Positions 1-64,000 of a DNA stretch of 64,000 nucleotides are shown piece after piece. The stretch is from Hyphomicrobiaceae bacterium (lineage in GTDB: Bacteria > Pseudomonadota > Alphaproteobacteria > Rhizobiales > Hyphomicrobiaceae): positions 1-64,000 of the forward strand of contig JANXWC010000185.1 of assembly GCA_025351355.1 (NCBI GenBank). The letters are read 5' to 3'. Below the pieces are notes generated by a model. That model was given only the letters and a program-made list of their open reading frames with translations, ran no database searches and was not told where the DNA came from. Each line of letters starts with the position of its first letter. Position 1 is the stretch's first letter. The position numbers were made by a program, and so were the translations under genes.

Positions 1-67
1 CGCACTCCTCCAGCATGATGGACACCTTGCGCCCATTAGGCGTCGACCAAGTGTAGAGATCGATCAT
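1..67 (-). CDS. Glutathione S-transferase family protein, N-terminal fragment
   Basis: Only the first 22 codons are in the window; the gene runs off the left edge on the minus strand. The peptide starts MIDLYTWSTPNGRKVSIMLE, the beta-alpha opening of the thioredoxin-like N-terminal domain of bacterial YfcG/Ure2p-like glutathione transferases, with the TPNGRKV stretch that lies at the glutathione site in that group. The start is the ATG at 67-65. Substrate and subclass cannot be judged from this fragment. Confidence 0.75.
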   Translation of the reverse strand, partial: MIDLYTWSTPNGRKVSIMLEEC

Positions 68-163
68 GATGGCTCCGTTATTTTTCGAGGGCGCGGGGAA
101 GGGAATGAAATCGGGCCGAACCTTATGCGACGTGCGCATCAGGAGCAATGACTCGGCATATTT

Positions 164-198
164 GGTCGTGTCTCAGTTTGAAATCTGCGCGAACTGAG
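164..198. repeat. 18-bp direct repeat copy with small hairpin
   Basis: GGTCGTGTCTCAGTTTGA at 164-181 recurs exactly at 692-709, so two copies flank the lipoprotein gene. Here the CTCAGTT part (172-178) is followed by its complement AACTGAG (192-198), which can fold into a 7-bp hairpin just upstream of that gene. Function unknown. Confidence 0.6.
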
Positions 199-275
199 AT
201 CATTCGGCCAGATAAACCTTGCCGGGAATCAACGCCAGCCACTACCCTTCGGTGAGTTTGGACGCGGGGGCGGAT

Positions 276-674
276 ATGCGAGCCATTTTCATCTTCATGC
301 TTCCTCTATTGGTGGGATGCGCGGTTCAGAGGTCGATGGAGGCGCAGGACGCCAAACGTCAACTTGTGGGCATGTCCGACGAGAAAATTTTAACGTGCAT
401 GGGACCGCCACAAGCTAAGGCAGCCGTTGGCACCACCGAAGTTTGGCAGTACGCGTCAGGTAACGGCCACACTCAAGGAAATGTTATGGTCAGTGGCAAT
501 CGTAACTTCGCGACCGGTTCAGTCGTGTCATCGAGCCGTTTTTGCAACGTCAATGTCGCCATGAGCAATCACGTTGTTCAACCGGTGAACTATGCCGGGC
601 CAACTGGCGGATTGATTACAGAGGGCGAACAATGCGCTTTCGTCGTGAGCAATTGCCTTCCGCCTAAGCAATAA
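276..674 (+). CDS. Small predicted outer-membrane or periplasmic lipoprotein
   Basis: A 132-residue protein that starts best at the ATG at 276, because the peptide then opens with a textbook lipoprotein signal: a charged start, a hydrophobic run and the lipobox LLVGC, with the lipidated Cys at residue 15. The remainder has a conserved-looking GMSDEKILTCMGPP segment, as seen in small SmpA/OmlA-like or hypothetical alphaproteobacterial lipoproteins, and two further cysteines. It is predicted to be exported and anchored in the envelope. No specific function is recognised. The gene stands alone between two copies of an 18-bp repeat. Confidence 0.7.
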   Translation: MRAIFIFMLPLLVGCAVQRSMEAQDAKRQLVGMSDEKILTCMGPPQAKAAVGTTEVWQYASGNGHTQGNVMVSGNRNFATGSVVSSSRFCNVNVAMSNHVVQPVNYAGPTGGLITEGEQCAFVVSNCLPPKQ

Positions 675-691
675 CGCCTTTCACATTTTTC

Positions 692-997
692 GGTCGTGTC
701 TCAGTTTGAGATTTCGCTCTTCCTTTTTCCCTCCCCCTCGACGGGGGAGGTCGGCATCGGCACGATTTTTGACTGCAAAAATCGTCGGCCGTGCCGGGTG
801 GGGGTGAGGTTCATGCACAGAGTTTGCGGCGCGGCACCCCCGCCCCAAACGCCAGCGGCTTAGACCGGCCTCTGTCACGTTAGGCAACCGTTGTGTTGGC
901 CAGTCTAAACCGGTGGCGTTTGGCCCACCCCCGTCGAGGGGGTGGAAAAAGGAAGGGCTGGGAAACGTTCGAAAAATCATTCGATTTTCAAACTGAG
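692..997. repeat. Nested palindromic mosaic element
   Basis: This gene-free stretch is built from nested inverted repeats. The outer arms are CTCAGTTTGA (700-709) and TCAAACTGAG (988-997). Inside lie about 31-bp arms at 719-750 and 925-956 with the core CCCCCTCGACGGGGG, then 21-bp arms at 845-865 and 903-923 with two mismatches, and a hairpin at 762-785 (ACGATTTTTG / CAAAAATCGT). The left end begins with the 18-bp repeat also found at 164. The organisation looks like a non-autonomous palindromic element or stacked REP-type repeats. It lies between a plus-strand gene and the 3' end of a minus-strand gene, so it could also act as an RNA 3' structure. Confidence 0.75.
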
Positions 998-1022
998 GCA
1001 GGGCCGATAATTGGTCCAATTT

Positions 1023-1940
1023 TCAAAGCAGGCGCACGGCGATCACCCAGGCTGTCACGAAGATCGGCGACAGGGCGGTTGAGATGACGACGGCTGCGGA
1101 GATGAATTCTGGTTCGGTTTTATATTCGACGGCGAATACCGTCAGCAATACGCCTACCGGCGTCGCAGCCGCCACGACCAGCACATTGGTGATGTCGCGC
1201 GGGAAACCGAAGGCGGTGCATAGCGCCCACGCCAATGCAGGTGCGATCAGGAAACGCAACATCAGCAACAATATCTGAGGCACGGCTTCGATGCGTTCCA
1301 GCTTCGCATCGGCGACCTGCGCGCCGAGCGTATAGAGCGCCAGGGGAGTGAAAATAGAGCCCAACAACAGCATCGGCTGCGTTACAACAGGCGGCAGATC
1401 GACGTCGAGCCCGCGTAACGCCAAGCCAAGCGCGACAGACGGCATAAGTGGTGTCGAGAAAGCCGATTTGAGCTTGCCTAGGCGGCTGGAACTGGCAGGC
1501 GCCAACATCGCCACGCCGACGGTGCAGATCAATACGGCTGCGACAGCCGTCATCACAGACATGTAGATGACCGAACTCGATCCGAACGCCAGTTGAGCAA
1601 CCGGGATGCCAAAAAAACCCACATTCGCATAACCGCTTCCGAGCCCCATCATCGGCCCGAGGCTCGATCGCTGGCGGAACAGCGCGGCGGTTATCCAGCC
1701 GATCGGGATCAGCAGTGAGAAGAGGAGGAAGCCAACCCCGAGTACCGGCCAGATGGCCGACAGCGGCTGTTTGGCCGTGGCAAGAAAATGGATCAGAAAT
1801 GCCGGCATCACCACGTAAACCTGGATGCGGTTCAACGTGCCGATGTCGAGTTTGAGCCTGTTCTGCAAGGCATATCCGAGCACCACCAAAATGATGATCG
1901 GCAGCGTGACCTGCGTGAGAATGTCGACGAACAAAGCCAT
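1023..1940 (-). CDS. AEC family transporter (auxin efflux carrier-like permease)
   Basis: A 305-residue, highly hydrophobic protein with about ten membrane segments in two five-helix halves around a polar central region, the layout of the AEC family (bile/arsenite/riboflavin transporter superfamily). Typical features are the early IILVVLGYAL helix, the GLGSGYANVGFFGIP segment and a late VVAAATPVG helix. AEC members export or take up small organic acids such as malate and malonate; the substrate here cannot be named. The start chosen is MALFVDILT (ATG 1940) rather than an upstream ATG at 1961, because it begins directly before the first helix. It is monocistronic as far as can be seen. Confidence 0.85.
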   Translation of the reverse strand: MALFVDILTQVTLPIIILVVLGYALQNRLKLDIGTLNRIQVYVVMPAFLIHFLATAKQPLSAIWPVLGVGFLLFSLLIPIGWITAALFRQRSSLGPMMGLGSGYANVGFFGIPVAQLAFGSSSVIYMSVMTAVAAVLICTVGVAMLAPASSSRLGKLKSAFSTPLMPSVALGLALRGLDVDLPPVVTQPMLLLGSIFTPLALYTLGAQVADAKLERIEAVPQILLLMLRFLIAPALAWALCTAFGFPRDITNVLVVAAATPVGVLLTVFAVEYKTEPEFISAAVVISTALSPIFVTAWVIAVRLL

Positions 1941-2417
1941 GCAATGCCGATTTTTTGTCAATGTGATCGGCAGCGGAGCCGGCTTGAAGACGCGTGGTAT
2001 CCCAGTCAGTGTATGAGTTCACTTTGTATGAGATAAGTGGCGCAGGTTGCCAAGCTCGGTGTCGCAAACACGCAGATCACCCATACCTGGAGCGCAGATC
2101 CCACCGTGACTGCTCTGAAGTGTTGGACCAATTCTGCCACAGTTTCGCCACGCGTGCGGCTCATTGTGCTTTTCGCTGGGGCAAGGCTCGATGGTTCACG
2201 CCAAGGTCGCTTGCGAGGTTTATAACCAACGCACCCGTTCCTGGAGCTTTGTCTTCACCTCCGGACGCAAGCTCCCCAGTGGAGCGGCGGACCTGACCGG
2301 AGAGCTTTGCTCCAGTGTCCCCCAGTCATGTTCGAAATGCTGGCGCAATCCGCAGCGCTGCGGTAAGCAGCGCGAAATTGCACACGTTAAAAGTCCAACC
2401 GTCAAAAGGATCCCTGA
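1941..2417. other. Gene-free interval between AEC carrier and 2OG oxygenase
   Basis: No RNA gene, repeat or convincing reading frame was recognised in these 477 bases. They must carry the divergent promoters of the two flanking genes, but no clear -35/-10 pair stands out. The AAAAGGA ribosome binding site for the downstream gene lies at the right edge. Confidence 0.4.
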
Positions 2418-3077
2418 ATGCCCGGCTCGAAAGATGCGATCGTCGCAACGCTGATCCAGAGCTTTGCGGACGCCAAACAGGGTTCTTCTCCGTATCCTCA
2501 TTGGTTTCTCAAGAATTGCCTGCCCAGCGACGTGGCTGCTGAAGTTGTGGCGCTACCGTTTCCGGCGCCGGCGTTGGGCGGCATTTCCGGCAAACGCGAA
2601 GTGCACAATGCCACGCGCAAGTATTTCGACGCCGAAAACATGGCCAAATTCAACGTCTGCAACAACGTGAATGAGGCGTTGCAAGATCGTCGCGTAACGC
2701 AAGCGATTGAAAAGACGTTTTCGACAAAGCTCAGCGGCACCTACTTGCGCGTCGAATTCGCGCAGGACACCAACGGGTTCTGGCTGGAACCGCACACCGA
2801 TCTCGGCGTCAAGTCATTCACGTTTTTGCTCTACCTGTCGACCGAGCCGACGCATGCAAACCTGGGCACAGACATTTACGATGCTGAGAAAAAGCACGTC
2901 GGGAGATCTCCTTTCGTGCCCAACGGTGCGATGATCTTCGTGCCTTCGTCGAACACCTACCATGGCTTTGAGCCGCGTCAGATCGACGGCGTGCGAAAGT
3001 CGCTGGTTATCAATTATGTCACCAACGACTGGCGCGCTCGGGAGCAGCTCGCCTATCCCGAAACGCCGGTGGCGTAG
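2418..3077 (+). CDS. 2OG-Fe(II) oxygenase family protein
   Basis: A 219-residue protein with the double-stranded beta-helix iron site of 2-oxoglutarate-dependent dioxygenases: H126-x-D128 in LEPHTDLG, the distal H182 in TYHGFEP, and R193 ten residues later as the expected 2OG anchor. These enzymes couple oxidative decarboxylation of 2OG to hydroxylation of a substrate; the substrate is unknown. The surrounding sequence (LLYLSTEP, RSLVINYVT-like strands) resembles proteins annotated 2OG-Fe(II) oxygenase near sugar or peptide modification genes. The ATG at 2418 has AAAAGGA 7 nt upstream. It lies 29 nt before rsmI on the same strand and may be cotranscribed with it. Confidence 0.8.
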   Translation: MPGSKDAIVATLIQSFADAKQGSSPYPHWFLKNCLPSDVAAEVVALPFPAPALGGISGKREVHNATRKYFDAENMAKFNVCNNVNEALQDRRVTQAIEKTFSTKLSGTYLRVEFAQDTNGFWLEPHTDLGVKSFTFLLYLSTEPTHANLGTDIYDAEKKHVGRSPFVPNGAMIFVPSSNTYHGFEPRQIDGVRKSLVINYVTNDWRAREQLAYPETPVA

Positions 3078-3106
3078 CCACGATAGTTCATGCGGGAGCA
3101 GGTGCG

Positions 3107-4030
3107 TTGAGCGACGATGAACGCACGCCCGTTGGGGCTTCGGCGGCACTGTTGCGAACGACAGAGGCATTGCGCGCCGGACTCGCAAAACCGGTGGCGC
3201 CGGGTCTTTATCTGGTCGCCACGCCGATCGGTAATCTCGGTGACATAACCCTGAGGGCGATCGCAACATTGGCGGCCGCCGACGTAATATATTGCGAAGA
3301 TACGCGTCACAGCCGAACTTTGGCCTCTCATTTTGGGCTTGCCGCGTCACTCAAACCTTACCATGAGCACAATGGCGAGGCTGCCCGCCCGCTGATTCTT
3401 GCGGCCCTCGCAGCAGGCAAGCGCATTGCGCTGATCTCGGATGCGGGCACACCCTTGATCTCCGATCCCGGTTACAAACTTGTGCGCGCGGTGATCGAAG
3501 CAGGTTATCCTGTTGTTTCTATTCCAGGCGCCACGGCGGCGTTGACAGCGCTGACTGTTAGCGGCCTGCCGACGAATTGCTTTTTGTTCGCGGGTTTTCT
3601 TCCACCCAAATCTGCTGCCCGTCTGGCTCGCTTGGCGGAATTGTCAACGGTGGATGCAACGCTGTTGTTCTACGAGGCGCCATCTCGCGTTGCGGATTGC
3701 GTTGTGGATATCGGCGTCGCGCTTGGCGATCGTGACGTGTCTGTTGCGCGCGAACTGACCAAATTGCATGAAACGGTGCTGCGTGGTTTGGCGAGTGAAG
3801 TCGCGGCCCGCCTGGTTGTTGAAGAGCCGCGTGGCGAGTTTGTGATCGTTGTCGCACCGCCGAAGGGCGGCGTGGTCACTGACGACATGATCCGAGCTCA
3901 CTTGCAAATCGCCATGACCGAAACCACAACGCGCGACGCTGCGCAGGCCGTCGCGGAAGCGCTCGGCGTCGCGCGCGGTCGTGTCTATCAGCTTGCACTC
4001 ACGTTGAAGCGAGGCATGGACGTATCGTGA
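3107..4030 (+). CDS. rsmI: 16S rRNA (cytidine1402-2'-O)-methyltransferase
   Basis: RsmI uses S-adenosylmethionine to methylate the 2'-O of C1402 in the 16S rRNA decoding centre. The 307-residue protein has the tetrapyrrole-methylase fold of the family: LYLVATPIGNLGDITLRA near residue 30, YCEDTRHS, then LISDAGTPLISDPG and the IPGATAALTAL segment. The only workable in-frame start is the TTG at 3107; the nearby ATG and GTG codons run into a stop in other frames. The stop codon overlaps the GTG of yraN by 4 nt, the classic rsmI-yraN arrangement, so the pair is translationally coupled. Confidence 0.95.
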   Translation: MSDDERTPVGASAALLRTTEALRAGLAKPVAPGLYLVATPIGNLGDITLRAIATLAAADVIYCEDTRHSRTLASHFGLAASLKPYHEHNGEAARPLILAALAAGKRIALISDAGTPLISDPGYKLVRAVIEAGYPVVSIPGATAALTALTVSGLPTNCFLFAGFLPPKSAARLARLAELSTVDATLLFYEAPSRVADCVVDIGVALGDRDVSVARELTKLHETVLRGLASEVAARLVVEEPRGEFVIVVAPPKGGVVTDDMIRAHLQIAMTETTTRDAAQAVAEALGVARGRVYQLALTLKRGMDVS

Positions 4031-4425
4031 AAGCTTCGCCTCCAGATCCGCAACGCGTTGCGCGCGAGGGACGAGGGCGTTGGGCGGAAACGATGGCAGC
4101 GGCTTTCCTGATCGTGCTCGGACACCGCATTATCGCACGTCGCCATCGGACGCCGTTCGGTGAGATTGATATCATTGCGAGGCGAGGGAAACGCATTGCG
4201 TTTGTCGAAGTCAAACATCGCCAGACGCGAGCGGCAGCCGAGGACGCCTTGCGCGCAAGGCAAGCGGTAAGGGTTGCTCGCGCTGCCGCACACTGGATCG
4301 GCCAGCGTCCAGCTTATGCGGAATATGAGCAGGGCTTCGATGCCGTGTTCATCGTGACCGGCGCGTGGCCCGTTCTGGTGCGAGATGCGTATCAGCCTGT
4401 CGGCACCAGCGGCCGCACGTTTTGA
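4027..4425 (+). CDS. yraN: YraN family (UPF0102) nuclease-fold protein
   Basis: A 132-residue UPF0102 protein with the restriction-endonuclease-like core of the family: a G-R-WAE opening (GRWAETMAAAFL), then GEIDIIARRG and FVEVKHRQ, which supply the D, E and K residues of a PD-(D/E)xK-type site (roughly residues 40-65). YraN is widely conserved, often next to rsmI, and is suspected to act on nucleic acid in recombination or repair, but no reaction is established. It starts with a GTG that overlaps the rsmI stop (GTGA). No glutathione synthetase gene follows, unlike in many alphaproteobacteria; the next gene is convergent. Confidence 0.92.
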   Translation: MKASPPDPQRVAREGRGRWAETMAAAFLIVLGHRIIARRHRTPFGEIDIIARRGKRIAFVEVKHRQTRAAAEDALRARQAVRVARAAAHWIGQRPAYAEYEQGFDAVFIVTGAWPVLVRDAYQPVGTSGRTF

Positions 4426-4443
4426 GCAAAGACGACCGCGTAG

Positions 4444-4465
4444 AAGTGCCTCGGAAGAAGCACTT
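4444..4465. terminator. Weak hairpin between convergent yraN and ddl
   Basis: AAGTGC (4444-4449) and GCACTT (4460-4465) can pair around a 10-nt loop in the 43-nt gap between two convergent genes. The T-run is short in both directions, so this is only a possible bidirectional terminator. Confidence 0.3.
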
Positions 4466-4468
4466 AAA

Positions 4469-5410
4469 TTAGCGATCGACACTCGCGTCGCGCACAAGAT
4501 AAGCGCAGAGCTGGCTAAAAGTCATGCCCATGTGGGCTGCCAATTCGGGGATGAGCGACGTTGGCGTCATGCCGGGCTGGGTATTGGTTTCCAGATAAAC
4601 CAGCTCGCCTGTGGTCTCGTCCCAGCGGAAATCCGATCGCGAGAGACCACGACATCCGAGCGTCGAATGCGCCAGTTGTGTGTAGCGTTGTACGTCCCGG
4701 CGTACTGTATCGGGAATGCGCGCCGGGAGAATGTGCTTTGAACCGCCGGGGGCGTATTTTGCCTCGTAGTCGTAGAATTGCAGATGATCGGCTGCGACGA
4801 TATCGATGACATCGGAAACGCGATCGCCGATCATGCCGCACGTCAATTCACGTCCAGCGATGAACCGTTCGACCAGCAGCAAGCCATCCTTGGTCACGGG
4901 AATTTGCCGGATCGTCTCGGGCGGGCGATTTGCGCCGACCTCGACGATCACCACGCCAATGCTCGAACCCTCGGCGATCGGCTTGGCGACATAGGGCGGC
5001 TCGAATACATGCTCGGCCAGCGCTTCGTCGTGCGTCACGCAGCGGCCTTCGGCGACGGGAATGCCGACCATGGCCACGATGCGGCGGGTTTGCTCCTTGT
5101 TCATGGCGACAGCCGACGCCATGACGCCCGAGTGCGTATAGGGCAACCCCAGCACCTCAAGGATGCCTTGCACGCAACCATCTTCACCCCAGCGGCCATG
5201 CAGCGCGTTGAACACGGCGTCCGGCTTGAGTGTGGCCAGGGTCTGGGCGATGTTGCGATCGGCGTCAACGATCGTGACTTTGAATCCTTCGTCCGTTAGC
5301 GCCTTGGCGCACTCCCGTCCCGTGGAAAGTGAAACGTCGCGTTCAGCTGACCAGCCGCCCATCAATACTGCGACATGCGTGGTGGCAGGGTCTTTTCCGG
5401 CGAGGCTCAT
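4469..5410 (-). CDS. ddl: D-alanine--D-alanine ligase
   Basis: An ATP-grasp ligase of 313 residues that joins two D-alanines for the peptidoglycan precursor. It shows the family's N-terminal MGGWSAERDVSLSTG motif, ALHGRWGEDG (about residue 68), the PYTHSG segment, the ATP-binding EGSSIGV loop, and the C-terminal YLETNTQPGMTP metal and substrate motif. Length is normal. It is not in a dcw cell-wall cluster here but lies 76 nt downstream of ispE on the minus strand, so it may be the last gene of that transcript or the organism's second ddl copy. Confidence 0.95.
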   Translation of the reverse strand: MSLAGKDPATTHVAVLMGGWSAERDVSLSTGRECAKALTDEGFKVTIVDADRNIAQTLATLKPDAVFNALHGRWGEDGCVQGILEVLGLPYTHSGVMASAVAMNKEQTRRIVAMVGIPVAEGRCVTHDEALAEHVFEPPYVAKPIAEGSSIGVVIVEVGANRPPETIRQIPVTKDGLLLVERFIAGRELTCGMIGDRVSDVIDIVAADHLQFYDYEAKYAPGGSKHILPARIPDTVRRDVQRYTQLAHSTLGCRGLSRSDFRWDETTGELVYLETNTQPGMTPTSLIPELAAHMGMTFSQLCAYLVRDASVDR

Positions 5411-5486
5411 GCGCGAGTTCCGCTTGCAGCTGATGACACCAAACCGCTACCCGAGCCGCGCACGCTGCACAAGCCGCCGGGTAACT

Positions 5487-6359
5487 TCACGAGATTTCGG
5501 TGGCGCGCACCCACCAAGTAGGATTTCGCTGCGAGATAGCCTGCGCCAGCGAACGCGAGTCATCGGCGGAGACTGTCAGTGCAAAGCATGTCGGGCCGGC
5601 ACCAGACACACGGGCGAGCACCGTGAGATGGTGCGCGTGCATCGTCGCCAGGACGTTCGACACGGCCGGCACAACCCGGCTGGCGGGCGCTTCCAGATCG
5701 TTGCCGCTGGCCGCAATAAACTCGAGCCAGCTCTGTCGGTTTGTGGGGAATTGCGCAGGTTTTAATTTGGTATCGACACAGGGTAGCGCATTGAGGATCT
5801 GGAACACCTGCCGTGTCTTGTCCGCGGGGACTTCGGTCATGGGATTGACCAGTACGGCGGGAAATTTTGGAAGATCGACGATTTCTGTAAGCATCTCGCC
5901 ACGACCTGTCATCCGACATGCGCGATTGAGCAGGCACACCGGCACGTCGGAGCCAAGTTGCAACGATAGTGCATTCCAATCGACACCGGCAACGCCGAGA
6001 TTGGCGTCGCGGATCAACCGCAGCACGGCGGCCGCATCCGCCGACCCGCCGCCAACGCCGGCGGCAACGGGTAACTGCTTGTCGATCAGGAAGCTGCCAG
6101 TGGTGATCGTAGGGGCGACCGCAGTCAGCGCTTCCAGGGTGGTGGCGACGATATTTGTGCCTCGGATGGCGCTGGCGAAGGGCCCGGTAACGTCGACGCG
6201 TGCGGCTTCGGCAGGCGAGTTCGTAGTCCGCGTCACGTGATCGGCGACGTCGGCGAACGCGACGATGCTATCAAGCTCGTGAAAGCCGTCGGCGCGCCGA
6301 CCAACAACGCGCAGGGTCAAGTTTATTTTCGCCCGCGCTCTAGTCTGATTGTCCGTCAT
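5487..6359 (-). CDS. ispE: 4-diphosphocytidyl-2-C-methyl-D-erythritol kinase
   Basis: IspE phosphorylates CDP-methylerythritol at the 2-hydroxyl in the MEP route to isoprenoids. The 290-residue GHMP kinase has ARAKINLTLRV at the N-terminus (substrate-site K and N), the glycine-rich ATP loop PVAAGVGGGSADAAA near residue 100, and the C-terminal GHMP motif ARVSGAGPTCFAL near 260. The start is ATG at 6359, only 7 nt after the protease stop codon, so it is probably cotranscribed with the preceding hfl/Do-protease block. Confidence 0.95.
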   Translation of the reverse strand: MTDNQTRARAKINLTLRVVGRRADGFHELDSIVAFADVADHVTRTTNSPAEAARVDVTGPFASAIRGTNIVATTLEALTAVAPTITTGSFLIDKQLPVAAGVGGGSADAAAVLRLIRDANLGVAGVDWNALSLQLGSDVPVCLLNRACRMTGRGEMLTEIVDLPKFPAVLVNPMTEVPADKTRQVFQILNALPCVDTKLKPAQFPTNRQSWLEFIAASGNDLEAPASRVVPAVSNVLATMHAHHLTVLARVSGAGPTCFALTVSADDSRSLAQAISQRNPTWWVRATEIS

Positions 6360-6366
6360 GAGATGG

Positions 6367-7884
6367 TCAAGTCAGGGGTATCGCGACAAACCTGAGATCA
6401 CCCTTGCCGTCTTCGAGCCGAAGGAGGATGGCGCGGCGCCCGGCCTTCTTCAATTTGTCGATGCTAGCGCCGACGTCTGCCACCGCGGAAACCGGATCCT
6501 GGGCTGCCTCGACGATCACGTCGCCAGCTTTGACACCTTTTTGGGCGGCAGCGCTTTGTGGATCGACCTCGATCACGAGCACGCCTTTAACTTTCGCGTC
6601 GACGGCGAATTTTTTGCGCAGGGCATCATCGAGAGGCGCCAATTTCAGACCAAGATAGGATTGCTCCAGCAGAGACTTGGGATCACCGGCGCCCTTATCT
6701 TTGCTCTTGTCTTTGTCGACGCTTTCTTTCTTTGCATCCTTGCTCGGCTTCTCTTCTTCGACCAACCGACCGACGGCGATTTGTAGCGTTACCGGCTGCC
6801 CCTTACGCAATACATCGACGCTGACCGATTTTTCGACGGCGGTTTGTGCCACCGCCCGCGTCAACGCGCGCACGTTATTGATGTCGCGACCGTCGAACTT
6901 CAGCACGATATCGCCGTCTTGCATGCCGGCCTTGGCTGCGGGACCGTTGGCCGTCACCGATTCGATCAATGCGCCTGATGCCTCTTTCAGGCCGAGTGCC
7001 TCGACCATGTCGTCGCTGACAGAGCGGATCTTGACGCCTAGCCAACCGCGACGGGCTTCGCCGTATTTGCGCAGCTGATCGATGACCACGACAGCGCTAT
7101 CCGAGGGGACGGCAAAGCCGATACCGATCGAGCCGCCAGATGGAGAAATGATCGCCGTGTTGATGCCGATGACCTCGCCGTCCATGTTGAACAGCGGGCC
7201 ACCCGAGTTGCCTTTGTTGATGGCTGCGTCAGTCTGCAGGAATTCGTCATAGGGGCCGGAATTGATGTCACGCTGCTTGGCCGAAATGATGCCGAGGGTA
7301 ACTGAGCCGCCGAGGCCGAACGGGTTGCCGATGGCCATCACCCAGTCGCCGGTCTTGAGCCGCGTCGAGGAGCCGAAGGGAACGGCGACCAAGGACTTCT
7401 TGGCCGGCTTGACCTTGAGCACAGCGAGATCGGCCTTGGCGTCCTTGCCGATCAGTTCGGCTTTCAATTTGGTGCCGTCGTTGAAATTGGCGATGATCTC
7501 GTCGGCGCCGTCGATGACGTGATTGTTGGTGACAATGATGCCTTCCTTGGCGTCGATCACGAAACCAGAGCCGAGCGACGAGGCCTTGCGATCATCGCTG
7601 CTGCCTTTCCGGTTGAAGAAATCGTCGAAGAATTCCTCGAAGGGCGACCCCTTCGGAACGCGCGGAAGAGGCACGCCTTCGGCGCCCTTGATCGTCTGGC
7701 TGGTTGAAATATTAACTACCGCATCAATCAGCTTTTCTGCCACGGGTGCCACCGATGTCGGGCCGGCTGCCTGGGCGTTGAAAGTCGCAATGCCAACCAG
7801 CGGCAGCAAAGCCGTTGCGGTCGCGGCAGCGAGGATCAGCGAGGTGCGGCGCGGCGATTTCGACAAGACGGGGGAGCGCGGCAT
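6367..7884 (-). CDS. Do-family (DegP/MucD-like) periplasmic serine protease
   Basis: A 505-residue HtrA-type protease/chaperone for misfolded envelope proteins. A signal peptide with a hydrophobic run at about 16-38 ends near AQA. The trypsin-like triad is visible as H122 (TNNHVIDG), D152 (KADLAVLKV) and S227 (NKGNSGGPL). Two PDZ domains follow (about 265-360 and 410-500), the second after a charged lysine- and aspartate-rich linker (about 378-402). Order and length match alphaproteobacterial Do proteases. It follows hflK-hflC-DUF2065, the usual alphaproteobacterial neighbourhood in which membrane and periplasmic quality control genes lie together. Confidence 0.95.
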   Translation of the reverse strand: MPRSPVLSKSPRRTSLILAAATATALLPLVGIATFNAQAAGPTSVAPVAEKLIDAVVNISTSQTIKGAEGVPLPRVPKGSPFEEFFDDFFNRKGSSDDRKASSLGSGFVIDAKEGIIVTNNHVIDGADEIIANFNDGTKLKAELIGKDAKADLAVLKVKPAKKSLVAVPFGSSTRLKTGDWVMAIGNPFGLGGSVTLGIISAKQRDINSGPYDEFLQTDAAINKGNSGGPLFNMDGEVIGINTAIISPSGGSIGIGFAVPSDSAVVVIDQLRKYGEARRGWLGVKIRSVSDDMVEALGLKEASGALIESVTANGPAAKAGMQDGDIVLKFDGRDINNVRALTRAVAQTAVEKSVSVDVLRKGQPVTLQIAVGRLVEEEKPSKDAKKESVDKDKSKDKGAGDPKSLLEQSYLGLKLAPLDDALRKKFAVDAKVKGVLVIEVDPQSAAAQKGVKAGDVIVEAAQDPVSAVADVGASIDKLKKAGRRAILLRLEDGKGDLRFVAIPLT

Positions 7885-8223
7885 AGGGCAGTTTCTCCGG
7901 AAGGGGACGGACGTCGTGCGGACTTATAGCGTACCTGTGGCAACCGCAGGGCAGGCGGCAGGTGGAGGGCCACATAATGCTGAGCGCCGGTGCGGCCAAG
8001 TGTTTGACCCGGAGGTGGGATCTGTCAACGGGGTAGAGGTATGGGGTGGCAATCGGGCTGCAGTAGCACCAATGCCAAATCAGGCCCAGAGTGGCCCAAG
8101 TCTATTCGCGCGCGCCGAACAGGACACCGAACAATGGCAGCGCGACAAGCTCGAAAATGAGCGGCGCCCAAAGGCCGATAGTTTCAGCAAAAGAGAGCGC
8201 ATAGCCGTCACCATGGGTGGCGC
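7885..8223. other. Gene-free spacer upstream of the Do protease
   Basis: These 339 bases separate DUF2065 from the protease gene. No gene, RNA or repeat was recognised. The length suggests the protease has its own promoter in addition to read-through from hflKC, but no box was clear enough to call. Confidence 0.4.
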
Positions 8224-8409
8224 TCAGCTCCGCACCAGCCAGACGATCGCGACGCCGAGGATAATGGCAACGGCACCACCAGTGCGTAACGACGTTTCTG
8301 GGGATGCGGTGGCTAGCTCCAGCATATGACGGGCGGCGCCGGGAAACGCCGCCCACAGGATGCCTTCGATCACCAGCACCAAGCCCAGTCCGACAACCAG
8401 ATCGCTCAT
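8224..8409 (-). CDS. DUF2065 family small membrane protein
   Basis: A 61-residue protein made of two hydrophobic helices (about 5-25 and 42-59) around a short loop with PETSLRTGG, the hallmark of DUF2065 (YjeT-like) proteins. Its ATG overlaps the hflC stop by 4 nt (ATGA), so translation is coupled. In many proteobacteria this family sits directly after hflKC, and a role connected with the HflKC/FtsH membrane complex is often presumed but not shown. Confidence 0.85.
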   Translation of the reverse strand: MSDLVVGLGLVLVIEGILWAAFPGAARHMLELATASPETSLRTGGAVAIILGVAIVWLVRS

Positions 8410-9284
8410 TGTTTCGGACGCGGTGCCCCAACCGGGCTGGTCAAATACTTGAGAAAGTCGTTGTCCGGCGACATCAGCATGCGGGTGCCGGGCTTGATGC
8501 CGTTCTCGTAGGCCTGCATGTTGCGATAGAAGCGGAAGAAATCCGCGTCCTTGCTATAGGCTTCGGCGAAGACGTGGTTGCGTTCGGCATCACCATCGCC
8601 GCGTAGCAGTTCGCTTTTACGCGTAGCCTCGGCCTTGATGACGGTCGCCTCGCGATCGGCAGTTGCGCGGATGCGGTTTGCCTCACCCGTGCCTTGCGCG
8701 CGCCAGTCGGCGGCTTCCCGCTGACGTTCGGCGCGCATGCGGTCAAACACGCTCTTTGAGTTCTGCGGCGGCAGGTCGGCACGCTTGATGCGCACGTCGA
8801 CGACTTCCAGACCCAACTCTTTGCCTTCTTCGTTGACCTGCTTGGCGATGCGCTTCATCAGGTCCTCGCGCTTGTCGCGCACAAGTTCCTGAAACGTCGC
8901 ACTGCCGAGCACGCGACGCATTGCCGAATCCATGATCGGCCCCAGCGTACGCCTGACGCCAGTCTCGTTCTGGATCGTCTGGAAGAACTTCAACGGATCA
9001 GTGATGCGGTAGCGGGCAAACGCATCGACAACCAAGCGCTTCTGATCCGATGCCGTTATTTCCTGCGGCTTGGTATCCAAGTCGAGGATCCGCTTATCGA
9101 AGTATTCGACGGTCTGATAAAACGGGATTTTCCAATGTAGTCCAGGCTGATCGACGATACCGATCGGCTTGCCGACGGCGAGCAGAAGTACCTGTTGGTT
9201 CTGTTCGACGACGTAGAAGGACAGGTAGGCGGCGATGGTGCCCAGTCCGAGTAGAACCATCAGAGAGGCGAGAAATGCACGCAT
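8406..9284 (-). CDS. hflC: Protease modulator HflC
   Basis: A 292-residue SPFH/prohibitin-domain protein with one N-terminal membrane anchor (about 5-26) and a periplasmic body. HflC pairs with HflK to form a large cage around the membrane protease FtsH and limits its activity. Family signatures visible are QNQQVLLLAVGKP, GLHWKIPFYQTVEYFDKR and a long coiled-coil-like stretch rich in R, E and A (about 165-235). It starts 14 nt after hflK and overlaps the next gene. Confidence 0.95.
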   Translation of the reverse strand: MRAFLASLMVLLGLGTIAAYLSFYVVEQNQQVLLLAVGKPIGIVDQPGLHWKIPFYQTVEYFDKRILDLDTKPQEITASDQKRLVVDAFARYRITDPLKFFQTIQNETGVRRTLGPIMDSAMRRVLGSATFQELVRDKREDLMKRIAKQVNEEGKELGLEVVDVRIKRADLPPQNSKSVFDRMRAERQREAADWRAQGTGEANRIRATADREATVIKAEATRKSELLRGDGDAERNHVFAEAYSKDADFFRFYRNMQAYENGIKPGTRMLMSPDNDFLKYLTSPVGAPRPKQ

Positions 9285-9298
9285 GAGATTGGCCTCCC

Positions 9299-10456
9299 TT
9301 AGCGTTTCGGTTGCAATTGATCGAGCGACATGAATGGCACGACGCCCTGGCCGCCCTTTTGATCGAGAATGATGGTTTCACTCTGCGACATTACTTTTTC
9401 CATCGTCTCCAAGTAGATGCGCTGGCGCGTTACGTCGGGCGCTTTCTTGTATTCCTCGTAGACCTTGAGAAAGCGTGCGGCTTGTCCGCTGGCTTCCGCG
9501 ACAGTCTGCTGCTTGTAGCCCTCAGCCGCCTGCAAAATGCGTTCGGCATCGCCATGTGCTTCTGGCACAATCTTGTTGGCGTAGGTCACAGCTTCGTTCT
9601 GAAGTTTTTCCTTGTCGGCGCGCGCCGCCTGGACGTCGCGGAAGGCGTCGATCACCTGCTCCGGTGGATCGACTTTCTGCAACTGCACCTGATCAATGCG
9701 GATGCCTGAACCGTAGTAGTCCAACACGCTCTGCATCAGGCGTTGCACGTCCTGTTCGGTTTTCTGCCGGGCTTCGGTCAGGATCGGCTGAATGTTTGAT
9801 TGGCCGACGACCTCGCGCATGACGCTTTCGGCCACTTCCTTTACCGTCGTCTCCGGCTTTTCGATGTTGAAAAGGTAGTCTTGAACCTTGTCGGGCCTGA
9901 TCGACCACCGCACGACGAAATCAACGTCGACGATGTTCTCGTCACCCGTCAGCATGAGGCTCTCTTCGGGCACGTCACGGGCTGTGGTCGTATAAGCCCG
10001 ACCGCGATCGGATGATCGACGGCCGATCTCAAGCACGTTTTGGCGGGTGACCGTCGGATAACGCACTTCCTCGATCGGCGGCGGCAACTTCAAATGCCAG
10101 CCCGGTTCGGCCTTGCGCACGTACTTGCCGAATTGCATGACGATGCCGACTTGGTCGGGGTTGACGCGGAAAGTGAAGGCCCAAATGCCCGCCAGTACCG
10201 CCAGCACCATGACGCCGAGGAAGATTACGGAACTCGGCAAGCCACCGCCGCCAGTACCGCCGCCGCCCGGCATGACGCGACGCAGTTTCTCCTGGCTACG
10301 CTTCAACAAATCTTCAAGATCAGGTGGTTGGTTGCCGCCGCCGGAGCCGCCGCTGGGGCCTTGACCCCATGGGCCGCCACCGCCTTTGTTGCCCCCCGAA
10401 CCCCACGGCCCGCCGCCGCCACTTCCACCGCCACCACTCTGGTTGTTCCAAGGCAT
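9299..10456 (-). CDS. hflK: FtsH protease activity modulator HflK
   Basis: A 385-residue SPFH protein, partner of HflC. The first 45 or so residues are an unusually pure glycine/proline-rich tail facing the cytoplasm (GGGGSGGGGPWGSGG type), followed by a linker, a transmembrane helix at about 77-97, and the SPFH domain beginning VNPDQVGIVMQFGKY. The charged C-terminal helix region carries the oligomerisation coiled coil. Glycine-rich HflK tails are normal in this group, though this one is long. The ATG at 10456 opens an hflK-hflC-DUF2065 operon, 211 nt downstream of folA. Confidence 0.95.
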   Translation of the reverse strand: MPWNNQSGGGGSGGGGPWGSGGNKGGGGPWGQGPSGGSGGGNQPPDLEDLLKRSQEKLRRVMPGGGGTGGGGLPSSVIFLGVMVLAVLAGIWAFTFRVNPDQVGIVMQFGKYVRKAEPGWHLKLPPPIEEVRYPTVTRQNVLEIGRRSSDRGRAYTTTARDVPEESLMLTGDENIVDVDFVVRWSIRPDKVQDYLFNIEKPETTVKEVAESVMREVVGQSNIQPILTEARQKTEQDVQRLMQSVLDYYGSGIRIDQVQLQKVDPPEQVIDAFRDVQAARADKEKLQNEAVTYANKIVPEAHGDAERILQAAEGYKQQTVAEASGQAARFLKVYEEYKKAPDVTRQRIYLETMEKVMSQSETIILDQKGGQGVVPFMSLDQLQPKR

Positions 10457-10667
10457 AAATAGTTGACCTTCTGCGAACGAAGTTGAGGAATGGACGCTGG
10501 GCAGTTACGGTAGCCGGTTTTGTCAGCAATGGCCGTTTGGCATTGTTCCTAAGCTGCCCGCTTATAGGCCACTCCTGTCAGGAGAAGCAATTGGATCGCT
10601 GTTAAATCGGGCTTTGCACGTCGACAATCAAGTACACAGCGAAAGTAAGTGAAGCGCTAAGTTCCAC

Positions 10668-11192
10668 CTACTTGATGCGTTGGTAAACGCAGGCTGTTGC
10701 GCCGAGCATGTCAGGGGTGCTTGCCTGAATAACCGTCTCTTCGAGCAGCAACCATTGGTCGGAGTTCAGGGCGGGGAAGTAGGTGTCACCTTCGGGATTT
10801 GTTGCAACACGTGTCAGATAGACACGCGCAGCCAGCGGCAGGGCCTGTCGAAAAATCTCTGCGCCGCCGAGGACCATGATTTCCATGACACCGGAGGCTG
10901 ACGCGGCAATACGTGCGGCGGCCAGTGCCTCCTCAAGCGAGCCGACGACAGTTGTGCCGTCGGCGGTGAAAGCTTGGTCCCTGGTGATCACAATATTGGT
11001 GCGACCGGGCAGGGGTTTGCCGATCGATTGGAATGTCTTGCGGCCCATGATAACGGGCTTGCCCATGGTCCGAGAGCGGAAATACTTGAGTTCCGAGGGC
11101 AGATGCCAGGGCATTCGGCCGTCGCGACCGATAACACCGTTCTCTGCAGCAGCCACAATCAGACAGATGGCCGCCGGTGAAGTTTGAGGCAT
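10668..11192 (-). CDS. folA: Dihydrofolate reductase
   Basis: A 174-residue DHFR, which reduces dihydrofolate to tetrahydrofolate with NADPH, regenerating the cofactor oxidised by ThyA. Motifs are GVIGRDGRMPWHLPSELKYF (Met20 loop and acidic substrate residue region), IMGRKTFQSIG for NADPH binding, and VLGGAEIFRQALP for the pyrophosphate site. It lies 15 nt downstream of thyA, forming the standard thymidylate pair. Confidence 0.95.
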   Translation of the reverse strand: MPQTSPAAICLIVAAAENGVIGRDGRMPWHLPSELKYFRSRTMGKPVIMGRKTFQSIGKPLPGRTNIVITRDQAFTADGTTVVGSLEEALAAARIAASASGVMEIMVLGGAEIFRQALPLAARVYLTRVATNPEGDTYFPALNSDQWLLLEETVIQASTPDMLGATACVYQRIK

Positions 11193-11207
11193 ATTGTTTG
11201 GGTGCTC

Positions 11208-12002
11208 TTAAACGGCGACCGGCGCTTTGATGTGCGGCGATGGATCATAGCCGGTGAGGCGGAAATCGTCGAATGTGAAGCCGTCGATGGCGTTAACTTT
11301 GCGGGTAAATTCAAGCTTGGGCAACGGCTTGGGTGAGCGAGAAAGCTGCAGGTCGGCTTGCTCGAGGTGATTGAGATAGAGGTGCGCGTCGCCCAAGGTG
11401 TGCACGAAATCGCCCGGTTTCAGACCGGTGACTTCGGCCATCATCAGCGTCAGCAGGGCGTAGCTGGCAATATTGAAGGGCACGCCGAGAAAGATGTCGG
11501 CCGAGCGCTGGTAGAGCTGGCACGACAGCTTGCCGTCGGCCACGTAGAACTGGAAGAGGCAGTGACACGGCGCCAGCGCCATGGCCGGAATGTCGGCGGG
11601 ATTCCATGCAGAAACGATCAACCGGCGGCTGTCGGGGTTGGTTTTGATCGCTTGGACGACATCTGCGATCTGGTCGATGGTACGCCCATCCGGTGCGGCC
11701 CATGAGCGCCATTGCTTGCCGTACACAGGTCCGAGATCGCCATCGGCGCGCGCCCACTCATCCCAGATGGAGACGCGGTTGGCCTTGAGATAGGTGATGT
11801 TGGTGTCGCCAGCCAGAAACCATAGCAATTCATGAACGATGGATTTGAGGTGCAACTTCTTGGTCGTCACCATCGGAAAGCCGTCAGCCAGATTGAACCG
11901 CATCTGATAGCCGAACAGACTGCGCGTTCCGGTGCCGGTGCGGTCGGTCTTTTGCGTGCCATGATCGCGCACGTGGCGCATGAGGTCGAGATACTGCTGC
12001 AT
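11208..12002 (-). CDS. thyA: Thymidylate synthase
   Basis: A 264-residue ThyA, which methylates dUMP to dTMP using methylenetetrahydrofolate. The catalytic Cys is C146 in APCHCLFQF, exactly where it lies in the E. coli enzyme. [11 protein letters not shown] binds phosphate and [13 protein letters not shown] completes the site. It leads the thyA-folA pair on the minus strand. Confidence 0.97.
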
Positions 12003-12122
12003 GAGGCATTTCTAGTGCGTTTCATGCGGTTGCAATAGTGGTAGGCGTGAATGAGATGGAAAAAACGGGTTCGTCCACAGTTTGATGACTGCTGCTTAAT
12101 ACCTGCTGCGGCCAATCAGCGT

Positions 12123-12962
12123 TCAAAATCCAAGCCAGTCCTTTGGAACGAAAATCAGGATCAAGGCGATGCCCATATTATAGATGGCGTGGCAAACCAG
12201 GGGAACGCGGAGGCTGCCGGTCCAACGCAGCATGAGCGCGAACGCCAGTCCAATGATGAACACTTCGACGAGTCCCGGAATCGAGTAGCCGGCATGGAGG
12301 GTCGTCCAGAACGTGGTGGTCACAGTTGCGGCGCCCCAATATCCTAGGCGCGTCGGCACCAGCGCGGTTTGAAGAAATCCGCGAAACAGCAGTTCCTCCG
12401 ACAGCGGCGCGCCAATGCCGATGACGACCAAAGCCAGTGGCCACCACGGTCCACGAAAGAGCCCGACCATTTCGCCGAGGTCGTTGCTCGGTTCATGCCG
12501 CAAAACAAAGTAGGTGAAGGCGGTGTAGGTCGCTACGACGGCCAGCATCGCGAAAAGCGCTTTGGCGTAAGTGGCCAAGCCGCCAGTGGGCGCCTTAAGC
12601 GCCAAAACGGACATGATTTGGTCGCCTTTTCTGGCGCGGGCCGCGAGCAAAGCCCCGATGATCATCATGACTTGGGCCGCCAGCATGGCCAGCAAAGGCT
12701 TGCCGCTGCGCGCCGCTTCGGCGGCTGAAAGATTTTCCGATCGAAGGGCCAGCAGGCCCCCGACTATGGCTACGCCTACGCTGAGTGCGACGATAAATAC
12801 CACGACACCGACCGCCGGACCGGGCCGCCAGCGGGAAATAGCGTCATAGGGGAGCAGGTCGAAGCGAGAATATTTGGATCGCCCTATCGATGGGCCGATG
12901 TCTACGTGGGGGAATGTGGCCAGCGCGGGGGCTGCCGGTCTCAAATTTTCTTCACCGGCCAC
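12123..12962 (-). CDS. CPBP family intramembrane metalloprotease
   Basis: A multi-pass membrane protein of 279 residues with the CPBP (CAAX protease/bacteriocin-processing, Abi) motifs: EELLFRG near 189 with the paired glutamates, a histidine in TLHAGYS near 223, and CHAIYN near 258. Members cleave or protect against peptides at the membrane; the target here is unknown. No ATG is available near the N-terminus. The GTG at 12962 is preferred over the TTG at 12980 because AAAGGA lies 8 nt before it. That also leaves the ssrA promoter, which overlaps the TTG, outside the coding part. The gene is divergent from ssrA. Confidence 0.8.
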   Translation of the reverse strand: MAGEENLRPAAPALATFPHVDIGPSIGRSKYSRFDLLPYDAISRWRPGPAVGVVVFIVALSVGVAIVGGLLALRSENLSAAEAARSGKPLLAMLAAQVMMIIGALLAARARKGDQIMSVLALKAPTGGLATYAKALFAMLAVVATYTAFTYFVLRHEPSNDLGEMVGLFRGPWWPLALVVIGIGAPLSEELLFRGFLQTALVPTRLGYWGAATVTTTFWTTLHAGYSIPGLVEVFIIGLAFALMLRWTGSLRVPLVCHAIYNMGIALILIFVPKDWLGF

Positions 12963-12974
12963 GTCGGCTGTCCT

Positions 12975-13004
12975 TTGCAACGGCTGCGAACGCGCCTATA
13001 TAAC
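12975..13004 (+). promoter_or_regulatory. Predicted sigma70 promoter of ssrA
   Basis: TTGCAA at 12975-12980 and TATATAAC at 12997-13004 are spaced 16-18 nt apart, a strong housekeeping-type promoter. Transcription would begin near 13010, just before the acceptor half of the tmRNA gene. Confidence 0.7.
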
Positions 13005-13009
13005 GTTTG

Positions 13010-13403
13010 CCGGAGCAATCCGGCTATGGTGATAAATCGACATCGTAATAAGCCTATCGGACCCGGGGGCGGTACCCGGCGCCTTCACCAGTTTGGCTGG
13101 TGTCTCGTGATCACCGCTGCGCACGGTCGGCCGCAAGGCTCGATAGCGTGCTCGGCGGCCGAGTCCTGGAAAGGATTCGCCGAGCACAAGCCGGTATGGG
13201 GGCGAAATAGGATCGACGAGGGTGTAAAGGGTGCTCTTTTGCCCGGCATGATACCGCCGTTATCGGGTCAAACTTATAGTTGCTAATGACAACTATGCAG
13301 AGGTCGCTATCGCTGCGTGATGCAGTGCTAGTCCTCGTTAGAAGTCCTACGGCTTTGCAGCTTTAGGCGCGGTTCGGAGGGCACCGGGCAACAGAAGCCC
13401 TCC
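13010..13403 (+). ncRNA. ssrA: Circularly permuted (two-piece) tmRNA gene
   Basis: The acceptor piece comes first and ends in a tRNA-like T arm (CCGGG, 7-nt loop, CCCGG; 13063-13079), the acceptor 3' strand CGCCTTC (13080-13086) and an encoded ACCA end at 13090. An intervening segment of about 107 nt (13091-13197) is expected to be removed. The coding piece then starts with GGGGGCG (13198-13204), which pairs with CGCCTTC through five Watson-Crick and two G-U pairs, followed by AAATAGGATCGACG, the conserved tmRNA D-arm region. The tag frame lies at 13282-13320. A 7-bp hairpin GGAGGGC/GCCCTCC (13376-13382/13397-13403) is near the 3' end and may be a terminator. The permuted arrangement is characteristic of alphaproteobacteria. 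The outer ends are estimates. Confidence 0.93.
13282..13320 (+). other. tmRNA proteolysis-tag reading frame (ANDNYAEVAIAA)
   Basis: Within the coding piece, codons GCT to GCG followed by TGA encode ANDNYAEVAIAA. The start ANDN and the end with two alanines are shared by alphaproteobacterial tags; the hydrophobic tail ending in AA is the ClpX recognition signal. The alanine carried by the tmRNA itself adds one residue in front. Confidence 0.9.
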
Positions 13404-13519
13404 ACTTCTTCGGCATTACCTGCGACTGTTTGCGGAAAGCGCACGCCGCACACTCCCTTGCTGCGGCGGGTAAAGTTAGTGTATGGCCAGTCCATGCAAC
13501 TGAAGTGGTTCCACTCCCG

Positions 13520-14224
13520 ATGACAGACGAGCGGCAGATCGACTACGACGCGCTCCTGCATGAGGCGTTTCGCGATGCGCAACGCAATGTCGTGCGCAAT
13601 ATTCTTATCAAAGTCGCGGAACTAGGGTTGCCGGGTGAGCATCACTTCTACATTTCGTTCAACACGCTTGCCAATGGTGTGTCGATCGCTCCCCGGCTGT
13701 TGCAAAAGTATCCGACTGAAATGACGATCGTACTGCAACATCGCTTCTGGGATTTGCTGGTCCACGCGGATCGTTTCGAGGTCAAGCTGACGTTTGACGG
13801 CATCCGTGAGCGTCTGGTGATACCGTTCTCCGCCGTCCGAATGTTTTTTGATCCCAGTGTCCCCTACGGACTGCAATTCGATGAAACCGGCGAGGGGCGC
13901 ACCTCGCACGGGGGTGAGGTGATGGGATTTACCGGCGCGCGCAACGGCACCCGCGCGAACGGTCGGACGCAAGGCGAGCGCGGTGAGCGGCCAGCCACTG
14001 AACGCAAGCGTACGCCGAAGAAGAAGGCAGACTCGTCCGCAGACATTTCAGGGGATGAAATCGGGCAGCGGCGTCCGGTTCCAGCGGAAAAGTCGCCGTC
14101 CGACAAAAGAGTGGCTACAAATGTGACTGAGGTCGCGCCGGCGCCGAAATCAGGACCGCGACTCGTGGAAACCGCCAACGACAGCGCAAAAGTCGTCAGT
14201 CTGGATCAGTTCCGCAAGAAGTAG
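13520..14224 (+). CDS. sspB: Alpha-type SspB, ClpXP adaptor for ssrA-tagged proteins
   Basis: A 234-residue SspB homologue (stringent starvation protein B family). Residues about 5-125 form the substrate-binding fold: YDALLHEAFRDAQRNVVRNIL, HHFYISFNT, VSIAPRLLQKYP, MTIVLQHRFWDL and the VPYGLQF strand. A long, basic, low-complexity linker then leads to the C-terminal KVVSLDQFRKK, the short ClpX-docking tail expected of such adaptors. The ATG at 13520 begins the conserved domain; upstream in-frame codons lack it. It follows ssrA on the same strand by about 120 nt, so the tagging RNA and the adaptor that delivers its products to ClpXP are neighbours. Confidence 0.92.
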   Translation: MTDERQIDYDALLHEAFRDAQRNVVRNILIKVAELGLPGEHHFYISFNTLANGVSIAPRLLQKYPTEMTIVLQHRFWDLLVHADRFEVKLTFDGIRERLVIPFSAVRMFFDPSVPYGLQFDETGEGRTSHGGEVMGFTGARNGTRANGRTQGERGERPATERKRTPKKKADSSADISGDEIGQRRPVPAEKSPSDKRVATNVTEVAPAPKSGPRLVETANDSAKVVSLDQFRKK

Positions 14225-14261
14225 GCGGGCGGCGTCGCAAGCACGAGAGCAGAGAGTGCCG

Positions 14262-14384
14262 ATGCTCGACGTTCCGACATTGACAGTGTTTGCGCTGGCA
14301 TGCGTCGCACTTGCAATGATGCCGGGCCTGGACATGCTATTGATCGCATCACGGTCAGCACGCGTCATGGCGATATCACTTTGA
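14262..14384 (+). pseudogene. LysE/RhtB exporter N-terminal remnant
   Basis: An ATG at 14262 opens 40 codons reading MLDVPTLTVFALACVALAMM and then PGLDMLLIASRSA before a TGA. This is the first helix and the P-G-x-D/N motif of LysE/RhtB family amino-acid exporters, usually about 205 residues long. Nothing of the other helices follows before the TRAP gene starts at 14409, so the gene looks truncated by deletion. Confidence 0.65.
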
Positions 14385-14408
14385 TCAGCCAATCACCGAG
14401 TATCCTTT

Positions 14409-15455
14409 ATGAGAACTTCGCGTCGCGCCGTGCTCGGCAGTTTGCCGGCGGTGGTATCGGCACCAGCACTCGTACGTGCCCAGGCTGCACCGAGACGTTG
14501 GCGGATGGTGACGTCGTGGAGCAAAAATCTTCCTGGTCCTGGCATTTCCGCGGATCGACTGGCCCAACGCATCAATGCCATGAGCCAGGGCGAAATCGGC
14601 ATTGAAGTTTTTCCGGCCGGCACCATAGTTCCTGCGTTTGGCGTGCTGGACGGCATCGCTTCCGGCGCTGTCGAGATGGGGCACACGGCCGCGCTTTTCT
14701 GGTCTGGAAAAATGGCGGCAGCGCCTTTGTTCACGACCGTTCCATTCGGTCTAAGTCCGCAAGCGCATATCGGTTGGCTGGCCGGCGGAGGGCAGGCATT
14801 GTGGGATGAGCTGTATGCAACTCAAGGCGTCAAGCCGCTCGTTGGTGGGAACACCGGACCTTCGGCTGGCGGCTGGTTCAAGCGCGAAATTGTCTCGCTT
14901 GCAGATTTGAAGGGTTTGCGGATTCGGGCGACCGGCTTGGGTGGCGAAGTTTACTACGCACTCGGTGCGACTGCGATTGCGATCCCGCCGTCAGATACAT
15001 ATGCCTCGCTCGAACGGGGCGTCATCGACGCGGTGGAATTGCTGGCGCCGGTCAACGATCAGCCGCTCGGCCTCAACAAGATAGCGCCTTACTATGCGTT
15101 TCCAGGCTTCAACAAGCCCAACGGTGTCAGTGAAACCCTGATTTCGTTGAAGCTGTGGCAGGAGCTTCCGGAGCACTTGCGCACCATTGTTACGGCCGCC
15201 TGTCATGCTGAACACGACATCGCGCTGGGCGAGGCAGAGATCGCCAATGGGCGGGCTTTACGGGAACTTGTCGGCACGGGAACGAAACCGATGTTGTTCC
15301 CGAGCGAGGTGATCGCTGCTGCTCGTGTCGCCGCCGAGGCGGCGCTCAGCCGCATTGCGGATAAGGACACACTTTCCGGCAGGATTGTCGGCAGCTACCT
15401 GCAGGCTGCGGAAGCCGCGCGCGCGTGGAGTAATGTATCGCTGCTGCGCGGGTAA
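14409..15455 (+). CDS. TRAP transporter substrate-binding protein (DctP family)
   Basis: A 348-residue periplasmic binding protein of the DctP/TRAP type. A twin-arginine-like signal (TSRRAVLGSLPAVVSAPALVRAQA) is followed by WRMVTSWSKNLPGPG, SGAVEMGHTA, the substrate arginine region LRIRATGLGGEVYYALGA and the ERGVIDAVELLAP motif. This profile resembles TRAP binding proteins for 2-oxo acids or mandelate-type ligands; the ligand is not certain. No DctQ or DctM membrane subunit gene is adjacent, so it must borrow a permease encoded elsewhere or be an orphan. Confidence 0.88.
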   Translation: MRTSRRAVLGSLPAVVSAPALVRAQAAPRRWRMVTSWSKNLPGPGISADRLAQRINAMSQGEIGIEVFPAGTIVPAFGVLDGIASGAVEMGHTAALFWSGKMAAAPLFTTVPFGLSPQAHIGWLAGGGQALWDELYATQGVKPLVGGNTGPSAGGWFKREIVSLADLKGLRIRATGLGGEVYYALGATAIAIPPSDTYASLERGVIDAVELLAPVNDQPLGLNKIAPYYAFPGFNKPNGVSETLISLKLWQELPEHLRTIVTAACHAEHDIALGEAEIANGRALRELVGTGTKPMLFPSEVIAAARVAAEAALSRIADKDTLSGRIVGSYLQAAEAARAWSNVSLLRG

Positions 15456-15472
15456 CGGCGCGCGACGTCAGT

Positions 15473-16279
15473 TCAATTCACGCAGCGGCCCACGTAGCCA
15501 TGCGAGGTTGCTGCTTCGAAATCGGCGACGGAAACGCCGTGCCCATCGAACAAGGTTGCAATCTGATTGCCGATGCCGAACTTTTCGTTGGCGCGCCGAC
15601 GCTCGTTCAAGGCGCGAACAATATTCCACTCGTCATGAGCGCCGCGGCTGATGTTGGTCGAGGCTTTGAAGGCGTAGAAGTTTCTAAAGGCCGATCGCGT
15701 CAAACCCTTTTCAACGGCCTTCTGCAAATCTGCGTCCGATTTGGCGCGCTTGTCGAAATACTGTTCGAGTTTTGCCATATCGCCTTGTCCGTCCAGGCCA
15801 AAATGGCGCGCGAAATCCAACGGGCCCACGAAATAGGCGAAGTCTATGGCTCCCAGTCCGTCGGTACCTTCAAGGACACTCGACCACATCAGCATGTAAT
15901 CGGCGCCAGTGCCGTTGGGAATGTTGGCCTCAGCTACGGCAGGATTGAGAATCCACACCTGGTCGGGGCCGAAACGCTTTTCGACGGCCGACTTTACGCT
16001 GGCGGCTACTTCGGCATTAATATGGTAGACGCCGCCGCCAATGCCGGACAAGGGGACACTCAGATATCCGATGGCCTTGCCGGCTTGGCGTTGAATTGCG
16101 ATCTGCTCGCGGAAAGAGGCGACGTTTTTGTCGATTGTCGCTTTGACGGCGGCGGTGACGCAATAGCAGATCTCGAGTTTGGTGCACTCGGATGCTTTCT
16201 GCGCCTGAGCAATCGGCGTAGTAGTCGCGATCGACGTTGACAGCGCAATTGCAATCGTCAGCCGTTTCAAGGCGTCCAT
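15473..16279 (-). CDS. Secreted protein of unknown function
   Basis: The best start is the ATG at 16279 (MDALKRLTIAIALSTSIATT), giving a 268-residue protein with a cleavable signal peptide ending near AQA. Four cysteines lie early (SECTKLEICYC) and one at the very end (GYVGRCVN), suggesting periplasmic disulfides. No domain is recognised. A central PLSGIGGGVYHINAEVA stretch and a charged RALNERRRANEKFG region are the most distinctive parts. It lies tail to tail with the TRAP binding protein (17 nt apart) and 64 nt downstream of the alpha/beta hydrolase gene. Confidence 0.65.
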   Translation of the reverse strand: MDALKRLTIAIALSTSIATTTPIAQAQKASECTKLEICYCVTAAVKATIDKNVASFREQIAIQRQAGKAIGYLSVPLSGIGGGVYHINAEVAASVKSAVEKRFGPDQVWILNPAVAEANIPNGTGADYMLMWSSVLEGTDGLGAIDFAYFVGPLDFARHFGLDGQGDMAKLEQYFDKRAKSDADLQKAVEKGLTRSAFRNFYAFKASTNISRGAHDEWNIVRALNERRRANEKFGIGNQIATLFDGHGVSVADFEAATSHGYVGRCVN

Positions 16280-16343
16280 CGAATGCTCCGTGATTTTGTA
16301 TGATTGAATTCTCAGGCGGCTGCAGAAAATAATTGCGGACTGG

Positions 16344-17435
16344 TCAATCACCCCGTTGTGGGGCGGTCGCGAGGAAGCCTCGCAGCTGTTGTTGCCAGAA
16401 TTTTGCGTTGCCGGTGGTCAGGTGGCCGCGCGTCGCGTCGCTGGTCGGAATTAGAAAAAGTTTGGCGTTCTTAATGCGTTTCAGTTCACGCTCCATCACG
16501 CCGGTTTCGGGCGGATTGCGCTCATCGTCGGCGGAATTGATGGCCAGCAGGGCCGCCTCGATACGCTCCAACTGGGGTGAGGGATTATAATCGCGCGATG
16601 AATCCCACTGGTACAGCACATCGTTGGCGTCGCCTGCGAAGGGTGCCGCCAGGCGCTCGTCGAGAATTTTATCCGCGGTCGCCCGGGTTGGGGCTGCTGC
16701 TTGATGCGCGATCGAGCCACCCGCCGTGGCGATGCCGTAGAAGACGCTGGCTATCCTCGCCGACTTCGGCTGCGCGGTATAATCGCCGCCCTTCCAATCG
16801 GGGTCGTTGCGGATGCTGTCGGTGATCAGGCGGCGCAGCATCCAGTTGCGGCTGGACATCTCGCTTGGTTGCGCGGCCATCGGCACGAGCGCATCCATGA
16901 ACCCGGGGTATTTGACGCCCCACGCCCATGTCTCCATGCTGCCCATAGAATTGCCCAACACCAAGCGTAAATGTTTGATCCCCAAGCCTTCAGTCAGAAG
17001 GCGGTACTGCGCGGTGATCATATCATCGTAGGTGTAGCGCGGAAATTTCGCTCGCAACCCGTCGGATGGTTTGGCTGATTTGCCGTGTCCGATCGCGTCA
17101 GGCAGGATGATAAAATATTTGCTCGCGTCCAACACCTGTCCGGGACCGAACAACTCGCCGGCAAAAGTTGGCGTCAACAATCCCGTACCGGATCCCGTGG
17201 TGCCGTGGAGAATAACCACGGGTGGCGAGGCAGGATCGCCAATGGTCGTGTAATGCAACCGTAATTCGGCGACGACCTCACCGGTCGCGAAACGGAAGTC
17301 GCGCGCGATCCAGTCCGCTTCCTTGGGCGCGGGGTAGTCGAGCGCCTGTGCCTTGTGTGCAGATGCCACCAGGATGGCCACAATGACCCATGCGACTGCC
17401 GCGGAAAACCGCCGGCACTGATGCAGGTTCCACAT
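16344..17435 (-). CDS. Alpha/beta-fold hydrolase, homoserine acetyltransferase-like, exported
   Basis: A 363-residue protein starting at the ATG at 17435, which has a GGGGGAAG ribosome site upstream and begins a signal peptide ending near AQA. The fold shows VVILHGTTGSG (oxyanion region), the nucleophile elbow LGNSMGSMETW (MetX-like GxSxG), and a C-terminal TRGHLTTGNAKFW with the likely catalytic His. MetX-family enzymes transfer acyl groups to homoserine in the cytoplasm; this exported relative more probably hydrolyses an ester. Activity is not known. Confidence 0.85.
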   Translation of the reverse strand: MWNLHQCRRFSAAVAWVIVAILVASAHKAQALDYPAPKEADWIARDFRFATGEVVAELRLHYTTIGDPASPPVVILHGTTGSGTGLLTPTFAGELFGPGQVLDASKYFIILPDAIGHGKSAKPSDGLRAKFPRYTYDDMITAQYRLLTEGLGIKHLRLVLGNSMGSMETWAWGVKYPGFMDALVPMAAQPSEMSSRNWMLRRLITDSIRNDPDWKGGDYTAQPKSARIASVFYGIATAGGSIAHQAAAPTRATADKILDERLAAPFAGDANDVLYQWDSSRDYNPSPQLERIEAALLAINSADDERNPPETGVMERELKRIKNAKLFLIPTSDATRGHLTTGNAKFWQQQLRGFLATAPQRGD

Positions 17436-17472
17436 CGTTTTCTTCCCCCGTCTTGCTTTGTTGGCGTGGTAA

Positions 17473-18126
17473 TCACGCGCGCGTTTGAAGTCCGTGCTGT
17501 TGTAGCCGCCAGATGAGCAATTCGGTGCGGTCTTGGCCGAAGAAAGCTTCGTCGTTGAACACAAACGTCGGCACGCCCCAATGTCCGGAGTTCGCGTGGG
17601 CGTGCTCGTTGGCAGCAATGACGCCATCGAATTTTTCTGGGTCGGCGGATATTTCTGTTGCGCATTCTGCATAGGTCAAGCCGGCCCGTTTTGTTGCTTC
17701 GGCGATGTGGTCGCCGGTGTCCCAATTGTCAACTTTGCCCTGCCAAAGCACACGACTGACCTCGTCGATGAACGCGAAACTGCACCCGCGCAACTGCGCT
17801 GCAGCGGCGAGCCTCATGAGACGGCGGATGCGCGGTTGTTCGGGAGCGATTTCCAAAGTCTGCATGTTCTGGGCGATCGGGTCGGGCTGCGGAAACCGAA
17901 ACGGGATGCCTTCGTGCGCCGCGACGCGGGTGCTGTCGAGGACGACATAGCGGGCGAATTTCGGATTGGTGCGTTTGAAGAATGTGGGATCGCGGACTGC
18001 CAACGGATAGACGGGGCGTGCGTTGATGACGACATCGTATTCGGCCACAAGCCGCTTAGCTTTTGGCATGGCGAGATAGCTGTATGGACTGCGGAACGAC
18101 CAGAAAAGATCGATGGAAAGTGTCAC
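17473..18126 (-). CDS. DsbA-family 2-hydroxychromene-2-carboxylate isomerase-like protein
   Basis: A 217-residue thioredoxin-fold protein opening with IDLFWSFRSPYSYLA, the signature of 2-hydroxychromene-2-carboxylate isomerase/kappa-class GST proteins in which the active cysteine is replaced by serine (RSPYSY). The C-terminal GHWGVPTFVFNDEAFFGQDR matches the family's cis-Pro and ligand region. These enzymes act on aromatic degradation intermediates with glutathione. The start chosen is GTG 18126 because it begins right at the first beta strand; a longer N-terminus would add unstructured sequence. Confidence 0.85.
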   Translation of the reverse strand: MTLSIDLFWSFRSPYSYLAMPKAKRLVAEYDVVINARPVYPLAVRDPTFFKRTNPKFARYVVLDSTRVAAHEGIPFRFPQPDPIAQNMQTLEIAPEQPRIRRLMRLAAAAQLRGCSFAFIDEVSRVLWQGKVDNWDTGDHIAEATKRAGLTYAECATEISADPEKFDGVIAANEHAHANSGHWGVPTFVFNDEAFFGQDRTELLIWRLQQHGLQTRA

Positions 18127-18218
18127 GGCTGCCCTCGGATCATGTCGGGAACGGCGAGTATCGGACAAGAAGCGCTGCGATTGCAATCGTTGTCGCGGAC
18201 ACCGCAGATAGCTGCCGA

Positions 18219-18290
18219 CAGATAGCTGCCGGATACTTGACGGCTGTCAGCTTCTGCCCCAGCTTCGAGCGTGAAGCCGAGAGGGCGACG
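18219..18290. repeat. Diverged direct repeat flanking the TIR gene, copy 1
   Basis: About 72 bp beginning CAGATAGCTGCCG and ending GAGGGCGACG align with 19245-19312 at roughly three quarters identity, sharing CAGATAGCTGCCG, CTTGAC, TTCGAGCGTG and GGGCGACG. A short tandem of GATAGCTGCCG (18208-18231) precedes it. The two copies bracket the TIR-domain gene in direct orientation. Confidence 0.6.
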
Positions 18291-18315
18291 ACGCGGAGTT
18301 TGGGCCAAGTGCAGC

Positions 18316-19029
18316 CTAAAGCGGCAGACGAAATAACAGTTGGATCGTGAATGCACCGATGCTGGACAACAGCATCTGCAATGGAAATTTTAGCGAGAGA
18401 GCCTTCGCTGCCAGATATCCAATAGCCGAGCCGAGCAGGCCCGTACCAAGCATCCCCAAAAGGCCACCCCTCGGGAAGCCAATAACAAAGCTACTCAGCC
18501 ATCCCCCAACAATGCCAATCAGCAATACCGTCAACAATTCGATTGCGGGTTGGGACATCGTTGGGTTCGCGTCCCGCGAACCACTCCCCTTGATTGCCCG
18601 GGTGAGAGCGTCAACATCGCGACCAAAATGTTCGTGACTTACGTCGTGTTTCTGATGGTAGACCATCTCTCGGATGTCTTCGGGCAGATCTTCGCCGCGC
18701 GGCAGTTCGGCTCGTTCAATCAGGACTGGAACGACAGTGATGCCGCGCTTCAAGGCCGCGGCAATCTCCTCGCGAACGAAGTCACGATCGGCAGCACTCG
18801 TTCTATTCTTTAGTAAGCCCAACCATCGAGGACCTATCACAGCGAGGAATACCTCGGTATTCGCCAGCGCCCTCTCCAGTTCCTTGTCGAACCGTTGACC
18901 AGCCGACAGATTGTCGACGTCCATAAAAATTTGACCCGCGCCAAGCGAACTAACCAAGCGGTCGCGCAGTCGTGCAGCACCTGAGGCACTGTCTTCTCGA
19001 CGATAATTGATGAACACTCTTCCCGTCAT
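18316..19029 (-). CDS. TIR-domain protein with C-terminal membrane domain
   Basis: A 237-residue protein whose first 145 or so residues form a TIR domain: RVFINYRREDSASGAARLRD (beta A and box 1), IFMDVDNLSAG (box 2 region), RFDKELERALANTEVFLAVIGPRW with the glutamate expected for NAD cleavage, then an EIAAALKRGITVVPVLI strand. The last 75 residues hold two or three membrane helices with glycine-zipper character (GGWLSSFVIGF, GLLGSAIGYLAAKA), resembling YeaQ/GlsB-type modules. The ATG at 19029 starts directly at the TIR fold. Bacterial TIR proteins can be NADases in anti-phage defence; a membrane effector or sensor role is inference. It is bracketed by diverged direct repeats. Confidence 0.8.
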   Translation of the reverse strand: MTGRVFINYRREDSASGAARLRDRLVSSLGAGQIFMDVDNLSAGQRFDKELERALANTEVFLAVIGPRWLGLLKNRTSAADRDFVREEIAAALKRGITVVPVLIERAELPRGEDLPEDIREMVYHQKHDVSHEHFGRDVDALTRAIKGSGSRDANPTMSQPAIELLTVLLIGIVGGWLSSFVIGFPRGGLLGMLGTGLLGSAIGYLAAKALSLKFPLQMLLSSIGAFTIQLLFRLPL

Positions 19030-19465
19030 ACGAATAAATCCCCGGCAAAACGCATGGTCATATTCTCCCCCCAGAGGGATTGATCCAGGTGAAACCGTTA
19101 ACGCAAAATTTGTGATGTAGCGAGCACGTGGAGCGCATAGGACCCGGGTTGCGCAATGGTCGTATAATTTGCTGCCCTGCAAATTGTCCGGTCAGGGTCA
19201 GGACTCACCGGTCGCGAGTGCTTCCGCCACCGGCAGCAGGACCCCAGATAGCTGCCGAAATCTTGACCTTCGGCAGCTTACCCCCCACTTTCGAGCGTGC
19301 TCAAGGGCGACGGTGTTCGACGGCCTCGGGCCACAAGCTGTCGGAGACAGAATCGCTACAGCGAATATTTCATCTGATAGCCAAAGATATGAAAGCCGAC
19401 GCTTGCCGACACTTGCTGGTCGACAGAACGATGCTGTACTGTAACGGTGTTAATCATGTCAGATT
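19030..19465. other. Gene-free interval upstream of the TIR gene
   Basis: These 436 bases hold the second copy of the TIR-flanking repeat (19245-19312) and presumably the TIR promoter. No convincing gene or RNA was seen. Base composition is less GC-rich near 19080-19160 and 19370-19470 than in neighbouring genes. Confidence 0.4.
19245..19312. repeat. Diverged direct repeat flanking the TIR gene, copy 2
   Basis: Partner of the repeat at 18219-18290, same orientation. It carries an extra short palindrome around GCTGCCGAAATCTTGACCTTCGGCAGC, in which GCTGCCGAA and TTCGGCAGC are perfect inverted repeats. Confidence 0.6.
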
Positions 19466-19942
19466 TCATCGCCCGGGGACCATGAGTGGTGGGCCAATAC
19501 TTTCCAACCCATGCGCTCGATTAAGTGCGTGACGTTCATCCACAGTCGCATTCTGTTTAGCTCCTCCTGCCCGGAAAAGTTGCTCTATCGTGCCGGCCGG
19601 CTGCAGCAGAATTATCAACTTGCCCGTGTTGGTGGTGTTGACGAATGCGTGGGGGACTTTACGCGGCGCAAACAGTGACGCTCCTGGTCCAACCTTGTAC
19701 GTTTTTTCCCCAACCTGGAAAACGAAATCCCCCTCGATCACGAAGAACCACTCATCCTGTTCATGATGCAAATGGAACCCAGGGCCTGCTATCTTAGTGT
19801 GATGGAGTTCGTAGATGCATAGAGCCCCGTTTGTATCTTTCGCCGATACTTTCAGGTCGAATCGGCCATGCGGGTACGAGATCGCATCGTCAAAGCGGTC
19901 GTGGTCTTTGGCCACGAATACCGCGTCGGAGTGTTGCTCCAT
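19466..19942 (-). CDS. Cupin-domain protein
   Basis: A 158-residue single cupin. The two metal motifs are visible: GFHLHHEQDEWFFVIEGDF (motif 1, H-x-H-x3-E pattern around residues 60-75) and VPHAFVNTTNTGKLIILLQPAG (motif 2). The ATG at 19942 begins the domain region (MEQHSDAVFVAKDHD). Similar proteins are annotated quercetin 2,3-dioxygenase-like or general cupins; the ligand cannot be deduced. It stands alone on the minus strand. Confidence 0.8.
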   Translation of the reverse strand: MEQHSDAVFVAKDHDRFDDAISYPHGRFDLKVSAKDTNGALCIYELHHTKIAGPGFHLHHEQDEWFFVIEGDFVFQVGEKTYKVGPGASLFAPRKVPHAFVNTTNTGKLIILLQPAGTIEQLFRAGGAKQNATVDERHALNRAHGLESIGPPLMVPGR

Positions 19943-20187
19943 ACCCTCGTCCTCCGCGGTGGAACTTGCAATCCTAAACCAGCACAGATGAGTGCTACAA
20001 TACTCGGCGCCAACAGTCTCGGCTTTCCGCGCAATGAACCCATCGCTTCTGCAATCGTGATCTGCTTTTCTGCACTGGGGCAATTTCACCGTTTCGCCAA
20101 GTGACGGGCTGCGTCGGCATATGATCCGGAAGCTGCCATTGAAGCCGAGGATTTGTAAGGGTCGGTGACTTACCGTTGTCGCGGTGA

Positions 20188-20281
20188 CGCTCAGCGACCT
20201 TCGCGCCACTCGTGCTCCTGCCGCTCAGCGACCTTCGCGCCGCTCGTCCTCCCGGCGCTCAGCGACCTTCGCGCCACCAGG
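20188..20281. repeat. 34-bp tandem repeat, about 2.8 copies, at a gene 3' end
   Basis: CGCTCAGCGACCTTCGCGCC starts at 20188, 20222 and 20256, giving two full 34-bp units and a partial third. The third unit contains the last codons and stop of the membrane gene that ends at 20259 (minus strand WWREGR and TGA). The other copies repeat that same gene end, including the stop codon, downstream of it. Confidence 0.85.
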
Positions 20282-22388
20282 CCAGCGCAATCAGTGCCAG
20301 CAGCCCGGCGAGAGCGGCAAGGCCCGTGAACATCGGCGTAACTTTCACACCTTTCGTCACGAAGGCTTCGCGGTCCTTGAGTCCGAGCCACCCATTGCCG
20401 GCGAGGACGCGTGCGTTCGACAACATCGAAATGCGGGGTATGTCGACGCCGGTCGATGACGACAGCAAGCCGTTGCCGCGGGTCCAGAACACGCCGCCGC
20501 CGGTAGCCTCCGCGATCGGTTTCATTTTCTCATCGGTGGCGACGACTTCGCTCATTTCCTTGGGATCGTCGATGCCGGCCAATGCGACGGCTGTGAGCCC
20601 GCCTGCGGTCGATTGCGTCTGCAGTTTGTAAAGGCCGGGCGTTTTTACATCCACTGCCGAGCGCCAAAAGCCTGGGCCGGCTTTCTCGAGCGTGATCGTT
20701 TGGTTTTGACCGCCCGGTTCCGACAGAATGACCGGTCGCACGCTTTCTTCCATGGTGCGCCGCTCGATGGTCAGCTTCAGACCTTTGGCACTCGCCAACA
20801 GCCGCTCTTCTTCGAGGTCTGGCTCTTTCATCAGCCAGTGCGCCAGCCGGCGCAGGAAATCGGTGTGCGGGCCGCCGCCGTCATAGCCGCGCGCCCACAA
20901 CCATGCCTGATCCGACGCCAGGAGTGCCACGCGCCCCTTGCCTTTGCGATCGAGCACCAGCAACGGCCGATCCTCGAGGCCGGTCATCAGATTGCGACCG
21001 CGTGCGGACTGCACGTCGACCTGCCGGAACCATTGGCCCCAAGTCGGTTGATTGGTATCTCCAGCAGCATTGGCGGAGCCTGCGAGGCCACGGGTGACGG
21101 GATGCTTCAATCCGTCGGGGCTGAGGTGTGCGCGGAATGCGCGTTCGATCAGGCGGCCGGTGGGTTGCGCCGGCAGTACTGGGGCGAGCAGTGTGTTGGC
21201 AATGCTTTGCGGCGTGGCGTAATCGTCGCCGGCGGCCACCAGCAAGGCGCCGCCGTTCTCCACGTACTTGGCGATGTTGTCGTAATAGAGCTGCTGCAGG
21301 ATGTTGTCGCGGTTCTGGTAGCGATCGAAGATGATCAGATCGAAATCCTTGATGCGATCGGAGAACAATTCGCGCGTCGGGAAGGCGATCAGCGACAGCT
21401 GGTTGATCGGCGTGCCGTCCTGCTTGAGCGGCGGCCGCAAAATGGTGAAGTGCACGAGATCGACAGCCGCATCCGACTTGAGCAGGTTGCGCCAGGTGCG
21501 CTCGCCGGCATGCGGTTCGCCGGAGACCAGCAGCACGCGCAGGTTCTCGCGCACGCCCTCTGCAACGACGACGACGCGGTTGTTGGCGGCGGTCAGTTCA
21601 CCCTCGACAGGCGACACCTCGATCTCGACGATGTTCTGCCCGGCATGCGGGAACGGCATGGGGATCATAACCGTGCGGCCGATGGCGGTGCGCACGGTGT
21701 CGTCGGGTTTGCCCTCGCGGCGGATTTTCAATGTCACTTGCGCGCTGCTGCCGGCCGGCGACTTGCCGTTCTCCAAGACGCGCGCTTCGATTTCGCGCGT
21801 CGAGCCGACGATGCCGTATTTCGGTGCCTTGACGATTTCGATGCGCCGATCGAATTCGCCGGGTTTGCCGGTCAGCAACGTATGCACCGGCGCGTCAAAG
21901 CCGAGAGCCGCCGCCGATGTCGGTGCATCGTGTACCTGACCGTCGGTGACCATGATCACGCCAGCGAGGCGGTCGGTGGGCGTATTGGCCAGTGCGCGAT
22001 TGAGATCGGCAAACAGGTTGGTGCCGGGCGGGCCATCACTGCCGGGCTTGGCTGATGAAACGAAGCGCACGTCGAGATTGGGAACTGCGGCCAATCGCGT
22101 TTCGAGTTCACGGCGGATAGCGGCGGTCTGTTCGGGCCGATCGGCCAGCGTCTGCGATGTGCTCTCGTCCATCACCACGACGGCGATATTGGCGAGGCTC
22201 TGTCGCTCCTCTTCGCGCAAGGTCGGATTGGCAATCGCCAGCAGCAGCGCACCGAGCGCCAGGCCGCGCAAAGCCGCACCGCGCGAACGGCGATAGAGGA
22301 GGAAACCGATCAGGGCAGCAGCGATTGCGATTGCCACCCAGAAGACGGGCGTCGGCAGAAGGGGAGACGTGTCGATGGACCAGGTCAT
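20259..22388 (-). CDS. Large membrane protein of the MoxR/DUF58/DUF4159 operon (glutamine amidotransferase-like fold)
   Basis: A 709-residue protein with two N-terminal helices (about 14-32 and 38-55), a von Willebrand-like start to the soluble part (IAVVVMDESTSQT), a central domain including LIIFDRYQNRD and YVENGGALLVAAGDDYA that resembles class-I glutamine amidotransferase-like folds, and a final helix near 685-704. This composition is typical of the last gene of Bat/aerotolerance-like operons of alphaproteobacteria. The function of the system is not established; envelope or protein-assembly quality control is often suggested. Its ATG overlaps the DUF559 stop (ATGA). Confidence 0.75.
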   Translation of the reverse strand: MTWSIDTSPLLPTPVFWVAIAIAAALIGFLLYRRSRGAALRGLALGALLLAIANPTLREEERQSLANIAVVVMDESTSQTLADRPEQTAAIRRELETRLAAVPNLDVRFVSSAKPGSDGPPGTNLFADLNRALANTPTDRLAGVIMVTDGQVHDAPTSAAALGFDAPVHTLLTGKPGEFDRRIEIVKAPKYGIVGSTREIEARVLENGKSPAGSSAQVTLKIRREGKPDDTVRTAIGRTVMIPMPFPHAGQNIVEIEVSPVEGELTAANNRVVVVAEGVRENLRVLLVSGEPHAGERTWRNLLKSDAAVDLVHFTILRPPLKQDGTPINQLSLIAFPTRELFSDRIKDFDLIIFDRYQNRDNILQQLYYDNIAKYVENGGALLVAAGDDYATPQSIANTLLAPVLPAQPTGRLIERAFRAHLSPDGLKHPVTRGLAGSANAAGDTNQPTWGQWFRQVDVQSARGRNLMTGLEDRPLLVLDRKGKGRVALLASDQAWLWARGYDGGGPHTDFLRRLAHWLMKEPDLEEERLLASAKGLKLTIERRTMEESVRPVILSEPGGQNQTITLEKAGPGFWRSAVDVKTPGLYKLQTQSTAGGLTAVALAGIDDPKEMSEVVATDEKMKPIAEATGGGVFWTRGNGLLSSSTGVDIPRISMLSNARVLAGNGWLGLKDREAFVTKGVKVTPMFTGLAALAGLLALIALAWWREGR

Positions 22389-23071
22389 GCGGGGGCTTTC
22401 GACGGGAGTACGTCACCGGCGGTTGCGGCGGCAGCCCCCCCACCCCAACCCTCCCCCACAAGGGGGGAGGGAGTCTGGCTGGTAATTGCGGCTGGGTCGG
22501 AGCATGCCACAACCGGCGAACTGGTGTCGGTCTGCGGCGGTCTCGAACGCCGACGGAATTCCCCTCCCCCTTGTGGGGAGGGGTTAGGGGTGGGGGTACC
22601 GCGCATGGCAGCGCTCGCTTGGCGACGTGCCAAACGCGCCAGGGCTTTAGAGCTAAATGGTGGAGGAGTGATGATGTTATCGACCATGACACTGCTGTCA
22701 GCGGGAAGCGTACCTGTAGCTGCCATGACAGAGATCATGATCCCCTCGAGATTCGTCAGAACTTCGGTGTTCGAAAAGCGAAGAACGCGATAGCCTTGAG
22801 TTCCAAGCCACGCCGTTCGCTCCGCATCTCGGGCAAGACCATCCGGCTCGCCATGCTGTCCGCCATCGACTTCGATCACGATCTTGCGGGTGTGCTCACA
22901 GAAGTCGGCGACGAAGCGGCCGATAGGCGCTTGACGGCGAAAGTGAATGCCAACGTCGGCGTTCAACGCACGCAGCGCGCGCCAAAGCTTCCGTTCCGCT
23001 GGCGTCATGTTGCGGCGTAGGTCCCGGGCAATGGCGACGGATTGCTCGATAGATCCTTGATGCCCCATCAT
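22385..23071 (-). CDS. DUF559 endonuclease-fold protein with repeat-derived tail
   Basis: The first 120 or so residues are a DUF559 (Vsr-like, restriction-endonuclease fold) domain: ARDLRRNMTPAERKLWRALR, FRRQAPIGRFVADFC, KIVIEVDGGQHGEPDG and YRVLRFSNTEVLTNLEGI. D, E and Q-H residues of the putative nuclease site are present. From about residue 158 the protein is translated palindromic repeat (TPTPNPSPQGGGE, SPLVGEGWGGG). The start is ATG 23071, overlapping the DUF4159 stop (TGATG); an in-frame GTG at 23074 is an alternative. The stop overlaps the next gene's ATG. It interrupts an otherwise standard operon, so it is probably a later insertion. Confidence 0.8.
   Translation of the reverse strand: MMGHQGSIEQSVAIARDLRRNMTPAERKLWRALRALNADVGIHFRRQAPIGRFVADFCEHTRKIVIEVDGGQHGEPDGLARDAERTAWLGTQGYRVLRFSNTEVLTNLEGIMISVMAATGTLPADSSVMVDNIITPPPFSSKALARLARRQASAAMRGTPTPNPSPQGGGEFRRRSRPPQTDTSSPVVACSDPAAITSQTPSPLVGEGWGGGAAAATAGDVLPSKAPA
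22434..22596. repeat. GC-rich palindromic repeat inside the DUF559 tail
   Basis: Left arm 22434-22471 (CCCACCCCAACCCTCCCCC and on) and right arm 22561-22596 (CCCCTCCCCCTTGTGGGGAG and on) are near-complementary, each also containing its own small palindrome CCCC-ACAAG-GGGG. The 89-nt centre is GC-rich and non-palindromic. This is the alphaproteobacterial CTCCCCCTTGTGGGGAG-type intergenic repeat, here read in frame as protein. Confidence 0.85.
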
Positions 23072-26000
23072 CACTGCCCCAGCCTTTCCAGCAGCGCGGG
23101 GACGTGGACCTGGTCGGCTTTATAGTTGCCGGTGAGGGCGTACATGGCGATGTTGACGCCGGTGCGGAAGGCCATTTCGCGTTGGCGTTCGCCGCCGGGC
23201 ACCACGGGGTAGATGGGTTGATTGCGCGCATCCAATGCCCAGGCCGAGGCAAAATCATTCGACGTAACGAGAATGGAGGAGACGCCATCGACGCGGCGGG
23301 CCTGGCGGCCCTGACCAGTGTCGGACGGCGCTTCGGCCTCGACCCAGAGTTGGCCATTGTCGTAGCGGCCGGGGAAGGTGCGCAACAGATAGAACGACTT
23401 GGTCAGTACGTGCGTTTCCGGCACCGGCTCAAGCCTGGGCAGATCGAGGTTGCCGAGCAACCGTTGCAGCGGCGTGCCGCCTTGCGATTGGGGGCCGAAG
23501 CCCGGTGGCAAGGCCGTGCCAGCGTCGCGCGTATCAAAGATAATCATGCCGCCGTTTTTCATGTAGGCGTCGATCTTGGCGAGGGTGGCTTCCGGCAAAG
23601 CCTGCGCGTTGGCGAGTACCGGCCAGTAAAGCACCGGATAAAACGTGATTTCGTCGGTGGCGATATTGATGGCGGTGGGCTCGCCGGGGTCGACGGCAGT
23701 CTTGGCGCTGAGGAAGGCTGCGAGGCCGCGCAGGCCCTGTTGGCTGGTCTGGTCGGTGGCAGCGTCGCCGGACAATACATAGCCGAAGGTGGCTTTGCTG
23801 GTTGCCGCTATTGCACGGCCGTCTGGGCCAGCTGGCACAATTTGCGCTGGCCGGGGTGGCGGCAGGTTGAGCCCGCCGCGTCCCTGTGGAACTTGCGGAA
23901 AGAACTGCGCGAGTTTGGTGGCAGCCCCGTTGCCAGTGACGCAATTCGAACACCCCCTCATCCGGGATTCGCCGACCTTCTCCCCAAGGGGAGAAGGCAA
24001 CAACTCGGACGGCGGTGGGTTTGTCCTCTCCCCTTGGGGAGGGGATGTCCGATGGTCAAGTGAGGGGGCCTTTGACGGCGGTAAAATTCCCATTGGTGCA
24101 TTCGAGCGTACTGCAGCAGCCCCCTCACCCCAACCCTCCCACGCACCGGGGGAGGGGGTTCCGGCGACGGCTGAATTGCCTGAGGTGTCCAGCATTGCGG
24201 ACAGGAGGCCAGCGACGAGAGCAATCATCGCGGCACGCTGAATGGCTTTGCGACCGAAGGAGCCGAAGGCGCCGGAGAGCCAGAGGGTGGCGATGATGTC
24301 GATCAGCAGCAAGGCGAGTCCCAGGGATAACAGGTGAGGTTTCAAAGGGCGCGCCGAGGTACCTTCCAGGGCGCGTCGTTCGAAGCCGGACGGCAGCGGC
24401 GGGAGCGGCGCCAGCACGGTTTTTGCCGACAGCAGATTGAGTGAGCGCGGATTGGCCGATGGCCCATAAAGGCCGGGCGGGTGTTCGGCGGACGGTTTGG
24501 CATCGGCCAACTGGCGGGCGGTAATGGCCTGGGCTGTCGGAGGCGGAGACTTCAGAATGCCGTAACCGTCGAGGACCTGAGTGGGGGCGAGAACCTCGGC
24601 GGTTTCGGCCGCGACCTGATCGGCCGAGGTCGTGGCTATCGGATCATCGGCGGTGACATCGCCGACGCCGCCAGGTTTACCAAGCGTGGCAATGCGCCGG
24701 AGCATCTCGACGAACAGGCCCGATAGCGGCAGGTTCGACCAGTCCGAGTTGGCGGTGATGTGGAACAGCACGAGTTGCCCTTCGCCACGCTTGGCGCTGG
24801 TGACCAGCGGCGTGCCATCTTTCAGGCGCGCCAGGATTTTGGTCTCGTTGCCAAGCCGCGCCGGATCGGCCAGCACCTGCCGGTTGACCAGCACATCCGG
24901 CTGCACTGCCAAACCGGCAAACAGGCTGTCGTCAGTGAACGGCGCCAGCGGTTGTGGCGTTGACCACGACAGCGCACCACCCAAAGCTCGACCGCCCGAA
25001 CGGAGCGGCGCCGGCAACAGGTCGTCGCCGCCATTTTCGAGGCGTGGGCCGGCAAAGCGTACGAGCACGCCGCCTTTGCGCACCCAGGCATTGACCTTGT
25101 CGTGAATGTCCTTCGGCAGGATGCCAATGTCGGCCAGCGTGAGAACGGAAATGTTGCCTTTGATCAGGTTGGTGATCGACTTGGATAAGTTGGCATCCTC
25201 GTCGCGGGCGATCTCGGCGAACGGTTTGAGTGCGCGCTCGATATAGTACAGCGGCGCCAGCAACGGCTGCGCCTGCTCGCGGCTGGCACCAGAAAGGATA
25301 CCGATGCGGTGCCATTGGGCGCGGGCATCGAGTAGATGCACTGCACCCGCCGAGCGTTCACCGGCGATCTCGATCCGCGCGACCTGGTTGCGGAGTTCCA
25401 GCGGCAAGTCGAAGCGCACGTCGGCACGATTGCCGGCAGTTGACAGCGTAAACGTTGTCTCACCCAGGCGCTGGCCACGCGCACTCAGGGCATGGATCAG
25501 GCCGCGCCGTTCCGGGCCCGCCGTGCGCATGACATGGGCTTCGAGCCGGCCGCCCTGACCGAGGCTGGCCGCTACACCGACGGGTTCCTGGTTCGGGCCG
25601 TTCTCGATGACGATTGTCGATCCACCGTTCGCGAAGGACTTCAACCGCTCGGCGAACGCGGCTGTTTTGCCGTCGTGATCGACGCCGTCGGTAAGCCAGA
25701 TGATGGAAGCGTCCGGCTGCCCGTTCAAGGTCTCGCCGAGCGCATCAGCGGCGCGCGCGCGATCCGGCGCGAACGGCTGCGGTTCCAGTGCCGCCATCGT
25801 GGAGCGAGCCTGCACCGGCGCTTCGATGCGATAGGCCGGCGTCTTGGATGTGAAAGCCATCGGCGCGATGACCAGCGCCCGCCCTTGGGCCTCGGCCTCG
25901 GTGATGCGCCGCTCGATTTCGGCGCGGCGGTCGGACCACCGCGCGGCCGACGCCCAGCCGTTGTCGATAGCCAGGACAATAGGGCCTTTGCCAGCGAGCG

Positions 26001-26265
26001 CCGTTTTCGGCGTCGGATTGAGGATCGGTTCTGCCAGCGCGAAGATAAGCGCAGCGGCAGCCAGCAAGCGCAGTGCCGTCAGCCACCACGGCGTCCGGTC
26101 CGATTGTTTCTCGGTCGGCGGCAGGCCGACGAGGATACGCGTCGCCGGAAACAGAATACGCACCGGCGCTGGCGGCACCGCGCGCAGCAACCACCAGATC
26201 AGCGGCAACGCCACCAGCCCGCCCAGCAGCATCGGATTGAGGAACGCCAGCCCGCCAAAATTCAT
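23071..26265 (-). CDS. DUF4159 protein with BatA-like N-terminus
   Basis: A 1064-residue membrane protein. The start, FLNPMLLGGLVALPLIWWLLR, is the BatA N-terminal motif; a von Willebrand-like region (LAIDNGWASAARWSDRRAEI) follows. Further helices lie near 655-675 and 680-700. The C-terminal 260 or so residues are a DUF4159 domain (ATFGYVLSGD, IDAYMKNGGMIIFDTRDAG, GGERQREMAFRTGVNIAMYALTGNYK). Residues about 702-772, at the boundary before DUF4159, are translated palindromic repeat sequence. Its partners are the MoxR ATPase and DUF58 genes upstream and the 709-residue membrane protein downstream. No start-site ambiguity. Confidence 0.85.
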   Translation of the reverse strand: MNFGGLAFLNPMLLGGLVALPLIWWLLRAVPPAPVRILFPATRILVGLPPTEKQSDRTPWWLTALRLLAAAALIFALAEPILNPTPKTALAGKGPIVLAIDNGWASAARWSDRRAEIERRITEAEAQGRALVIAPMAFTSKTPAYRIEAPVQARSTMAALEPQPFAPDRARAADALGETLNGQPDASIIWLTDGVDHDGKTAAFAERLKSFANGGSTIVIENGPNQEPVGVAASLGQGGRLEAHVMRTAGPERRGLIHALSARGQRLGETTFTLSTAGNRADVRFDLPLELRNQVARIEIAGERSAGAVHLLDARAQWHRIGILSGASREQAQPLLAPLYYIERALKPFAEIARDEDANLSKSITNLIKGNISVLTLADIGILPKDIHDKVNAWVRKGGVLVRFAGPRLENGGDDLLPAPLRSGGRALGGALSWSTPQPLAPFTDDSLFAGLAVQPDVLVNRQVLADPARLGNETKILARLKDGTPLVTSAKRGEGQLVLFHITANSDWSNLPLSGLFVEMLRRIATLGKPGGVGDVTADDPIATTSADQVAAETAEVLAPTQVLDGYGILKSPPPTAQAITARQLADAKPSAEHPPGLYGPSANPRSLNLLSAKTVLAPLPPLPSGFERRALEGTSARPLKPHLLSLGLALLLIDIIATLWLSGAFGSFGRKAIQRAAMIALVAGLLSAMLDTSGNSAVAGTPSPGAWEGWGEGAAAVRSNAPMGILPPSKAPSLDHRTSPPQGERTNPPPSELLPSPLGEKVGESRMRGCSNCVTGNGAATKLAQFFPQVPQGRGGLNLPPPRPAQIVPAGPDGRAIAATSKATFGYVLSGDAATDQTSQQGLRGLAAFLSAKTAVDPGEPTAINIATDEITFYPVLYWPVLANAQALPEATLAKIDAYMKNGGMIIFDTRDAGTALPPGFGPQSQGGTPLQRLLGNLDLPRLEPVPETHVLTKSFYLLRTFPGRYDNGQLWVEAEAPSDTGQGRQARRVDGVSSILVTSNDFASAWALDARNQPIYPVVPGGERQREMAFRTGVNIAMYALTGNYKADQVHVPALLERLGQ
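23951..24160. repeat. Palindromic repeat block inserted in frame in the DUF4159 gene
   Basis: CTTCTCCCCAAGGGGAGAAG and CTCTCCCCTTGGGGAGGGG palindromes (about 23979-24048) lie between CCCCCTCA and TGAGGGGG arms, and a further arm, CCCCTCACCCCAACCCTCCC at 24122 onward, follows. The block is 210 bp, divisible by three, and free of stops on the coding strand. Confidence 0.85.
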
Positions 26266-26480
26266 CGCGTGGCCTCGTTGATTTCTAACCTACAACCAAT
26301 GTCATCCCGGAAGCCGTCGCGCATTTTATATGCGGCGGTTCTCCGGGATCTTGGCAGGCCAGATGTGATGAAAATGGGTGCCTCGATCGCGAAAAACGCC
26401 GACGGATCAAGATCCGGGATAATCCGTTCGCGCATAGCGCGAACGAATTTCCGGGATGACGGTGGTGGGGTCTGGCTCAT
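26262..26480 (-). CDS. Doubtful 72-residue frame bridging DUF58 and DUF4159
   Basis: This frame overlaps the DUF58 stop by 4 nt at its start (ATGA) and the DUF4159 start by 4 nt at its stop (ATGA). Most of its length is the palindromic repeat at 26301-26460, so the peptide (basic, with SRKFVRAMRERIIPD) is repeat translation and not a recognisable domain. It could matter only by keeping ribosomes on the message across the insertion. Confidence 0.25.
   Translation of the reverse strand: MSQTPPPSSRKFVRAMRERIIPDLDPSAFFAIEAPIFITSGLPRSRRTAAYKMRDGFRDDIGCRLEINEATR
26301..26460. repeat. 160-bp inverted-repeat element between DUF58 and DUF4159
   Basis: GTCATCCCGGAA (26301-26312) and TTCCGGGATGAC (26449-26460) are perfect inverted ends. 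Inside lie further CCGGGAT segments and CGCGCATAGCGCG-type hairpins. This is the GTCATCCCGG repeat type common in Bradyrhizobium relatives, placed precisely at an operon junction. Confidence 0.85.
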
Positions 26481-27454
26481 GAGGCTGCCTCGATGGCATT
26501 TGACGGCACTATCGCAGCCTTGGCGATGGTGGCATCCTGGCCGGCCAGCCGCAGGATCAGCGCCAGGACCGGTTCGGTAGCGGGCTTGTCGGTGTGATGC
26601 ACGGCGAACGACCAGCCGAGATTGCGGCAGAGCGTCGCCAGTTCATCTCGATGAGCGGCGAGCCGAGCCTGATAGGCTGCGCGCAGTCCTTCCGCCCGAT
26701 CGGCGATCCAACGCTCCGAGCCTTCGATGCCGACGAATTCGGTGCGGCCCGCGTACGGCAGCGTTTCCTCGGCGGGGTCGAGCACTTGGATCAGGTGGCC
26801 AACGGCGCCGTTCGCCGCCAGCGAGCGCATCCGCGGCGCAATCGTCTCGATCGGGTCGAGAAAGTCGGAGATCCAGACAGTCGAAGCAAAGCGGCCGATA
26901 CGTTCCTCCGGTGGTGTGCTGGCGATCAGCGATTTGTCTTTCAGGCGCGCGCTCAGCATTTCAGCGATCTTGGTCGTGGTCTTGCGGAACTGCGATGGCT
27001 GCGTCACGCCCATGACGGCGATGCGCTCGCCGGCGCGAATCAGCAATTCGCCGAGGGCAAACATCAATACCAAAGCCCGTTCGCGTTTGGTGATCGGCGC
27101 GAGGTGACTTTTAAATGCCATTGACGGCGACAAGTCCGGCCACAACCACACCGTATGCGCAGTCTCCCACTCGCGTTCGCAGATGTAGAGATGGTCGGAG
27201 CTGGCTGAGCGGCGCCAATCGATCAGGTGCGTCGGGTCGCCGGCCTGGAGCTGGCGGAATTGCCAGAAATTTTCACCGGGCCCTGAGCGCCTACGCCCGT
27301 GCACGCCATGCGCAACTGTCGCCGCGATACGCTGTGCTTCCAGGCTCAATTCCGGCACGCGATCCGCCAAGCCATGGCCTTCGGCCTCATGGCCGAGCAG
27401 CGCCAGCCTGTCTGATCCGCTTGCTGTAGGACCTGCTTTCGAGCGAAGCGCCAC
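26477..27454 (-). CDS. DUF58 domain protein
   Basis: A 325-residue soluble protein of the DUF58 family. The family core RRRSGPGENFWQFRQLQAGDPTHLIDWRRSA lies near 55-85 and includes the G-E-x(F)-x-x-L/F-R-x-Y/L pattern, followed by a von Willebrand-like VWLWPDLSPSM metal-site segment. DUF58 proteins are encoded with MoxR ATPases and are thought to work as their partners or clients. It starts 7 nt after the MoxR stop. Confidence 0.9.
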   Translation of the reverse strand: MALRSKAGPTASGSDRLALLGHEAEGHGLADRVPELSLEAQRIAATVAHGVHGRRRSGPGENFWQFRQLQAGDPTHLIDWRRSASSDHLYICEREWETAHTVWLWPDLSPSMAFKSHLAPITKRERALVLMFALGELLIRAGERIAVMGVTQPSQFRKTTTKIAEMLSARLKDKSLIASTPPEERIGRFASTVWISDFLDPIETIAPRMRSLAANGAVGHLIQVLDPAEETLPYAGRTEFVGIEGSERWIADRAEGLRAAYQARLAAHRDELATLCRNLGWSFAVHHTDKPATEPVLALILRLAGQDATIAKAAIVPSNAIEAAS

Positions 27455-27461
27455 GCAGTGT

Positions 27462-28469
27462 CTACTCCAAAGTTTTGGTCAGATTGCCAATGACGCTGGC
27501 CAGAGTTGCGCCTTCGGCGCGGGCCGAGAACGACAGCGCCATGCGATGCTTGAGCACCGGATCCGCCAGCGCCATGACGTCGTCGATCGAGGGTGCGAGC
27601 CGGCCATCCAACAGCGCTTTGGCACGGATCGCCAGCATCAAGGCTTGGCTTGCGCGCGGTCCTGGGCCCCAGGCGATGAGGCGGTCGGTTTCGGCGCCCT
27701 GACCGGTGCCGGGACGCGCCGCGCGCACCAACTTCAAAATGGACTCCACGACTTTGTCCGGCACCGGGATTTGACGCACCAGGCGCTGGATCGCCATCAG
27801 TTCCTCTGCCGTCACCACCGCTTCAGCCTTGGCGGCTTCGATGCCGGTCGTCGAAAACAGCATGCGGCGCTCCGCGGCGAGGTCGGTATAGCCGACGTCG
27901 ATCTGCAGCAGAAAGCGATCGAGCTGCGCTTCTGGGAGGGGATAGGTGCCTTCCTGCTCCAGCGGGTTTTGCGTTGCCAGCACGTGGAACGGCTGCGGCA
28001 AGTCGTAACGCGCACCAGCCACCGAAACATGGTGCTCCTGCATCGCCTGCAACAGCGCCGATTGTGTTTTCGGGCTGGCGCGGTTGATTTCGTCGGCCAT
28101 CAGGAGTTGGCCGAAAATAGGCCCCTTGATGAAGCGGAACGAGCGCCTTCCGCCGCCCGCGCCTTGAGCTTCTTCCAGCACTTCCGAACCGATGATGTCC
28201 GACGGCATCAAGTCTGGTGTGAACTGGATGCGCTTGGCGTCAAGCCCAAGCACCTTGCCGAACGTCTCAACCATCAACGTCTTGGCGGTCCCGGGTACGC
28301 CGATCAGCAATCCATGCCCGCCCGACAGCAGCGTCACCAGCACGCGCTCAATCACATGCTCCTGGCCGAATACTATTTTGCCGACGGCCTGCTTGGCGCG
28401 TGCCATCTTGGCGGCGGCGGCTTCGATGCGCGGGACGATATCGGTGGTGGTTTCGACGACTGTGCTCAT
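27462..28469 (-). CDS. MoxR family AAA+ ATPase
   Basis: A 335-residue AAA+ protein. The Walker A is GVPGTAKT (about 65-72), Walker B LLMADEINRASPKTQSALLQAM (about 130), with sensor 1 ATQNPLEQEGTYPLPEAQLDRF. MoxR ATPases act as chaperones for metal insertion or complex assembly with von Willebrand-domain partners, which fits the two downstream genes. The start chosen is ATG 28469 (MSTVVETTTD), where homology begins; an upstream in-frame start would add 40 non-conserved residues. First gene of the minus-strand operon. Confidence 0.93.
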   Translation of the reverse strand: MSTVVETTTDIVPRIEAAAAKMARAKQAVGKIVFGQEHVIERVLVTLLSGGHGLLIGVPGTAKTLMVETFGKVLGLDAKRIQFTPDLMPSDIIGSEVLEEAQGAGGGRRSFRFIKGPIFGQLLMADEINRASPKTQSALLQAMQEHHVSVAGARYDLPQPFHVLATQNPLEQEGTYPLPEAQLDRFLLQIDVGYTDLAAERRMLFSTTGIEAAKAEAVVTAEELMAIQRLVRQIPVPDKVVESILKLVRAARPGTGQGAETDRLIAWGPGPRASQALMLAIRAKALLDGRLAPSIDDVMALADPVLKHRMALSFSARAEGATLASVIGNLTKTLE

Positions 28470-28695
28470 AGCGGGGGCTCGACTTGGGCTGGAAGGGGCG
28501 TTGTCGTGGCACTCAAAGTGGTCGATCGGCAGTGTCGGGTCAAACGTGTTCTCATTATGAACGGCTGCATGGCGACCTGCGAGTGCCATTCTTCGGGGTG
28601 CTATGCAGGTTCAGTATACCAGAGCCGAAGCAGAGCGGGCATAAGAGGGAAATCGGTCGCCGAAATTGGGGCCGTCAAAGTCGGAGAGTAGCAGA

Positions 28696-29310
28696 ATGAG
28701 CCAGCAAACGCCGCAGGAATCAGCGATCCATGCGTTAACGCCTGCCAAAGCATCTTCTGAAAGGCTCCCGCCTATACCCGCTCACGAACTGACCGATGAG
28801 CAGCAACGCGCGACCGCCGAATTCAGCGCGGGCCGCGGCTATCCGCCGCTCGGTCCGTTCTGTGTGATGCTGCGCTCGCCGGAGGTGATGCTGCGCGCCA
28901 AAGCGATGGGCGACTACCTGCGTTACCGCAACCGGCTGCCGAAGGACGTGTCAGAAATGGTGATCCTGCAGACGGCGCGTGGCTGGACGCAGAGCTATGA
29001 GTGGGTGGCGCACAGCAAGTTCGCCCTGGAAGCGGGCCTGGACGAGGCAATCATCACGGCCATTGCCGACGGTCGTCGCCCGATTGCACTGAGCGAAGTC
29101 CAAGCTGCGGCCTACGACTTCACGGCCGAACTGCAGGTCAACAAGCGCGTCTCTGATCCGACCTATGCACGCGCGGTCGCTGCTTTCGGCGAGCCCGGCG
29201 TCATCGACCTGATCGGCGTGCAGGGCTACTATACGATACTGGCCATGATGATGAACGTGGCGCGCACCAAGGTCGAAGTGGCTGATCAGCTTCTGCGCTG
29301 GCCGGAGTGA
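28696..29310 (+). CDS. Carboxymuconolactone decarboxylase family protein
   Basis: A 204-residue all-helical CMD-family protein. The region [43 protein letters not shown] matches the CMD core; the position where peroxidase-type members have a CxxC pair reads SYEW here, so this is not an AhpD-like thiol enzyme. Similar proteins are annotated in aromatic or organic-acid catabolism. The ATG at 28696 has GGAGAG upstream. It is followed directly by a 2-hydroxyacid dehydrogenase, so the pair probably acts in one pathway. Confidence 0.85.
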
Positions 29311-29321
29311 CGGAGCGCGCC

Positions 29322-30311
29322 ATGAACATCACCATCCTCGACGATTATTTCGACACGCTGCGGACGCTGCCTTGCTTCACAAAACTCGAGGGCCATGCCG
29401 TCACTGTGTGGAATGATCATCTCCTGGACACCGATGGCTTGGCGGCGCGGCTGGCGCAAACCGAGGCGCTCGTGCTGATCCGCGAGCGCACCAAGGTCCG
29501 CACGCCGCTGCTGGAGCGGTTGCCGAAACTGCGGTTGATCAGCCAGCGCAGCGTTTACCCGCACATCGACGTCGACACTTGCACCCGTCTCGGCATCATC
29601 GTCTCGTCGAGCCAGCACCCGGGTTCGCCATCCTATGCGGCGGCGGAGCTGACCTGGGGCCTGATCCTCGCCGCCGTCAGGCAGATTCCCCAGCAGATGG
29701 CGGCATTGCAAGCTGGTCGCTGGCAGATCGGCGTCGGCTCGTCCCTGCGCGGCAAGACGCTCGGCTTGTATGGATATGGCCGTATCGCCCGTGCTGTCGC
29801 CCGCTACGCCAAGGCTTTCGACATGGGTGTGCTTGTTCTGGCCCGCGCGTCATCGCATGCCGCAGCATTTGCAGATGGTTGCATGATTGCCGCCGACAAT
29901 GCCGAGTTCTTTGCCGCCTGCGACGTCATCTCACTGCAGATGCGGTTGGTCGATGCCACCCGTCACATCGTCGCGTCTGCCGATCTCGCGCGCATGAAGC
30001 CGACGGCGCTGCTGGTCAACACCTCGCGTGCCGGACTGATCGCACCGGGCGCGCTCATTGCAGCCCTGCAGTCGGGACGCCCCGGCATGGCCGCCATCGA
30101 TGTCTACGAGGACGAACCGCTCCGAGACACCACGCACCCGCTGCTCACCATGCCCAACGTCGTAGCCACGCCGCACATCGGCTACGTCACCTCCGACGAG
30201 TACCAACTGCAGTTCGAAGACATCTTCGATCAGATACTGGCTTATGAAGCGGGCACGCCGATCAACGTCGTCAATCCGGCGGTGTTGCAAAACGCGCGAC
30301 GGGCGGGATGA
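29322..30311 (+). CDS. D-isomer specific 2-hydroxyacid dehydrogenase
   Basis: A 329-residue NAD-dependent dehydrogenase of the SerA/D-lactate family. The Rossmann motif [21 protein letters not shown] lies near 148-168. Catalytic residues are placed as usual: R in [11 protein letters not shown] in DVYEDEPL, and H in [13 protein letters not shown]. The reaction interconverts a 2-oxo acid and D-2-hydroxy acid; the exact substrate is unknown. The ATG at 29322 has CGGAG upstream; an in-frame GTG overlapping the previous stop is possible. Confidence 0.88.
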
Positions 30312-30343
30312 TGCGACCATCTCCCGCCCCGCGTTGAGGTATC

Positions 30344-30435
30344 TGTAGGTTGGGTCAAGCTCCTGCGCGACCCAACAGCGGCACACACCGCGTGTGGTTT
30401 TTTGGGTCGCGCTGAAGCGCTTGACCCAACCTACA
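30344..30435. repeat. 92-bp element with perfect 17-bp inverted ends
   Basis: TGTAGGTTGGGTCAAGC (30344-30360) and GCTTGACCCAACCTACA (30419-30435) are exact inverted repeats, with an inner pair GCGACCCAA / TTGGGTCGC. It lies between two convergent genes, so the folded RNA could end both transcripts. The sequence type (GGTTGGGT...ACCCAACC) is a known kind of dispersed bacterial palindrome. Confidence 0.85.
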
Positions 30436-30449
30436 TCACTGCGAGGCGC

Positions 30450-31847
30450 TCAAGCTTCGCTCGCCATCGATGCACGTACCGCACCACGATGCGCCTCATC
30501 AGAGGAACCAACGCCGTTGAAGAACAAATTCAACAGGACGGCTGCGAACGAGGTCAACAGAATGCCCGACTCCAACAGCGGTTTCATCGGTTTGTAGGCG
30601 TCGATCAACTTGGCGAAGAACGTCGGTGCGACCAACGGGATCAATCCAAAGCCGACAGACAGTGCCACCACGAACAGGTTGAAACGGCTGCCTTTGAAAT
30701 CGACGTCCGAGAGGATGCGGATGCCGGTCGCCGCAACCATGCCGAACATGATGATACCGGCGCCGCCGAGCACGAACAGAGGTACCGCTTCAACCAGCGC
30801 GCCCAGCTTGGGCACCAGCCCCATGATCAGCATGATCACGCCGCCGGCCACGCACACGAAGCGCGATTTGACTCCAGTCAATCCGACCAGTCCGACGTTC
30901 TGCGAGAACGACGTGTAGGGGAAGGTGTTGAAGACGCCGCCGATGATCGTGCCGAGACCGTCCGTGCGCAAGCCGCGCGTCAGGTCGTCCTTTTGCACGT
31001 GCCTGCCCGTCATTTCGCCGAGCGCCAGGAACATGCCGGTCGATTCAATCATCACCACGATCATCACTACACACATCGTGATCGTGCTGGCGATATCGAA
31101 GGTCGGCAATCCGAACTGGAACGGCGTGATCACCGCGAACCACGGCGCAGCCGCGACCTTCGCGAAGTTCATCGAGCCGAGCTGCCACGCCAGTGCGCAG
31201 CCGAGCACGATGCCTAGCAACACGGCGATGTTCGACAGGAAGCCGGTGAAAAACCGGGTGATGAGCAGGATGAACAACAGCACCAGCGCCGCCATCCCGA
31301 GATTATAGGGATCACCGTAGCCCGGGAGCGTCGGGACGCTGGCACCAGCCGCCCAATTGACGCCGATGCGCATCAGCGAAATGCCGATCATCAGGATGAT
31401 CGACCCCGTCACGACCGGCGGAAATAGTTTGAGCAAATAGCTCATGAGCGGCGCGACCAGCACGGTAAAGATACCGGCGGCGATGGTCGCCCCGAAAATC
31501 AGCGTCAGACGCGCCATGGGGTCGCCGAGAGACTCGTTGCCGGCGATCCCCAGCATGGGCCCGACCGCCGCGAACGTCACGCCCATCATGACCGGCAAGC
31601 GAATGCCGAAGAACGGCGTGACGCCGAGCGATTGAATGATTGTGACCAATCCGCAGGCGAACAGATCGGCATTGACCAGCAGCCCCACCTGCTCCGGCGT
31701 CAGTTTCAAGGCGCGACCGATGATCAGCGGCACGGCAACCGCGCCGGCATACATCACCAGCACGTGCTGCAGCCCAAGCGGGATCAGCAATCCCGGATTG
31801 CCGATGCGGTCGACGGCCGCCGTGCCCTCTATTTGATCGTTCGACAT
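30450..31847 (-). CDS. NCS2 family nucleobase:cation symporter
   Basis: A 465-residue permease with about 14 membrane segments in two inverted repeats, as in the NCS2 (xanthine/uracil) family. Family motifs visible are GLQHVLVMYAGAVAVPLIIG at the first helix, the conserved glutamate region VVMIESTGMFLALGEMTGR, and the NCS2 signature SFSQNVGLVGLTGVKSR. The motif style favours a purine such as xanthine or urate over uracil, but this is inference. The ATG at 31847 has GGGGGAA 6 nt upstream and begins the conserved region. Confidence 0.92.
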   Translation of the reverse strand: MSNDQIEGTAAVDRIGNPGLLIPLGLQHVLVMYAGAVAVPLIIGRALKLTPEQVGLLVNADLFACGLVTIIQSLGVTPFFGIRLPVMMGVTFAAVGPMLGIAGNESLGDPMARLTLIFGATIAAGIFTVLVAPLMSYLLKLFPPVVTGSIILMIGISLMRIGVNWAAGASVPTLPGYGDPYNLGMAALVLLFILLITRFFTGFLSNIAVLLGIVLGCALAWQLGSMNFAKVAAAPWFAVITPFQFGLPTFDIASTITMCVVMIVVMIESTGMFLALGEMTGRHVQKDDLTRGLRTDGLGTIIGGVFNTFPYTSFSQNVGLVGLTGVKSRFVCVAGGVIMLIMGLVPKLGALVEAVPLFVLGGAGIIMFGMVAATGIRILSDVDFKGSRFNLFVVALSVGFGLIPLVAPTFFAKLIDAYKPMKPLLESGILLTSFAAVLLNLFFNGVGSSDEAHRGAVRASMASEA

Positions 31848-31932
31848 GAATTCCCCCAATTTAAAAGCCCGCACATTGACCCCGGCAGAAACCAACCTGT
31901 CAATCCCTGGGCTGCTCAATGGACACGCACCG

Positions 31933-33363
31933 CTACCAACTGAAGCCATGATAAGTTGCGTCGCCGGGCACTTCAGCGAACAAGCGGATGAGATCGACCA
32001 CGTGCACGCCGCCGCGCCGATGTTGCACTGCCGTGCGGATGGCGGCAGTTTCGTGCGCAACGACGACCACATCGCTGGCGTTCATCACGGTCGGCAAGGT
32101 GTCCAATAGGCCACCGGTTTCAAGGGCATCGAGAGCCGGCGCGAGGTGCGCATGGGCTAGGCGAATTTCTTTGGCCTGGGCCGACAGTCGCTGGCCGAGT
32201 TGTAGATTGGGATCATAGATGCGGACACGCATCCGGTCTTGCTGGAGGCGCGCCATCAACTCGAGCATCGGGCTCTCGCGCAAGTCATCGGTACCCGATT
32301 TGAAGGTCAGTCCGAGGATCCCCACGGTTTGGCCATCGAAGCGCATCATAAGCTGGGCGATCAGCTTGTGTGCATCGGCAATCTGCTGCTCGTTGGAGAG
32401 AAGCAGGCTTTCGATCAGCGGCATACGCACTGCGTTTTGGGCACCGATATGCATCGCCGCGCGCACTTCCTTGGGCAGGCAAGATCCACCGAAGGCAAAG
32501 CCCGGCCGCAGATAGTAGGGCGACAGGTTGAGCTTGGTGTCGGCCACAAAAAGTCGCATCACTTCGTGACTGTCGACATCGAGGGGTTTACAGAAACGGC
32601 CGACTTCGTTGGCGAATACCACTTTCGCCGCGTGCCAGATGTTGTCGACGTATTTGACGGTTTCGGCGGCCGGCATGGTGGTGACAAGGATGGGCTGTCC
32701 GGGCGATGCCAAAAGCTGCCGAGCGACGGCTTCGGCGCGCGCGTCGCTGGCTGCAAGCACGATTTTCGACGGGGCGTCGAAATCGGCAATCGCTGAACCC
32801 TCGCGGAGGAACTCCGGGCTGAAGCAGACACCGAAGTCGCGACCCAAAGTCTTGCCCGAAGCAGCCTCGATTTCCGGCACGACAACGCTTTGGGTGGTGC
32901 CAGGGGGCACGCTGCAGCGCAAGATGACGCAGTGATAGCTGGATTTGTGCGCCAGCGCCTCGCCGATGGCGCGGCTCGCCGAGCGGACGCAAGTAAGATC
33001 ACAGCCGCCATCGATACCAGTCGGAGTGCCGACTGCGAGTAGTGTCACGTCACTATCCAGCACCGCGCGGTGAATGTCGTCGGTCGCCTGGATGCGCTGC
33101 GCCTTGAAGCCTTGCGCAATAAGTTGGGCCAATCCCTTTTCGACAATCGGCGCATGGCCGGACGCGACTACAGCCACTTTTGCCTTATCGAGGTCGACGC
33201 CGATGACCGTAAAGCCGCGTGCTGCGAAACAGCCTACCGAAACGACGCCGACATAGCCGAGGCCGATCACGCTAATCGTTGGCAGTGAGATTGTCGGCAG
33301 GGGCGTCACGGCCTCCGCCCTGTCGAGGACCATTACGCTTCGCAGCGCCTGAGACAATGACAT
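31933..33363 (-). CDS. Nucleotide-sugar dehydrogenase, AlgD-like (GDP-mannose 6-dehydrogenase)
   Basis: A 476-residue UDP-glucose/GDP-mannose dehydrogenase with ISVIGLGYVGVVSVGCFAARG for NAD binding near 30-50, VGTPTG, EFLREGSAI, and the catalytic cysteine in FAFGGSCLPKEVRAA. GGSCLPK and the divergent alg44/alg8-like neighbours favour GDP-mannose oxidation to GDP-mannuronate, the alginate precursor; a UDP-sugar cannot be excluded. The family makes four-electron oxidations of a sugar alcohol to an acid. The ATG at 33363 has GAGGA upstream. The first 25 residues extend beyond the usual AlgD start. Confidence 0.85.
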   Translation of the reverse strand: MSLSQALRSVMVLDRAEAVTPLPTISLPTISVIGLGYVGVVSVGCFAARGFTVIGVDLDKAKVAVVASGHAPIVEKGLAQLIAQGFKAQRIQATDDIHRAVLDSDVTLLAVGTPTGIDGGCDLTCVRSASRAIGEALAHKSSYHCVILRCSVPPGTTQSVVVPEIEAASGKTLGRDFGVCFSPEFLREGSAIADFDAPSKIVLAASDARAEAVARQLLASPGQPILVTTMPAAETVKYVDNIWHAAKVVFANEVGRFCKPLDVDSHEVMRLFVADTKLNLSPYYLRPGFAFGGSCLPKEVRAAMHIGAQNAVRMPLIESLLLSNEQQIADAHKLIAQLMMRFDGQTVGILGLTFKSGTDDLRESPMLELMARLQQDRMRVRIYDPNLQLGQRLSAQAKEIRLAHAHLAPALDALETGGLLDTLPTVMNASDVVVVAHETAAIRTAVQHRRGGVHVVDLIRLFAEVPGDATYHGFSW

Positions 33364-33858
33364 TTCAATATCCTCTAATGACCAAAATCGAGCAGCCATT
33401 TGCCAAAGACGGGTGCCCGGTCCACCGTCGAACATAATCGCTAGTGGTCGTCAGGTGTCCCGCAATGTGTGATCTGCGTCGGTCAGGCAAACGCGACGGA
33501 TGGCAAATCGTTTCGTGTACGGATCCAACGTGTCAGACTATTCCGTCATCATAGGCCGCTTTCCATGACAGTATTAACACGAGTACGGATTGGCTCGCCT
33601 ATGCGACCTGCGTATGCCGATGGCAGACTGCCTTTCCAATAGGCAAACAGATCACGCAACCCACCTCCAAATATCGTTTTCTGTCCCGATTTCGTGCTCT
33701 TGATCCGGGCGGCGATTTCCGGCATTTTCCAAATGCACTTTCAATACCTTGCAGTGCTTGCCATGGCGTGGTTCATGCCATTCGGCAGCCGCATGCGTTG
33801 GAGCCCGACGTCGCGGCGAAGCATTCGAGCGTTACGGTTGCGGTGATTTTCGAGGTGT
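33364..33858. promoter_or_regulatory. Divergent control region between algD-like and alg44-like genes
   Basis: These 495 bases must drive the two arms of the polymer locus. No gene, repeat or specific operator was recognised, and I saw no clear sigma54 or EcfG box. The octamer GTACGGAT occurs twice (near 33517 and 33583). Confidence 0.4.
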
Positions 33859-35595
33859 GTGTTGGCGTTGCAGTTTACTCATGAGCGCGCGGATATGCGG
33901 CGGCACCTGTGGGTGAAGGCGCCGATGCGTGTCACCATTGACGGCGTCACCTATGCGGTGGCGGAATGGAGCGTCGGCGGTGTTGCGATCGATCTTCCCG
34001 CGACGCCTGAAACAGAAAAGTTGCCACTGATATCCAACCGACAGCCAAGCAGTCTGCAAGTCGGCTTACCGTTCCAGGGTTTGGAAATCCGTTTCGACGC
34101 TACCGGCGAACTCGAAAGTTGGACGCCTTCCACAGGACGCGCGGTGGTCGCCTTTCGCGGACTCGGCCAGCGCGAGCACGATCTGCTTTATCATTTCGTC
34201 GAGCAGCTGATGCGCGGCAACATGGCCACCGTCGGCGAAACGATCCAGCGCCTCGGCGCTCCGCTCGCGGTCGCCGAGTTGGTCGCCCCGGTTGATTCGG
34301 CGAAACGATCCGCACCCAGGCGCGTCCTGCGCACTATCGCGATGTCGGTCGCTTACGCCGCGATCGGCATCGCCGCCGTCGGTTATCTCGGCTCGCTGCT
34401 CTACACCAGCCTGTTCTGGCTCGAAGCGCCGACGTCGATGATTTCCGCGCCGACGCAATCACTCGTCTCGCTCGGTGACGGCGTCGTGACATGGACTACC
34501 TTCAAGCCGGGTGATGCCGTCAAAGTCGGCGACGTGGTCTTGAAAATTTCGGACACGGTTCTTGAGCGCGAGATCGAGCAAGCCGAGATCAGCATCCGCG
34601 AACGCGAGAACAAGCTTGCTTTCCTGGCGCGACGTTTCGAGAGCGAGAAGAAGCGCCTGGGTGCGCTTGCCGGATTGTCCAATTTAAAATCAGCACATGC
34701 TAACGCGGAGATCGAGGGGCTCAATGCCAAGTTGCAGGCCGCCCAGAAGGAATTGCGACAGCTTCCCGCTACCGCCGTTGGACCATTGGCGCAGCTCCGC
34801 CAACGCATCGTCAGTTTGAAACAGGCCATCGCTCTCAAAGGGCTCGATGTGAGTGCGCGTGCGTCTTTGTCTCGGGAGAATACCGGCTCGATCGAATTTG
34901 TCGGTCAGACCGTCGTTGGCGATATGGACAATCTTGCCGCACAGATCGAACTGGCCGAGGCGGATATCCTGGTCGCACAGCAGCGCCACCAAGCTTTTAT
35001 CAATCAACGTGATCGGTTGTCCCTGCGCGCGCCGTTCGACGGTGTGCTGCGTGATCTCACGCACGCCGATACCGCCACGGTGAGGAAAGGCGATGTTGCT
35101 GCAGTCATCGAGCGCGCAGAACAACGCACGGTGACCGCCTACCTCCGCCAGGATCAGTTGTTGCACGTCCAACTCGGCGCGCCCGCAGTCGTCCATGTCC
35201 CAGCAACGCGCCAAAACTTCAAGGCAACCGTTGCCGAGATCAATCCGGCTCGCAGCGCCCAAAGCAACCGCAGCGTCGCCGGCAGCAGTCAGAACACCGG
35301 CGCTCCGCACCGCGACGATGGCATGGCTGCGGTTCGGCTTTTGCTTGCAGGTCCCGTCCGTCCCGACGATGCCAACGTCTATCGCGACGGGTTGCCCGCG
35401 GTGACGATGATCGGCCTTGCCGTGTTGTCGCAACCTTGGACCGGAGCGAACCCCACCAAATCGGCCGCCACCACTTCCGCATCGGTGCCAGTCGCCGGCG
35501 CGCCATCCACCGCCGAACATAGCGGTTGGTTCCGCCGCGCCCTCTCCAGCAGCTTCGCCTTTTGGTCGCGCTCACCGCGCCCGGTCGGCGGCTGA
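33859..35595 (+). CDS. Alg44-like protein: PilZ domain, membrane helix, HlyD-type periplasmic domain
   Basis: A 578-residue protein with the Alg44 architecture: an N-terminal PilZ-like domain (about 10-115), a single membrane helix (about 158-180), long coiled coils (about 235-320) and a barrel-sandwich HlyD region with the RAPFDGVLRDL lipoyl-like strand near 390. Alg44 in Pseudomonas binds cyclic di-GMP and activates Alg8. Here the first PilZ motif reads RRHLWVK and the second EWSVGG, so the second Arg of RxxxR and the acidic position of D/NxSxxG both deviate. The start is uncertain: GTG 33859, with TTG and ATG (33895) alternatives. It lies 3 nt before the alg8-like gene. Confidence 0.85.
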   Translation: MLALQFTHERADMRRHLWVKAPMRVTIDGVTYAVAEWSVGGVAIDLPATPETEKLPLISNRQPSSLQVGLPFQGLEIRFDATGELESWTPSTGRAVVAFRGLGQREHDLLYHFVEQLMRGNMATVGETIQRLGAPLAVAELVAPVDSAKRSAPRRVLRTIAMSVAYAAIGIAAVGYLGSLLYTSLFWLEAPTSMISAPTQSLVSLGDGVVTWTTFKPGDAVKVGDVVLKISDTVLEREIEQAEISIRERENKLAFLARRFESEKKRLGALAGLSNLKSAHANAEIEGLNAKLQAAQKELRQLPATAVGPLAQLRQRIVSLKQAIALKGLDVSARASLSRENTGSIEFVGQTVVGDMDNLAAQIELAEADILVAQQRHQAFINQRDRLSLRAPFDGVLRDLTHADTATVRKGDVAAVIERAEQRTVTAYLRQDQLLHVQLGAPAVVHVPATRQNFKATVAEINPARSAQSNRSVAGSSQNTGAPHRDDGMAAVRLLLAGPVRPDDANVYRDGLPAVTMIGLAVLSQPWTGANPTKSAATTSASVPVAGAPSTAEHSGWFRRALSSSFAFWSRSPRPVGG

Positions 35596-35598
35596 TCC

Positions 35599-37149
35599 AT
35601 GGTTTCGCCGCGCAAGTGGACGTTGCCCGTCGTGTGCGGCATCGCCGTGTATGTAGCTGCGTGCGCGTTCGTCGCGTCGCTGTTGCCGGCCAATATCTGG
35701 TGGCAGCACGGTCGCACACTCTTTGGCATTCTCGGGATCTTCGGCCTCTGGCGCTATTCGTGGTGGCTTACCCATGTCGTCCGCGCCGCCATCTATGCCC
35801 GCAGCACCTATCCGCGCCTCGCCGGTCGTGCCGCCAGCACTTGGGAAGCGGGCTGGCGTCCGCGCCGCCTGCACTTTCTCGTCACCGTCTACCGCGAACG
35901 CCCCGAAACCATCGAAGCCACCATTGCGGCGATCTCGGCAGAGATCCGCACTCTCGATCTGTCAGCCACCCTCTGGATCGGCTCGAAGGAAGCGTCCGAC
36001 GAAGCCCTCGTCGAGCAGTGCCTGCGCCGCATCGTCTCCGATCTGGATCTGCACGTCCGCTTCGTGCGTCAGACCGGATCTGGCAAGCGCAATGCTATTG
36101 CGCTCATTCTGTCAGCCATGGCGCGCGACGGTTTGACCGATCAGGACTTCGTCGCGTTCATGGACAGCGATTTCGTGCTCAGTCCCGGCGCATTGCGAAA
36201 ATGTCTGCCGCTGTTCGCCGACGATCCAAACCTGCACGCCGTCACGTCGGACGAAGACTGCGTCGTGCATGGCCCCGCCTGGGTCCGCACGTGGCTGAAC
36301 ATGCGCTTCGCCCAGCGGCGCCTCGCCATGCAGAGCCACGCGTTGTCAGGCCGCGTGCTTACGCTCACTGGTCGCTTCTCGCTGTTTCGCGGCACTCATA
36401 TTGTCAGCCGCGAGTTCATCCAACTCGTCGAACGCGACATGCTCGATCACTGGCTGTGGGGCGAATTCCGCTTCCTCTCCGGTGACGATAAGAGCACATG
36501 GTACGCACTCCTCCGCATCGGCGCGCGCATGCTTTACGTGCCCGACGCGCACGGCATCACCATCGAGGTCTACGAAGGCTCCGCCGTCACCCGCATGACC
36601 GAGAACCTCCGGCGCTGGTCCGGCAACATGCTGCGCAACGGCAGCCGCGCCATTGCGCTTGGTCCCCGCCGTATGCCGTTGTTCATCTGGTGGTGTCTTA
36701 TCGATCAACGGCTGGCCATGTGGACGATGCTGTTTGGCCCGCTGTGTGCTGTCGTCGGGGCGATCAAGCTCGGCCCGCTGTTCCTCGTCGCCTATGCTGT
36801 CTACGTCGCGCTGACGCGGCTCGTGACGGCCCTGGTGCTGTTCACCTACAGCCGCGCTGCCGATCTCAATTACACCTGGTCGCTTTACGCCAACCAGCTG
36901 CTCAATTCGGTGGTCAAACTTTACATGATCTGGCGTTTACCCAAACAGCGCTGGGTCAATCGCGGCAACCAACACTCCGGCGCAGGCGGTGGCTTGTTCG
37001 TTGCCGCCGCTCGCACTGTGATGGCCGGCTACCTGACGAGTTTTTCCCTGCTGGTTCTACTGCTGATGGCGCTGGTGCTGACGTCGACGCTCGCAATGCC
37101 CAGCCTTCCAGTGTTACGCGCGCTGATCGCTGGGGTATTCAGCGGTTGA
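35599..37149 (+). CDS. Alg8-like processive glycosyltransferase (GT2)
   Basis: A 516-residue membrane glycosyltransferase. Two N-terminal helices are followed by the GT2 domain: FLVTVYRERPETIEATI near 93, the RQTGSGKRNA nucleotide segment, FMDSDFVL (the DxD metal site) near 190, and TSDEDCVV with the downstream RRWSGNMLRNG motif (Q/RxxRW type) near 335; four or more helices follow. Alg8 polymerises GDP-mannuronate into poly-mannuronate across the inner membrane together with Alg44. Gene order and spacing (3 nt after alg44-like) support joint expression. A rho-independent terminator follows at 37263. Confidence 0.88.
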   Translation: MVSPRKWTLPVVCGIAVYVAACAFVASLLPANIWWQHGRTLFGILGIFGLWRYSWWLTHVVRAAIYARSTYPRLAGRAASTWEAGWRPRRLHFLVTVYRERPETIEATIAAISAEIRTLDLSATLWIGSKEASDEALVEQCLRRIVSDLDLHVRFVRQTGSGKRNAIALILSAMARDGLTDQDFVAFMDSDFVLSPGALRKCLPLFADDPNLHAVTSDEDCVVHGPAWVRTWLNMRFAQRRLAMQSHALSGRVLTLTGRFSLFRGTHIVSREFIQLVERDMLDHWLWGEFRFLSGDDKSTWYALLRIGARMLYVPDAHGITIEVYEGSAVTRMTENLRRWSGNMLRNGSRAIALGPRRMPLFIWWCLIDQRLAMWTMLFGPLCAVVGAIKLGPLFLVAYAVYVALTRLVTALVLFTYSRAADLNYTWSLYANQLLNSVVKLYMIWRLPKQRWVNRGNQHSGAGGGLFVAAARTVMAGYLTSFSLLVLLLMALVLTSTLAMPSLPVLRALIAGVFSG

Positions 37150-37262
37150 TCAACGCCCCGTGAATTTGTAGGGCATGCTTGGCGCGGGCCCCCCCAAAAA
37201 ACGGCACCGGCTTCGTCCTCGTTCCCATCACCACGAGCTAATTGGCGATAACTCAAAACAGT

Positions 37263-37292
37263 AAAGGCACCGCATCGCTGCGGCGCCTTTTT
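37263..37292 (+). terminator. Rho-independent terminator after the alg8-like gene
   Basis: AAAGGCACCGC and GCGGCGCCTTT form a stem with one mismatch around ATCGCT, followed by a T-run. It ends the polymer transcript before the convergent membrane-protein gene. Confidence 0.8.
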
Positions 37293-37312
37293 AGTCTCGC
37301 GTGATGCGGCGT

Positions 37313-37801
37313 TTACACGCTGCGCGCGACGGCGTGCTGATACACGGCTCCCCGTTGCTCGGCCGTGATGTCGGCCGGTAGCATCAGCGCGCCCTGCACC
37401 AGCATGCCCATGCCTACCCCTAGCCAGTATGGTTGTTCGATCATCAGAACCATTGTGAGGCCGACAACAATGAAGCCCACTTCAATAATCTTATAGATCT
37501 TGAAGTTGGTCATCACGGTCGCCATCCGCGCCGTCTCAACCGCTTTGAACTTTGCGCCAGCGTTCGTTTGCTGGATCTTAAGCGCTGACAATTGCTGCGG
37601 CGTGCGCAGGTAGACGCTGCCTCCGACAACGATCTGTATCAGGCCCACTGCGATCAGAGGGATTGCCAGCCCTTTCGACATAGCGTCGCCGTAGCGCAGT
37701 AAGAAGAAAAGCGACGCGGCTACCGCAACCAAGCCGATAGCCACGAAGAGCAAACTTTCGGCCTGTTCCGCCTGAAAATAACGATCAATTGCTTCTGTCA
37801 T
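37313..37801 (-). CDS. Four-helix membrane protein of the CYP153 operon
   Basis: A 162-residue protein with helices near 17-35, 43-62, 108-125 and 130-145 and a charged middle loop (about 63-105). The family is not recognised. It starts 6 nt after the P450 stop and so belongs to the alkane-hydroxylase transcript; a role in substrate passage or membrane placement would be speculation. Confidence 0.65.
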   Translation of the reverse strand: MTEAIDRYFQAEQAESLLFVAIGLVAVAASLFFLLRYGDAMSKGLAIPLIAVGLIQIVVGGSVYLRTPQQLSALKIQQTNAGAKFKAVETARMATVMTNFKIYKIIEVGFIVVGLTMVLMIEQPYWLGVGMGMLVQGALMLPADITAEQRGAVYQHAVARSV

Positions 37802-37807
37802 TTCCCA

Positions 37808-39046
37808 TCACCCGGGGATCACCACCTTCATCGAAGTGTAGCCGTTGACGAAGCTTGACGGCACACGGGTGGGTTCGCCGACCACGTCGATGCGCGGGAA
37901 GCGCTTGACCAGTTCTTCCCACAGGATCTTCAGCTGCAGTTCCGCCAGCCGGTTGCCGACGCAGCGATGGATGCCGAACCCGAACGCCAGATGGCTGCGC
38001 ACGTTCTTGCGGTCGATCAGGAAGCGGTCCGCATCCGGAATGGCGTCACTGTCGCGATTGCCAGACACGTACCACATCGCCAACTTGTCACCCTTGCGGA
38101 TGGTCTTGCCGTGGATCTCGAAGTCCTCGTTCGCCGTTCGCCGCATGTAGGCTAACGGCGTCTGATAGCGGATGATCTCCGACACCATGTTGGGGATTAC
38201 CGCGGGATTGGCGCGCAGCTTGTCGTATTCGCCGGGGAATTCGTTGAGGAACTTCAATCCGCCGGTCATTGAGTTACGCGTCGTGTCGTTGCCGCCGACG
38301 ATCAGCAGGATCAAGTTGCCCATATACTCGCGCGGCGGCATGTTGCGCGTCGCCGGGTTATGCGCCAGCATGGAGATCAAATCCGACTTCGGCGGCGCAT
38401 TGACACGCTCGTTCCAAAGCCCGACGAAATATTTGAGCATTTTCTGCAGTTCGGCCTCGCGCGCGTCCCACTGCTCCGGCGTTGTCGGTACCGTCGTTGC
38501 CGTATCCGACCAGTGCGGCAGCAGATGCCGGTCCTCGAAGGGGAAATCGAACAACGTCGCCAGCATCTGCGTCGTCAGGTTGACCGATACCTTCTCGACC
38601 CAGTCGAACGGCTGGTTGACCGGCAATGATTCTATCACGCTGATCGTGCGCGAGCGGATCAGGCTTTCCATGTTGGCGAGATTGTTCGGCGCCACGATGC
38701 CGCTCACCGCTTTGCGCTGGTCGTCGTGCTTCGGCGGGTCCATGGCGATGAACATTGGCGCCTTCAGCTCTTCCGAGCGTGGTTCCACCAGTGTGATGCC
38801 ATGTGCCGACGAGAACACTTTGTGGTTGGTGTCGGTCGCCATGATGTCTTTGTAGGTGGTGATCGACCAGAACGGCCCGAACATGCCGTTCGGCTGGTAA
38901 TGCACCGGCGCTTCCTTGCGCATTCGCTCGAAAAACGGCAGCGTCGTGCCCGCGGCGAAGCGCTTCGGGTCGCTCATGTCGAGGCTATCGAGAGGCGTGG
39001 AATAGGCTTCATCGCGGGCGGATGCTAAGGCGGCGGCTGTGGACAT
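37808..39046 (-). CDS. Cytochrome P450, CYP153-like alkane omega-hydroxylase
   Basis: A 412-residue soluble P450. Heme-ligand Cys362 lies in FGFGIHRCVGNRLAELQLK; the I-helix reads GGNDTTRNSMTGG (251 onward) with the oxygen-binding D/T pair; the ExxR is in EIIRYQTPLAYMRRTA. The GGNDTTRNSM and IHRCVGNRLAELQ wording closely matches the CYP153 family, which hydroxylates the terminal carbon of medium-chain alkanes and related compounds. The ATG at 39046 follows a CAGGAG ribosome site. It is encoded with its ferredoxin and reductase, forming a complete three-component system. Confidence 0.88.
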   Translation of the reverse strand: MSTAAALASARDEAYSTPLDSLDMSDPKRFAAGTTLPFFERMRKEAPVHYQPNGMFGPFWSITTYKDIMATDTNHKVFSSAHGITLVEPRSEELKAPMFIAMDPPKHDDQRKAVSGIVAPNNLANMESLIRSRTISVIESLPVNQPFDWVEKVSVNLTTQMLATLFDFPFEDRHLLPHWSDTATTVPTTPEQWDAREAELQKMLKYFVGLWNERVNAPPKSDLISMLAHNPATRNMPPREYMGNLILLIVGGNDTTRNSMTGGLKFLNEFPGEYDKLRANPAVIPNMVSEIIRYQTPLAYMRRTANEDFEIHGKTIRKGDKLAMWYVSGNRDSDAIPDADRFLIDRKNVRSHLAFGFGIHRCVGNRLAELQLKILWEELVKRFPRIDVVGEPTRVPSSFVNGYTSMKVVIPG

Positions 39047-39080
39047 GACGAAATCTCCTGTTCTTGAAAAATAGCGCGTG

Positions 39081-39401
39081 TCAGTGCTGGCCTTCGGGCA
39101 TCCGCACAGTCAGTCCGTCGTGTGCAGCAGTCAGCGTGATCTGGCAGCCAAGGCGGGAACTCTCTTTCGTGCCGTCCGCGAATTCGAGCATGGCGCTTTC
39201 CGGTTCGGTGCGTCCGCCCGTCTTTGCCTGCCACTCCGGCTCAATGAAAACGTGGCACGTCGCGCACGCGCATTGCCCGCCGCAATCGCCATCGATGCCG
39301 GGTATACCGTTGTCAACGGCCGCCCGCATCAGCGTGGTGCCCTCGGGCACATCGACCGCATACGATTTGCCGGCATACGAAATGAAAGTAACCTTCGGCA
39401 T
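39081..39401 (-). CDS. [2Fe-2S] ferredoxin, P450 redox partner
   Basis: A 106-residue adrenodoxin/putidaredoxin-type ferredoxin. Cluster ligands are C40, C46, C49 and C86 (GDCGGQCACATCH and RLGCQI). It carries electrons from the reductase encoded upstream to the P450 encoded downstream. Spacing to both neighbours is under 40 nt. Confidence 0.93.
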   Translation of the reverse strand: MPKVTFISYAGKSYAVDVPEGTTLMRAAVDNGIPGIDGDCGGQCACATCHVFIEPEWQAKTGGRTEPESAMLEFADGTKESSRLGCQITLTAAHDGLTVRMPEGQH

Positions 39402-39440
39402 CTCGGTGTTTTCCTCTGATTATTGTTTGCTAAAAGGGGC

Positions 39441-40676
39441 CTATGACGTCAACAGCTGTTTCATGGGCACGCTGATATCGATCAATTGATCGGCATCGAC
39501 AACCGTACGCTTTCCGATCAGCAGCCGGCCGCCCATGTATTCGGGGGTCATGTTGACCGCTTCCACTGCCTGCACGCAACCATCTTTTTTGAGATGGAAA
39601 ACCGCGAATTTTCCCTCGGCTGGGTTGCCCCGCACGACCGTACGAGCCACGTCGAATTGCAAGCCCGCCATCTGCAGCCGCATATCGAATTGATCCGACC
39701 AGAACCACGGTACTTCGGCCAGCGGCACCGGCTTGCCGCAAATGTCGCTGGCCGCCTGTTTGGCCTGCTCCACCGCGTTGGGCACGCTTTCCAGCCGCAC
39801 ATCGCGCCAATACATCTGCATCGGCCGGTTGCTGCAGTCGCCGATCGCATAGATGTTGGCTTCGCTGGTGCGGGCTGCCGCGTCGACCTTGATGCCGTCG
39901 CCGCAGGCCAGACCCGCAGCTTTTGCCAACTGATCGTTACCCGTCGCGCCGATCCCCACCAACACAGCGTCGCCGGGGAGGATGCGCCCGTCCGTCAACC
40001 GCACGCCAGTGACCTTTCCACCCGTACCTTGGATGGCAGCGACCGTTGCCCCAAGTTCGATGTCGACGCCTTTGCCGCGATGATAGCCAAGCACGTGATC
40101 CGACAGGGCCTCACTCGCAACGCGAGCCAATAGCCGCGCTTCGCGTTCGATCACAGTGACCGTCGCGCCGAGCGCGCGCGCCGACGCCGCCACTTCCAGC
40201 CCCACGTAACCGCCGCCGACGATGAGCAGGCGTTGCCCCGGCCGCAGCACGTCTTTGATACGATCGGCGTCGGCGATAGTGCGTAATTCCAGGATCGGAC
40301 CGTTTTCAAGACCGGGCACCGCCAGCTCGCGCAGCCGCGATCCCGTCGCCAGGATCAGCTTTTCGTACCGGATCATTTCGCCGGTATTCAGTGAAATTGC
40401 TTGTGCGGTCCGGTCGAGTTTTGTGGCGGTTGCTCCAAACCGTACGTCGATTTTGTTTGTCGCGTAAAACTCCGCTGGTCGCAGTTCCAGGTCTGCAAGT
40501 TTCGCCTCGCCTTTCAGCCATGCCTTGGACAAGGGCGGCCGCTGATAGGGCGGCAGCGCCTCGCTGCCGATCAGCGTTATCGATCGTGCCCATCCGAACT
40601 GGCGCAAAAGCGCCGCAACCGAACCGCCGGCATGGCCCGCTCCGATGATCACAATGCCCGGCGATTCATCCGTCAT
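39441..40676 (-). CDS. FAD-dependent ferredoxin reductase
   Basis: A 411-residue NAD(P)H:ferredoxin reductase of the putidaredoxin-reductase type. FAD-binding GAGHAGGSVAALLRQ begins at about residue 12, the second dinucleotide site is LLIVGGGYVGLEVAASARALG near 145, and NIYAIGDCSN supplies the FAD ribityl contact near 270. It would reduce the neighbouring ferredoxin for the CYP153-like P450. It starts 27 nt after the broken MFS gene. Confidence 0.92.
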   Translation of the reverse strand: MTDESPGIVIIGAGHAGGSVAALLRQFGWARSITLIGSEALPPYQRPPLSKAWLKGEAKLADLELRPAEFYATNKIDVRFGATATKLDRTAQAISLNTGEMIRYEKLILATGSRLRELAVPGLENGPILELRTIADADRIKDVLRPGQRLLIVGGGYVGLEVAASARALGATVTVIEREARLLARVASEALSDHVLGYHRGKGVDIELGATVAAIQGTGGKVTGVRLTDGRILPGDAVLVGIGATGNDQLAKAAGLACGDGIKVDAAARTSEANIYAIGDCSNRPMQMYWRDVRLESVPNAVEQAKQAASDICGKPVPLAEVPWFWSDQFDMRLQMAGLQFDVARTVVRGNPAEGKFAVFHLKKDGCVQAVEAVNMTPEYMGGRLLIGKRTVVDADQLIDISVPMKQLLTS

Positions 40677-40703
40677 TCACTGGCCTCACGCCTCACATTC
40701 AAA

Positions 40704-42029
40704 TCAAGCCGCGGCTGGCGCCTCAAACGCAATCGGCTTGCGCACAATACCGGCTATGCCAGCCAGATCTCGTTTGTACAGGCCGACGGTTAGCGCGAAG
40801 GCAATTGTCGCCAACAATCCAAACGCCGGCACGACAGCCAGTGCCGCCGCCAGACCATATTTGTCGCTGACCATTCCCGAAACCAACGGTCCCGCGCCCA
40901 ATCCGAGCAGATTGCCAATCAGCACGCCCACCGCCACCGCCGTCGCGCGCATTCCCGGGTGCACGACATCGATGGAGATCGCACTGACCGATCCGATCGA
41001 CCCGGTCATTAGCATGGCCCCGGCAATGATCGCTGCATATTGTTGTGGTCCCGCGGGGAGAACAGCGAACGCAATCGTCAGCACGATGAAGCTACTCAGT
41101 GAGCTTAGCGCCATGACCCAGATTTTGTTTTGCGGTTTGGTCCGGCTGGTCATGTCAGCCAGAACCCCCCACAAGACCGCAGCAAGACTGCTCAACAACA
41201 GGACCACCGCAGCCTTCACGCCGGCTTGGTCCATTGCCAGATTGTAGTAGCGGTTGAAAAAACTCGGCAGTCACGAGTAGACCGTCGAGACGACGAACAA
41301 TTGCAATCCGCCGCCGACGTAGATCATCAGTGCCGATGGCGTCGTAATCAGCAACTGCGCCATCTTGACCAGACCCAACCGAGCTTGGTTTGCGGGAGTT
41401 TTTGCGTCAGTTAGCGCAACGGTCTTATAGTCTCGTACAAACAGGTAGAGGGTCGCCAACACCAGCCCGGGCGCGCCGACGATGCCGAAGGCTGCGTGCC
41501 AGCCATAGTTTTTCGCCAGGATGCCGCCCAACAGCACTCCGAGTACCGCGCCGACCGCGGCCGCCGCCGAAAAGGACGCGAGAATGGCGGCCCTCATGCG
41601 TGTCGGAAACAGGCTTGCCAGGATGGCGCAGCCCACGGCGTTGTATCCGGCCTCGCCCACCCCCACTAATCCGCGCAGGGCGAACAGCTGGTTGTAGCTT
41701 GTGGCATACGCGCAGGCGATTGTTGCTAAACTCCAAAGTACCGCCATGAAGACAACGCACTTCACACGGCTCCAGCGGTCGGCTAGCAGCGCCACAGGGA
41801 TCGATAAAAACGCGATAACGATAGACACGATCGACACAAGACCGCCGAGTTCAGTGTCGCTGAGGTTCCACTCGACCTTTATCGCTGGCAGCATCGATAC
41901 GACGATCTGCCGGTCGATGAAATCGAACAGCATCAGCAGGAACGTCAACGCCAGCGTCGCCCACGCAGCCAGTTTGGTCCCGGAATAACCGTCGCGGACC
42001 TTTTCGCCCATATCCAGATGCGCATCCAT
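40704..42029 (-). pseudogene. MFS transporter interrupted by an in-frame TGA
   Basis: The frame encodes a 12-helix major facilitator protein of about 440 residues. At 41273-41271 a TGA interrupts it between VVSTVYS and LPSFFNRYYNLA; on both sides the same frame continues in good MFS sequence, so a single change of a Trp codon TGG to TGA explains the break. Motif A appears as LADRWSRVK in the N-terminal half and LADMTSR in the C-terminal half, matching the spinster-like/general sugar-phosphate or aromatic-acid-type group. The ATG at 42029 has GGAGGG upstream. It heads the CYP153 operon and may have been its substrate transporter. Confidence 0.85.
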
Positions 42030-42260
42030 CGCGACCCTCCCTAGCGTTCACCCTACCCGGCACCGATTGTTACCAATTTGTATGCCTCGGCATGCACGCC
42101 GGCTGTCTCAGCAACCTTCACGTAAGCGTCAAAGTCGCCCCGTCTAGGGACACTTGTCAATCTATCTTATCCCGGATCTCCGCCATGGGCGCTTCCCGCC
42201 TGCCACATTTTCGGCTTTGATATACTCGCGCGACTAAACCGGTCTCGCATCGGAGGCACC

Positions 42261-43061
42261 ATGAAGCAGCTCGAAGGGAAAATCGCTCTCGTTACCGGCG
42301 GCGGCAGCGGCATCGGCGCCGCTTGCGCGCAAACGCTCGCCCGCGAAGGCGCCCGCGTCGTAGTCACCGATGTTGATGGCGGTGCCGCCCAAGCCGTCGT
42401 GGACGCCATCCGTAAATCCGGTGGCGACGCCTGGGGTCTGCAGCAGGACGTGACGGACGAGGCGCGCTGGCGCGACGTCGTTATGGAAATCGAGACAAAG
42501 TACGGCCCGTTGACGACAATGGTCGCCAATGCTGGCATTGCCATCGGCTGTCCGGTCCTCGAAATGTCGCTCGCCGAGTGGCGACGTCAGATGGCCGTCA
42601 ACGTTGATGCCGTATTCCTATCGGTAAAATACTGTGTGCCGTCGATGATCAAGGCGGGTGGCGGATCGATCATCATGATGTCCTCCGTTGCCGGCCTGCG
42701 GGGCGCGCCGGGACTAGCTGCCTACAGCGCATCGAAAGGCGCCGTGCGCCTGTTTGCGAAATCCGTCGCCATGGAGTGCGCGAGTGCCAATCTCAATATT
42801 CGCGTCAATTCGGTTCATCCCGGTATCATCGATACCGCCATCTGGGGCAAAATGGACGCCAACCTTAACCGTATCAACGCCCCCCGCGACATCCACGCCA
42901 TCGCCGCCGCAGGCGTGCCGATGGCGCGTGTCGGACAAGCGCAGGAGATCGCCAACGGCGTGTTATTCCTCGCCTCCGACGCCTCGTCCTATATGACCGG
43001 CACCGAGCTGATCATCGACGGCGGGATGACCGGTGGCGCCGTCCGCCGCGTCCAGCAATAA
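42261..43061 (+). CDS. Short-chain dehydrogenase/reductase (SDR)
   Basis: A 266-residue classical SDR. NAD(P)-binding VTGGGSGIGAACAQTL begins at residue 11, with DVDGG at the end of the second strand suggesting NAD. The catalytic set is S in IIMMSSVAG, Y and K in AYSASKGAV. The C-terminal YMTGTELIIDGGMTGG is standard. It probably oxidises an alcohol to a ketone or aldehyde; next to a Baeyer-Villiger enzyme and a CYP153 system, an alcohol-to-ketone step is a reasonable guess. CGGAGG lies before the ATG. Confidence 0.92.
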   Translation: MKQLEGKIALVTGGGSGIGAACAQTLAREGARVVVTDVDGGAAQAVVDAIRKSGGDAWGLQQDVTDEARWRDVVMEIETKYGPLTTMVANAGIAIGCPVLEMSLAEWRRQMAVNVDAVFLSVKYCVPSMIKAGGGSIIMMSSVAGLRGAPGLAAYSASKGAVRLFAKSVAMECASANLNIRVNSVHPGIIDTAIWGKMDANLNRINAPRDIHAIAAAGVPMARVGQAQEIANGVLFLASDASSYMTGTELIIDGGMTGGAVRRVQQ

Positions 43062-43102
43062 GTGCCGGCCAACAAATAGAACTTCGTTTGGAATTGACGT
43101 TC

Positions 43103-44713
43103 ATGAGCGGACCTACAGACAGTCCACATGCGGCCCACTTCGACGCCGTCATTGTCGGCGCAGGTTTTGCCGGCATGTACATGCTGCATCGCTTGCGCGG
43201 ACTTGGTTTCCGAGCGCGAGTTTTTGAATCCGGTACTGGTGTGGGCGGCACCTGGTATTGGAACCGCTATCCCGGCGCGCGTTGCGACGTCGAAAGCATG
43301 GAATACTCCTACCAGTTCTCGAATGATCTCCAGCAGCAGTGGGAATGGAGCGAGCGGTACGCCGCTCAGCCGGAAATCCTGCGTTACGCCAACCACGTCG
43401 CCGATCGCTTTGATCTCCGTCGCGACATCGATTTTGATACGCCGATTGCGTCGGCCGCGTTCGACGAGCAATTCAACTGCTGGCGCATCACAACAGGCAC
43501 CGGTCGGGCTGTTTCGGCCACTCACTGCATCATGGCCACAGGTTGCCTGTCATCCGCCAACACGCCGAAATTCGAAGGCCTGGAGACTTTCAGGGGTGCC
43601 TGCTATCACACCGGCCGCTGGCCGCAACACGACGTCGATTTCACGGGTCTTAGAGTTGGCATCATCGGCACCGGGTCATCGGCCGTTCAATCGATCCCGA
43701 TCATCGCGCAGCAAGCCAGACATCTGACCGTTTTCCAGCGCACACCGAATTATGCCGTTCCCGCGCACAATGCGCCGCTCGCGCCGGAAGTACAGCAGGC
43801 CGTTAAAGCGAACTACGGCGATCTTCGCCAACGTGCCCGCCAGATGCGCAACGGCATCGCCTGGCCCGTCACGCAGAAGTCGGCCCTGGAGGTCACGCGG
43901 GAAGAACGACGCGCCGAATATGAAGCGCGCTGGGCGCGCGGCGGGTTGTCGTTTTCCGGCTCATTCATGGATCTGCTGCTGAATAAGGAAGCCAATGACA
44001 CCGCCGCGGAATTTGTGCGCGACAAGATCCGAGCCATCGTGCACGATCCCGCAACGGCCAACCTCCTGACGCCGAAGAGCGTGCTGTCCTGCAAGCGCCT
44101 GTGCGTCGATATCGGCTATTACGAAACCTACAATCGCCCCAATGTCTCGCTGGTCGACATCAGCGCATTGCCAATCGAGATGATCGTACCTGAGGGCGTC
44201 GTCGTCGCTGGTAAAACGACGCCATTTGATGTCATCATCCTCGCCACCGGGTTCGACGCGATGACTGGCGCGCTCAACAAGATCGACATTCGCGGCATCG
44301 ACGGCGTCCCATTGCGCGAGAAGTGGGCCGCCGGCCCGCGCACCTATCTGGGTCTATCATCGGCCGGCTTCCCCAACCTGTTCACTATTACCGGCCCGGG
44401 CAGCCCGTCGGTGCTCACCAACATGCTGCCCACGATCGAGCAGCACGTCGAATGGATCGCCGATTGCATCGCGCACCTGCGCGCCAACCAGCTCCACCGC
44501 ATCGAAGCCACGCTGCCGGCCGAAGACGCCTGGGTCGAGAAGGTCAACGAGATCGCCGCCGGTACGCTATTCCCAACGTGCAATTCCTGGTATCTCGGCG
44601 CTAATGTACCTGGCAAGCCGCGCGTCTTCATGCCCTACATCGGTTTCCCGCCTTACGTTGAAACTTGCAACGCGGTCGCCGCAGGCGGCTACACCGGCTT
44701 CGCGCTTTCGTAA
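43103..44713 (+). CDS. Baeyer-Villiger-type flavin monooxygenase
   Basis: A 536-residue FAD- and NADPH-dependent monooxygenase. GAGFAG (19-24) and GTGSSA (189-194) are the two Rossmann sites; between them the Baeyer-Villiger fingerprint FxGxxxHxxxW is present as F163-x-G165-x3-H169-x3-W173. GTWYWNRYPGARCDVESMEY near 49-68 is typical of cyclohexanone/phenylacetone monooxygenases. These insert oxygen beside a ketone to give esters or lactones. The ATG at 43103 is chosen because the preceding residues lack homology. It lies 41 nt after the SDR gene in the same direction, so the two may act in sequence. Confidence 0.93.
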   Translation: MSGPTDSPHAAHFDAVIVGAGFAGMYMLHRLRGLGFRARVFESGTGVGGTWYWNRYPGARCDVESMEYSYQFSNDLQQQWEWSERYAAQPEILRYANHVADRFDLRRDIDFDTPIASAAFDEQFNCWRITTGTGRAVSATHCIMATGCLSSANTPKFEGLETFRGACYHTGRWPQHDVDFTGLRVGIIGTGSSAVQSIPIIAQQARHLTVFQRTPNYAVPAHNAPLAPEVQQAVKANYGDLRQRARQMRNGIAWPVTQKSALEVTREERRAEYEARWARGGLSFSGSFMDLLLNKEANDTAAEFVRDKIRAIVHDPATANLLTPKSVLSCKRLCVDIGYYETYNRPNVSLVDISALPIEMIVPEGVVVAGKTTPFDVIILATGFDAMTGALNKIDIRGIDGVPLREKWAAGPRTYLGLSSAGFPNLFTITGPGSPSVLTNMLPTIEQHVEWIADCIAHLRANQLHRIEATLPAEDAWVEKVNEIAAGTLFPTCNSWYLGANVPGKPRVFMPYIGFPPYVETCNAVAAGGYTGFALS

Positions 44714-44732
44714 CAATCAGACTGGATAGCCG

Positions 44733-45065
44733 TCAGGCGTCGCCGTGTTTTTGGCCGCGCTTGCTCAGGGTATCCTCGGCTCTCTCCGCGGCCGCATCGA
44801 CGATCTTGTCCTTGGCCTCATCGGCAAGTTCACTTGCGACTTTATGCGCCAGCGATCCGTGCCCGTGATGGCTTGCCATCGCCTTGGCTCCCGCTACCGA
44901 GGCCTTACCGGCGATGGCCTTAGCGGCTATCCCTTTTGTCGCCGCGCCGACTGCGGCCTTGCCGAACAGTGCCGCCAGTACAACTGAAATCGATATCCCA
45001 CGATCCCCTCTTTGCCGCAATTCTCCGAGCATCGCGCCACAAAAAGGCTTTGCGGCGGCATCCAT
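44733..45065 (-). CDS. Small alanine-rich protein, unknown function
   Basis: A 110-residue candidate. A glycine/alanine-rich hydrophobic middle (VVLAALFGKAAVGAATKGIAAKAIAGKA) is followed by HHGHGS and a charged helix (ASELADEAKDKIVDAAAERAEDTL). It is convergent to the monooxygenase gene (19 nt). The family is not recognised; the start is uncertain (ATG 45065 or 45032). Confidence 0.45.
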   Translation of the reverse strand: MDAAAKPFCGAMLGELRQRGDRGISISVVLAALFGKAAVGAATKGIAAKAIAGKASVAGAKAMASHHGHGSLAHKVASELADEAKDKIVDAAAERAEDTLSKRGQKHGDA

Positions 45066-45274
45066 TGCGGTGCCTTACAGAAATACTCGCTCCGTGTTCG
45101 CCGGGACTGCACGTCGTTTGCGTTCGACGCCGATCGTGTGCAACCATCGTTGCGGCACCGACGTGCTGTTTTGGAGGGGATCATGATCAATTGCCACGAT
45201 AGTCCTGTCTTCTCCCGATAGTCGAGCGCGCCCCACATTTTCTCCACGCCCCCTGAGACCGGACAGGATCTACC

Positions 45275-47389
45275 ATGCTCATCGACGTAAAATCCCTCGC
45301 CTCGCTTTTCGCGCCGGAGAGTGTAGCTGTGATCGGCGCATCGACCGAGCCGCTCAAAATTGGTGGCCGCCCCATCAGTTTCTTGAAAGACAATGGCTAT
45401 TCCGGCCGCATTCTCCCCATCAATCCGAAGGCGCGCGATATCCAGGGCCTGCCGGTGTTTCCGAGCATCGGCGACGTCGACGGCACCGTCGATCTCGCAA
45501 TCTGTGCCGTTCCAGGCGAACACGCGATGGCTACTCTGCAAGCCTGCGCGCGCAAGGGTGTCAGGTCCGTCGTCATGTTTTCGGCAGGCTTCGCCGAAGT
45601 GAGCGAAGAGGGGCGCGTTGCGCAAGACAAAATGGCCGCGTTTGCCCGAGATGCCGGCATTCGTCTCATGGGGCCCAACTGCATGGGAGTTGCGAACATC
45701 CGCAGCGGCATGATCGCCAGCTTCCACCCCGCGTTCATGTTTCCACAACCGAAAGGCGGTCACATCGGTCTGGTCAGCCAGAGCGGTGCGTTCGGCGGCA
45801 TCTGCATGCAAATGGCGCGCGAGCGGGGCGTCGGGTTCGCCTACATGGTCACCACCGGCAATGAAGCAGACGTGCAGGCCGCTGACGCATTGGCCTATCT
45901 CGCCGGCGATCCGGAAGTTGCCGTCATCATGCTTTATCTAGAAGGTTGCCGCGATGGCGCCCGCATGATCGAAGCGCTGGAAATCGCCCGGCGCGCCAAA
46001 AAACCGGTCGTAGCCATCAAACTCGGCCGCACAGATGCGGGCGCAAAGGCTGCTCAGTCTCACACGGCCGCCTTGGCCGGTGCAGATGCCGTCTTTGATG
46101 CCGTCTTCAAGCAATATGGCGTGTATCGGGCCTACAACATCGAAGAATTCTTCGACGTGGGTGTCGCGACTGCCATCGGCTGCATGCCGAAAAACAATAA
46201 GGTTGGCTTGGTGACCGTCTCGGGTGGCGTTGGTGTTTTGATGGCCGATGATGCCGCCGCGCGCGGCCTTGATGTCGCCGAGTTACCCGCCTCCGCACAA
46301 GCCAAATTCAAGAAGTTGGTGCCTTTTGCCGGAGTCATAAATCCCTTGGATGTCACCGGCCAGATCATGAATGATCGTTCGCTGCTTGAGCAAGCGGTCA
46401 ACCTCGTGCTCTCTGAATCCGACTACGGCAGCCTCGTCTGCTTCCAGGGTGCATCCTCTGCCGATCCGCAAATTGCCGCCGACCAACTGGCCGTGTGGGG
46501 TCGCGTGAAAGAGGCCTTTCCTGATCGTCTGATCAGTGTTTCTGGACTGCTCAGTCCCGATTTCATCAAGGCAGTCGAAGCTGCTGGAATGCCCGCCTCT
46601 CGCGATCCCACACACAGTCTGCGCGCCATTGCCGCCCTGCATGGTTTCGCCACGACGTTTGCCAGGCCTTTCACCCGCCCCGAAGTCGCCGCTGCCAGCA
46701 ATGATCTCCCATCTGGCAACCTCAACGAAGTCGACGCCATGGCCGTGCTCGCGCGCGCCGGTCTTGACGTCGTCGAGGAACGCCTTGCCACAACCGCCGA
46801 TCAGGCCGTCGTTGCAGCAGAAGCCATCGGCTATCCCGTGGTCATGAAGGTTGTTTCCGCCGACATCCTGCACAAGTCTGATGTCGGTGGCGTTAAGTTG
46901 AAGCTGGTCGATGCCGCAGCAGTTCGCATTGCCTTCGAGGATATCCAGCGCACAGTCAAAAAGGCCATGGCGAAAGCCAAGATCGAAGGTTGCTTGGTTG
47001 CTCCGATGATCAGTGGTCGCGGCGTCGAAACCATCATTGGCGTTACCAACGATCCCGTCTTCGGGCCCGTCGTCATGTTCGGCCTCGGCGGGATCATGGT
47101 GGAAGCCCTACACGATGTGGCATTCCGCGTTGCCCCATTTGACGAAGCCGAGGCGCATCGCATGATCCGCGAGATCCGGACCTACAAAGTGCTGCAGGGC
47201 CTGCGCGGCGCACCTGCGTCAGACGTGAATGCATTGGCCAAGGCGCTCGCATCCGTCTCCTGCTTCGCAGTCGCCCACGGCGCCCAGCTTGTATCGATGG
47301 AAGCCAATCCGTTCCTGGTCCGCCCGGTGGGCGAGGGTGCCATCGCTCTCGACGCCGTGGTGACCACCAGGGAAGTCTGCACGCGGTAG
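45275..47389 (+). CDS. Acyl-CoA synthetase, NDP-forming (acetate-CoA ligase family)
   Basis: A 704-residue fusion of the alpha part (CoA-binding [17 protein letters not shown] near 18, [11 protein letters not shown] near 132, and the [19 protein letters not shown] histidine region) with a C-terminal ATP-grasp beta part ([29 protein letters not shown] near 510). Such enzymes make acyl-CoA plus ADP and phosphate from an acid. It follows hydroxylation and Baeyer-Villiger genes and could activate acids produced from them; this is inference. Length and order are normal for fused members. Confidence 0.92.
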   Translation: [704 protein letters not shown]

Positions 47390-47450
47390 GAACCCACTGG
47401 CATTCAGATCCGTTCCAACTTGATATGAACCGGAGTTGGGCGGTGCGCAA

Positions 47451-47702
47451 ATGGCAGTCATTCTTGTCAAACCTGTCGAAACTTTCACGGTCGCCGGCGT
47501 AAAAGCGTCGATTATGGGGATTGATCCACTCAGCCGTCAGTTGTTTCAAGGTAGTATGGATATTGGATCGTCTTTGACGCCCCCGCCAACGTTGGCCGCC
47601 TGGTCCATCGACGGGACGCACGCAGACGGCACCAATCATCTCGACGCAAACTCTCCGGAATTCACAGATTTGGTAGAAACTGCCCGCAAGCTTGGTCTTT
47701 GA
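47451..47702 (+). CDS. Hypothetical 83-residue protein
   Basis: ATG at 47451 opens MAVILVKPVETFTVAGVKAS and a further 63 residues, mildly hydrophobic at the start and acidic near the end (DANSPEFTDLVETARKL). No family recognised and no strong ribosome site, so the gene is only possible. Confidence 0.4.
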   Translation: MAVILVKPVETFTVAGVKASIMGIDPLSRQLFQGSMDIGSSLTPPPTLAAWSIDGTHADGTNHLDANSPEFTDLVETARKLGL

Positions 47703-47722
47703 AGTTACAACTTTAGCATTGC

Positions 47723-47747
47723 GGAACAAAGCTGTCTCTTGCCGGTT
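47723..47747 (+). promoter_or_regulatory. Possible EcfG-type promoter (one mismatch)
   Basis: GGAAC (47723-47727), 16 nt, then GGTT (47744-47747) differs from the EcfG consensus CGTT at one base. It precedes the 25-codon membrane peptide gene by 39 nt. Confidence 0.4.
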
Positions 47748-47786
47748 TATCAGTCATCAGCAGGTGTTTTTCCAGGAGTTATCGTT

Positions 47787-47864
47787 ATGAGATACATCGG
47801 CCTTTGGCTGCTCGGCGTGCCCGTCATCGGAATTGTAGGTTTAAAGGTCTTCGGGCTGATTTAA
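47787..47864 (+). CDS. 25-residue single-helix membrane peptide
   Basis: An AGGAG ribosome site (47774-47778) lies 8 nt before ATG 47787, which opens 25 codons ending TAA. The peptide starts MRYIGLWLLGVPVIGIVGLK and is a single hydrophobic helix with one Arg at the front. The very good ribosome site and helix character argue that it is a real small protein. It lies beside the stress-controlled trehalose operon, with a near-EcfG promoter in front. Confidence 0.65.
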   Translation: MRYIGLWLLGVPVIGIVGLKVFGLI

Positions 47865-47907
47865 ATGTTATCGAAATGCGCAATAAAACTGGTTGTGGGA
47901 AAATTTT

Positions 47908-48651
47908 TCACGGCAAAATAACGTGTGATTGTCTGGAAAAATCCCGCAACCAGCTGCGAACATGTGCCGGTCCATTAAAGTATGAGACTTCCTTCGCGAA
48001 AAATTCACCGGCAACTGTCAGACCATATCCACCCATTTCGGTTGCCGTGTGAACAGCACTCAAGTCCGGCGAATCGTCACCGATCATAATCGGTATTCGT
48101 TCCGCAAAGAGAGGCAAGCGCATCAAGTCCCGAACGGCCCGACCCTTCGATGTGCCACGCGGTATAATCTCAAATACCATTCTGCCCTGACCGAGTTCCA
48201 TATCCTGGTGGTGGGCTGAGATAAGCCGCCGGAGGTTGTCTTCAAGCCACGCTCGCATTTCAGGCGCTTGCCGATAATGGACCGAGACCGCAGCGTACTT
48301 GGTCTCTATGACAATTCCTGGGGAGGCATCTTTAAGGTTCTGGAGAGCGCGCAATAGTGAATGTGAGAAGGTGGGTTCACCCGTTTCGATTGTACCATTC
48401 TCAGCGCGACGCATCTCGACACCATGGACGCCAGCTGCAATCGGGTGGATGGGCGACAGGATGCGATCGATTTCTTCGATCCGTCGACCCGAGACAATTG
48501 CCAGCGCACCATTCAATCGCACCATTAGATCCTGAAGCGTCGAAACGAGGCCGTCCGCAGCAAAGACATCGTTTGGTGTTGGTTGAATGTCTACCAGCGT
48601 ACCGTCGACGTCGAGAAACAGCGCGCAACTGTCTGCGCAAATTTCGTGCAT
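47908..48651 (-). CDS. otsB: Trehalose-6-phosphate phosphatase
   Basis: A 247-residue HAD phosphatase that completes trehalose synthesis. The nucleophile Asp is in ALFLDVDGTLVDIQPTP (motif I, near residue 13), LAIVSGRR is motif II, and TSKGRAV with IMIGDDSPDLSAV supplies motifs III and IV. Start ATG 48651 has GGGGAA upstream. Last gene of the five-gene trehalose/glucan operon, 20 nt after the debranching enzyme gene. Confidence 0.95.
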   Translation of the reverse strand: MHEICADSCALFLDVDGTLVDIQPTPNDVFAADGLVSTLQDLMVRLNGALAIVSGRRIEEIDRILSPIHPIAAGVHGVEMRRAENGTIETGEPTFSHSLLRALQNLKDASPGIVIETKYAAVSVHYRQAPEMRAWLEDNLRRLISAHHQDMELGQGRMVFEIIPRGTSKGRAVRDLMRLPLFAERIPIMIGDDSPDLSAVHTATEMGGYGLTVAGEFFAKEVSYFNGPAHVRSWLRDFSRQSHVILP

Positions 48652-48671
48652 TTTCCCCGCCCCCCGACTTA

Positions 48672-50876
48672 TCATTGCGAATTGTCGTGCGTGTGTTCCA
48701 GGACGTCATTTGCCGAGTGCAACACTAGCGTCAGGCGTACCGGCCCTTCTGCCCGGATCACGCGCAGCGATACTGCGCTACCATCTCGGCGAACCGAAAA
48801 ATCGACATTTGCTTCACGCAATTTCAAATCACGAATTGTTATTTCATCGATTCCTGGTGGAAGAATCGGATTGCACAATCGTATCTCATGTGAATCTGGA
48901 ACAAACTCCAATCCAAGCATGGCTTGGATGACCATAAACAAAGATCCACTGGCCCAGGCCTGCGGAGCGCATGCCACGGGATAGAGTGTCGGGCCGCGCC
49001 CGCGCTTGACGTTGAAGCCGCAAAAAAGCTCCGGCAACCGCCGTTGATCCATCCAACCTGCGGCTTTACAGAGGCCGTTGAAGATAGGAACAATTGCCGA
49101 CTTATGACCATATCGCGCCAAGCCTGCGGCAATTATTGCGTTGTCGTGCGGCCAGACTGAGCCATTGTGGTAGGACATGGGATTGTAGCGCGCCTCCCCA
49201 CGCGCCAGCGTGCGAATACCCCATCCGGAATTGAAGTCACTTCGGCTGAGAGTTTTGACGAGAATGTCGACTTTTTCTGCTGATGCGATGCCGCAATAAA
49301 GTGCGTGGTAGGCATTGCTGCTTCGCACTGCGCATGGCGATTTGTTGCCGTCCAGTGCTAAGGCATAGCAGCCGATTTCATCTAACCAGAACGCTCTTTG
49401 AAAGCGTTGGCGGAGGTGATCGGATTCGGCGCGAAGTTGAGCAGATCGCGCCTCATGACCAAGCTTTCGGGCACAGTTACTCGCGTGCAATTTCGCGGCG
49501 TAGATATAAGCTTGCACTTCCACCAGTGCGATCGCGCCTGAAGCCAATTTGCCGTCCGCATGAAAAATGGAATCAAATGAATCCTTCCAACCCTGATTAG
49601 AAAGTCCCGTTTCCACCGCTCGCTTATATTCGACAAAGCCATCGTCATCTAAATCACCATAAGTGTCGATCCATTTCAGAGCGCGCTCCACATTTCCCCA
49701 AAGTTCGCTCAGCAGGTCGAGATCGCCTGTGCGTTCGACGTATTGGCCCATCAGCATGACAAACAATGGGGTCGAGTCGACGCTGCCATAGTAGAGACCG
49801 AACGGCACTTCATTAAGCGAGGCCATCTCTCCGCCCCGCATTTCGTGGAGTATTTTTCCGGCTTGGGAGTCTTTCGATGCATCTGTCTGGGTCGCCTGGA
49901 GCGCAGCCAGGCGTCGCAAGACGCCCCGCGCGATGTTGGGATCAAGCCACAGCATCTGCATGGCGGCGATCAGGCCATCTCGGCCGAAAGTCGTTGAATA
50001 CCATGGAATTCCCGCATATGGATACGGACCCTGCGCCGTTGTCGACACCAGCATATAAAAATCGGCCATCGAGCGGCATAGTGTTTCGTTAACTGTAGCG
50101 CTCGAGGTTTCGATCGATGCGACATCGCGCGTGGCGCGCTTGTGATCCCTGTCCGCAGCCCGAAGTGCCTTGAAGAAGGGTGCGGTCGATGCGGTCGCGG
50201 GTCCTCGGCTGGACGCCGAGATAAAAATATTTGTCCGTTCGTGCGGCCGCAAACGAACTGCATAGACTGCGCGCGCATCGCTCAGCTGTGCAGGTGCGGG
50301 TTCAAAAAATATCGATGTATCGCGCCTAATCCCGTCTAGACCGTCATAGGACAAGATAACGTTGCCCGTCCCGAGAATACGTTTGCGCGAATGCCCTCTT
50401 TTCTTTCTGCGAGATCCACGGACCTCAAAAATGTCAGCAAAATCATTTTCGAAGTCGATGGACAACGCAAGCTCATTGCGCTTTTCACTGTGGTTTTCCA
50501 GGGCTAGTCGGACATACATTACCCCATCGCGCAGAAAAATGGCGCGGGAGATATGGATGGTGTCCTTAGGGAGTACAATTGTTTCATTTTCTGTGATGTC
50601 TGGGTTCGTCAAATCGACGTACATATGAAGATTGTCGTCGCGGACGTTGGAACCAAGAAGAAGGGGCTGCATCCCGTTTATGAGAACTTCAAAGCGCGAT
50701 AGGAAACGTGTGTCTGAATCGAAGAAGCCGTCCGGACCACCGCCGACCGCGCCGATATCACCGTGGCTATCGAAAACAGCAAATGCGTCATTATGTTTGA
50801 GCGTTTTTCGTTTGCGCGATGTCTGACCCATTCCCTGAATGTAGAATGGCTGCTCTGGATGATCATGGTTGGGCAT
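48672..50876 (-). CDS. Amylo-alpha-1,6-glucosidase / glycogen debranching-type glycosidase
   Basis: About 734 residues. The N-terminal part (KHNDAFAVFDSHGDIGAVGG, FFDSDTRFLSRFEVLING) is the beta-rich debranching N-domain; the C-terminal part is an alpha/alpha toroid with YAGIPWYSTTFGRDGLIAAMQML, FGLYYGSVDSTPLFVMLMGQYV, and GSVWPHDNAIIAAGLARYG. Such proteins trim alpha-1,6 branches or act on sucrose-like or glucosylated compatible solutes. The start is chosen at ATG 50876, where AGGAAAAG precedes the codon; ATGs at 50936 and 50969 would overlap the preceding gene. Confidence 0.85.
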   Translation of the reverse strand: MPNHDHPEQPFYIQGMGQTSRKRKTLKHNDAFAVFDSHGDIGAVGGGPDGFFDSDTRFLSRFEVLINGMQPLLLGSNVRDDNLHMYVDLTNPDITENETIVLPKDTIHISRAIFLRDGVMYVRLALENHSEKRNELALSIDFENDFADIFEVRGSRRKKRGHSRKRILGTGNVILSYDGLDGIRRDTSIFFEPAPAQLSDARAVYAVRLRPHERTNIFISASSRGPATASTAPFFKALRAADRDHKRATRDVASIETSSATVNETLCRSMADFYMLVSTTAQGPYPYAGIPWYSTTFGRDGLIAAMQMLWLDPNIARGVLRRLAALQATQTDASKDSQAGKILHEMRGGEMASLNEVPFGLYYGSVDSTPLFVMLMGQYVERTGDLDLLSELWGNVERALKWIDTYGDLDDDGFVEYKRAVETGLSNQGWKDSFDSIFHADGKLASGAIALVEVQAYIYAAKLHASNCARKLGHEARSAQLRAESDHLRQRFQRAFWLDEIGCYALALDGNKSPCAVRSSNAYHALYCGIASAEKVDILVKTLSRSDFNSGWGIRTLARGEARYNPMSYHNGSVWPHDNAIIAAGLARYGHKSAIVPIFNGLCKAAGWMDQRRLPELFCGFNVKRGRGPTLYPVACAPQAWASGSLFMVIQAMLGLEFVPDSHEIRLCNPILPPGIDEITIRDLKLREANVDFSVRRDGSAVSLRVIRAEGPVRLTLVLHSANDVLEHTHDNSQ

Positions 50877-50919
50877 CTTGAGACTTTTCCTAGATCCTTC
50901 GATCTTGAAGGAAAGGTGA

Positions 50920-52047
50920 TCAGAGGGCGACTTCATGTGCTGCGGGACCGGCTCTAAGCGGGGGTTCATGGTCCTGGGCGTGTTTGATTAATTGCAATGT
51001 TCCGTTTTGCGCTTCGGCAGCAGATAAAGACTTATAAATAGCCACGTATTCTTGGGCCATACGGCGGACCGAGAAGCGTTCTTCGAATGTGCGCCGAACA
51101 GTTGCCCTATCTAGGGCTAGAACTCGCGGTAAAGCTGCAACAGCCTCGGTCACGCTGTGCACAATGGCACCGGTAATATTTTCGTCTATCACCTCTGCAA
51201 CCGATCCCTTGTTGAAAGCGAGTATTGGAGTGCCGCAAGCCATTGCCTCTATCATTACAAGACCGAATGGTTCTGGCCAATCAATTGGAAACAAAAGGGC
51301 CAAAGCATCTCCAAGAAACTGCTCCTTAGTTGCTTCATTAATTTCACCAATGAACTCGACTCCTGGTTGTTCCAGAAGAGGTTTTATCTCTCGAAAATAA
51401 GCTTCGTCAGCGCGGTCAATTTTCGCAGCGATTTTGATCGGTATGCCCGCCCTCAAAGCAATTTCAATGGCGCGATCGACCCGTTTCTCAGGCGAAATGC
51501 GACCTAGAAAAGCCAGGTAATTTCGGCCTGCATTTGTATGCGTAGGCTTTTGCAGTAGGGAGGGCAGGCCGTGCAAAACGGTCCCAGCGAAATTGGACCG
51601 CTTTATGGGGGTTCGCTGGGATTCAGAAATAGAAACGAGGGGCATCAGCGGGAAGGCGTTATAGAGAAAAGGTAAATCCGGCAGGTCTTGGCGACCATGC
51701 AAGGTCGTGAGCGTCGGAACTTCTTCGCGATTGAAAATGGGAAAATGAAATTGATCGATATGGAAATGTAGTACATCGAAGCTTCCCGCCAGCGCCATTT
51801 GCTTTACCTGGTCCAGCATACCCATATAATAGGGAATGGGATCTCGTACGTTAGGATTAAGCCGAAGAGCTTGCTCGCAGCATGGGAACAGGGTTGCATT
51901 GGTGATTGAGTCGCCGCTTGCAAAAAGTGTTACGTCGTGCCCCTGCGAGACTAGTTCTTCAGTCAGGTAACTGACAATGCGTTCAGTGCCGCCATACAGT
52001 TGAGGGGGGACGCTTTCCATGAGAGGAGCTATTTGCGCAATTTTCAT
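50920..52047 (-). CDS. GT4 family glycosyltransferase
   Basis: A 375-residue GT-B glycosyltransferase. The acceptor-domain loop is PLMESVPPQLYGGTERIVSYL near residue 9, the C-terminal sugar-nucleotide domain holds LAFLGRISPEKRVDRAIEIA near 190 and the E-x7-E motif around EPFGLVMIEAMACGTPILAF near 270. It could use UDP- or ADP-glucose to make a glucoside or glucan within the trehalose operon; the product is not known. Confidence 0.88.
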   Translation of the reverse strand: MKIAQIAPLMESVPPQLYGGTERIVSYLTEELVSQGHDVTLFASGDSITNATLFPCCEQALRLNPNVRDPIPYYMGMLDQVKQMALAGSFDVLHFHIDQFHFPIFNREEVPTLTTLHGRQDLPDLPFLYNAFPLMPLVSISESQRTPIKRSNFAGTVLHGLPSLLQKPTHTNAGRNYLAFLGRISPEKRVDRAIEIALRAGIPIKIAAKIDRADEAYFREIKPLLEQPGVEFIGEINEATKEQFLGDALALLFPIDWPEPFGLVMIEAMACGTPILAFNKGSVAEVIDENITGAIVHSVTEAVAALPRVLALDRATVRRTFEERFSVRRMAQEYVAIYKSLSAAEAQNGTLQLIKHAQDHEPPLRAGPAAHEVAL

Positions 52048-52084
52048 CTTAACCGTCCAAAACCAGTTTAAAACAAGCCTGCAT

Positions 52085-53557
52085 TCACCAAGTGCGGTTC
52101 AGCTGACTAGTTGCTGCAAGTCCCCTGGTTGACGACGAGCTAGGAGCTTTTGCTTTGGGAGCGGGGGCACGTCGCCGGTTCTTCCCAGTTCTTTCGGACC
52201 CGTTTTCGGCCTGAGCGCCCGTTGTGGCTAGCGCCGTAAGGAAGTTCTGCGCCCAGTTAGCCGCAGTGTGTGTTTCAATGTTTTTCATCAAGGATGCGTG
52301 GCGTTGCTGCCTTTCTGGCAGCGACATTTTTATTGCCGAATAAATACTTGTCGACACTTCTTCAACGTTATACGGATTGACAATCAGAGCATCCGATAAT
52401 TGCTCAGCAGCGCCAGCGAAACGAGATAAGATGAGCACTCCGGGATTGGCTGGATCTTGGGCCGCAACATATTCTTTGGCGACCAAATTCATCCCGTCGC
52501 GGAGAGGTGTTACCAAACCTACTGCCGACGACCGATACACGTCGACCAATCTCTCGCGTGCTGTAGTGCGATTGATATAGTGTATCGGTACCCACTCTAA
52601 ATCGCCGTACCGACCATTGATAGATCCGGCGAGTGATTCGAGTTCTTTTCGGATATCATTATATGCCTCAACGCTCTCCCGCGTCGGTGCAGCGATTTGC
52701 GTAAGTATGGCGCGGTTGCAATATTCGGGATGTGAGGACAGAAAATGATCGAAGGCGCGGAACTTCTGCGGTAGTCCTTTTGTGTAATCCAATCTGTCGA
52801 CCCCGATTATTCGCGCAATATGTCCCGAATCGACATAATTTTTAATGGTATTTGGCGATAAGCTCGGTTTAAAGTAACTTGGGTCAATCCCGACGGGAGC
52901 GCTAACGATCGAACATTCTCTATGGCCAATTTTCATACGGCCATCCGGCAACATGTGCGCACCTGCACCGTGGAGCAGAAAATCGATCATGTTGGCGACG
53001 TCGGAAGTTGCCTGCAGGCCAATCAGGTCATAAGCAGCGAAATCTTGCGCTAATTGCAGATATTCAGGAACGGCCATAAATGATTGGGATGGTGGAAATG
53101 GTATGTGCAGAAAAAAGCCGATCTTATTACTTACACCCAATGCCCGAAGTTCTTGGGCTATTGTGATGAAGTGATAATCGTGTACCCAAATTATATCGCC
53201 TGGCGTCAAAAGAGAGACCAGTGCGGATGCGAAACGGCGGTTAACTGCCGCGTATGCATCGAAATATCCTTCTTCAAACCTTGCTAAATCAACTCGATTG
53301 TGGAAAACGGGCCAAAGAACCGAATTTGAATAACCCAGGTAATAGTTTAGATACTCACTTTCCGTCAACGGTAACGTTGCAACAGACAAATGCCGGTTGA
53401 CTTCGAATGATCGTTCATTGTCTATGTTTCCTGACCAACCAAACCAAAGCCCGGCATGCTCATTCAAATAGTCGGAAATTGCCACAGTGACACCGCCGGC
53501 GTGCGTTGACTTATTGGGGTCGGCGACCCTATTCGATACGAAGACGACACGATTCAT
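52085..53557 (-). CDS. otsA: Trehalose-6-phosphate synthase
   Basis: A 490-residue GT20 enzyme that couples UDP-glucose and glucose-6-phosphate. Signature residues are visible in HAGGVTVAISDYL (UDP-glucose loop), GLWFGWSGN, WVHDYHFITIA and RIIGVDRLDYTKGLPQKFRAF (Arg/Lys phosphate site). The last 40 or so residues are a basic, Pro/Ala-rich extension not needed for the fold. It lies between GH15 and GT4 genes on the minus strand with short gaps. Confidence 0.95.
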   Translation of the reverse strand: MNRVVFVSNRVADPNKSTHAGGVTVAISDYLNEHAGLWFGWSGNIDNERSFEVNRHLSVATLPLTESEYLNYYLGYSNSVLWPVFHNRVDLARFEEGYFDAYAAVNRRFASALVSLLTPGDIIWVHDYHFITIAQELRALGVSNKIGFFLHIPFPPSQSFMAVPEYLQLAQDFAAYDLIGLQATSDVANMIDFLLHGAGAHMLPDGRMKIGHRECSIVSAPVGIDPSYFKPSLSPNTIKNYVDSGHIARIIGVDRLDYTKGLPQKFRAFDHFLSSHPEYCNRAILTQIAAPTRESVEAYNDIRKELESLAGSINGRYGDLEWVPIHYINRTTARERLVDVYRSSAVGLVTPLRDGMNLVAKEYVAAQDPANPGVLILSRFAGAAEQLSDALIVNPYNVEEVSTSIYSAIKMSLPERQQRHASLMKNIETHTAANWAQNFLTALATTGAQAENGSERTGKNRRRAPAPKAKAPSSSSTRGLAATSQLNRTW

Positions 53558-53606
53558 TGTAATATTTCTCTTGTCATCGCTACGCTATGTCAAACGGTTG
53601 GAAGTA

Positions 53607-55397
53607 TTAGTTAGTTCCGCTCTGGTCAGACCACGCTTCCGACCATGAGCGGGAAAGTTCAACGGCGGTATTGATAATCCCTGCCATGGAATAGGTTTGT
53701 GGAATGTTGCCCCAAAGCTGGCGGGTGCCGGGATGGATGTCTTCTGAAAGTATACCGAAGCTATTTCTATGACCTAACAGCTCAACAAACATCGCCCGGG
53801 CTTCGTCACGGCGGCCAATGCGAGATAATGCATCAATGTACCAGAATTGGCAGGCTAGAAAAGCTACTTCCGGTGAACCGAAATCATCGGGGGCCGTATA
53901 GCGCATCATAAATCCATTTCGGCTTAATTCCTTGCCAATCACGTCGACGGTGCGAATATATCTTGGGTCGTCGGGCGTGATTAGACCCAACTGCGGAAGA
54001 AGCAAGCAACTGGCGTCGAGATCATCGCTGTCGAACGCGGCTACGAAGGCTCCCCGCCGGGGGTTCCAAGCGCGAGCCAATATTTCGGATTTAATGCGGG
54101 CAGCGTGATTGGCCCAATAGCGGAGGCGTGCCTCTAGTCCAAGGAGCTGGGCGATCCGCGCCAGTCGATCGCATGCTACCCAGCACATTGTTGCCGAATA
54201 GGTATGAACGCGGCTGCGACCTCGATATTCCCACAGGCCGGCGTCGGGTTCGGCGACCAGACGCTTGGCGTGTTCTCCCAGAACTTCGAGCCGATGGAAC
54301 AGTCCTGCGTCACCGGGATGCGGCAATCGCTGGTCAGCAAACATTTGCGCGGCACCCAGAATGATGCTGCCGTAAGTATCGTGTTGGGCTTGCTCGGCTG
54401 CTTGATTGCCAATTCGGACCGGGCCGGTGCCTGCAAATCCTTTTAAGTTTGGCGCAATTTTTTCGATGAGTGGTTCGTCATGAACGATACCGTAGACAGG
54501 TTTGAGAGACGCGGCGTGATCCGTCGCGATATTTGTTATATATCCCAGATACGACTCCATCGTTTGGGTCGCTCCTAGGTTATTCAGGGCTTTAATGACG
54601 AAATATGCGTCGCGTGGCCAGCAGTAGCGATAGTCCCACGTTCTTTCTGTACCCGGCGCCTCGGGAATCGACGTCGTGAGAGCGGCAACGATTGCGCCAG
54701 TTTCATCGAAACTGCAAAGTTTCAGTGAAATGGCCGCCCGAATTACCTCGGTCTGCCACTCAAAGGGAATCCCGAGAGATCGGGTCCATTCTGTCCAATA
54801 CCGAATCGTACGATCCAAAAATTCTTTGGACAAACGATCGACAGACGATTCAATGGGTTCGTCCGCCCCAAAGATTAGTGTCATATTGCGAAGCAAGGCG
54901 AATTCGGATTCCTGCGCGACGTAAGACAGGGGTGCATCTGTCGTAACTCGAAGTGCTGCTGATCCGCCGGTGTATCTGATGTGGCTCGACCCGAGCGACA
55001 AAACTGCGCAATTTTCACCGTAGTTAAAAGTAGGGCGAATGCGTATCGTGATTCGGGGAGTGCCGCTTGCGCATTCGATCCTTCTGATCAGCTGAGGCGG
55101 ATGATGAATGCGTTCAAATTGGGCAAAGCGCGGCATAAAGTCAACAATGCGCACACTATTTTCGGCGTCGTCGGTCAATATCGTCTCAAGTACTGCCGTA
55201 TTGCGCACATAACGGGCCACCGCAGATTTTTTGTTTTTCAGGACAACATCACAAAATCCTTTTTCTTCGCCCGCTGTCAGAAGGTTGCAAAACACGGGAT
55301 CTGAGTCGAATCTTGGAAAACAGAACCATTTTATACGTCCGGCATTGTCAGCAAGCGCCGCAATGCGACCATTGCCGATCGGCGCAAGATTCAACAT
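53607..55397 (-). CDS. Glycoside hydrolase family 15 (glucoamylase/trehalase-like)
   Basis: A 596-residue GH15 protein. The N-terminal beta domain starts IGNGRIAALADNAGRIKWFCFPRFDSDPVF; the (alpha/alpha)6 catalytic domain carries ERTWDYRYCWPRDAYF, the first catalytic Glu in GLWEYRGR, and the second in GILSEDIHPGTRQLWGNIPQTYS. The family includes glucoamylases, glucodextranases and trehalases, so it may hydrolyse trehalose or alpha-glucan. The ATG at 55397 (or GTG 55400) lies about 40 nt after an EcfG promoter; first gene of the operon. Confidence 0.9.
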   Translation of the reverse strand: MLNLAPIGNGRIAALADNAGRIKWFCFPRFDSDPVFCNLLTAGEEKGFCDVVLKNKKSAVARYVRNTAVLETILTDDAENSVRIVDFMPRFAQFERIHHPPQLIRRIECASGTPRITIRIRPTFNYGENCAVLSLGSSHIRYTGGSAALRVTTDAPLSYVAQESEFALLRNMTLIFGADEPIESSVDRLSKEFLDRTIRYWTEWTRSLGIPFEWQTEVIRAAISLKLCSFDETGAIVAALTTSIPEAPGTERTWDYRYCWPRDAYFVIKALNNLGATQTMESYLGYITNIATDHAASLKPVYGIVHDEPLIEKIAPNLKGFAGTGPVRIGNQAAEQAQHDTYGSIILGAAQMFADQRLPHPGDAGLFHRLEVLGEHAKRLVAEPDAGLWEYRGRSRVHTYSATMCWVACDRLARIAQLLGLEARLRYWANHAARIKSEILARAWNPRRGAFVAAFDSDDLDASCLLLPQLGLITPDDPRYIRTVDVIGKELSRNGFMMRYTAPDDFGSPEVAFLACQFWYIDALSRIGRRDEARAMFVELLGHRNSFGILSEDIHPGTRQLWGNIPQTYSMAGIINTAVELSRSWSEAWSDQSGTN

Positions 55398-55442
55398 CAC
55401 GATTTTCCCGCGTTGCAGGTTGCTCAGAAAATGAACCTGTAA

Positions 55443-55467
55443 AACGCCTAATGTGTTTGCAAGTTCC
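55443..55467 (-). promoter_or_regulatory. EcfG promoter of the GH15-otsA operon
   Basis: On the minus strand GGAAC-N16-CGTT is exact (plus-strand AACG 55443-55446 and GTTCC 55463-55467). Transcription would start about 8 nt beyond the -10, giving a leader of about 40 nt before GH15. Confidence 0.85.
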
Positions 55468-55511
55468 GGCTGTTATTTGCACTTATGTCGGGCGGCAGTC
55501 GAATTTTGGGG

Positions 55512-56084
55512 TCAGCCGGGAGTCTTGACTGGAATTTTCGCAGCTAGATCGCTCTGAGTTCTGCGTGGCTCTTTCATGACTTGTTCGCCGGCAGGTCCGG
55601 CTGCCATCAGTTCCGCCAAATGCGCGCGTGCGCGATTGACCCGGCTTTTGACAGTTCCGACGGCACAGCCGGAAATCGTTGCTGCTTCTTCGTAGGAGTA
55701 GCCTTCAGCTCCGACTAGGAGCAGCGCCTCGCGTTGATCGGGTGACAGAAAAGTAAGGGCCTTGCGGAAATCGGAAAGATCGACATGACCATTTTGTTCA
55801 GGCAGCGAAACAAGCTGCGCGGCGGCCTGGCCGTCGACATCCTGAGATTCGCGTCGACGTTTACGTATATCTGAAAAGTAAGTATTGCGAAGGATCGTAA
55901 AAAGCCATGCTTTCAAATTGGTTCCAACTTCAAACTTGTCGCGATTGGCCCAAGCTTTTAAGAGAGTGTCTTGAACTAGGTCGTTGGCTCGGTGGTGGTC
56001 ACCAGTCAGTGATATCGCGAATGCGCGAAGATTAGGAATCGTAGCAACTAGGGCGTCGCGAAGACTTGCGCCAGCTTGAACCAC
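55512..56084 (-). CDS. ecfG: General stress sigma factor EcfG
   Basis: A 190-residue ECF sigma factor of the EcfG group. Region 2 is AFAISLTGDHHRANDLVQDTLLKAWANRDKFEVGTNLKAWLFTILRNTYFSDIRKRRRE; region 4 contains SPDQREALLLVGAEGYSYEEAATISGCAVGTVKSRVNRAR. It directs RNA polymerase to GGAAC-N16-CGTT promoters and is held by NepR without stress. The start is taken at the GTG at 56084 because AAGGAG lies 8 nt before it inside the end of nepR; an ATG at 56102 would place this site inside the gene. It shares one base with the nepR stop (TAGTG). Confidence 0.93.
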   Translation of the reverse strand: MVQAGASLRDALVATIPNLRAFAISLTGDHHRANDLVQDTLLKAWANRDKFEVGTNLKAWLFTILRNTYFSDIRKRRRESQDVDGQAAAQLVSLPEQNGHVDLSDFRKALTFLSPDQREALLLVGAEGYSYEEAATISGCAVGTVKSRVNRARAHLAELMAAGPAGEQVMKEPRRTQSDLAAKIPVKTPG

Positions 56085-56317
56085 TATTTTATCTCCTTGC
56101 ATTCCAGCTCGTGCAACAATTTCAATAGCTGGTCGGGGATCGGTTCGCTGACTATCTGTCCATAAATTGTTCTCAATTGATGGCCGATCAACTTTTGGGC
56201 AGCCTCGTCAATTTTTATGTCGGGAGCCTCAACTGATTCCGGCTTTTTGCGAACATCGGGTGTCAAGTCACCGGGCGATGGGATGAGCACGCTTTCGTCC
56301 TTGTTATTGATCGTCAT
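56084..56317 (-). CDS. nepR: Anti-sigma factor NepR
   Basis: A 77-residue NepR protein that binds EcfG until phosphorylated PhyR takes it away. The conserved helix pair is IGHQLRTIYGQIVSEPIPDQLLKLLHELE (about 44-72), preceded by a flexible acidic N-terminus. The ATG at 56317 is preferred over in-frame upstream codons because it begins the typical short arm. It is encoded directly before ecfG with an EcfG promoter 60-90 nt upstream, giving autoregulation. Confidence 0.93.
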   Translation of the reverse strand: MTINNKDESVLIPSPGDLTPDVRKKPESVEAPDIKIDEAAQKLIGHQLRTIYGQIVSEPIPDQLLKLLHELECKEIK

Positions 56318-56380
56318 GAAGTACCCCGATGTAGCCTGCCGATGAGCGCACGATCCGATCGGTTGAGCCATTGTGCTCCC

Positions 56381-56405
56381 AACGCGATACTTTGGAAAAC
56401 GTTCC
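56381..56405 (-). promoter_or_regulatory. EcfG promoter of nepR-ecfG
   Basis: Exact GGAAC-N16-CGTT on the minus strand (plus-strand AACG 56381-56384, GTTCC 56401-56405). It supports positive autoregulation of the anti-sigma/sigma pair. A weaker plus-strand GGAAC-N16-GATT at 56414 toward phyR has two -10 mismatches and is not called. Confidence 0.85.
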
Positions 56406-56560
56406 GCAATTCTGGAACCTTTCGGTCTTATGAAGATTGTGGTACCGATAGTTCACTGGTGTCGCGAAAATTTCGGGATACCGGTCCAACTCTTGATGTG
56501 AATCAGATAAGATTACCATCGGGAAGATAACAGTACCAGCTTCATGAGGGCATTCGGCTG

Positions 56561-57400
56561 ATGACAAGCTTGGCTCAGACGATCCTGCCGCACCTCCCCT
56601 ATTTGCGCCGGTTTGCTCGAAGTTTGACCGGCAAACAGGCGAGCGGTGATGCGTACGTGGCATCAGTGCTTGAGACGTTGATAGCCGATTCAAGTGCCTT
56701 TCCCGTAAAAATGTCACCCCGATCAGCTCTGTATCGCGTGTTCCTTAAATCGTGGAATGCGGTTTCCATCAACGCTACGACCGAGCCCGTCGTTGGATTT
56801 GACGATGTCAGCATGCGCGCCAACGAAGCCGATAGCCGGTTGGAGTCAATAACGCCGCTGCCGCGACAGGCGTTCTTGTTGATCTCTATGGAAGGGTTTA
56901 CTCCCGACGAGGCGGCGGCAATTCTTGACGTGACTGGCGCGCAGTTTGAATCTTTGCTGGATGCGGCGGCGCGTGAGATTGCTGAGCAAGTGGCGACTAG
57001 TGTGCTTATCATAGAGGATGAGCCACTTATTGCTCTTGATCTTGAGGGTGTTGTCAAGAGTATCGGCCATACAGTGTTGCAGATAGCGCGGACTAAGCGG
57101 GAGGCAGTGGAGGCATTCAAATCCCAACATCCGGGTTTGGTGCTTGCAGATATTCAACTCGCTGATGGAAGCTCCGGCTTGGATGCCGTCAATGAGATAC
57201 TCGGTGAGGCTGAGGTACCCGTGATATTTATTACCGCTTATCCCGAACAAGTTCTCACCGGCTTGCGACCGGAACCAACATTTCTAATTCCGAAGCCTTT
57301 CAAGCATGAAACGGTAAAAGCCGTCATTAGCCAGGCATTATTCTTTAATATGAGGGCTAAAAACAAGAACAAAGCTCATCAACCTAAAAAAATTACCTAG
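56561..57400 (+). CDS. phyR: Response regulator PhyR (sigma-factor mimic)
   Basis: A 279-residue PhyR. Residues 1-140 are a degenerate EcfG-like domain (LPYLRRFARSLTGKQASGDAYVAS, then region-4-like LLISMEGFTPDEAAAILDVT) that binds NepR once released. Residues about 145-262 are a receiver: acidic IEDEP pair, phospho-acceptor D197 in LVLADIQLADGSSG, and K in LIPKPF. The last 15 or so residues are very lysine-rich. It is divergent from nepR-ecfG as usual. No adjacent HWE/HisKA2 sensor kinase gene was seen. Confidence 0.95.
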   Translation: MTSLAQTILPHLPYLRRFARSLTGKQASGDAYVASVLETLIADSSAFPVKMSPRSALYRVFLKSWNAVSINATTEPVVGFDDVSMRANEADSRLESITPLPRQAFLLISMEGFTPDEAAAILDVTGAQFESLLDAAAREIAEQVATSVLIIEDEPLIALDLEGVVKSIGHTVLQIARTKREAVEAFKSQHPGLVLADIQLADGSSGLDAVNEILGEAEVPVIFITAYPEQVLTGLRPEPTFLIPKPFKHETVKAVISQALFFNMRAKNKNKAHQPKKIT

Positions 57401-57509
57401 GAGCGGTCACTTAAGTCTTACGAGTTTCAGATCCCCGGTTCGGCGTCAGGTATCTGGTGTGGACAATTCTGAGATATCGAAATAATTTCGCGAGAGCTTA
57501 TATTTCTTT

Positions 57510-57534
57510 GGAACACAAATTTTTCATGAACGTT
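57510..57534 (+). promoter_or_regulatory. EcfG promoter of the DUF1328 gene
   Basis: Exact GGAAC (57510-57514), 16 nt, CGTT (57531-57534), about 35 nt before the ATG at 57568. Confidence 0.85.
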
Positions 57535-57567
57535 TCCTGTAGCGCAGTCGTTCTTCGGGAGATGAAA

Positions 57568-57741
57568 ATGGGTAATTTACTTCACTATGCGGTTGTTTTT
57601 CTTGTTGTGGCAGTTGTCGCAGCGTTCTTTGGCTTTGGCGGTGTAGCTGGAACGGCGATGGATGGAGCTCGAATTCTTTTCTGGGTCGCAATTGTGCTGT
57701 TCGTAGTCTCCCTTATCGCAAGCCTTATACGTCGTGCCTGA
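57568..57741 (+). CDS. DUF1328 family small membrane protein
   Basis: A 57-residue protein with two helices (HYAVVFLVVAVVAAFFGFGGVAG and ARILFWVAIVLFVVSLIASLI), the DUF1328 pattern including FGFGGVAGTA. CGGGAG lies 7 nt before ATG 57568; an ATG two codons earlier is too close to it. Family members are stress-induced in alphaproteobacteria, agreeing with the EcfG promoter directly upstream. Biochemical role unknown. Confidence 0.9.
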   Translation: MGNLLHYAVVFLVVAVVAAFFGFGGVAGTAMDGARILFWVAIVLFVVSLIASLIRRA

Positions 57742-57774
57742 TAAAATACGGGTGCTGCATATTCAAAAATTGAG

Positions 57775-57805
57775 AGCTGACCGATTCCTGCCGGTCAGCT
57801 TTTTT
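57775..57805. terminator. Bidirectional rho-independent terminator
   Basis: AGCTGACCG (57775-57783) and CGGTCAGCT (57792-57800) form a perfect 9-bp stem with an 8-nt loop, followed by a T-run. It lies between the convergent DUF1328 and AI-2E permease genes. Confidence 0.85.
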
Positions 57806-57818
57806 ATACCCTGGCGAA

Positions 57819-59717
57819 CTAAGCAGATCCAATTGCCGGATCGTTGCGCTGCGTTTTCTCAAGTGTGTTTTTCGAACTATCTAAATTTAATTGAGTAACG
57901 CTGATAGTTTCTCTTACTGCCGATGACATATCGCCCACTGTTCTGTCTACGCGATCGTCTGCGTTGTTGATATTATGTGCACCGTCGCCCCAAAATCCTC
58001 CGAAAATCAATAGACTGGGCGCCATGCGTCGCAATCTCCGTACGACGTAGCGGATTTGAGACGGTGCGGCTTGTGATGCCATCGATGAAACCCAGACGAG
58101 TTTCACCCCATTGAGATTAAGGCGGTTGATGTCGTTTAGCCGGGTATCGGTGAACACGCGGGCGCGTATTCCATGATGATTTAATGCATCGCTCAATATA
58201 GCGGCAATCAATGTATCCAACGGACGCACGCCTATGCAAAGCACCGCGGCATCATCAATCGCAAATTCTGGCTTCAGGTCTGCGACATTCAATATTGGTA
58301 TATCCTCGTTCGGACCATTCTCGTTTTGGCGCGAGTCGTTTCGCGTCAGAGCGAAATCATTCAGATCTTCAACTAGGGCTAATACGGCCTCTCTGAGCTC
58401 CAGCAACCGCTCCGAGCTCAGAGCGCCGCGGGCGGCGTCGTTAGCAGCCAATTGCAAACCTGGAATGGCTATGTGGTCGTAATAATCGACCAACGGAGCT
58501 GTCTGCAGATATTGTTCCGCTTGCTCTGCCGCTTCTGCGGACGCGCCCGCAAGCATGCGATGGTAAAAAATTTCTTCTGGTGCCAAAACCGGTTCGTCAC
58601 CGAGTATGACATCGAGAAATGCCAACCCCTCGATGTGGCGCCCGAGCACGACCAAGCACATCGTGGTTGGTGTCGATATGAGAAGTCCGATAGGCCCCCA
58701 TAACGTGGTCCACAAGATGGCGGATACGACGATCGCCAAGGGTGACAGTCCGGTAGAATGGCTTTGGACCCAAGGTTCCAAGAAGTTTCCTAAAGTAGCT
58801 TCGGCGACTGCAAAAAGCGCGGCAGTTTTAATCGCCATTGTCCAGCCATCGTCGACGGAAGCGGCGAGGAGTATTGGAAATACCGCGGAAAAGATAGCGC
58901 CGATATACGGGACAAATCGCATGAGGCCTGCAAAGACCCCCCAGAGTACTGGGCTGGGAACGCCGAACATCCAAAGACCGAGCGCAATTGTGACGCCAAA
59001 GGCGGTGTTAAGGGCGGTTTGCACCAGAAGTAATTTACTTAGCCGCGACGCCGCGTCTGTCAATGCCGAAGTGGTCCTCTGAATATCATGCGTCCCGACC
59101 AAGCGAATGACGCGGTCCCGAATGTCGTTGCGCTGAATAAGAATGAATACGACAAGAATCAAGACGATCGCGGTGGTTGTGATTGGCATGAGAAGGGCGG
59201 TGATGATGCGCTGGTAGATATCGAGAGGGCGATCCGGGGGTTGTGCTATTTCGACCTGGATGGGGCGTTGCGGTTGGGCCTCAACTGGCTTCGATCCAGC
59301 CTGAGATGACGCACTTTGCCGCTCGAGTTCCTCGCCTAAGCCCCTAAGCGTGGCAGTTGCTTTATCTATCACGCTTGTTTGCGTGGAGCCGACCCGGAAA
59401 GCTTGGAGTTTCTTGCGCAACGTCATTTCATATTTCGGTAGGTCATTGCCAAGGTCGACAACCTGCCGGGCCAACGCAAAGCCGATCAACGCGACGATGC
59501 CCATCGACGAGGCCACAACGATAGCAACTGCCATTCCCCTGGGAATTGAAGCGCGCCTGAGCATTTCGACGAGAGGATTGAGCACAAAGCTTAGAAGGAC
59601 CGCTAAAAATACAGGAACAAGTATTTCTTTGCCAAAGTGCATTGCACTCAAAAGGGCCGCCACCACGATTGCGCCAGCAGCAGCGCGAGGCAAAGTGTCT
59701 TGAACGTCCAAACGCAC
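57819..59717 (-). CDS. AI-2E family transporter (PerM-like) with C-terminal extension
   Basis: A 632-residue protein. Residues 1-370 form the AI-2E/PerM membrane part: paired N-terminal helices, a soluble coiled segment, then LILVVFILIQRNDIRDRVIRL, VPSPVLWGVFAGLMRFVPYIGA and ILWTTLWGPIGLLISTPTTMCLVVLGRH. Residues about 385-632 are extra; the last part (VLCIGVRPLDTLIAAILSDALNHHG, LVWVSSM, LLIFGGFW) resembles a Rossmann-like, cobalamin-binding-type fold but lacks an obvious DxHxxG. Family members export small molecules or ions. The start is a GTG with AGAGG upstream and an EcfG promoter 36 nt before it. Confidence 0.82.
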   Translation of the reverse strand: MRLDVQDTLPRAAAGAIVVAALLSAMHFGKEILVPVFLAVLLSFVLNPLVEMLRRASIPRGMAVAIVVASSMGIVALIGFALARQVVDLGNDLPKYEMTLRKKLQAFRVGSTQTSVIDKATATLRGLGEELERQSASSQAGSKPVEAQPQRPIQVEIAQPPDRPLDIYQRIITALLMPITTTAIVLILVVFILIQRNDIRDRVIRLVGTHDIQRTTSALTDAASRLSKLLLVQTALNTAFGVTIALGLWMFGVPSPVLWGVFAGLMRFVPYIGAIFSAVFPILLAASVDDGWTMAIKTAALFAVAEATLGNFLEPWVQSHSTGLSPLAIVVSAILWTTLWGPIGLLISTPTTMCLVVLGRHIEGLAFLDVILGDEPVLAPEEIFYHRMLAGASAEAAEQAEQYLQTAPLVDYYDHIAIPGLQLAANDAARGALSSERLLELREAVLALVEDLNDFALTRNDSRQNENGPNEDIPILNVADLKPEFAIDDAAVLCIGVRPLDTLIAAILSDALNHHGIRARVFTDTRLNDINRLNLNGVKLVWVSSMASQAAPSQIRYVVRRLRRMAPSLLIFGGFWGDGAHNINNADDRVDRTVGDMSSAVRETISVTQLNLDSSKNTLEKTQRNDPAIGSA

Positions 59718-59752
59718 GTCAACCTCTGCCTTGGTGGGAGCTAACGCCTATC

Positions 59753-59777
59753 AACGCATGCTTCAATCTTTGGTTCC
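59753..59777 (-). promoter_or_regulatory. EcfG promoter of the AI-2E-family gene
   Basis: Exact minus-strand GGAAC-N16-CGTT (plus-strand AACG 59753-59756, GTTCC 59773-59777). It abuts, by 6 nt, an oppositely directed EcfG promoter. Confidence 0.85.
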
Positions 59778-59783
59778 TGGAAG

Positions 59784-59808
59784 GGAACTGTTCCGTGTCA
59801 AGCGCGTT
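59784..59808 (+). promoter_or_regulatory. EcfG promoter of the membrane GTPase gene
   Basis: Exact GGAAC (59784-59788), 16 nt, CGTT (59805-59808) on the plus strand. The two sigma factor sites at this locus are back to back, so both genes should be induced together. Confidence 0.85.
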
Positions 59809-59875
59809 AAATGCATGGCGTAGATAAAGTCGCCAAAGGGTAGCGCATTTTGTTTCGAGCGAGGTGCAAGGCTCG

Positions 59876-61375
59876 ATGAACCATTCCGTGCGTTCTGGCA
59901 AACTTCGTTACGCAGCTATTCTAGCTGGTCTTTTTCTGCCGAGCCTGCTTCTTCTACCGCTGGGTAGCATTTGGCTTTGGCAGAATGGTTACCTGGTGCA
60001 CTGGGCGGCTGCGACGCTTATCTGTGTTGCCGTAACTTCGTTGCTACAGCGATGGCTATTGAAGTCGGTCTCACCGCAGCAAACGGCTCTCGAGGTTGCT
60101 GCTAGTTGGACACCGGCTGAGGAGGCGGCGTGGAAGGCGGTGTGTGAAGTTGCTGAGAGAGCCGATGCAGCTCAATTGAGTTCGCGTGACGCGTGCATAG
60201 AGCTTGGCCTAAGGACTGTTCGCGCGGTTGCGCATTCCATGCATCCGGAAGTGAACAATCCTCTTTGGCAGTTCACGGTTCCGGAGGCGTTTGCGTTACT
60301 CGAACAAGTCAGCGGTCGCTTGCGGGGTTATTCCGCTGAAAATGTTCCGTTCGGTGATCAATTGACTGTAGCGCAAATTCTCAGTGTCTATCGTTGGCGA
60401 GGTGCATTGGATGTTGTGGAGCGGATATACGACGTTTGGCGCTTAGCAAGGCTTGCCAATCCCGTTACAGCAGCGGCTAACGAACTACGCGAACGGTTCT
60501 CCAAACAACTCCTTGTGCTCGGACGTGAGCACATTGCCGACCGCCTGATGGAAGCATACGTAAAAGAGGTGGGGCGTGCGGCGATAGACCTTTACAGCGG
60601 TCGCCTCCGAGTTTCGGCTCATCCGCGAAAAGCTGTCGACAATGTCGTATCCAACGAGGTCGAGCCCGTTCGGATCATTGTTGTTGGACGACGCGGCGCC
60701 GGTAAGTCATCGATCGTAAGAGCACTGCGCGGCGTATTGAAGTTCGACGAGCCTATCGATAAATCATCGAAGAATGCTGTTGAATACAAAGTCGTTCAGC
60801 GCAATGGGAACAGCTGCGTGGTTGTTGATTCGCCTGCGCTGATGGGAACAGCCGGCATGCCGGCAACCGTGATTAAAAAAACTTTGGATTGCGATATGGT
60901 CGTGCTCGCCGTCTCGGCTCAGCATGCGGAACGAGGGATTGAGCGCGACGCGATCAAGGCATTCCAGGAGCTATATGGGGCTTTGCCGCGCAGACGTCGC
61001 CCTCCCATCGTAATTGCACTTACGCACCTCGATCTCGTTGACGACAATCCACCTAAACTTGCCGCAGCGAACATGGCGAGTATTCCCGAAGCGATGGTTG
61101 CTGTGGAAGACGCGGGTTCTGTGCGCAGATTAATCGATATTGTCGCAGCTGATTTGAAGTTTGATGATGAATTGATCGTGCCCGTAACTAGTGTCGTTGG
61201 TGAAGGGTCTAATGTTGACGGCCTGTGGTTGGCACTCCTAGCGCATTGGGAGCAGGCCAAGCATGCGAAATCTGCTCGAAGTGTTTCCAAGCGCGCGGGA
61301 TCTTGGAGTTTGACCAAACTCTGGTCTCAGGCACGTCGCGGTAGCGGCGTGGTAGGAAAGGCGCTTTGGCGGTAG
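59876..61375 (+). CDS. Membrane-anchored GTPase of unknown function
   Basis: A 499-residue protein. Two hydrophobic helices at the N-terminus (about 13-36 and 42-58) are followed by a helical region and a P-loop GTPase domain: G1 is G271-x4-G-K277-S278 (GRRGAGKSS), G3 reads VVDSPALMG, and G4 is ALTHLDLVD (THxD in place of NKxD), seen in dynamin-like and YcjX-type GTPases. A basic C-terminal tail follows. It may act at the inner membrane in stress. The ATG at 59876 is preferred to the GTG at 59864. EcfG control is shown by the upstream promoter. Confidence 0.75.
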   Translation: MNHSVRSGKLRYAAILAGLFLPSLLLLPLGSIWLWQNGYLVHWAAATLICVAVTSLLQRWLLKSVSPQQTALEVAASWTPAEEAAWKAVCEVAERADAAQLSSRDACIELGLRTVRAVAHSMHPEVNNPLWQFTVPEAFALLEQVSGRLRGYSAENVPFGDQLTVAQILSVYRWRGALDVVERIYDVWRLARLANPVTAAANELRERFSKQLLVLGREHIADRLMEAYVKEVGRAAIDLYSGRLRVSAHPRKAVDNVVSNEVEPVRIIVVGRRGAGKSSIVRALRGVLKFDEPIDKSSKNAVEYKVVQRNGNSCVVVDSPALMGTAGMPATVIKKTLDCDMVVLAVSAQHAERGIERDAIKAFQELYGALPRRRRPPIVIALTHLDLVDDNPPKLAAANMASIPEAMVAVEDAGSVRRLIDIVAADLKFDDELIVPVTSVVGEGSNVDGLWLALLAHWEQAKHAKSARSVSKRAGSWSLTKLWSQARRGSGVVGKALWR

Positions 61376-61470
61376 TGGTTTATCGCGATCATGTGTATTT
61401 TGCGTTGTGACATAGCAACTATTCATCGTCGCCTGCGTTTAAGTCAGAGGCGAAAAAATGGGAGCGTGGC

Positions 61471-61743
61471 ATGGCTCAAGGCAATCCATATTCAACCGAG
61501 AGTACCAATTCAGTGACTGATCTGCAGGATCGAATGGCTGACCAAATCCATCGGATTTCCGACAAAGTTGAGGTGGCAGCAAAAAACGTTGCTGACCGCG
61601 GTCGAGACGCTGGTGAAAACGTCCAGCAAGTGGCGGGAAATTTTAAATCCGCGGTTGATAGTTCGCTTCGTGATCAACCGATGGCGACTTTGGCAATGGC
61701 CGCAGCAGTCGGGTTTATTCTGGGCGCACTGTGGAGATCGTAA
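61471..61743 (+). CDS. DUF883 (ElaB/YqjD-like) membrane-anchored protein
   Basis: A 90-residue protein with an acidic amphipathic coiled helix (residues about 15-65) and a C-terminal tail anchor ending LRDQPMATLAMAAAVGFILGALWRS, the typical DUF883 end. ElaB/YqjD proteins are stress-induced inner-membrane proteins that can bind ribosomes in E. coli. GGGAG lies 7 nt before the ATG. It follows the GTPase by 95 nt and may share its message; no exact EcfG site of its own was seen. Confidence 0.88.
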   Translation: MAQGNPYSTESTNSVTDLQDRMADQIHRISDKVEVAAKNVADRGRDAGENVQQVAGNFKSAVDSSLRDQPMATLAMAAAVGFILGALWRS

Positions 61744-61824
61744 AACGTTCAACCGTGCGAAACAGTGCACTGAATGCAGGTGGCTACAGATGCCGCAGGC
61801 CATCGTAACTCAGCGAGTGTGGTA

Positions 61825-62316
61825 ATGTTCCAATCTATCATTAATCGGGCGACTCACTCGGTGGAATCCGCTGTAACGACCATCGCGCTGAGAGCGGCGG
61901 TCGCGATTCCGTTCTTGGTTGCACTTGGCTTTGGTACTGCTGCAGCTGGGGTTCAACTGGTTCAAACTTATGGTCATGTCCAAGCCTACGCAATTATGGC
62001 GGCAGCATTCGCGGTAGTTGGCATCGTTGGCATGATTGCAACGCGGCCAATCAATGTCACTAAGCCAGCTGACGCGCACGCGCCGCTGGAGGAAGGTAAT
62101 AGTGCTCCAAATATCGATAGTTCGTCGATGATAACACCTGATTTTTTGATTTCGGCTCTTGGTGTTGTCGGGCCGAAGGCTATTCCTGCTATACCGGCGT
62201 TATTGCGGTTTATCGTGAAAAATTGGGCACTTGTTCTTTCGGTTGCCATAGTCGCCGCATTGTTGATGTCGGAGCAATCCAAGACTACACGCTCACGTCC
62301 AATCGACGCATCGTAG
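61825..62316 (+). CDS. Membrane protein accompanying DUF883
   Basis: A 163-residue protein with about three helices (AVAIPFLVALGFGTAAAGVQL, YAIMAAAFAVVGIVGMIA, and a late WALVLSVAIVAALLM), a cytoplasmic middle segment rich in S, D and N, and a basic end. It resembles holin-like/Phage_holin_3-type partners of DUF883 genes but is too divergent to assign. The ATG at 61825 lies 81 nt after the DUF883 stop. Confidence 0.65.
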   Translation: MFQSIINRATHSVESAVTTIALRAAVAIPFLVALGFGTAAAGVQLVQTYGHVQAYAIMAAAFAVVGIVGMIATRPINVTKPADAHAPLEEGNSAPNIDSSSMITPDFLISALGVVGPKAIPAIPALLRFIVKNWALVLSVAIVAALLMSEQSKTTRSRPIDAS

Positions 62317-62401
62317 CTTGAGATCTGGTATAATCTTGCTTGATATAGTCTTGGGCGGCGTTTGAATAATCGCAGTATTTCGTGGGACCTTGGATCGGCA
62401 A

Positions 62402-62893
62402 TTATTTTCGGTGTGCGACCAGAAGCCAAGCCGGTCCAACGGGAGAGGCTGCTTCTAGAGCGTGCCAACAAAATCCCACTCGTTCGATTCGGCGTACCTG
62501 GCGTTCGTATTTGATTGGCACTCGGATCGCCAATCCGCTTGCGAGCGTCGTCGAAAATAATTCAGCGGTCAGTGCTGTCAACGCGGTAATGCCGACGTCG
62601 TGACCTTGGTGCATGCACGATCCGATAAATATATCTGCGTGCCAAACTGCAGCCGGCAGCTTCGAATCATGCAGATCGAGAGCGTGAGCGTAGCCAATTG
62701 GCTCGTTGTTCAGTTCAATTATCCTGACGATGGCGGATGGGGAATGCATTGCGATCGCGATACTTGCTTCCGCTGTCGCCCGGGAACCCCACCAGCTAAT
62801 TACATGGCTGTCCGATAGCCAACGCCTCAAACGGAAACGATCACTATCGCTAAAAGGTCGAAGCAATGGGAGGCCGGCCGAGTGCGTATCCAT
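62402..62893 (-). CDS. GNAT family N-acetyltransferase
   Basis: A 163-residue GNAT. The N-terminal SHVISWWGSRATAE resembles the AAC(6')/RimJ-like opening, followed by IGYAHALDLHD and an acetyl-CoA loop (GHDVGITALTALTAELF) where the usual Q/RxxGxG/A motif is only loosely kept. Substrate unknown. Starts 5 nt after the purH stop, so translation is probably coupled, an unusual pairing. Confidence 0.8.
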   Translation of the reverse strand: MDTHSAGLPLLRPFSDSDRFRLRRWLSDSHVISWWGSRATAEASIAIAMHSPSAIVRIIELNNEPIGYAHALDLHDSKLPAAVWHADIFIGSCMHQGHDVGITALTALTAELFSTTLASGLAIRVPIKYERQVRRIERVGFCWHALEAASPVGPAWLLVAHRK

Positions 62894-62898
62894 GGCAG

Positions 62899-64000
62899 TT
62901 AGTGCCTGAAGTGACGCATACCCGTGAAGACCATGGCCAGATTTTTCTCATTAGCGGCGGCGATCACTTCATCATCGCGCATGGAGCCGCCGGGTTGAAT
63001 GACGGCCGTGGCGCCTGCCTCGGCAGCCGACAACAAGCCATCGGCAAAAGGAAAAAAGGCATCTGACGCAACGACCGAGCCTTGGACAGGCAACTTGGCC
63101 ATGTCAGCTTTTATCACGGCAATCCGGGATGAGTTGACCCGGCTCATTTGACCGGCGCCAATGCCTACCGTCGCGCCGTGCTTCGCATAGACAATCGCAT
63201 TAGATTTGACGAACTTCGCAACTTTGCAGGCGAATAACATGTCTGACATTTCGCGTTCCGAGGGCTGTCGTTTCGAGACGACGCGAAGTTCTTGAAATAG
63301 CGGGAGATCGGCATCCTGCACCAGTAGGCCGCCGGTGACGCGTTTGAAATCCAAGCGTTTCGCGGCACTGCTCGGCAGTCGACCGCAAACGAGCAACCTG
63401 ACGTTTTTCCTTGCCGCAATAATTGCTTCAACGTCGGGCGCCACGTCAGGCGCGATGATGACTTCAACGAACTGGCGATTGACAATGGCGCGCGCCGTTT
63501 CCGCATCGAGTTGGCGATTAAAGGCTATAATTCCGCCAAAGGCCGACTCTGGGTCTGTTTGGTACGCACGGTCGTATGCAGCGGTAAGATTGGATGCAAG
63601 GGCGACGCCGCACGGATTGGCATGTTTAACAATGACGCAAGCTGGCGAGACGGAAAACTCCTTGATGCATTCCAGTGCAGCATCGGTGTCGGCAATGTTG
63701 TTGAACGACAGTTCCTTGCCCTGCAGTTGTTTGCTTGTCGCAACGTTCGCGTCAATCGCGCCATGCTCAAGATAGAAAGCGGCGGTCTGATGCGGATTTT
63801 CGCCGTAGCGCAGATCCTGCAGTTTTTTGAATTGGAGCGTTATGGTACGCGGGAAGACCGCGGTCTCGGGTTTAAGTTGATCCTGTTGATCAACGATGAT
63901 GCCAAGCCAGTTTGATATAGCGCCGTCATACGCCGCGGTGCGCGCATAAGCTTTTTGTGCCAATTCGAGTCTGAACTGGTAAGTTGTGCCGCCAGAATGC
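62899..64000 (-). CDS. purH: Bifunctional AICAR transformylase/IMP cyclohydrolase, C-terminal part
   Basis: The last 367 or so residues of PurH, which carries out the final two steps of IMP synthesis. The frame stays open through the right edge of the window; only the N-terminal cyclohydrolase domain is missing. Visible are [17 protein letters not shown] (domain joint), [28 protein letters not shown] (transformylase Lys-His pair), [14 protein letters not shown] and [16 protein letters not shown] with the C-terminal GMRHFRH. The ATG is outside. Confidence 0.95.

What the first reader, a model, noticed from the sequence alone, without database searches (positions are those of the whole stretch)
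22385..23071. DUF559 endonuclease gene stitched into an operon junction with a repeat-made tail
The gene starts and ends with stop/start overlaps with both flanking operon genes (TGATG and ATGA), its C-terminal third is the translated palindromic repeat at 22434-22596, and related palindromes lie in the upstream neighbour. This suggests that DUF559 genes travel with such repeats and enter operons without breaking translation.
Basis: inference. Interest (0 to 1): 0.65.

Follow-up and report, generated by a model that had tools for sequence, protein, structure and literature searches.

The report
DUF559 nuclease genes framed by REP palindromes
A small DNA-cutting enzyme gene wedged between two operon genes belongs to a family that, across many bacterial phyla including E. 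coli, almost always sits beside matched palindromic repeats, which makes it the best candidate so far for the factor that spreads one large class of bacterial repeats.

Summary
In detail: a 228-aa DUF559 gene overlaps both neighbours (TGATG, ATGA), its C-terminal ~70 aa are translated REP palindromes, and more REPs lie in frame inside the upstream gene. The pattern is general. Of 177 DUF559 loci with both flanks held, 169 have a pyrimidine/purine-arm hairpin (CCCTCACCC..CCCTCTCCC-loop-GGGAGAGGG class) within 300 bp and 112 on both sides. Density is about 100 times background in the first 100 bp. The tails face the gene, and the two flanking hairpins are inverted copies of each other. Control loci (random stretches, GIY-YIG nuclease genes) lack them. 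Genomes with DUF559 carry many dispersed copies (median 34 against 2). The window site is empty in more than 20 relatives and filled by an orthologue in one congener. The fold is that of Vsr and of the EDxHD homing endonuclease I-Bth0305I. Best explanation: a REPtron-like selfish unit whose nuclease is the cognate mobiliser of these REPs, analogous to but unrelated to RAYT. Association and mobility are shown by comparison; cleavage and mobilisation are inferred. GIY-YIG genes show a parallel link with CGTC REPs, for which a 2013 survey found no associated transposase. I found no report of either link in the papers held.

The parts
22385..23071 (-). DUF559 (Vsr/EDxHD-type) endonuclease gene, ATG start at 23071, 228 aa; catalytic-type residues intact
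22434..22596 (.). inverted REP dimer (CCCCCACCCC tail, CCCTCCCC-loop-GGGGAGGG hairpins at 22449-22471 and 22561-22583) read as the C-terminal ~70 aa of the gene
23950..24063 (.). second inverted REP dimer (CCCCCTCATCC tail, CCTTCTCCCC hairpin type) inside the upstream gene, in frame
24113..24159 (.). single REP (CCCCCTCACCCCAACCCTCCC...) inside the upstream gene, in frame; with the previous part an insert absent from G002 and G004 orthologues
23071..26265 (-). upstream operon gene, BatA N-terminal + DUF4159, 1064 aa; its stop overlaps the DUF559 start
20259..22388 (-). downstream operon gene, 709 aa, directly follows the DUF4159 gene (gap -3 to 17 nt) in most relatives; no Pfam family above threshold

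Best explanation
The DUF559 gene and its REP palindromes form one selfish, REPtron-like unit. The gene encodes a small endonuclease of the Vsr/EDxHD fold. It typically sits between matched inverted REPs whose CCCTCA tails face it, and it inserts as a unit between genes. I propose that the nuclease recognises its cognate REP (tail plus hairpin, perhaps as an extruded hairpin), cuts at or beside it, and that host break repair or replication copies the REP, the inverted REP dimer, or rarely the whole gene-bearing unit to new sites. The dispersed REPs are the non-autonomous copies. Because REPs are often open in a useful frame, the gene's 3' end and neighbouring ORFs read through them, so insertion into an operon is tolerated. 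Shown here by comparison: the association, the matched ends, the empty and filled sites, and the link with copy number. Inferred: cleavage, recognition of the REP, and the copying step.
For: Enrichment: hairpin density 8.1/kb at 0-100 bp from the domain, 0.10/kb at 1-2 kb and 0.08/kb in background; 169/177 loci either side, 112 both. All three DUF559 genes in this genome have REPs nearby on both sides, at the window copy only inside the upstream gene on one side. Phylum-wide and beyond, in named genomes including Chloroflexota, Nitrospirota, Desulfobacterota, Spirochaetes, Elusimicrobia and Legionella. Polarity: nearest upstream tail facing the gene 88 vs 15, downstream 93 vs 13. Matched ends: 19 of 119 loci have exact inverted hairpin copies, 0.08 expected; permutation p<=1e-4. 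REP arm type follows the DUF559 tree: 42 changes, at least 61 in 300 label shuffles. Copy number: median 34 REPs in 31 DUF559+ genomes, 2 in 29 DUF559- genomes, Mann-Whitney p=6e-6, partial correlation 0.62 after genome size and GIY-YIG number; reversed-pattern control near 0. Empty sites at the window junction and the metH junction. Specificity: 0/25 GIY-YIG loci and 1.6% of random stretches have the CCCTC type. Fold: AlphaFold pLDDT 91; Foldseek hits 3hrl, I-Bth0305I (3r3p) and Vsr; invariant E, D, ExDGxxH, D, R residues intact.
Against: No activity was measured. No target-site duplication or precise excision product was identified. Twelve to sixteen of 29 genomes without DUF559 still carry REPs (for example G006 and G039), so the gene is not needed to keep them; a RAYT-like loss is assumed. 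One same-genus contrast goes the wrong way (G029 28 vs G006 49). Comparative data cannot fully separate 'nuclease mobilises REPs' from 'nuclease gene lands in REPs'. A Caulobacter DUF559 protein (VsrA) has been given a methylation-linked repair role (PMC12907096).
Confidence: 0.6

Rival explanations
1. Homing-into-REPs: DUF559 is a free-standing homing endonuclease whose target is the REP. The gene spreads by inserting between pre-existing REPs, which are harmless landing sites, while the REPs themselves are spread by something else.
For: Closest solved mobile relative is the homing endonuclease I-Bth0305I. GIY-YIG, another homing nuclease fold, shows the same pattern with a different REP class. 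The metH junction is filled in several genomes with different REP types.
Against: REP arm type follows the nuclease tree, hairpins on the two sides are matched inverted copies, and REP number depends on presence of the gene; a pure landing-site model predicts none of these strongly. The gene has also entered the window junction, which carries no REP in most relatives.
Confidence: 0.25
2. Host repair enzyme: DUF559 proteins are Vsr-like mismatch or hairpin repair nucleases kept by the host, and REPs beside them are ordinary intergenic or terminator repeats.
For: Caulobacter VsrA (DUF559) is functionally linked to a cytosine methyltransferase and DNA damage response (PMC12907096). Vsr fold similarity.
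Against: REPs are about 100 times enriched at DUF559 and not at GIY-YIG or random sites of the same genomes. Patchy presence (31/60 relatives), empty sites and variable locations are not those of a host repair gene.
Confidence: 0.1
3. Coincidence of dense intergenic repeats: the genome is full of such palindromes, so any intergenic gene has them.
For: These repeats are dispersed in many copies.
Against: Only 0.06-0.08 per kb in 384 kb of background; 1.6% of random stretches; 0/25 GIY-YIG loci.
Confidence: 0.01

Closest known systems
RAYT/TnpA-REP with GTAG REPs and REPINs (REPtrons)
   Same: A small nuclease gene flanked by inverted REP palindromes with an unpaired tag at one end; dispersed REPs and inverted dimers; several REP types with their own gene; REPs can outlive the gene (PMC3733652, PMC3116915).
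   Different: RAYTs are HUH tyrosine transposases of the IS200/IS605 kind acting on single strands; DUF559 is a Vsr/EDxHD-fold hydrolytic nuclease with no homology. Tag is CCCTCA(C/T)C, not GTAG.
EDxHD homing endonuclease I-Bth0305I
   Same: Homologous catalytic domain (hmmsearch E=2e-5, Foldseek E=5e-5); mobile-gene life style.
   Different: I-Bth0305I is intron-encoded, has extra DNA-binding regions and a ~60 bp target (PMC3943268); DUF559 here is the bare domain, no intron, framed by REPs.
Vsr very-short-patch repair endonuclease; Caulobacter VsrA
   Same: Same fold (1vsr); VsrA is a DUF559 protein (PMC12907096).
   Different: REP framing; no methyltransferase gene is the immediate neighbour in the window; it falls in Pfam DUF559 (PF04480), and no Vsr family was matched.
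CGTC REPs of Alphaproteobacteria; Rickettsia palindromic elements; Box C of E. coli; RIMEs of Rhizobium
   Same: Short GC-rich palindromes, mostly inverted dimers, sometimes inside ORFs; no associated transposase gene was found for CGTC REPs (PMC3733652).
   Different: CGTC REPs have another tag and stem and associate with GIY-YIG genes here. Identity of the CCCTC REPs with Box C or RIMEs is from memory and was not tested against published consensus sequences.

Membership tests
DUF559 (PF04480) | match above Pfam gathering score over most of the profile | tested here: met
   111.6 bits vs cut-off 20.6, positions 4-105/109
DUF559 (PF04480) | conserved acidic/His residues of the family | tested here: met
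   E23, D53, ExDGxxH, D79, R82, R95 (A3 numbering) invariant in 41 and present in the window protein
Vsr/EDxHD nuclease fold | structural similarity to solved members | tested here: met
   AlphaFold model pLDDT 91.3; 3hrl E=2.5e-6, 3r3p E=5e-5, 1vsr E=5.5e-3
Vsr/EDxHD nuclease fold | endonuclease activity | not testable with these tools
   needs purified protein
REPtron (RAYT type) | REP palindromes flank the gene | tested here: met
   112/177 on both sides, 169/177 on at least one
REPtron (RAYT type) | HUH tyrosine transposase (Y1_Tnp) | tested here: not met
   the gene has only DUF559/REase_MTES_1575 matches; so it works like, but is not, a RAYT system
REPtron (RAYT type) | GTAG tag | tested here: not met
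   tag is CCCTCA(C/T)C or CCCCACCC
CGTC REP super-family | CGTC/TGTC/CCTC tag, stem starting with AT, CCA end | tested here: not met
   DUF559-flanking hairpins have CTC(T)CCC arms; CGTC motif near DUF559 no more than background with the loose detector (24/103 vs 18%)
E. coli Box C / rhizobial RIME | published consensus sequence | not tested
   consensus not available in the papers held; E. coli unit found by sequence only

The most novel reading that the evidence does not exclude
Bacterial REP palindromes fall into classes each served by an unrelated nuclease: RAYT (HUH) for GTAG, DUF559 (EDxHD/Vsr fold) for CCCTCA, and GIY-YIG for CGTC. The last two are homing-endonuclease folds, so REP spread would use double-strand-break-driven copying, a transposition mode without a transposase that has not been described.
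Probability: 0.4. Interest if true: 0.9.

Novelty: new variant of a known kind. Interest (0 to 1): 0.75.

Why it matters
REP-type palindromes are among the commonest repeats in bacteria, and for the non-GTAG classes the driver is unknown; a 2013 survey states that the alphaproteobacterial CGTC class has no associated transposase (PMC3733652). This work names testable candidates (DUF559 and GIY-YIG nucleases) with class specificity. It gives a function hypothesis for a widespread domain of unknown function, and it points to a model case in E. coli K-12 (ycjD beside such repeats). It also warns annotators that many 'protein tails' such as PSPLVGEGWGGG are translated repeats.

Tried and rejected
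Rfam gives no hit in the region. The 41-row alignment A3 was too diverse for a collection scan; a closer set A4 worked. The first two CGTC detectors were too strict or mis-specified; the third is usable but has an 18% background, so the GIY-YIG claim rests on its both-side hits and visual canonical motifs. The first CM alignment mis-registered the 3' arm and was replaced. CM counts saturate at 111 scored candidates per genome, so exact patterns were used for the counts. Considered and rejected: chance density of repeats, transcription-terminator explanation (not enriched at GIY-YIG or random genes), RAYT membership (no HUH domain). The weak hits with E of 0.1 to 0.9 are not significant and were ignored.

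Full report
Observation. The gene at 22385-23071 (minus strand) is a DUF559 protein (Pfam PF04480, E=2.2e-32) that overlaps the stop of the gene before it (TGATG) and the start of the gene after it (ATGA). The inverted repeat at 22436-22472/22560-22596 lies inside the ORF and codes for most of its last ~70 of 228 residues. Three more hairpins of the same class lie at 23976-24159 inside the upstream DUF4159/BatA-type gene. In two congeneric orthologues this stretch is missing, so it is an in-frame insert.

The same genome. The assembly has three DUF559 genes. The other two, L001 (between the two metH ORFs) and L003, are also framed by such palindromes on both sides, each of a different sequence type.

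Survey. I used a detector for hairpins with a C/T-rich 5' arm and G/A-rich 3' arm. DUF559 loci were taken by HMM or BLAST score, blind to repeats. Hits within 250-300 bp: 48/52 loci of the order, 57/58 of the class and phylum, 75/80 named loci from a separate genome scan spanning many phyla. Pooled: 169 of 177 loci with 300 bp on both sides have one, 112 on both sides. Density falls from 8.1/kb (0-100 bp) to 0.10/kb (1-2 kb), with background 0.08/kb in 384 kb of the same contigs. Controls: 1.6% of random stretches and 0/25 loci of GIY-YIG nucleases from the same 60 genomes.

Anatomy. The unit is a tail CCCTCA(C/T)C (or CCCCACCC), a short spacer or small extra hairpin, and a main hairpin such as CCCTCTCCCC-loop-GGGGAGAGGG. 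Tails face the gene: upstream 88 vs 15, downstream 93 vs 13 among those whose orientation could be called (binomial p about 1e-13 and 5e-16). The two hairpins nearest the gene are inverted copies of each other far more often than by random pairing (19 exact vs 0.08 expected of 119; permutation p<=1e-4). The downstream REP starts a median 39 nt after the domain, and 93 of 145 ORFs run into it, 83 right through it. So the 'repeat-made tail' is the normal state of this family. REP arm type follows the DUF559 tree (42 changes; at least 61 in 300 shuffles; two-state 23 vs at least 40; 65 named loci only, 14 vs at least 16).

Dispersed copies. Exact patterns for three arm types were counted in 60 relatives (the reversed pattern gives almost none). 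Median total 34 in 31 genomes with DUF559 and 2 in 29 without (Mann-Whitney p=6e-6). Partial rank correlation with DUF559 number is 0.62 after genome size and GIY-YIG number. The covariance-model counts agree. Same-genus contrasts go the expected way in five of six genera. Exceptions are genomes that keep REPs without the gene, as reported for GTAG REPs where RAYT was lost (PMC3733652). These tests do not model phylogeny fully.

Sites. At the window junction most relatives have the two operon genes -3 to 17 nt apart (empty). The window genome has a 683-nt insert, congener G002 a 481-nt insert with an orthologous DUF559, REP-made tail and ATGA overlap. Congener G004 (no DUF559) has 106 nt, and G006 (no DUF559) has a lone REP. 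The metH1/metH2 junction is 86-108 nt in empty genomes and filled by DUF559 units with different REP types in G000, G001, G002 and G010; DUF559 loci L007 and L013 also lie there.

Protein. The AlphaFold model from 41 sequences has pLDDT 91. Best structural matches are 3hrl (Neisseria NGO0050), the catalytic domain of the EDxHD homing endonuclease I-Bth0305I (3r3p) and Vsr; sequence profile search agrees (3hrl E=1.5e-36, 3r3p E=2e-5). Invariant residues (E23, W27, D53, F54, E64xDGxxH70, D79, R82, R95) are intact in the window copy. Activity has not been tested.

A parallel. Small GIY-YIG nuclease genes of the same genomes are framed by CGTC-tagged REPs (for example CGTCATTCCGGCGAAAGCCGGAATCCA): 19/25 within 250 bp, 14 on both sides, against 18% background for this looser detector. 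The 2013 survey that defined CGTC REPs found no associated transposase (PMC3733652). GIY-YIG is also a homing-nuclease fold.

E. coli. In K-12, ycjD (DUF559) lies between sapF and fabI, its last codons (CGGTCACCCTCTCCCTGA) are REP-like, and a TCCCCTCGCCCCTCTGGGGAGAGGGTTAGGGTGAGGGGA unit lies 166 nt downstream. A median of 19 places per E. coli genome resemble this unit. From memory this resembles the E. coli Box C repeat; not tested.

Interpretation. The data show a conserved, type-specific, polar association of a nuclease gene with palindromic repeats, insertion of the unit between genes, and REP abundance that goes with the gene. The simplest account is a REPtron-like selfish unit with a new nuclease. 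The main rival is that the gene homes into REPs spread by something else; type-tracking and copy-number data speak against it but do not exclude it. Not shown: DNA recognition, cleavage, and any mobilisation event.

Literature. Searches of the held library for DUF559, RAYT/REPIN, GIY-YIG with REP, Vsr with REP and ycjD found no report of either association. Subscription papers and preprints were largely not available, so novelty is provisional.

Noticed in passing
L131-L158 (GIY-YIG loci, for example L131, L143, L145, L153): Small GIY-YIG nuclease genes are framed by CGTC-class REPs, 19/25 loci, 14 on both sides; this class was reported to lack an associated transposase.
   Followed up: partly
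L307 (E. coli K-12 NC_000913.3 1350500-1356500), ycjD at 1351407-1351760: E. coli ycjD (DUF559) ends in REP-like codons and has a Box C-like palindrome 166 nt downstream; about 19 similar places per E. coli genome.
   Followed up: partly
window 23950-24165: In-frame insertion of REP palindromes into a conserved BatA/DUF4159 protein, absent from congeneric orthologues; resembles Rickettsia palindromic elements in ORFs.
   Followed up: partly
L303 (Picosynechococcus sp. PCC 7002 plasmid pAQ6), 1300-2030: A cyanobacterial DUF559 gene is framed by different palindromes (CCCCTAGCCCCCGAATCGGGGG type), suggesting yet another REP dialect.
   Followed up: no
window 18316-19182 (-): ORF with what looks by eye like a TIR domain (VFINYRRED...), 2 kb from the operon.
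   Followed up: no
G006, G039, G024 genomes: Genomes with 24-60 REPs but no DUF559 gene found; possible recent loss.
   Followed up: no

Follow-up and report, generated by a model that had tools for sequence, protein, structure and literature searches.

The locus described here raises the question of whether the GGAAC-type boxes grouped around a nepR-ecfG/phyR gene set are true EcfG promoters, and which genes they would control. The first-pass annotation of the window (the whole stretch of 64,000 nt that was analysed) had proposed a compact EcfG regulon with five perfect GGAAC-N16-CGTT promoters and one additional imperfect site. Our analysis indicates that this is very probably a canonical chromosomal NepR-EcfG/PhyR general stress response (GSR) locus of a Hyphomicrobiales bacterium, whose EcfG boxes would drive both local and distant genes. 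Among relatives that carry a name, a Hyphomicrobiaceae MAG is the nearest. The promoter cluster confirms that a poorly studied lineage has the textbook architecture of the GSR. Such an architecture is of an ordinary, well-known kind, and the interest lies in the target of the weakest site.

Table 1. Genes and promoter boxes of the GSR locus, with their positions in the window.
Feature	Position	Strand	Remarks
Micropeptide promoter GGAAC-N16-GGTT	47723..47747	+	39 nt before ATG 47787
25-aa single-span membrane micropeptide	47787..47864	+	MRYIGLWLLGVPVIGIVGLKVFGLI; unannotated ORF, SD-like AGGAG
otsB, trehalose-phosphatase	47908..48675	-	Pfam PF02358
Glycogen-debranching-type glucosidase (GDE_N_bis / MGH1-like)	48672..50969	-	domain match
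GT4 glycosyltransferase	50920..52047	-	domain match
otsA, trehalose-6-phosphate synthase	52085..53557	-	PF00982; TIGR02400 510 bits, below cut-off 565
otsA promoter GGAAC-N17-CGTT	53593..53618	-	not in the first-pass list
GH15 family hydrolase	53607..55400	-	PF00723, TREH_N
EcfG box before GH15	55443-55467	-	perfect N16
ecfG, sigma factor	55512..56102	-	sigma r2 + r4; best NCBIfam PRK12547, above cut-off
nepR, anti-sigma factor	56084..56317	-	PF18557 above cut-off; ATG 56317
EcfG box before nepR-ecfG	56381-56405	-	perfect N16
Degenerate phyR promoter GGAAC-N16-GATT	56414..56438	+	perfect -35, -10 = GATT
phyR, anti-anti-sigma response regulator	56561..57400	+	NF006623 351 bits, cut-off 240
EcfG box before DUF1328	57510-57534	+	perfect N16
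DUF1328 small membrane protein	57562..57741	+	PF07043; NCBIfam PRK13682; ATG 57562
AI-2E family transporter	57819..59717	-	PF01594; PDB 7nb6 TqsA
EcfG box before AI-2E	59753-59777	-	perfect N16
EcfG box before GTPase	59784-59808	+	perfect N16
Membrane GTPase (MMR_HSR1-like)	59864..61375	+	start GTG 59864 or ATG 59876-59879 region
DUF883 promoter GCAAC-N16-CGTT	61415..61439	+	not in the first-pass list
DUF883-type small protein	61471..61743	+	just under Pfam cut-off

Regulators and promoter boxes

The ecfG gene encodes a protein in which regions 2 and 4 of EcfG-type ECF sigma factors are both present, and it is 84% identical in the nearest congener (G002). It lies in an operon with the gene of the anti-sigma factor NepR, the two reading frames sharing 19 nt; this NepR scores under the cut-off of the Caulobacter-type NCBIfam model. 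The phyR gene is divergent from nepR-ecfG, and its product combines a sigma-like domain with a receiver and retains Asp197 (phospho-Asp), Thr225, and Lys245 as well as the TAYPE and PKPF motifs. The alphaproteobacterial partner switch and the recognition of a GGAAC-type motif by EcfG are established for the family. By analogy, NepR would keep EcfG inactive in this organism, phosphorylated PhyR would remove NepR from EcfG, and free EcfG would bring RNA polymerase to GGAAC-N16/17-CGTT promoters. Ten HWE-type kinase matches were found in the genome. A 4-kb contig (L306, C127 of G000) carries an HWE-type kinase together with two more divergent perfect EcfG boxes.

The motif reported for EcfG1 of R. 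etli is GGAAC-N16-CGTT (PMC3892343). Reading both strands, we recovered all five perfect copies claimed by the first-pass annotation, and its statement that they face gene starts within about 100 nt also holds: they are located 27-68 nt upstream of the likely starts (CGTT-to-start distances of 42 nt for GH15, 63 nt for nepR, 27 nt for DUF1328, 35 nt for AI-2E, and 55-68 nt for the GTPase). The clustering is indeed far above chance, since at the own-genome rate of 47 GGAAC-N16-CGTT in 5.25 Mb the probability of finding at least five boxes in 4,366 bp is ~7e-10, or ~9e-7 once all such spans are allowed for. In shuffled sequence, 0.48 perfect boxes are expected per 64 kb, and five were reached in 0 of 100 shuffles. 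The list of sites was nevertheless incomplete, because it missed the N17 box before otsA and the GCAAC box before DUF883.

The conservation of the boxes was analysed in a sample of ~97 GSR loci of relatives, scoring the boxes upstream of homologues by spacer. Upstream of nepR, N16/17 boxes are present in 24 of 45 cases, with at most one at any other spacer, and upstream of DUF1328 (up to 120 nt) in 41 of 54, whereas the remaining spacers between 10 and 23 gave none. In the footprint comparison with the congener G002, nepR, DUF1328, and otsA each retain the box with a changed spacer. The assignment of nepR-ecfG and DUF1328 to EcfG, made gene by gene in the first-pass annotation, is thus well supported by spacer-specific conservation, and the nepR-ecfG box supports autoregulation. 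A canonical box, which is usual but not obligatory in GSR loci, was not found before phyR. The -10 element at the same place is AGTT in G002 and CGTT in a more distant locus (L086), and the phyR upstream regions of relatives contain a perfect box in 48 of 79 cases and a one-mismatch box in 16 more; when scored by spacer, N16/17 boxes precede 60 of 95 phyR homologues and are near zero at other spacers. Since the -10 has decayed to GATT here, the positive feedback on phyR may be weak.

Local targets and extent of the regulon

The local targets of EcfG would comprise nepR-ecfG, otsA, probably the GH15-led cluster, DUF1328, AI-2E/GTPase, DUF883, and the 25-aa micropeptide. In B. diazoefficiens, EcfG targets include otsA and otsB (PMC8092242). 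The otsA box of G002 is found at the same place as GGAAC-N16-CGTT with a diverged spacer. In contrast, no equivalent of the GH15 box exists in G002, and otsA has its own box both there and here, which makes GH15 the weakest of the target calls; the box probably drives the GH15-led cluster, but it could still be a chance match. The GH15 protein best matches the models of the archaeal trehalase TreH1, below their cut-off, and therefore a trehalase beside otsA/otsB is possible.

The assignment of the AI-2E and GTPase genes is supported mainly by their perfect boxes and the clustering. Boxes were found upstream of only 4 of 16 AI-2E homologues and of 4 of 9 GTPase homologues (~40% identical in the family), and in three of the latter four the box is probably that of a DUF1328 gene lying in between. 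The -35 elements of the two boxes are placed back to back, 6 bp apart, so that two polymerases could hardly use both simultaneously. Among 398 genomes of the order, 70 contain two perfect divergent boxes; the reversed control gave 0. Their gaps are most commonly 8-10 bp, with a second group near 29, a preference that we take as a lead only because related genomes were counted together. The AI-2E transporter has a C-terminal extension of ~270 aa without a Pfam match. As to DUF883, 10 of 14 homologues have an N16/17 box at about the same place, with 0 at other spacers, and in Sphingopyxis GCAAC is among the two -35 sequences most often seen at GSR promoters (PMC7083833). Pieces of the row formed by AI-2E, DUF1328, GTPase, DUF883, and a hypothetical protein are located near the regulators in six relatives (L106, L110, L125, L136, L178, and L182); in the window the order is altered, but the pieces retain boxes.

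A GGAAC-N17-CGTT sequence at 47389-47414 (+) overlaps the stop of a CoA-ligase gene, 36 nt before an 83-aa ORF (47451-47702, +). We do not claim this ORF as an EcfG target, since no homologue was found in the relatives' loci compared, and the box could still be a chance match.

When the whole genome was scanned for the N16 motif, as the first-pass annotation had proposed, the counts were uninformative and position was discriminating. The exact motif occurs 47 times with N16, 31 with N17, 51 with N13, and ~36 per other spacer (485 matches for spacers 10-22 summed), and we rejected the perfect-motif count as proof because control spacers are equally frequent. Identical copies of GGAACGGCTTCGGTGCATCGTT are found on contigs C48, C71, C209, C218, C254, and C261 of the own genome, several near contig ends; they are probably a repeated mobile element that inflates the N13 count. 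Using a simple codon-bias gene caller as positional filter, 24 of the 42 N16 matches outside the window are intergenic versus 6 of 30 for N13 (Fisher 0.0015), and 15 of 42 versus 2 of 30 are both intergenic and upstream of a gene (Fisher 0.0036). The regulon would therefore be genome-wide, with ~15 more genes carrying EcfG boxes elsewhere, and the description as compact does not stand. The genes behind the outside boxes include those for OpgC, MdoG/OpgG, an alternative oxidase, GCS2, a PRC-barrel protein, and DUF883, and a CsbD gene lies behind an N17 box; in our reading, OpgC, OpgG, the alternative oxidase, and the like are gene types expected in a stress regulon. Some of the 15 boxes are surely still chance matches, and a transketolase-like gene among the targets is doubtful.

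Another ECF sigma factor with an AAC-type -35 might share or own some of these promoters, given the presence of further ECF-like proteins (24-35% identical) in the genome. We consider this unlikely, since across genera the boxes accompany the ecfG/nepR/phyR locus and the genome has one clear EcfG. No second close EcfG and no second full-length PhyR was found in it. The GC content drops from ~0.60 to 0.49-0.54 over 46000-64000, a region that contains the GSR block and then purH. This drop, and the failure to find phyR in three of the four congeners, would fit a horizontally acquired GSR island (47-64 kb), but the low GC runs on into purH, and G002 has the same gene order at 80% identity. Moreover, the G004 contig ends in the otsA cluster exactly where the GSR genes would come next, so the absence of phyR from congeners may be an assembly gap. 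We thus regard an island as improbable and as not supported, given that the assemblies of congeners are interrupted at the locus. The failure of the N16 count to exceed the N13 control would favour boxes that match a loose 9-base motif by chance. This explanation is very improbable, and for the cluster as a whole it can be dismissed on the clustering probability, the positional filter, and the spacer-specific conservation. A canonical GSR locus with genome-wide EcfG boxes remains the preferred reading.

A conserved micropeptide behind the weakest site

The site at 47723 carries one mismatch, as annotated. No target had been assigned to it, and the likely one is a conserved 25-aa micropeptide with a single predicted membrane span and a central Pro. 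GGTT is used as a GSR -10 in Sphingopyxis (PMC7083833). Another 12 loci centred on phyR (L090, L106, L125, L135, L136, L142, L150, L167, L168, L174, L178, and L182) contain small ORFs with the LWxxGxP motif, at no more than ~10 kb from phyR. These membrane peptides of 24-28 aa, with homologues from many families, have a nearly invariant LW..G.P, and a GGAG-type ribosome site precedes nearly all of them. Boxes (at most one mismatch, N16/17, within 150 nt) are present in 11 of 13 GSR loci and in 0-2 at other spacers, whereas 5.7% of the small ORFs taken as controls from these loci have one (binomial ~1e-12, kinship uncorrected).

In a profile search of 399 genomes of the phylum, 64 gave matches. 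Among 22 inspected loci of the same order, ten of which belong to one genus, the box is perfect in 13 and has one mismatch in 7 (20/22 together). The box is typically found 30-45 nt before the ATG (range 26-100 nt among homologues). None of the four copies inspected outside the class has an EcfG-type box. A second copy in the genome (contig C261) is also without a box, and the ORF is absent from the corresponding place in G002. Within the ten-locus genus, pN (0.046) is far below pS (0.43; pN/pS ~0.11), showing that the micropeptide is under purifying selection. With a box at promoter distance that is conserved among its homologues, the micropeptide fits as a member of the EcfG regulon.

The mismatch could instead mean that the site is fortuitous and the ORF untranslated, or the region might encode an EcfG-dependent ncRNA, as R. 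etli has one, ReC64, of 88 nt near phyR (PMC3892343). We give these explanations a low probability: the homologous ORFs with LW..G.P, their SD sites, and the pN/pS ratio argue for a translated product, boxes are far more frequent (11/13 and 20/22) than the ~6% background, and no RNA structure was detected at the micropeptide (z 0.45), for which reason a structural RNA role was rejected.

Pfam and NCBIfam gave no model for the micropeptide apart from one weak match (E 0.02, below cut-off), its core strings were not found printed in the open literature searched, and tblastn against plasmids and phages gave no match, although masking may affect hydrophobic queries this short. Judged against Pfam, NCBIfam, and the open literature, only the micropeptide looks new here. 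We lean towards the view, with some reserve, that the family is a widespread alphaproteobacterial GSR effector, EcfG-promoted and often encoded within 10 kb of phyR. Under stress it would insert in the inner membrane and tune a membrane complex or the membrane state; alternatively, it may be a toxin-like membrane peptide. These genes are too short for ordinary ORF length cut-offs, and yet they lie behind EcfG-type promoters across many families. As an effector, the micropeptide would add a simple, testable, and new candidate output to a stress response for which few effectors are known.

Comparison with known systems

AcrZ and MgtS are stress-induced single-span membrane micropeptides of bacteria, and the peptide at 47787 resembles them in being very short, with one predicted membrane span and a stress-type promoter. 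The same likeness holds for YohP of E. coli, a further stress-induced micropeptide of this kind (PMC12719787). The peptide at 47787 differs from the three in its own LWxxGxP motif, its EcfG-type promoter, and the lack of matches to family models; the likeness is one of type and not of demonstrated kinship. By description it also resembles ReC64 of R. etli as a very short EcfG-promoted transcript near phyR, but ReC64 is reported as non-coding and 88 nt long (PMC3892343).

As a whole, the locus is like the EcfG1 system of R. etli and the EcfG systems of S. granuli and B. diazoefficiens, sharing the same three regulators, the overlapping nepR-ecfG operon, the divergent phyR, GGAAC-N16-CGTT promoters, autoregulation, and otsA/otsB targets. 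Unlike in those systems, the -10 of phyR has decayed to GATT, an AI-2E/GTPase/DUF883 block adjoins the regulators, and a 25-aa micropeptide appears as a putative target.
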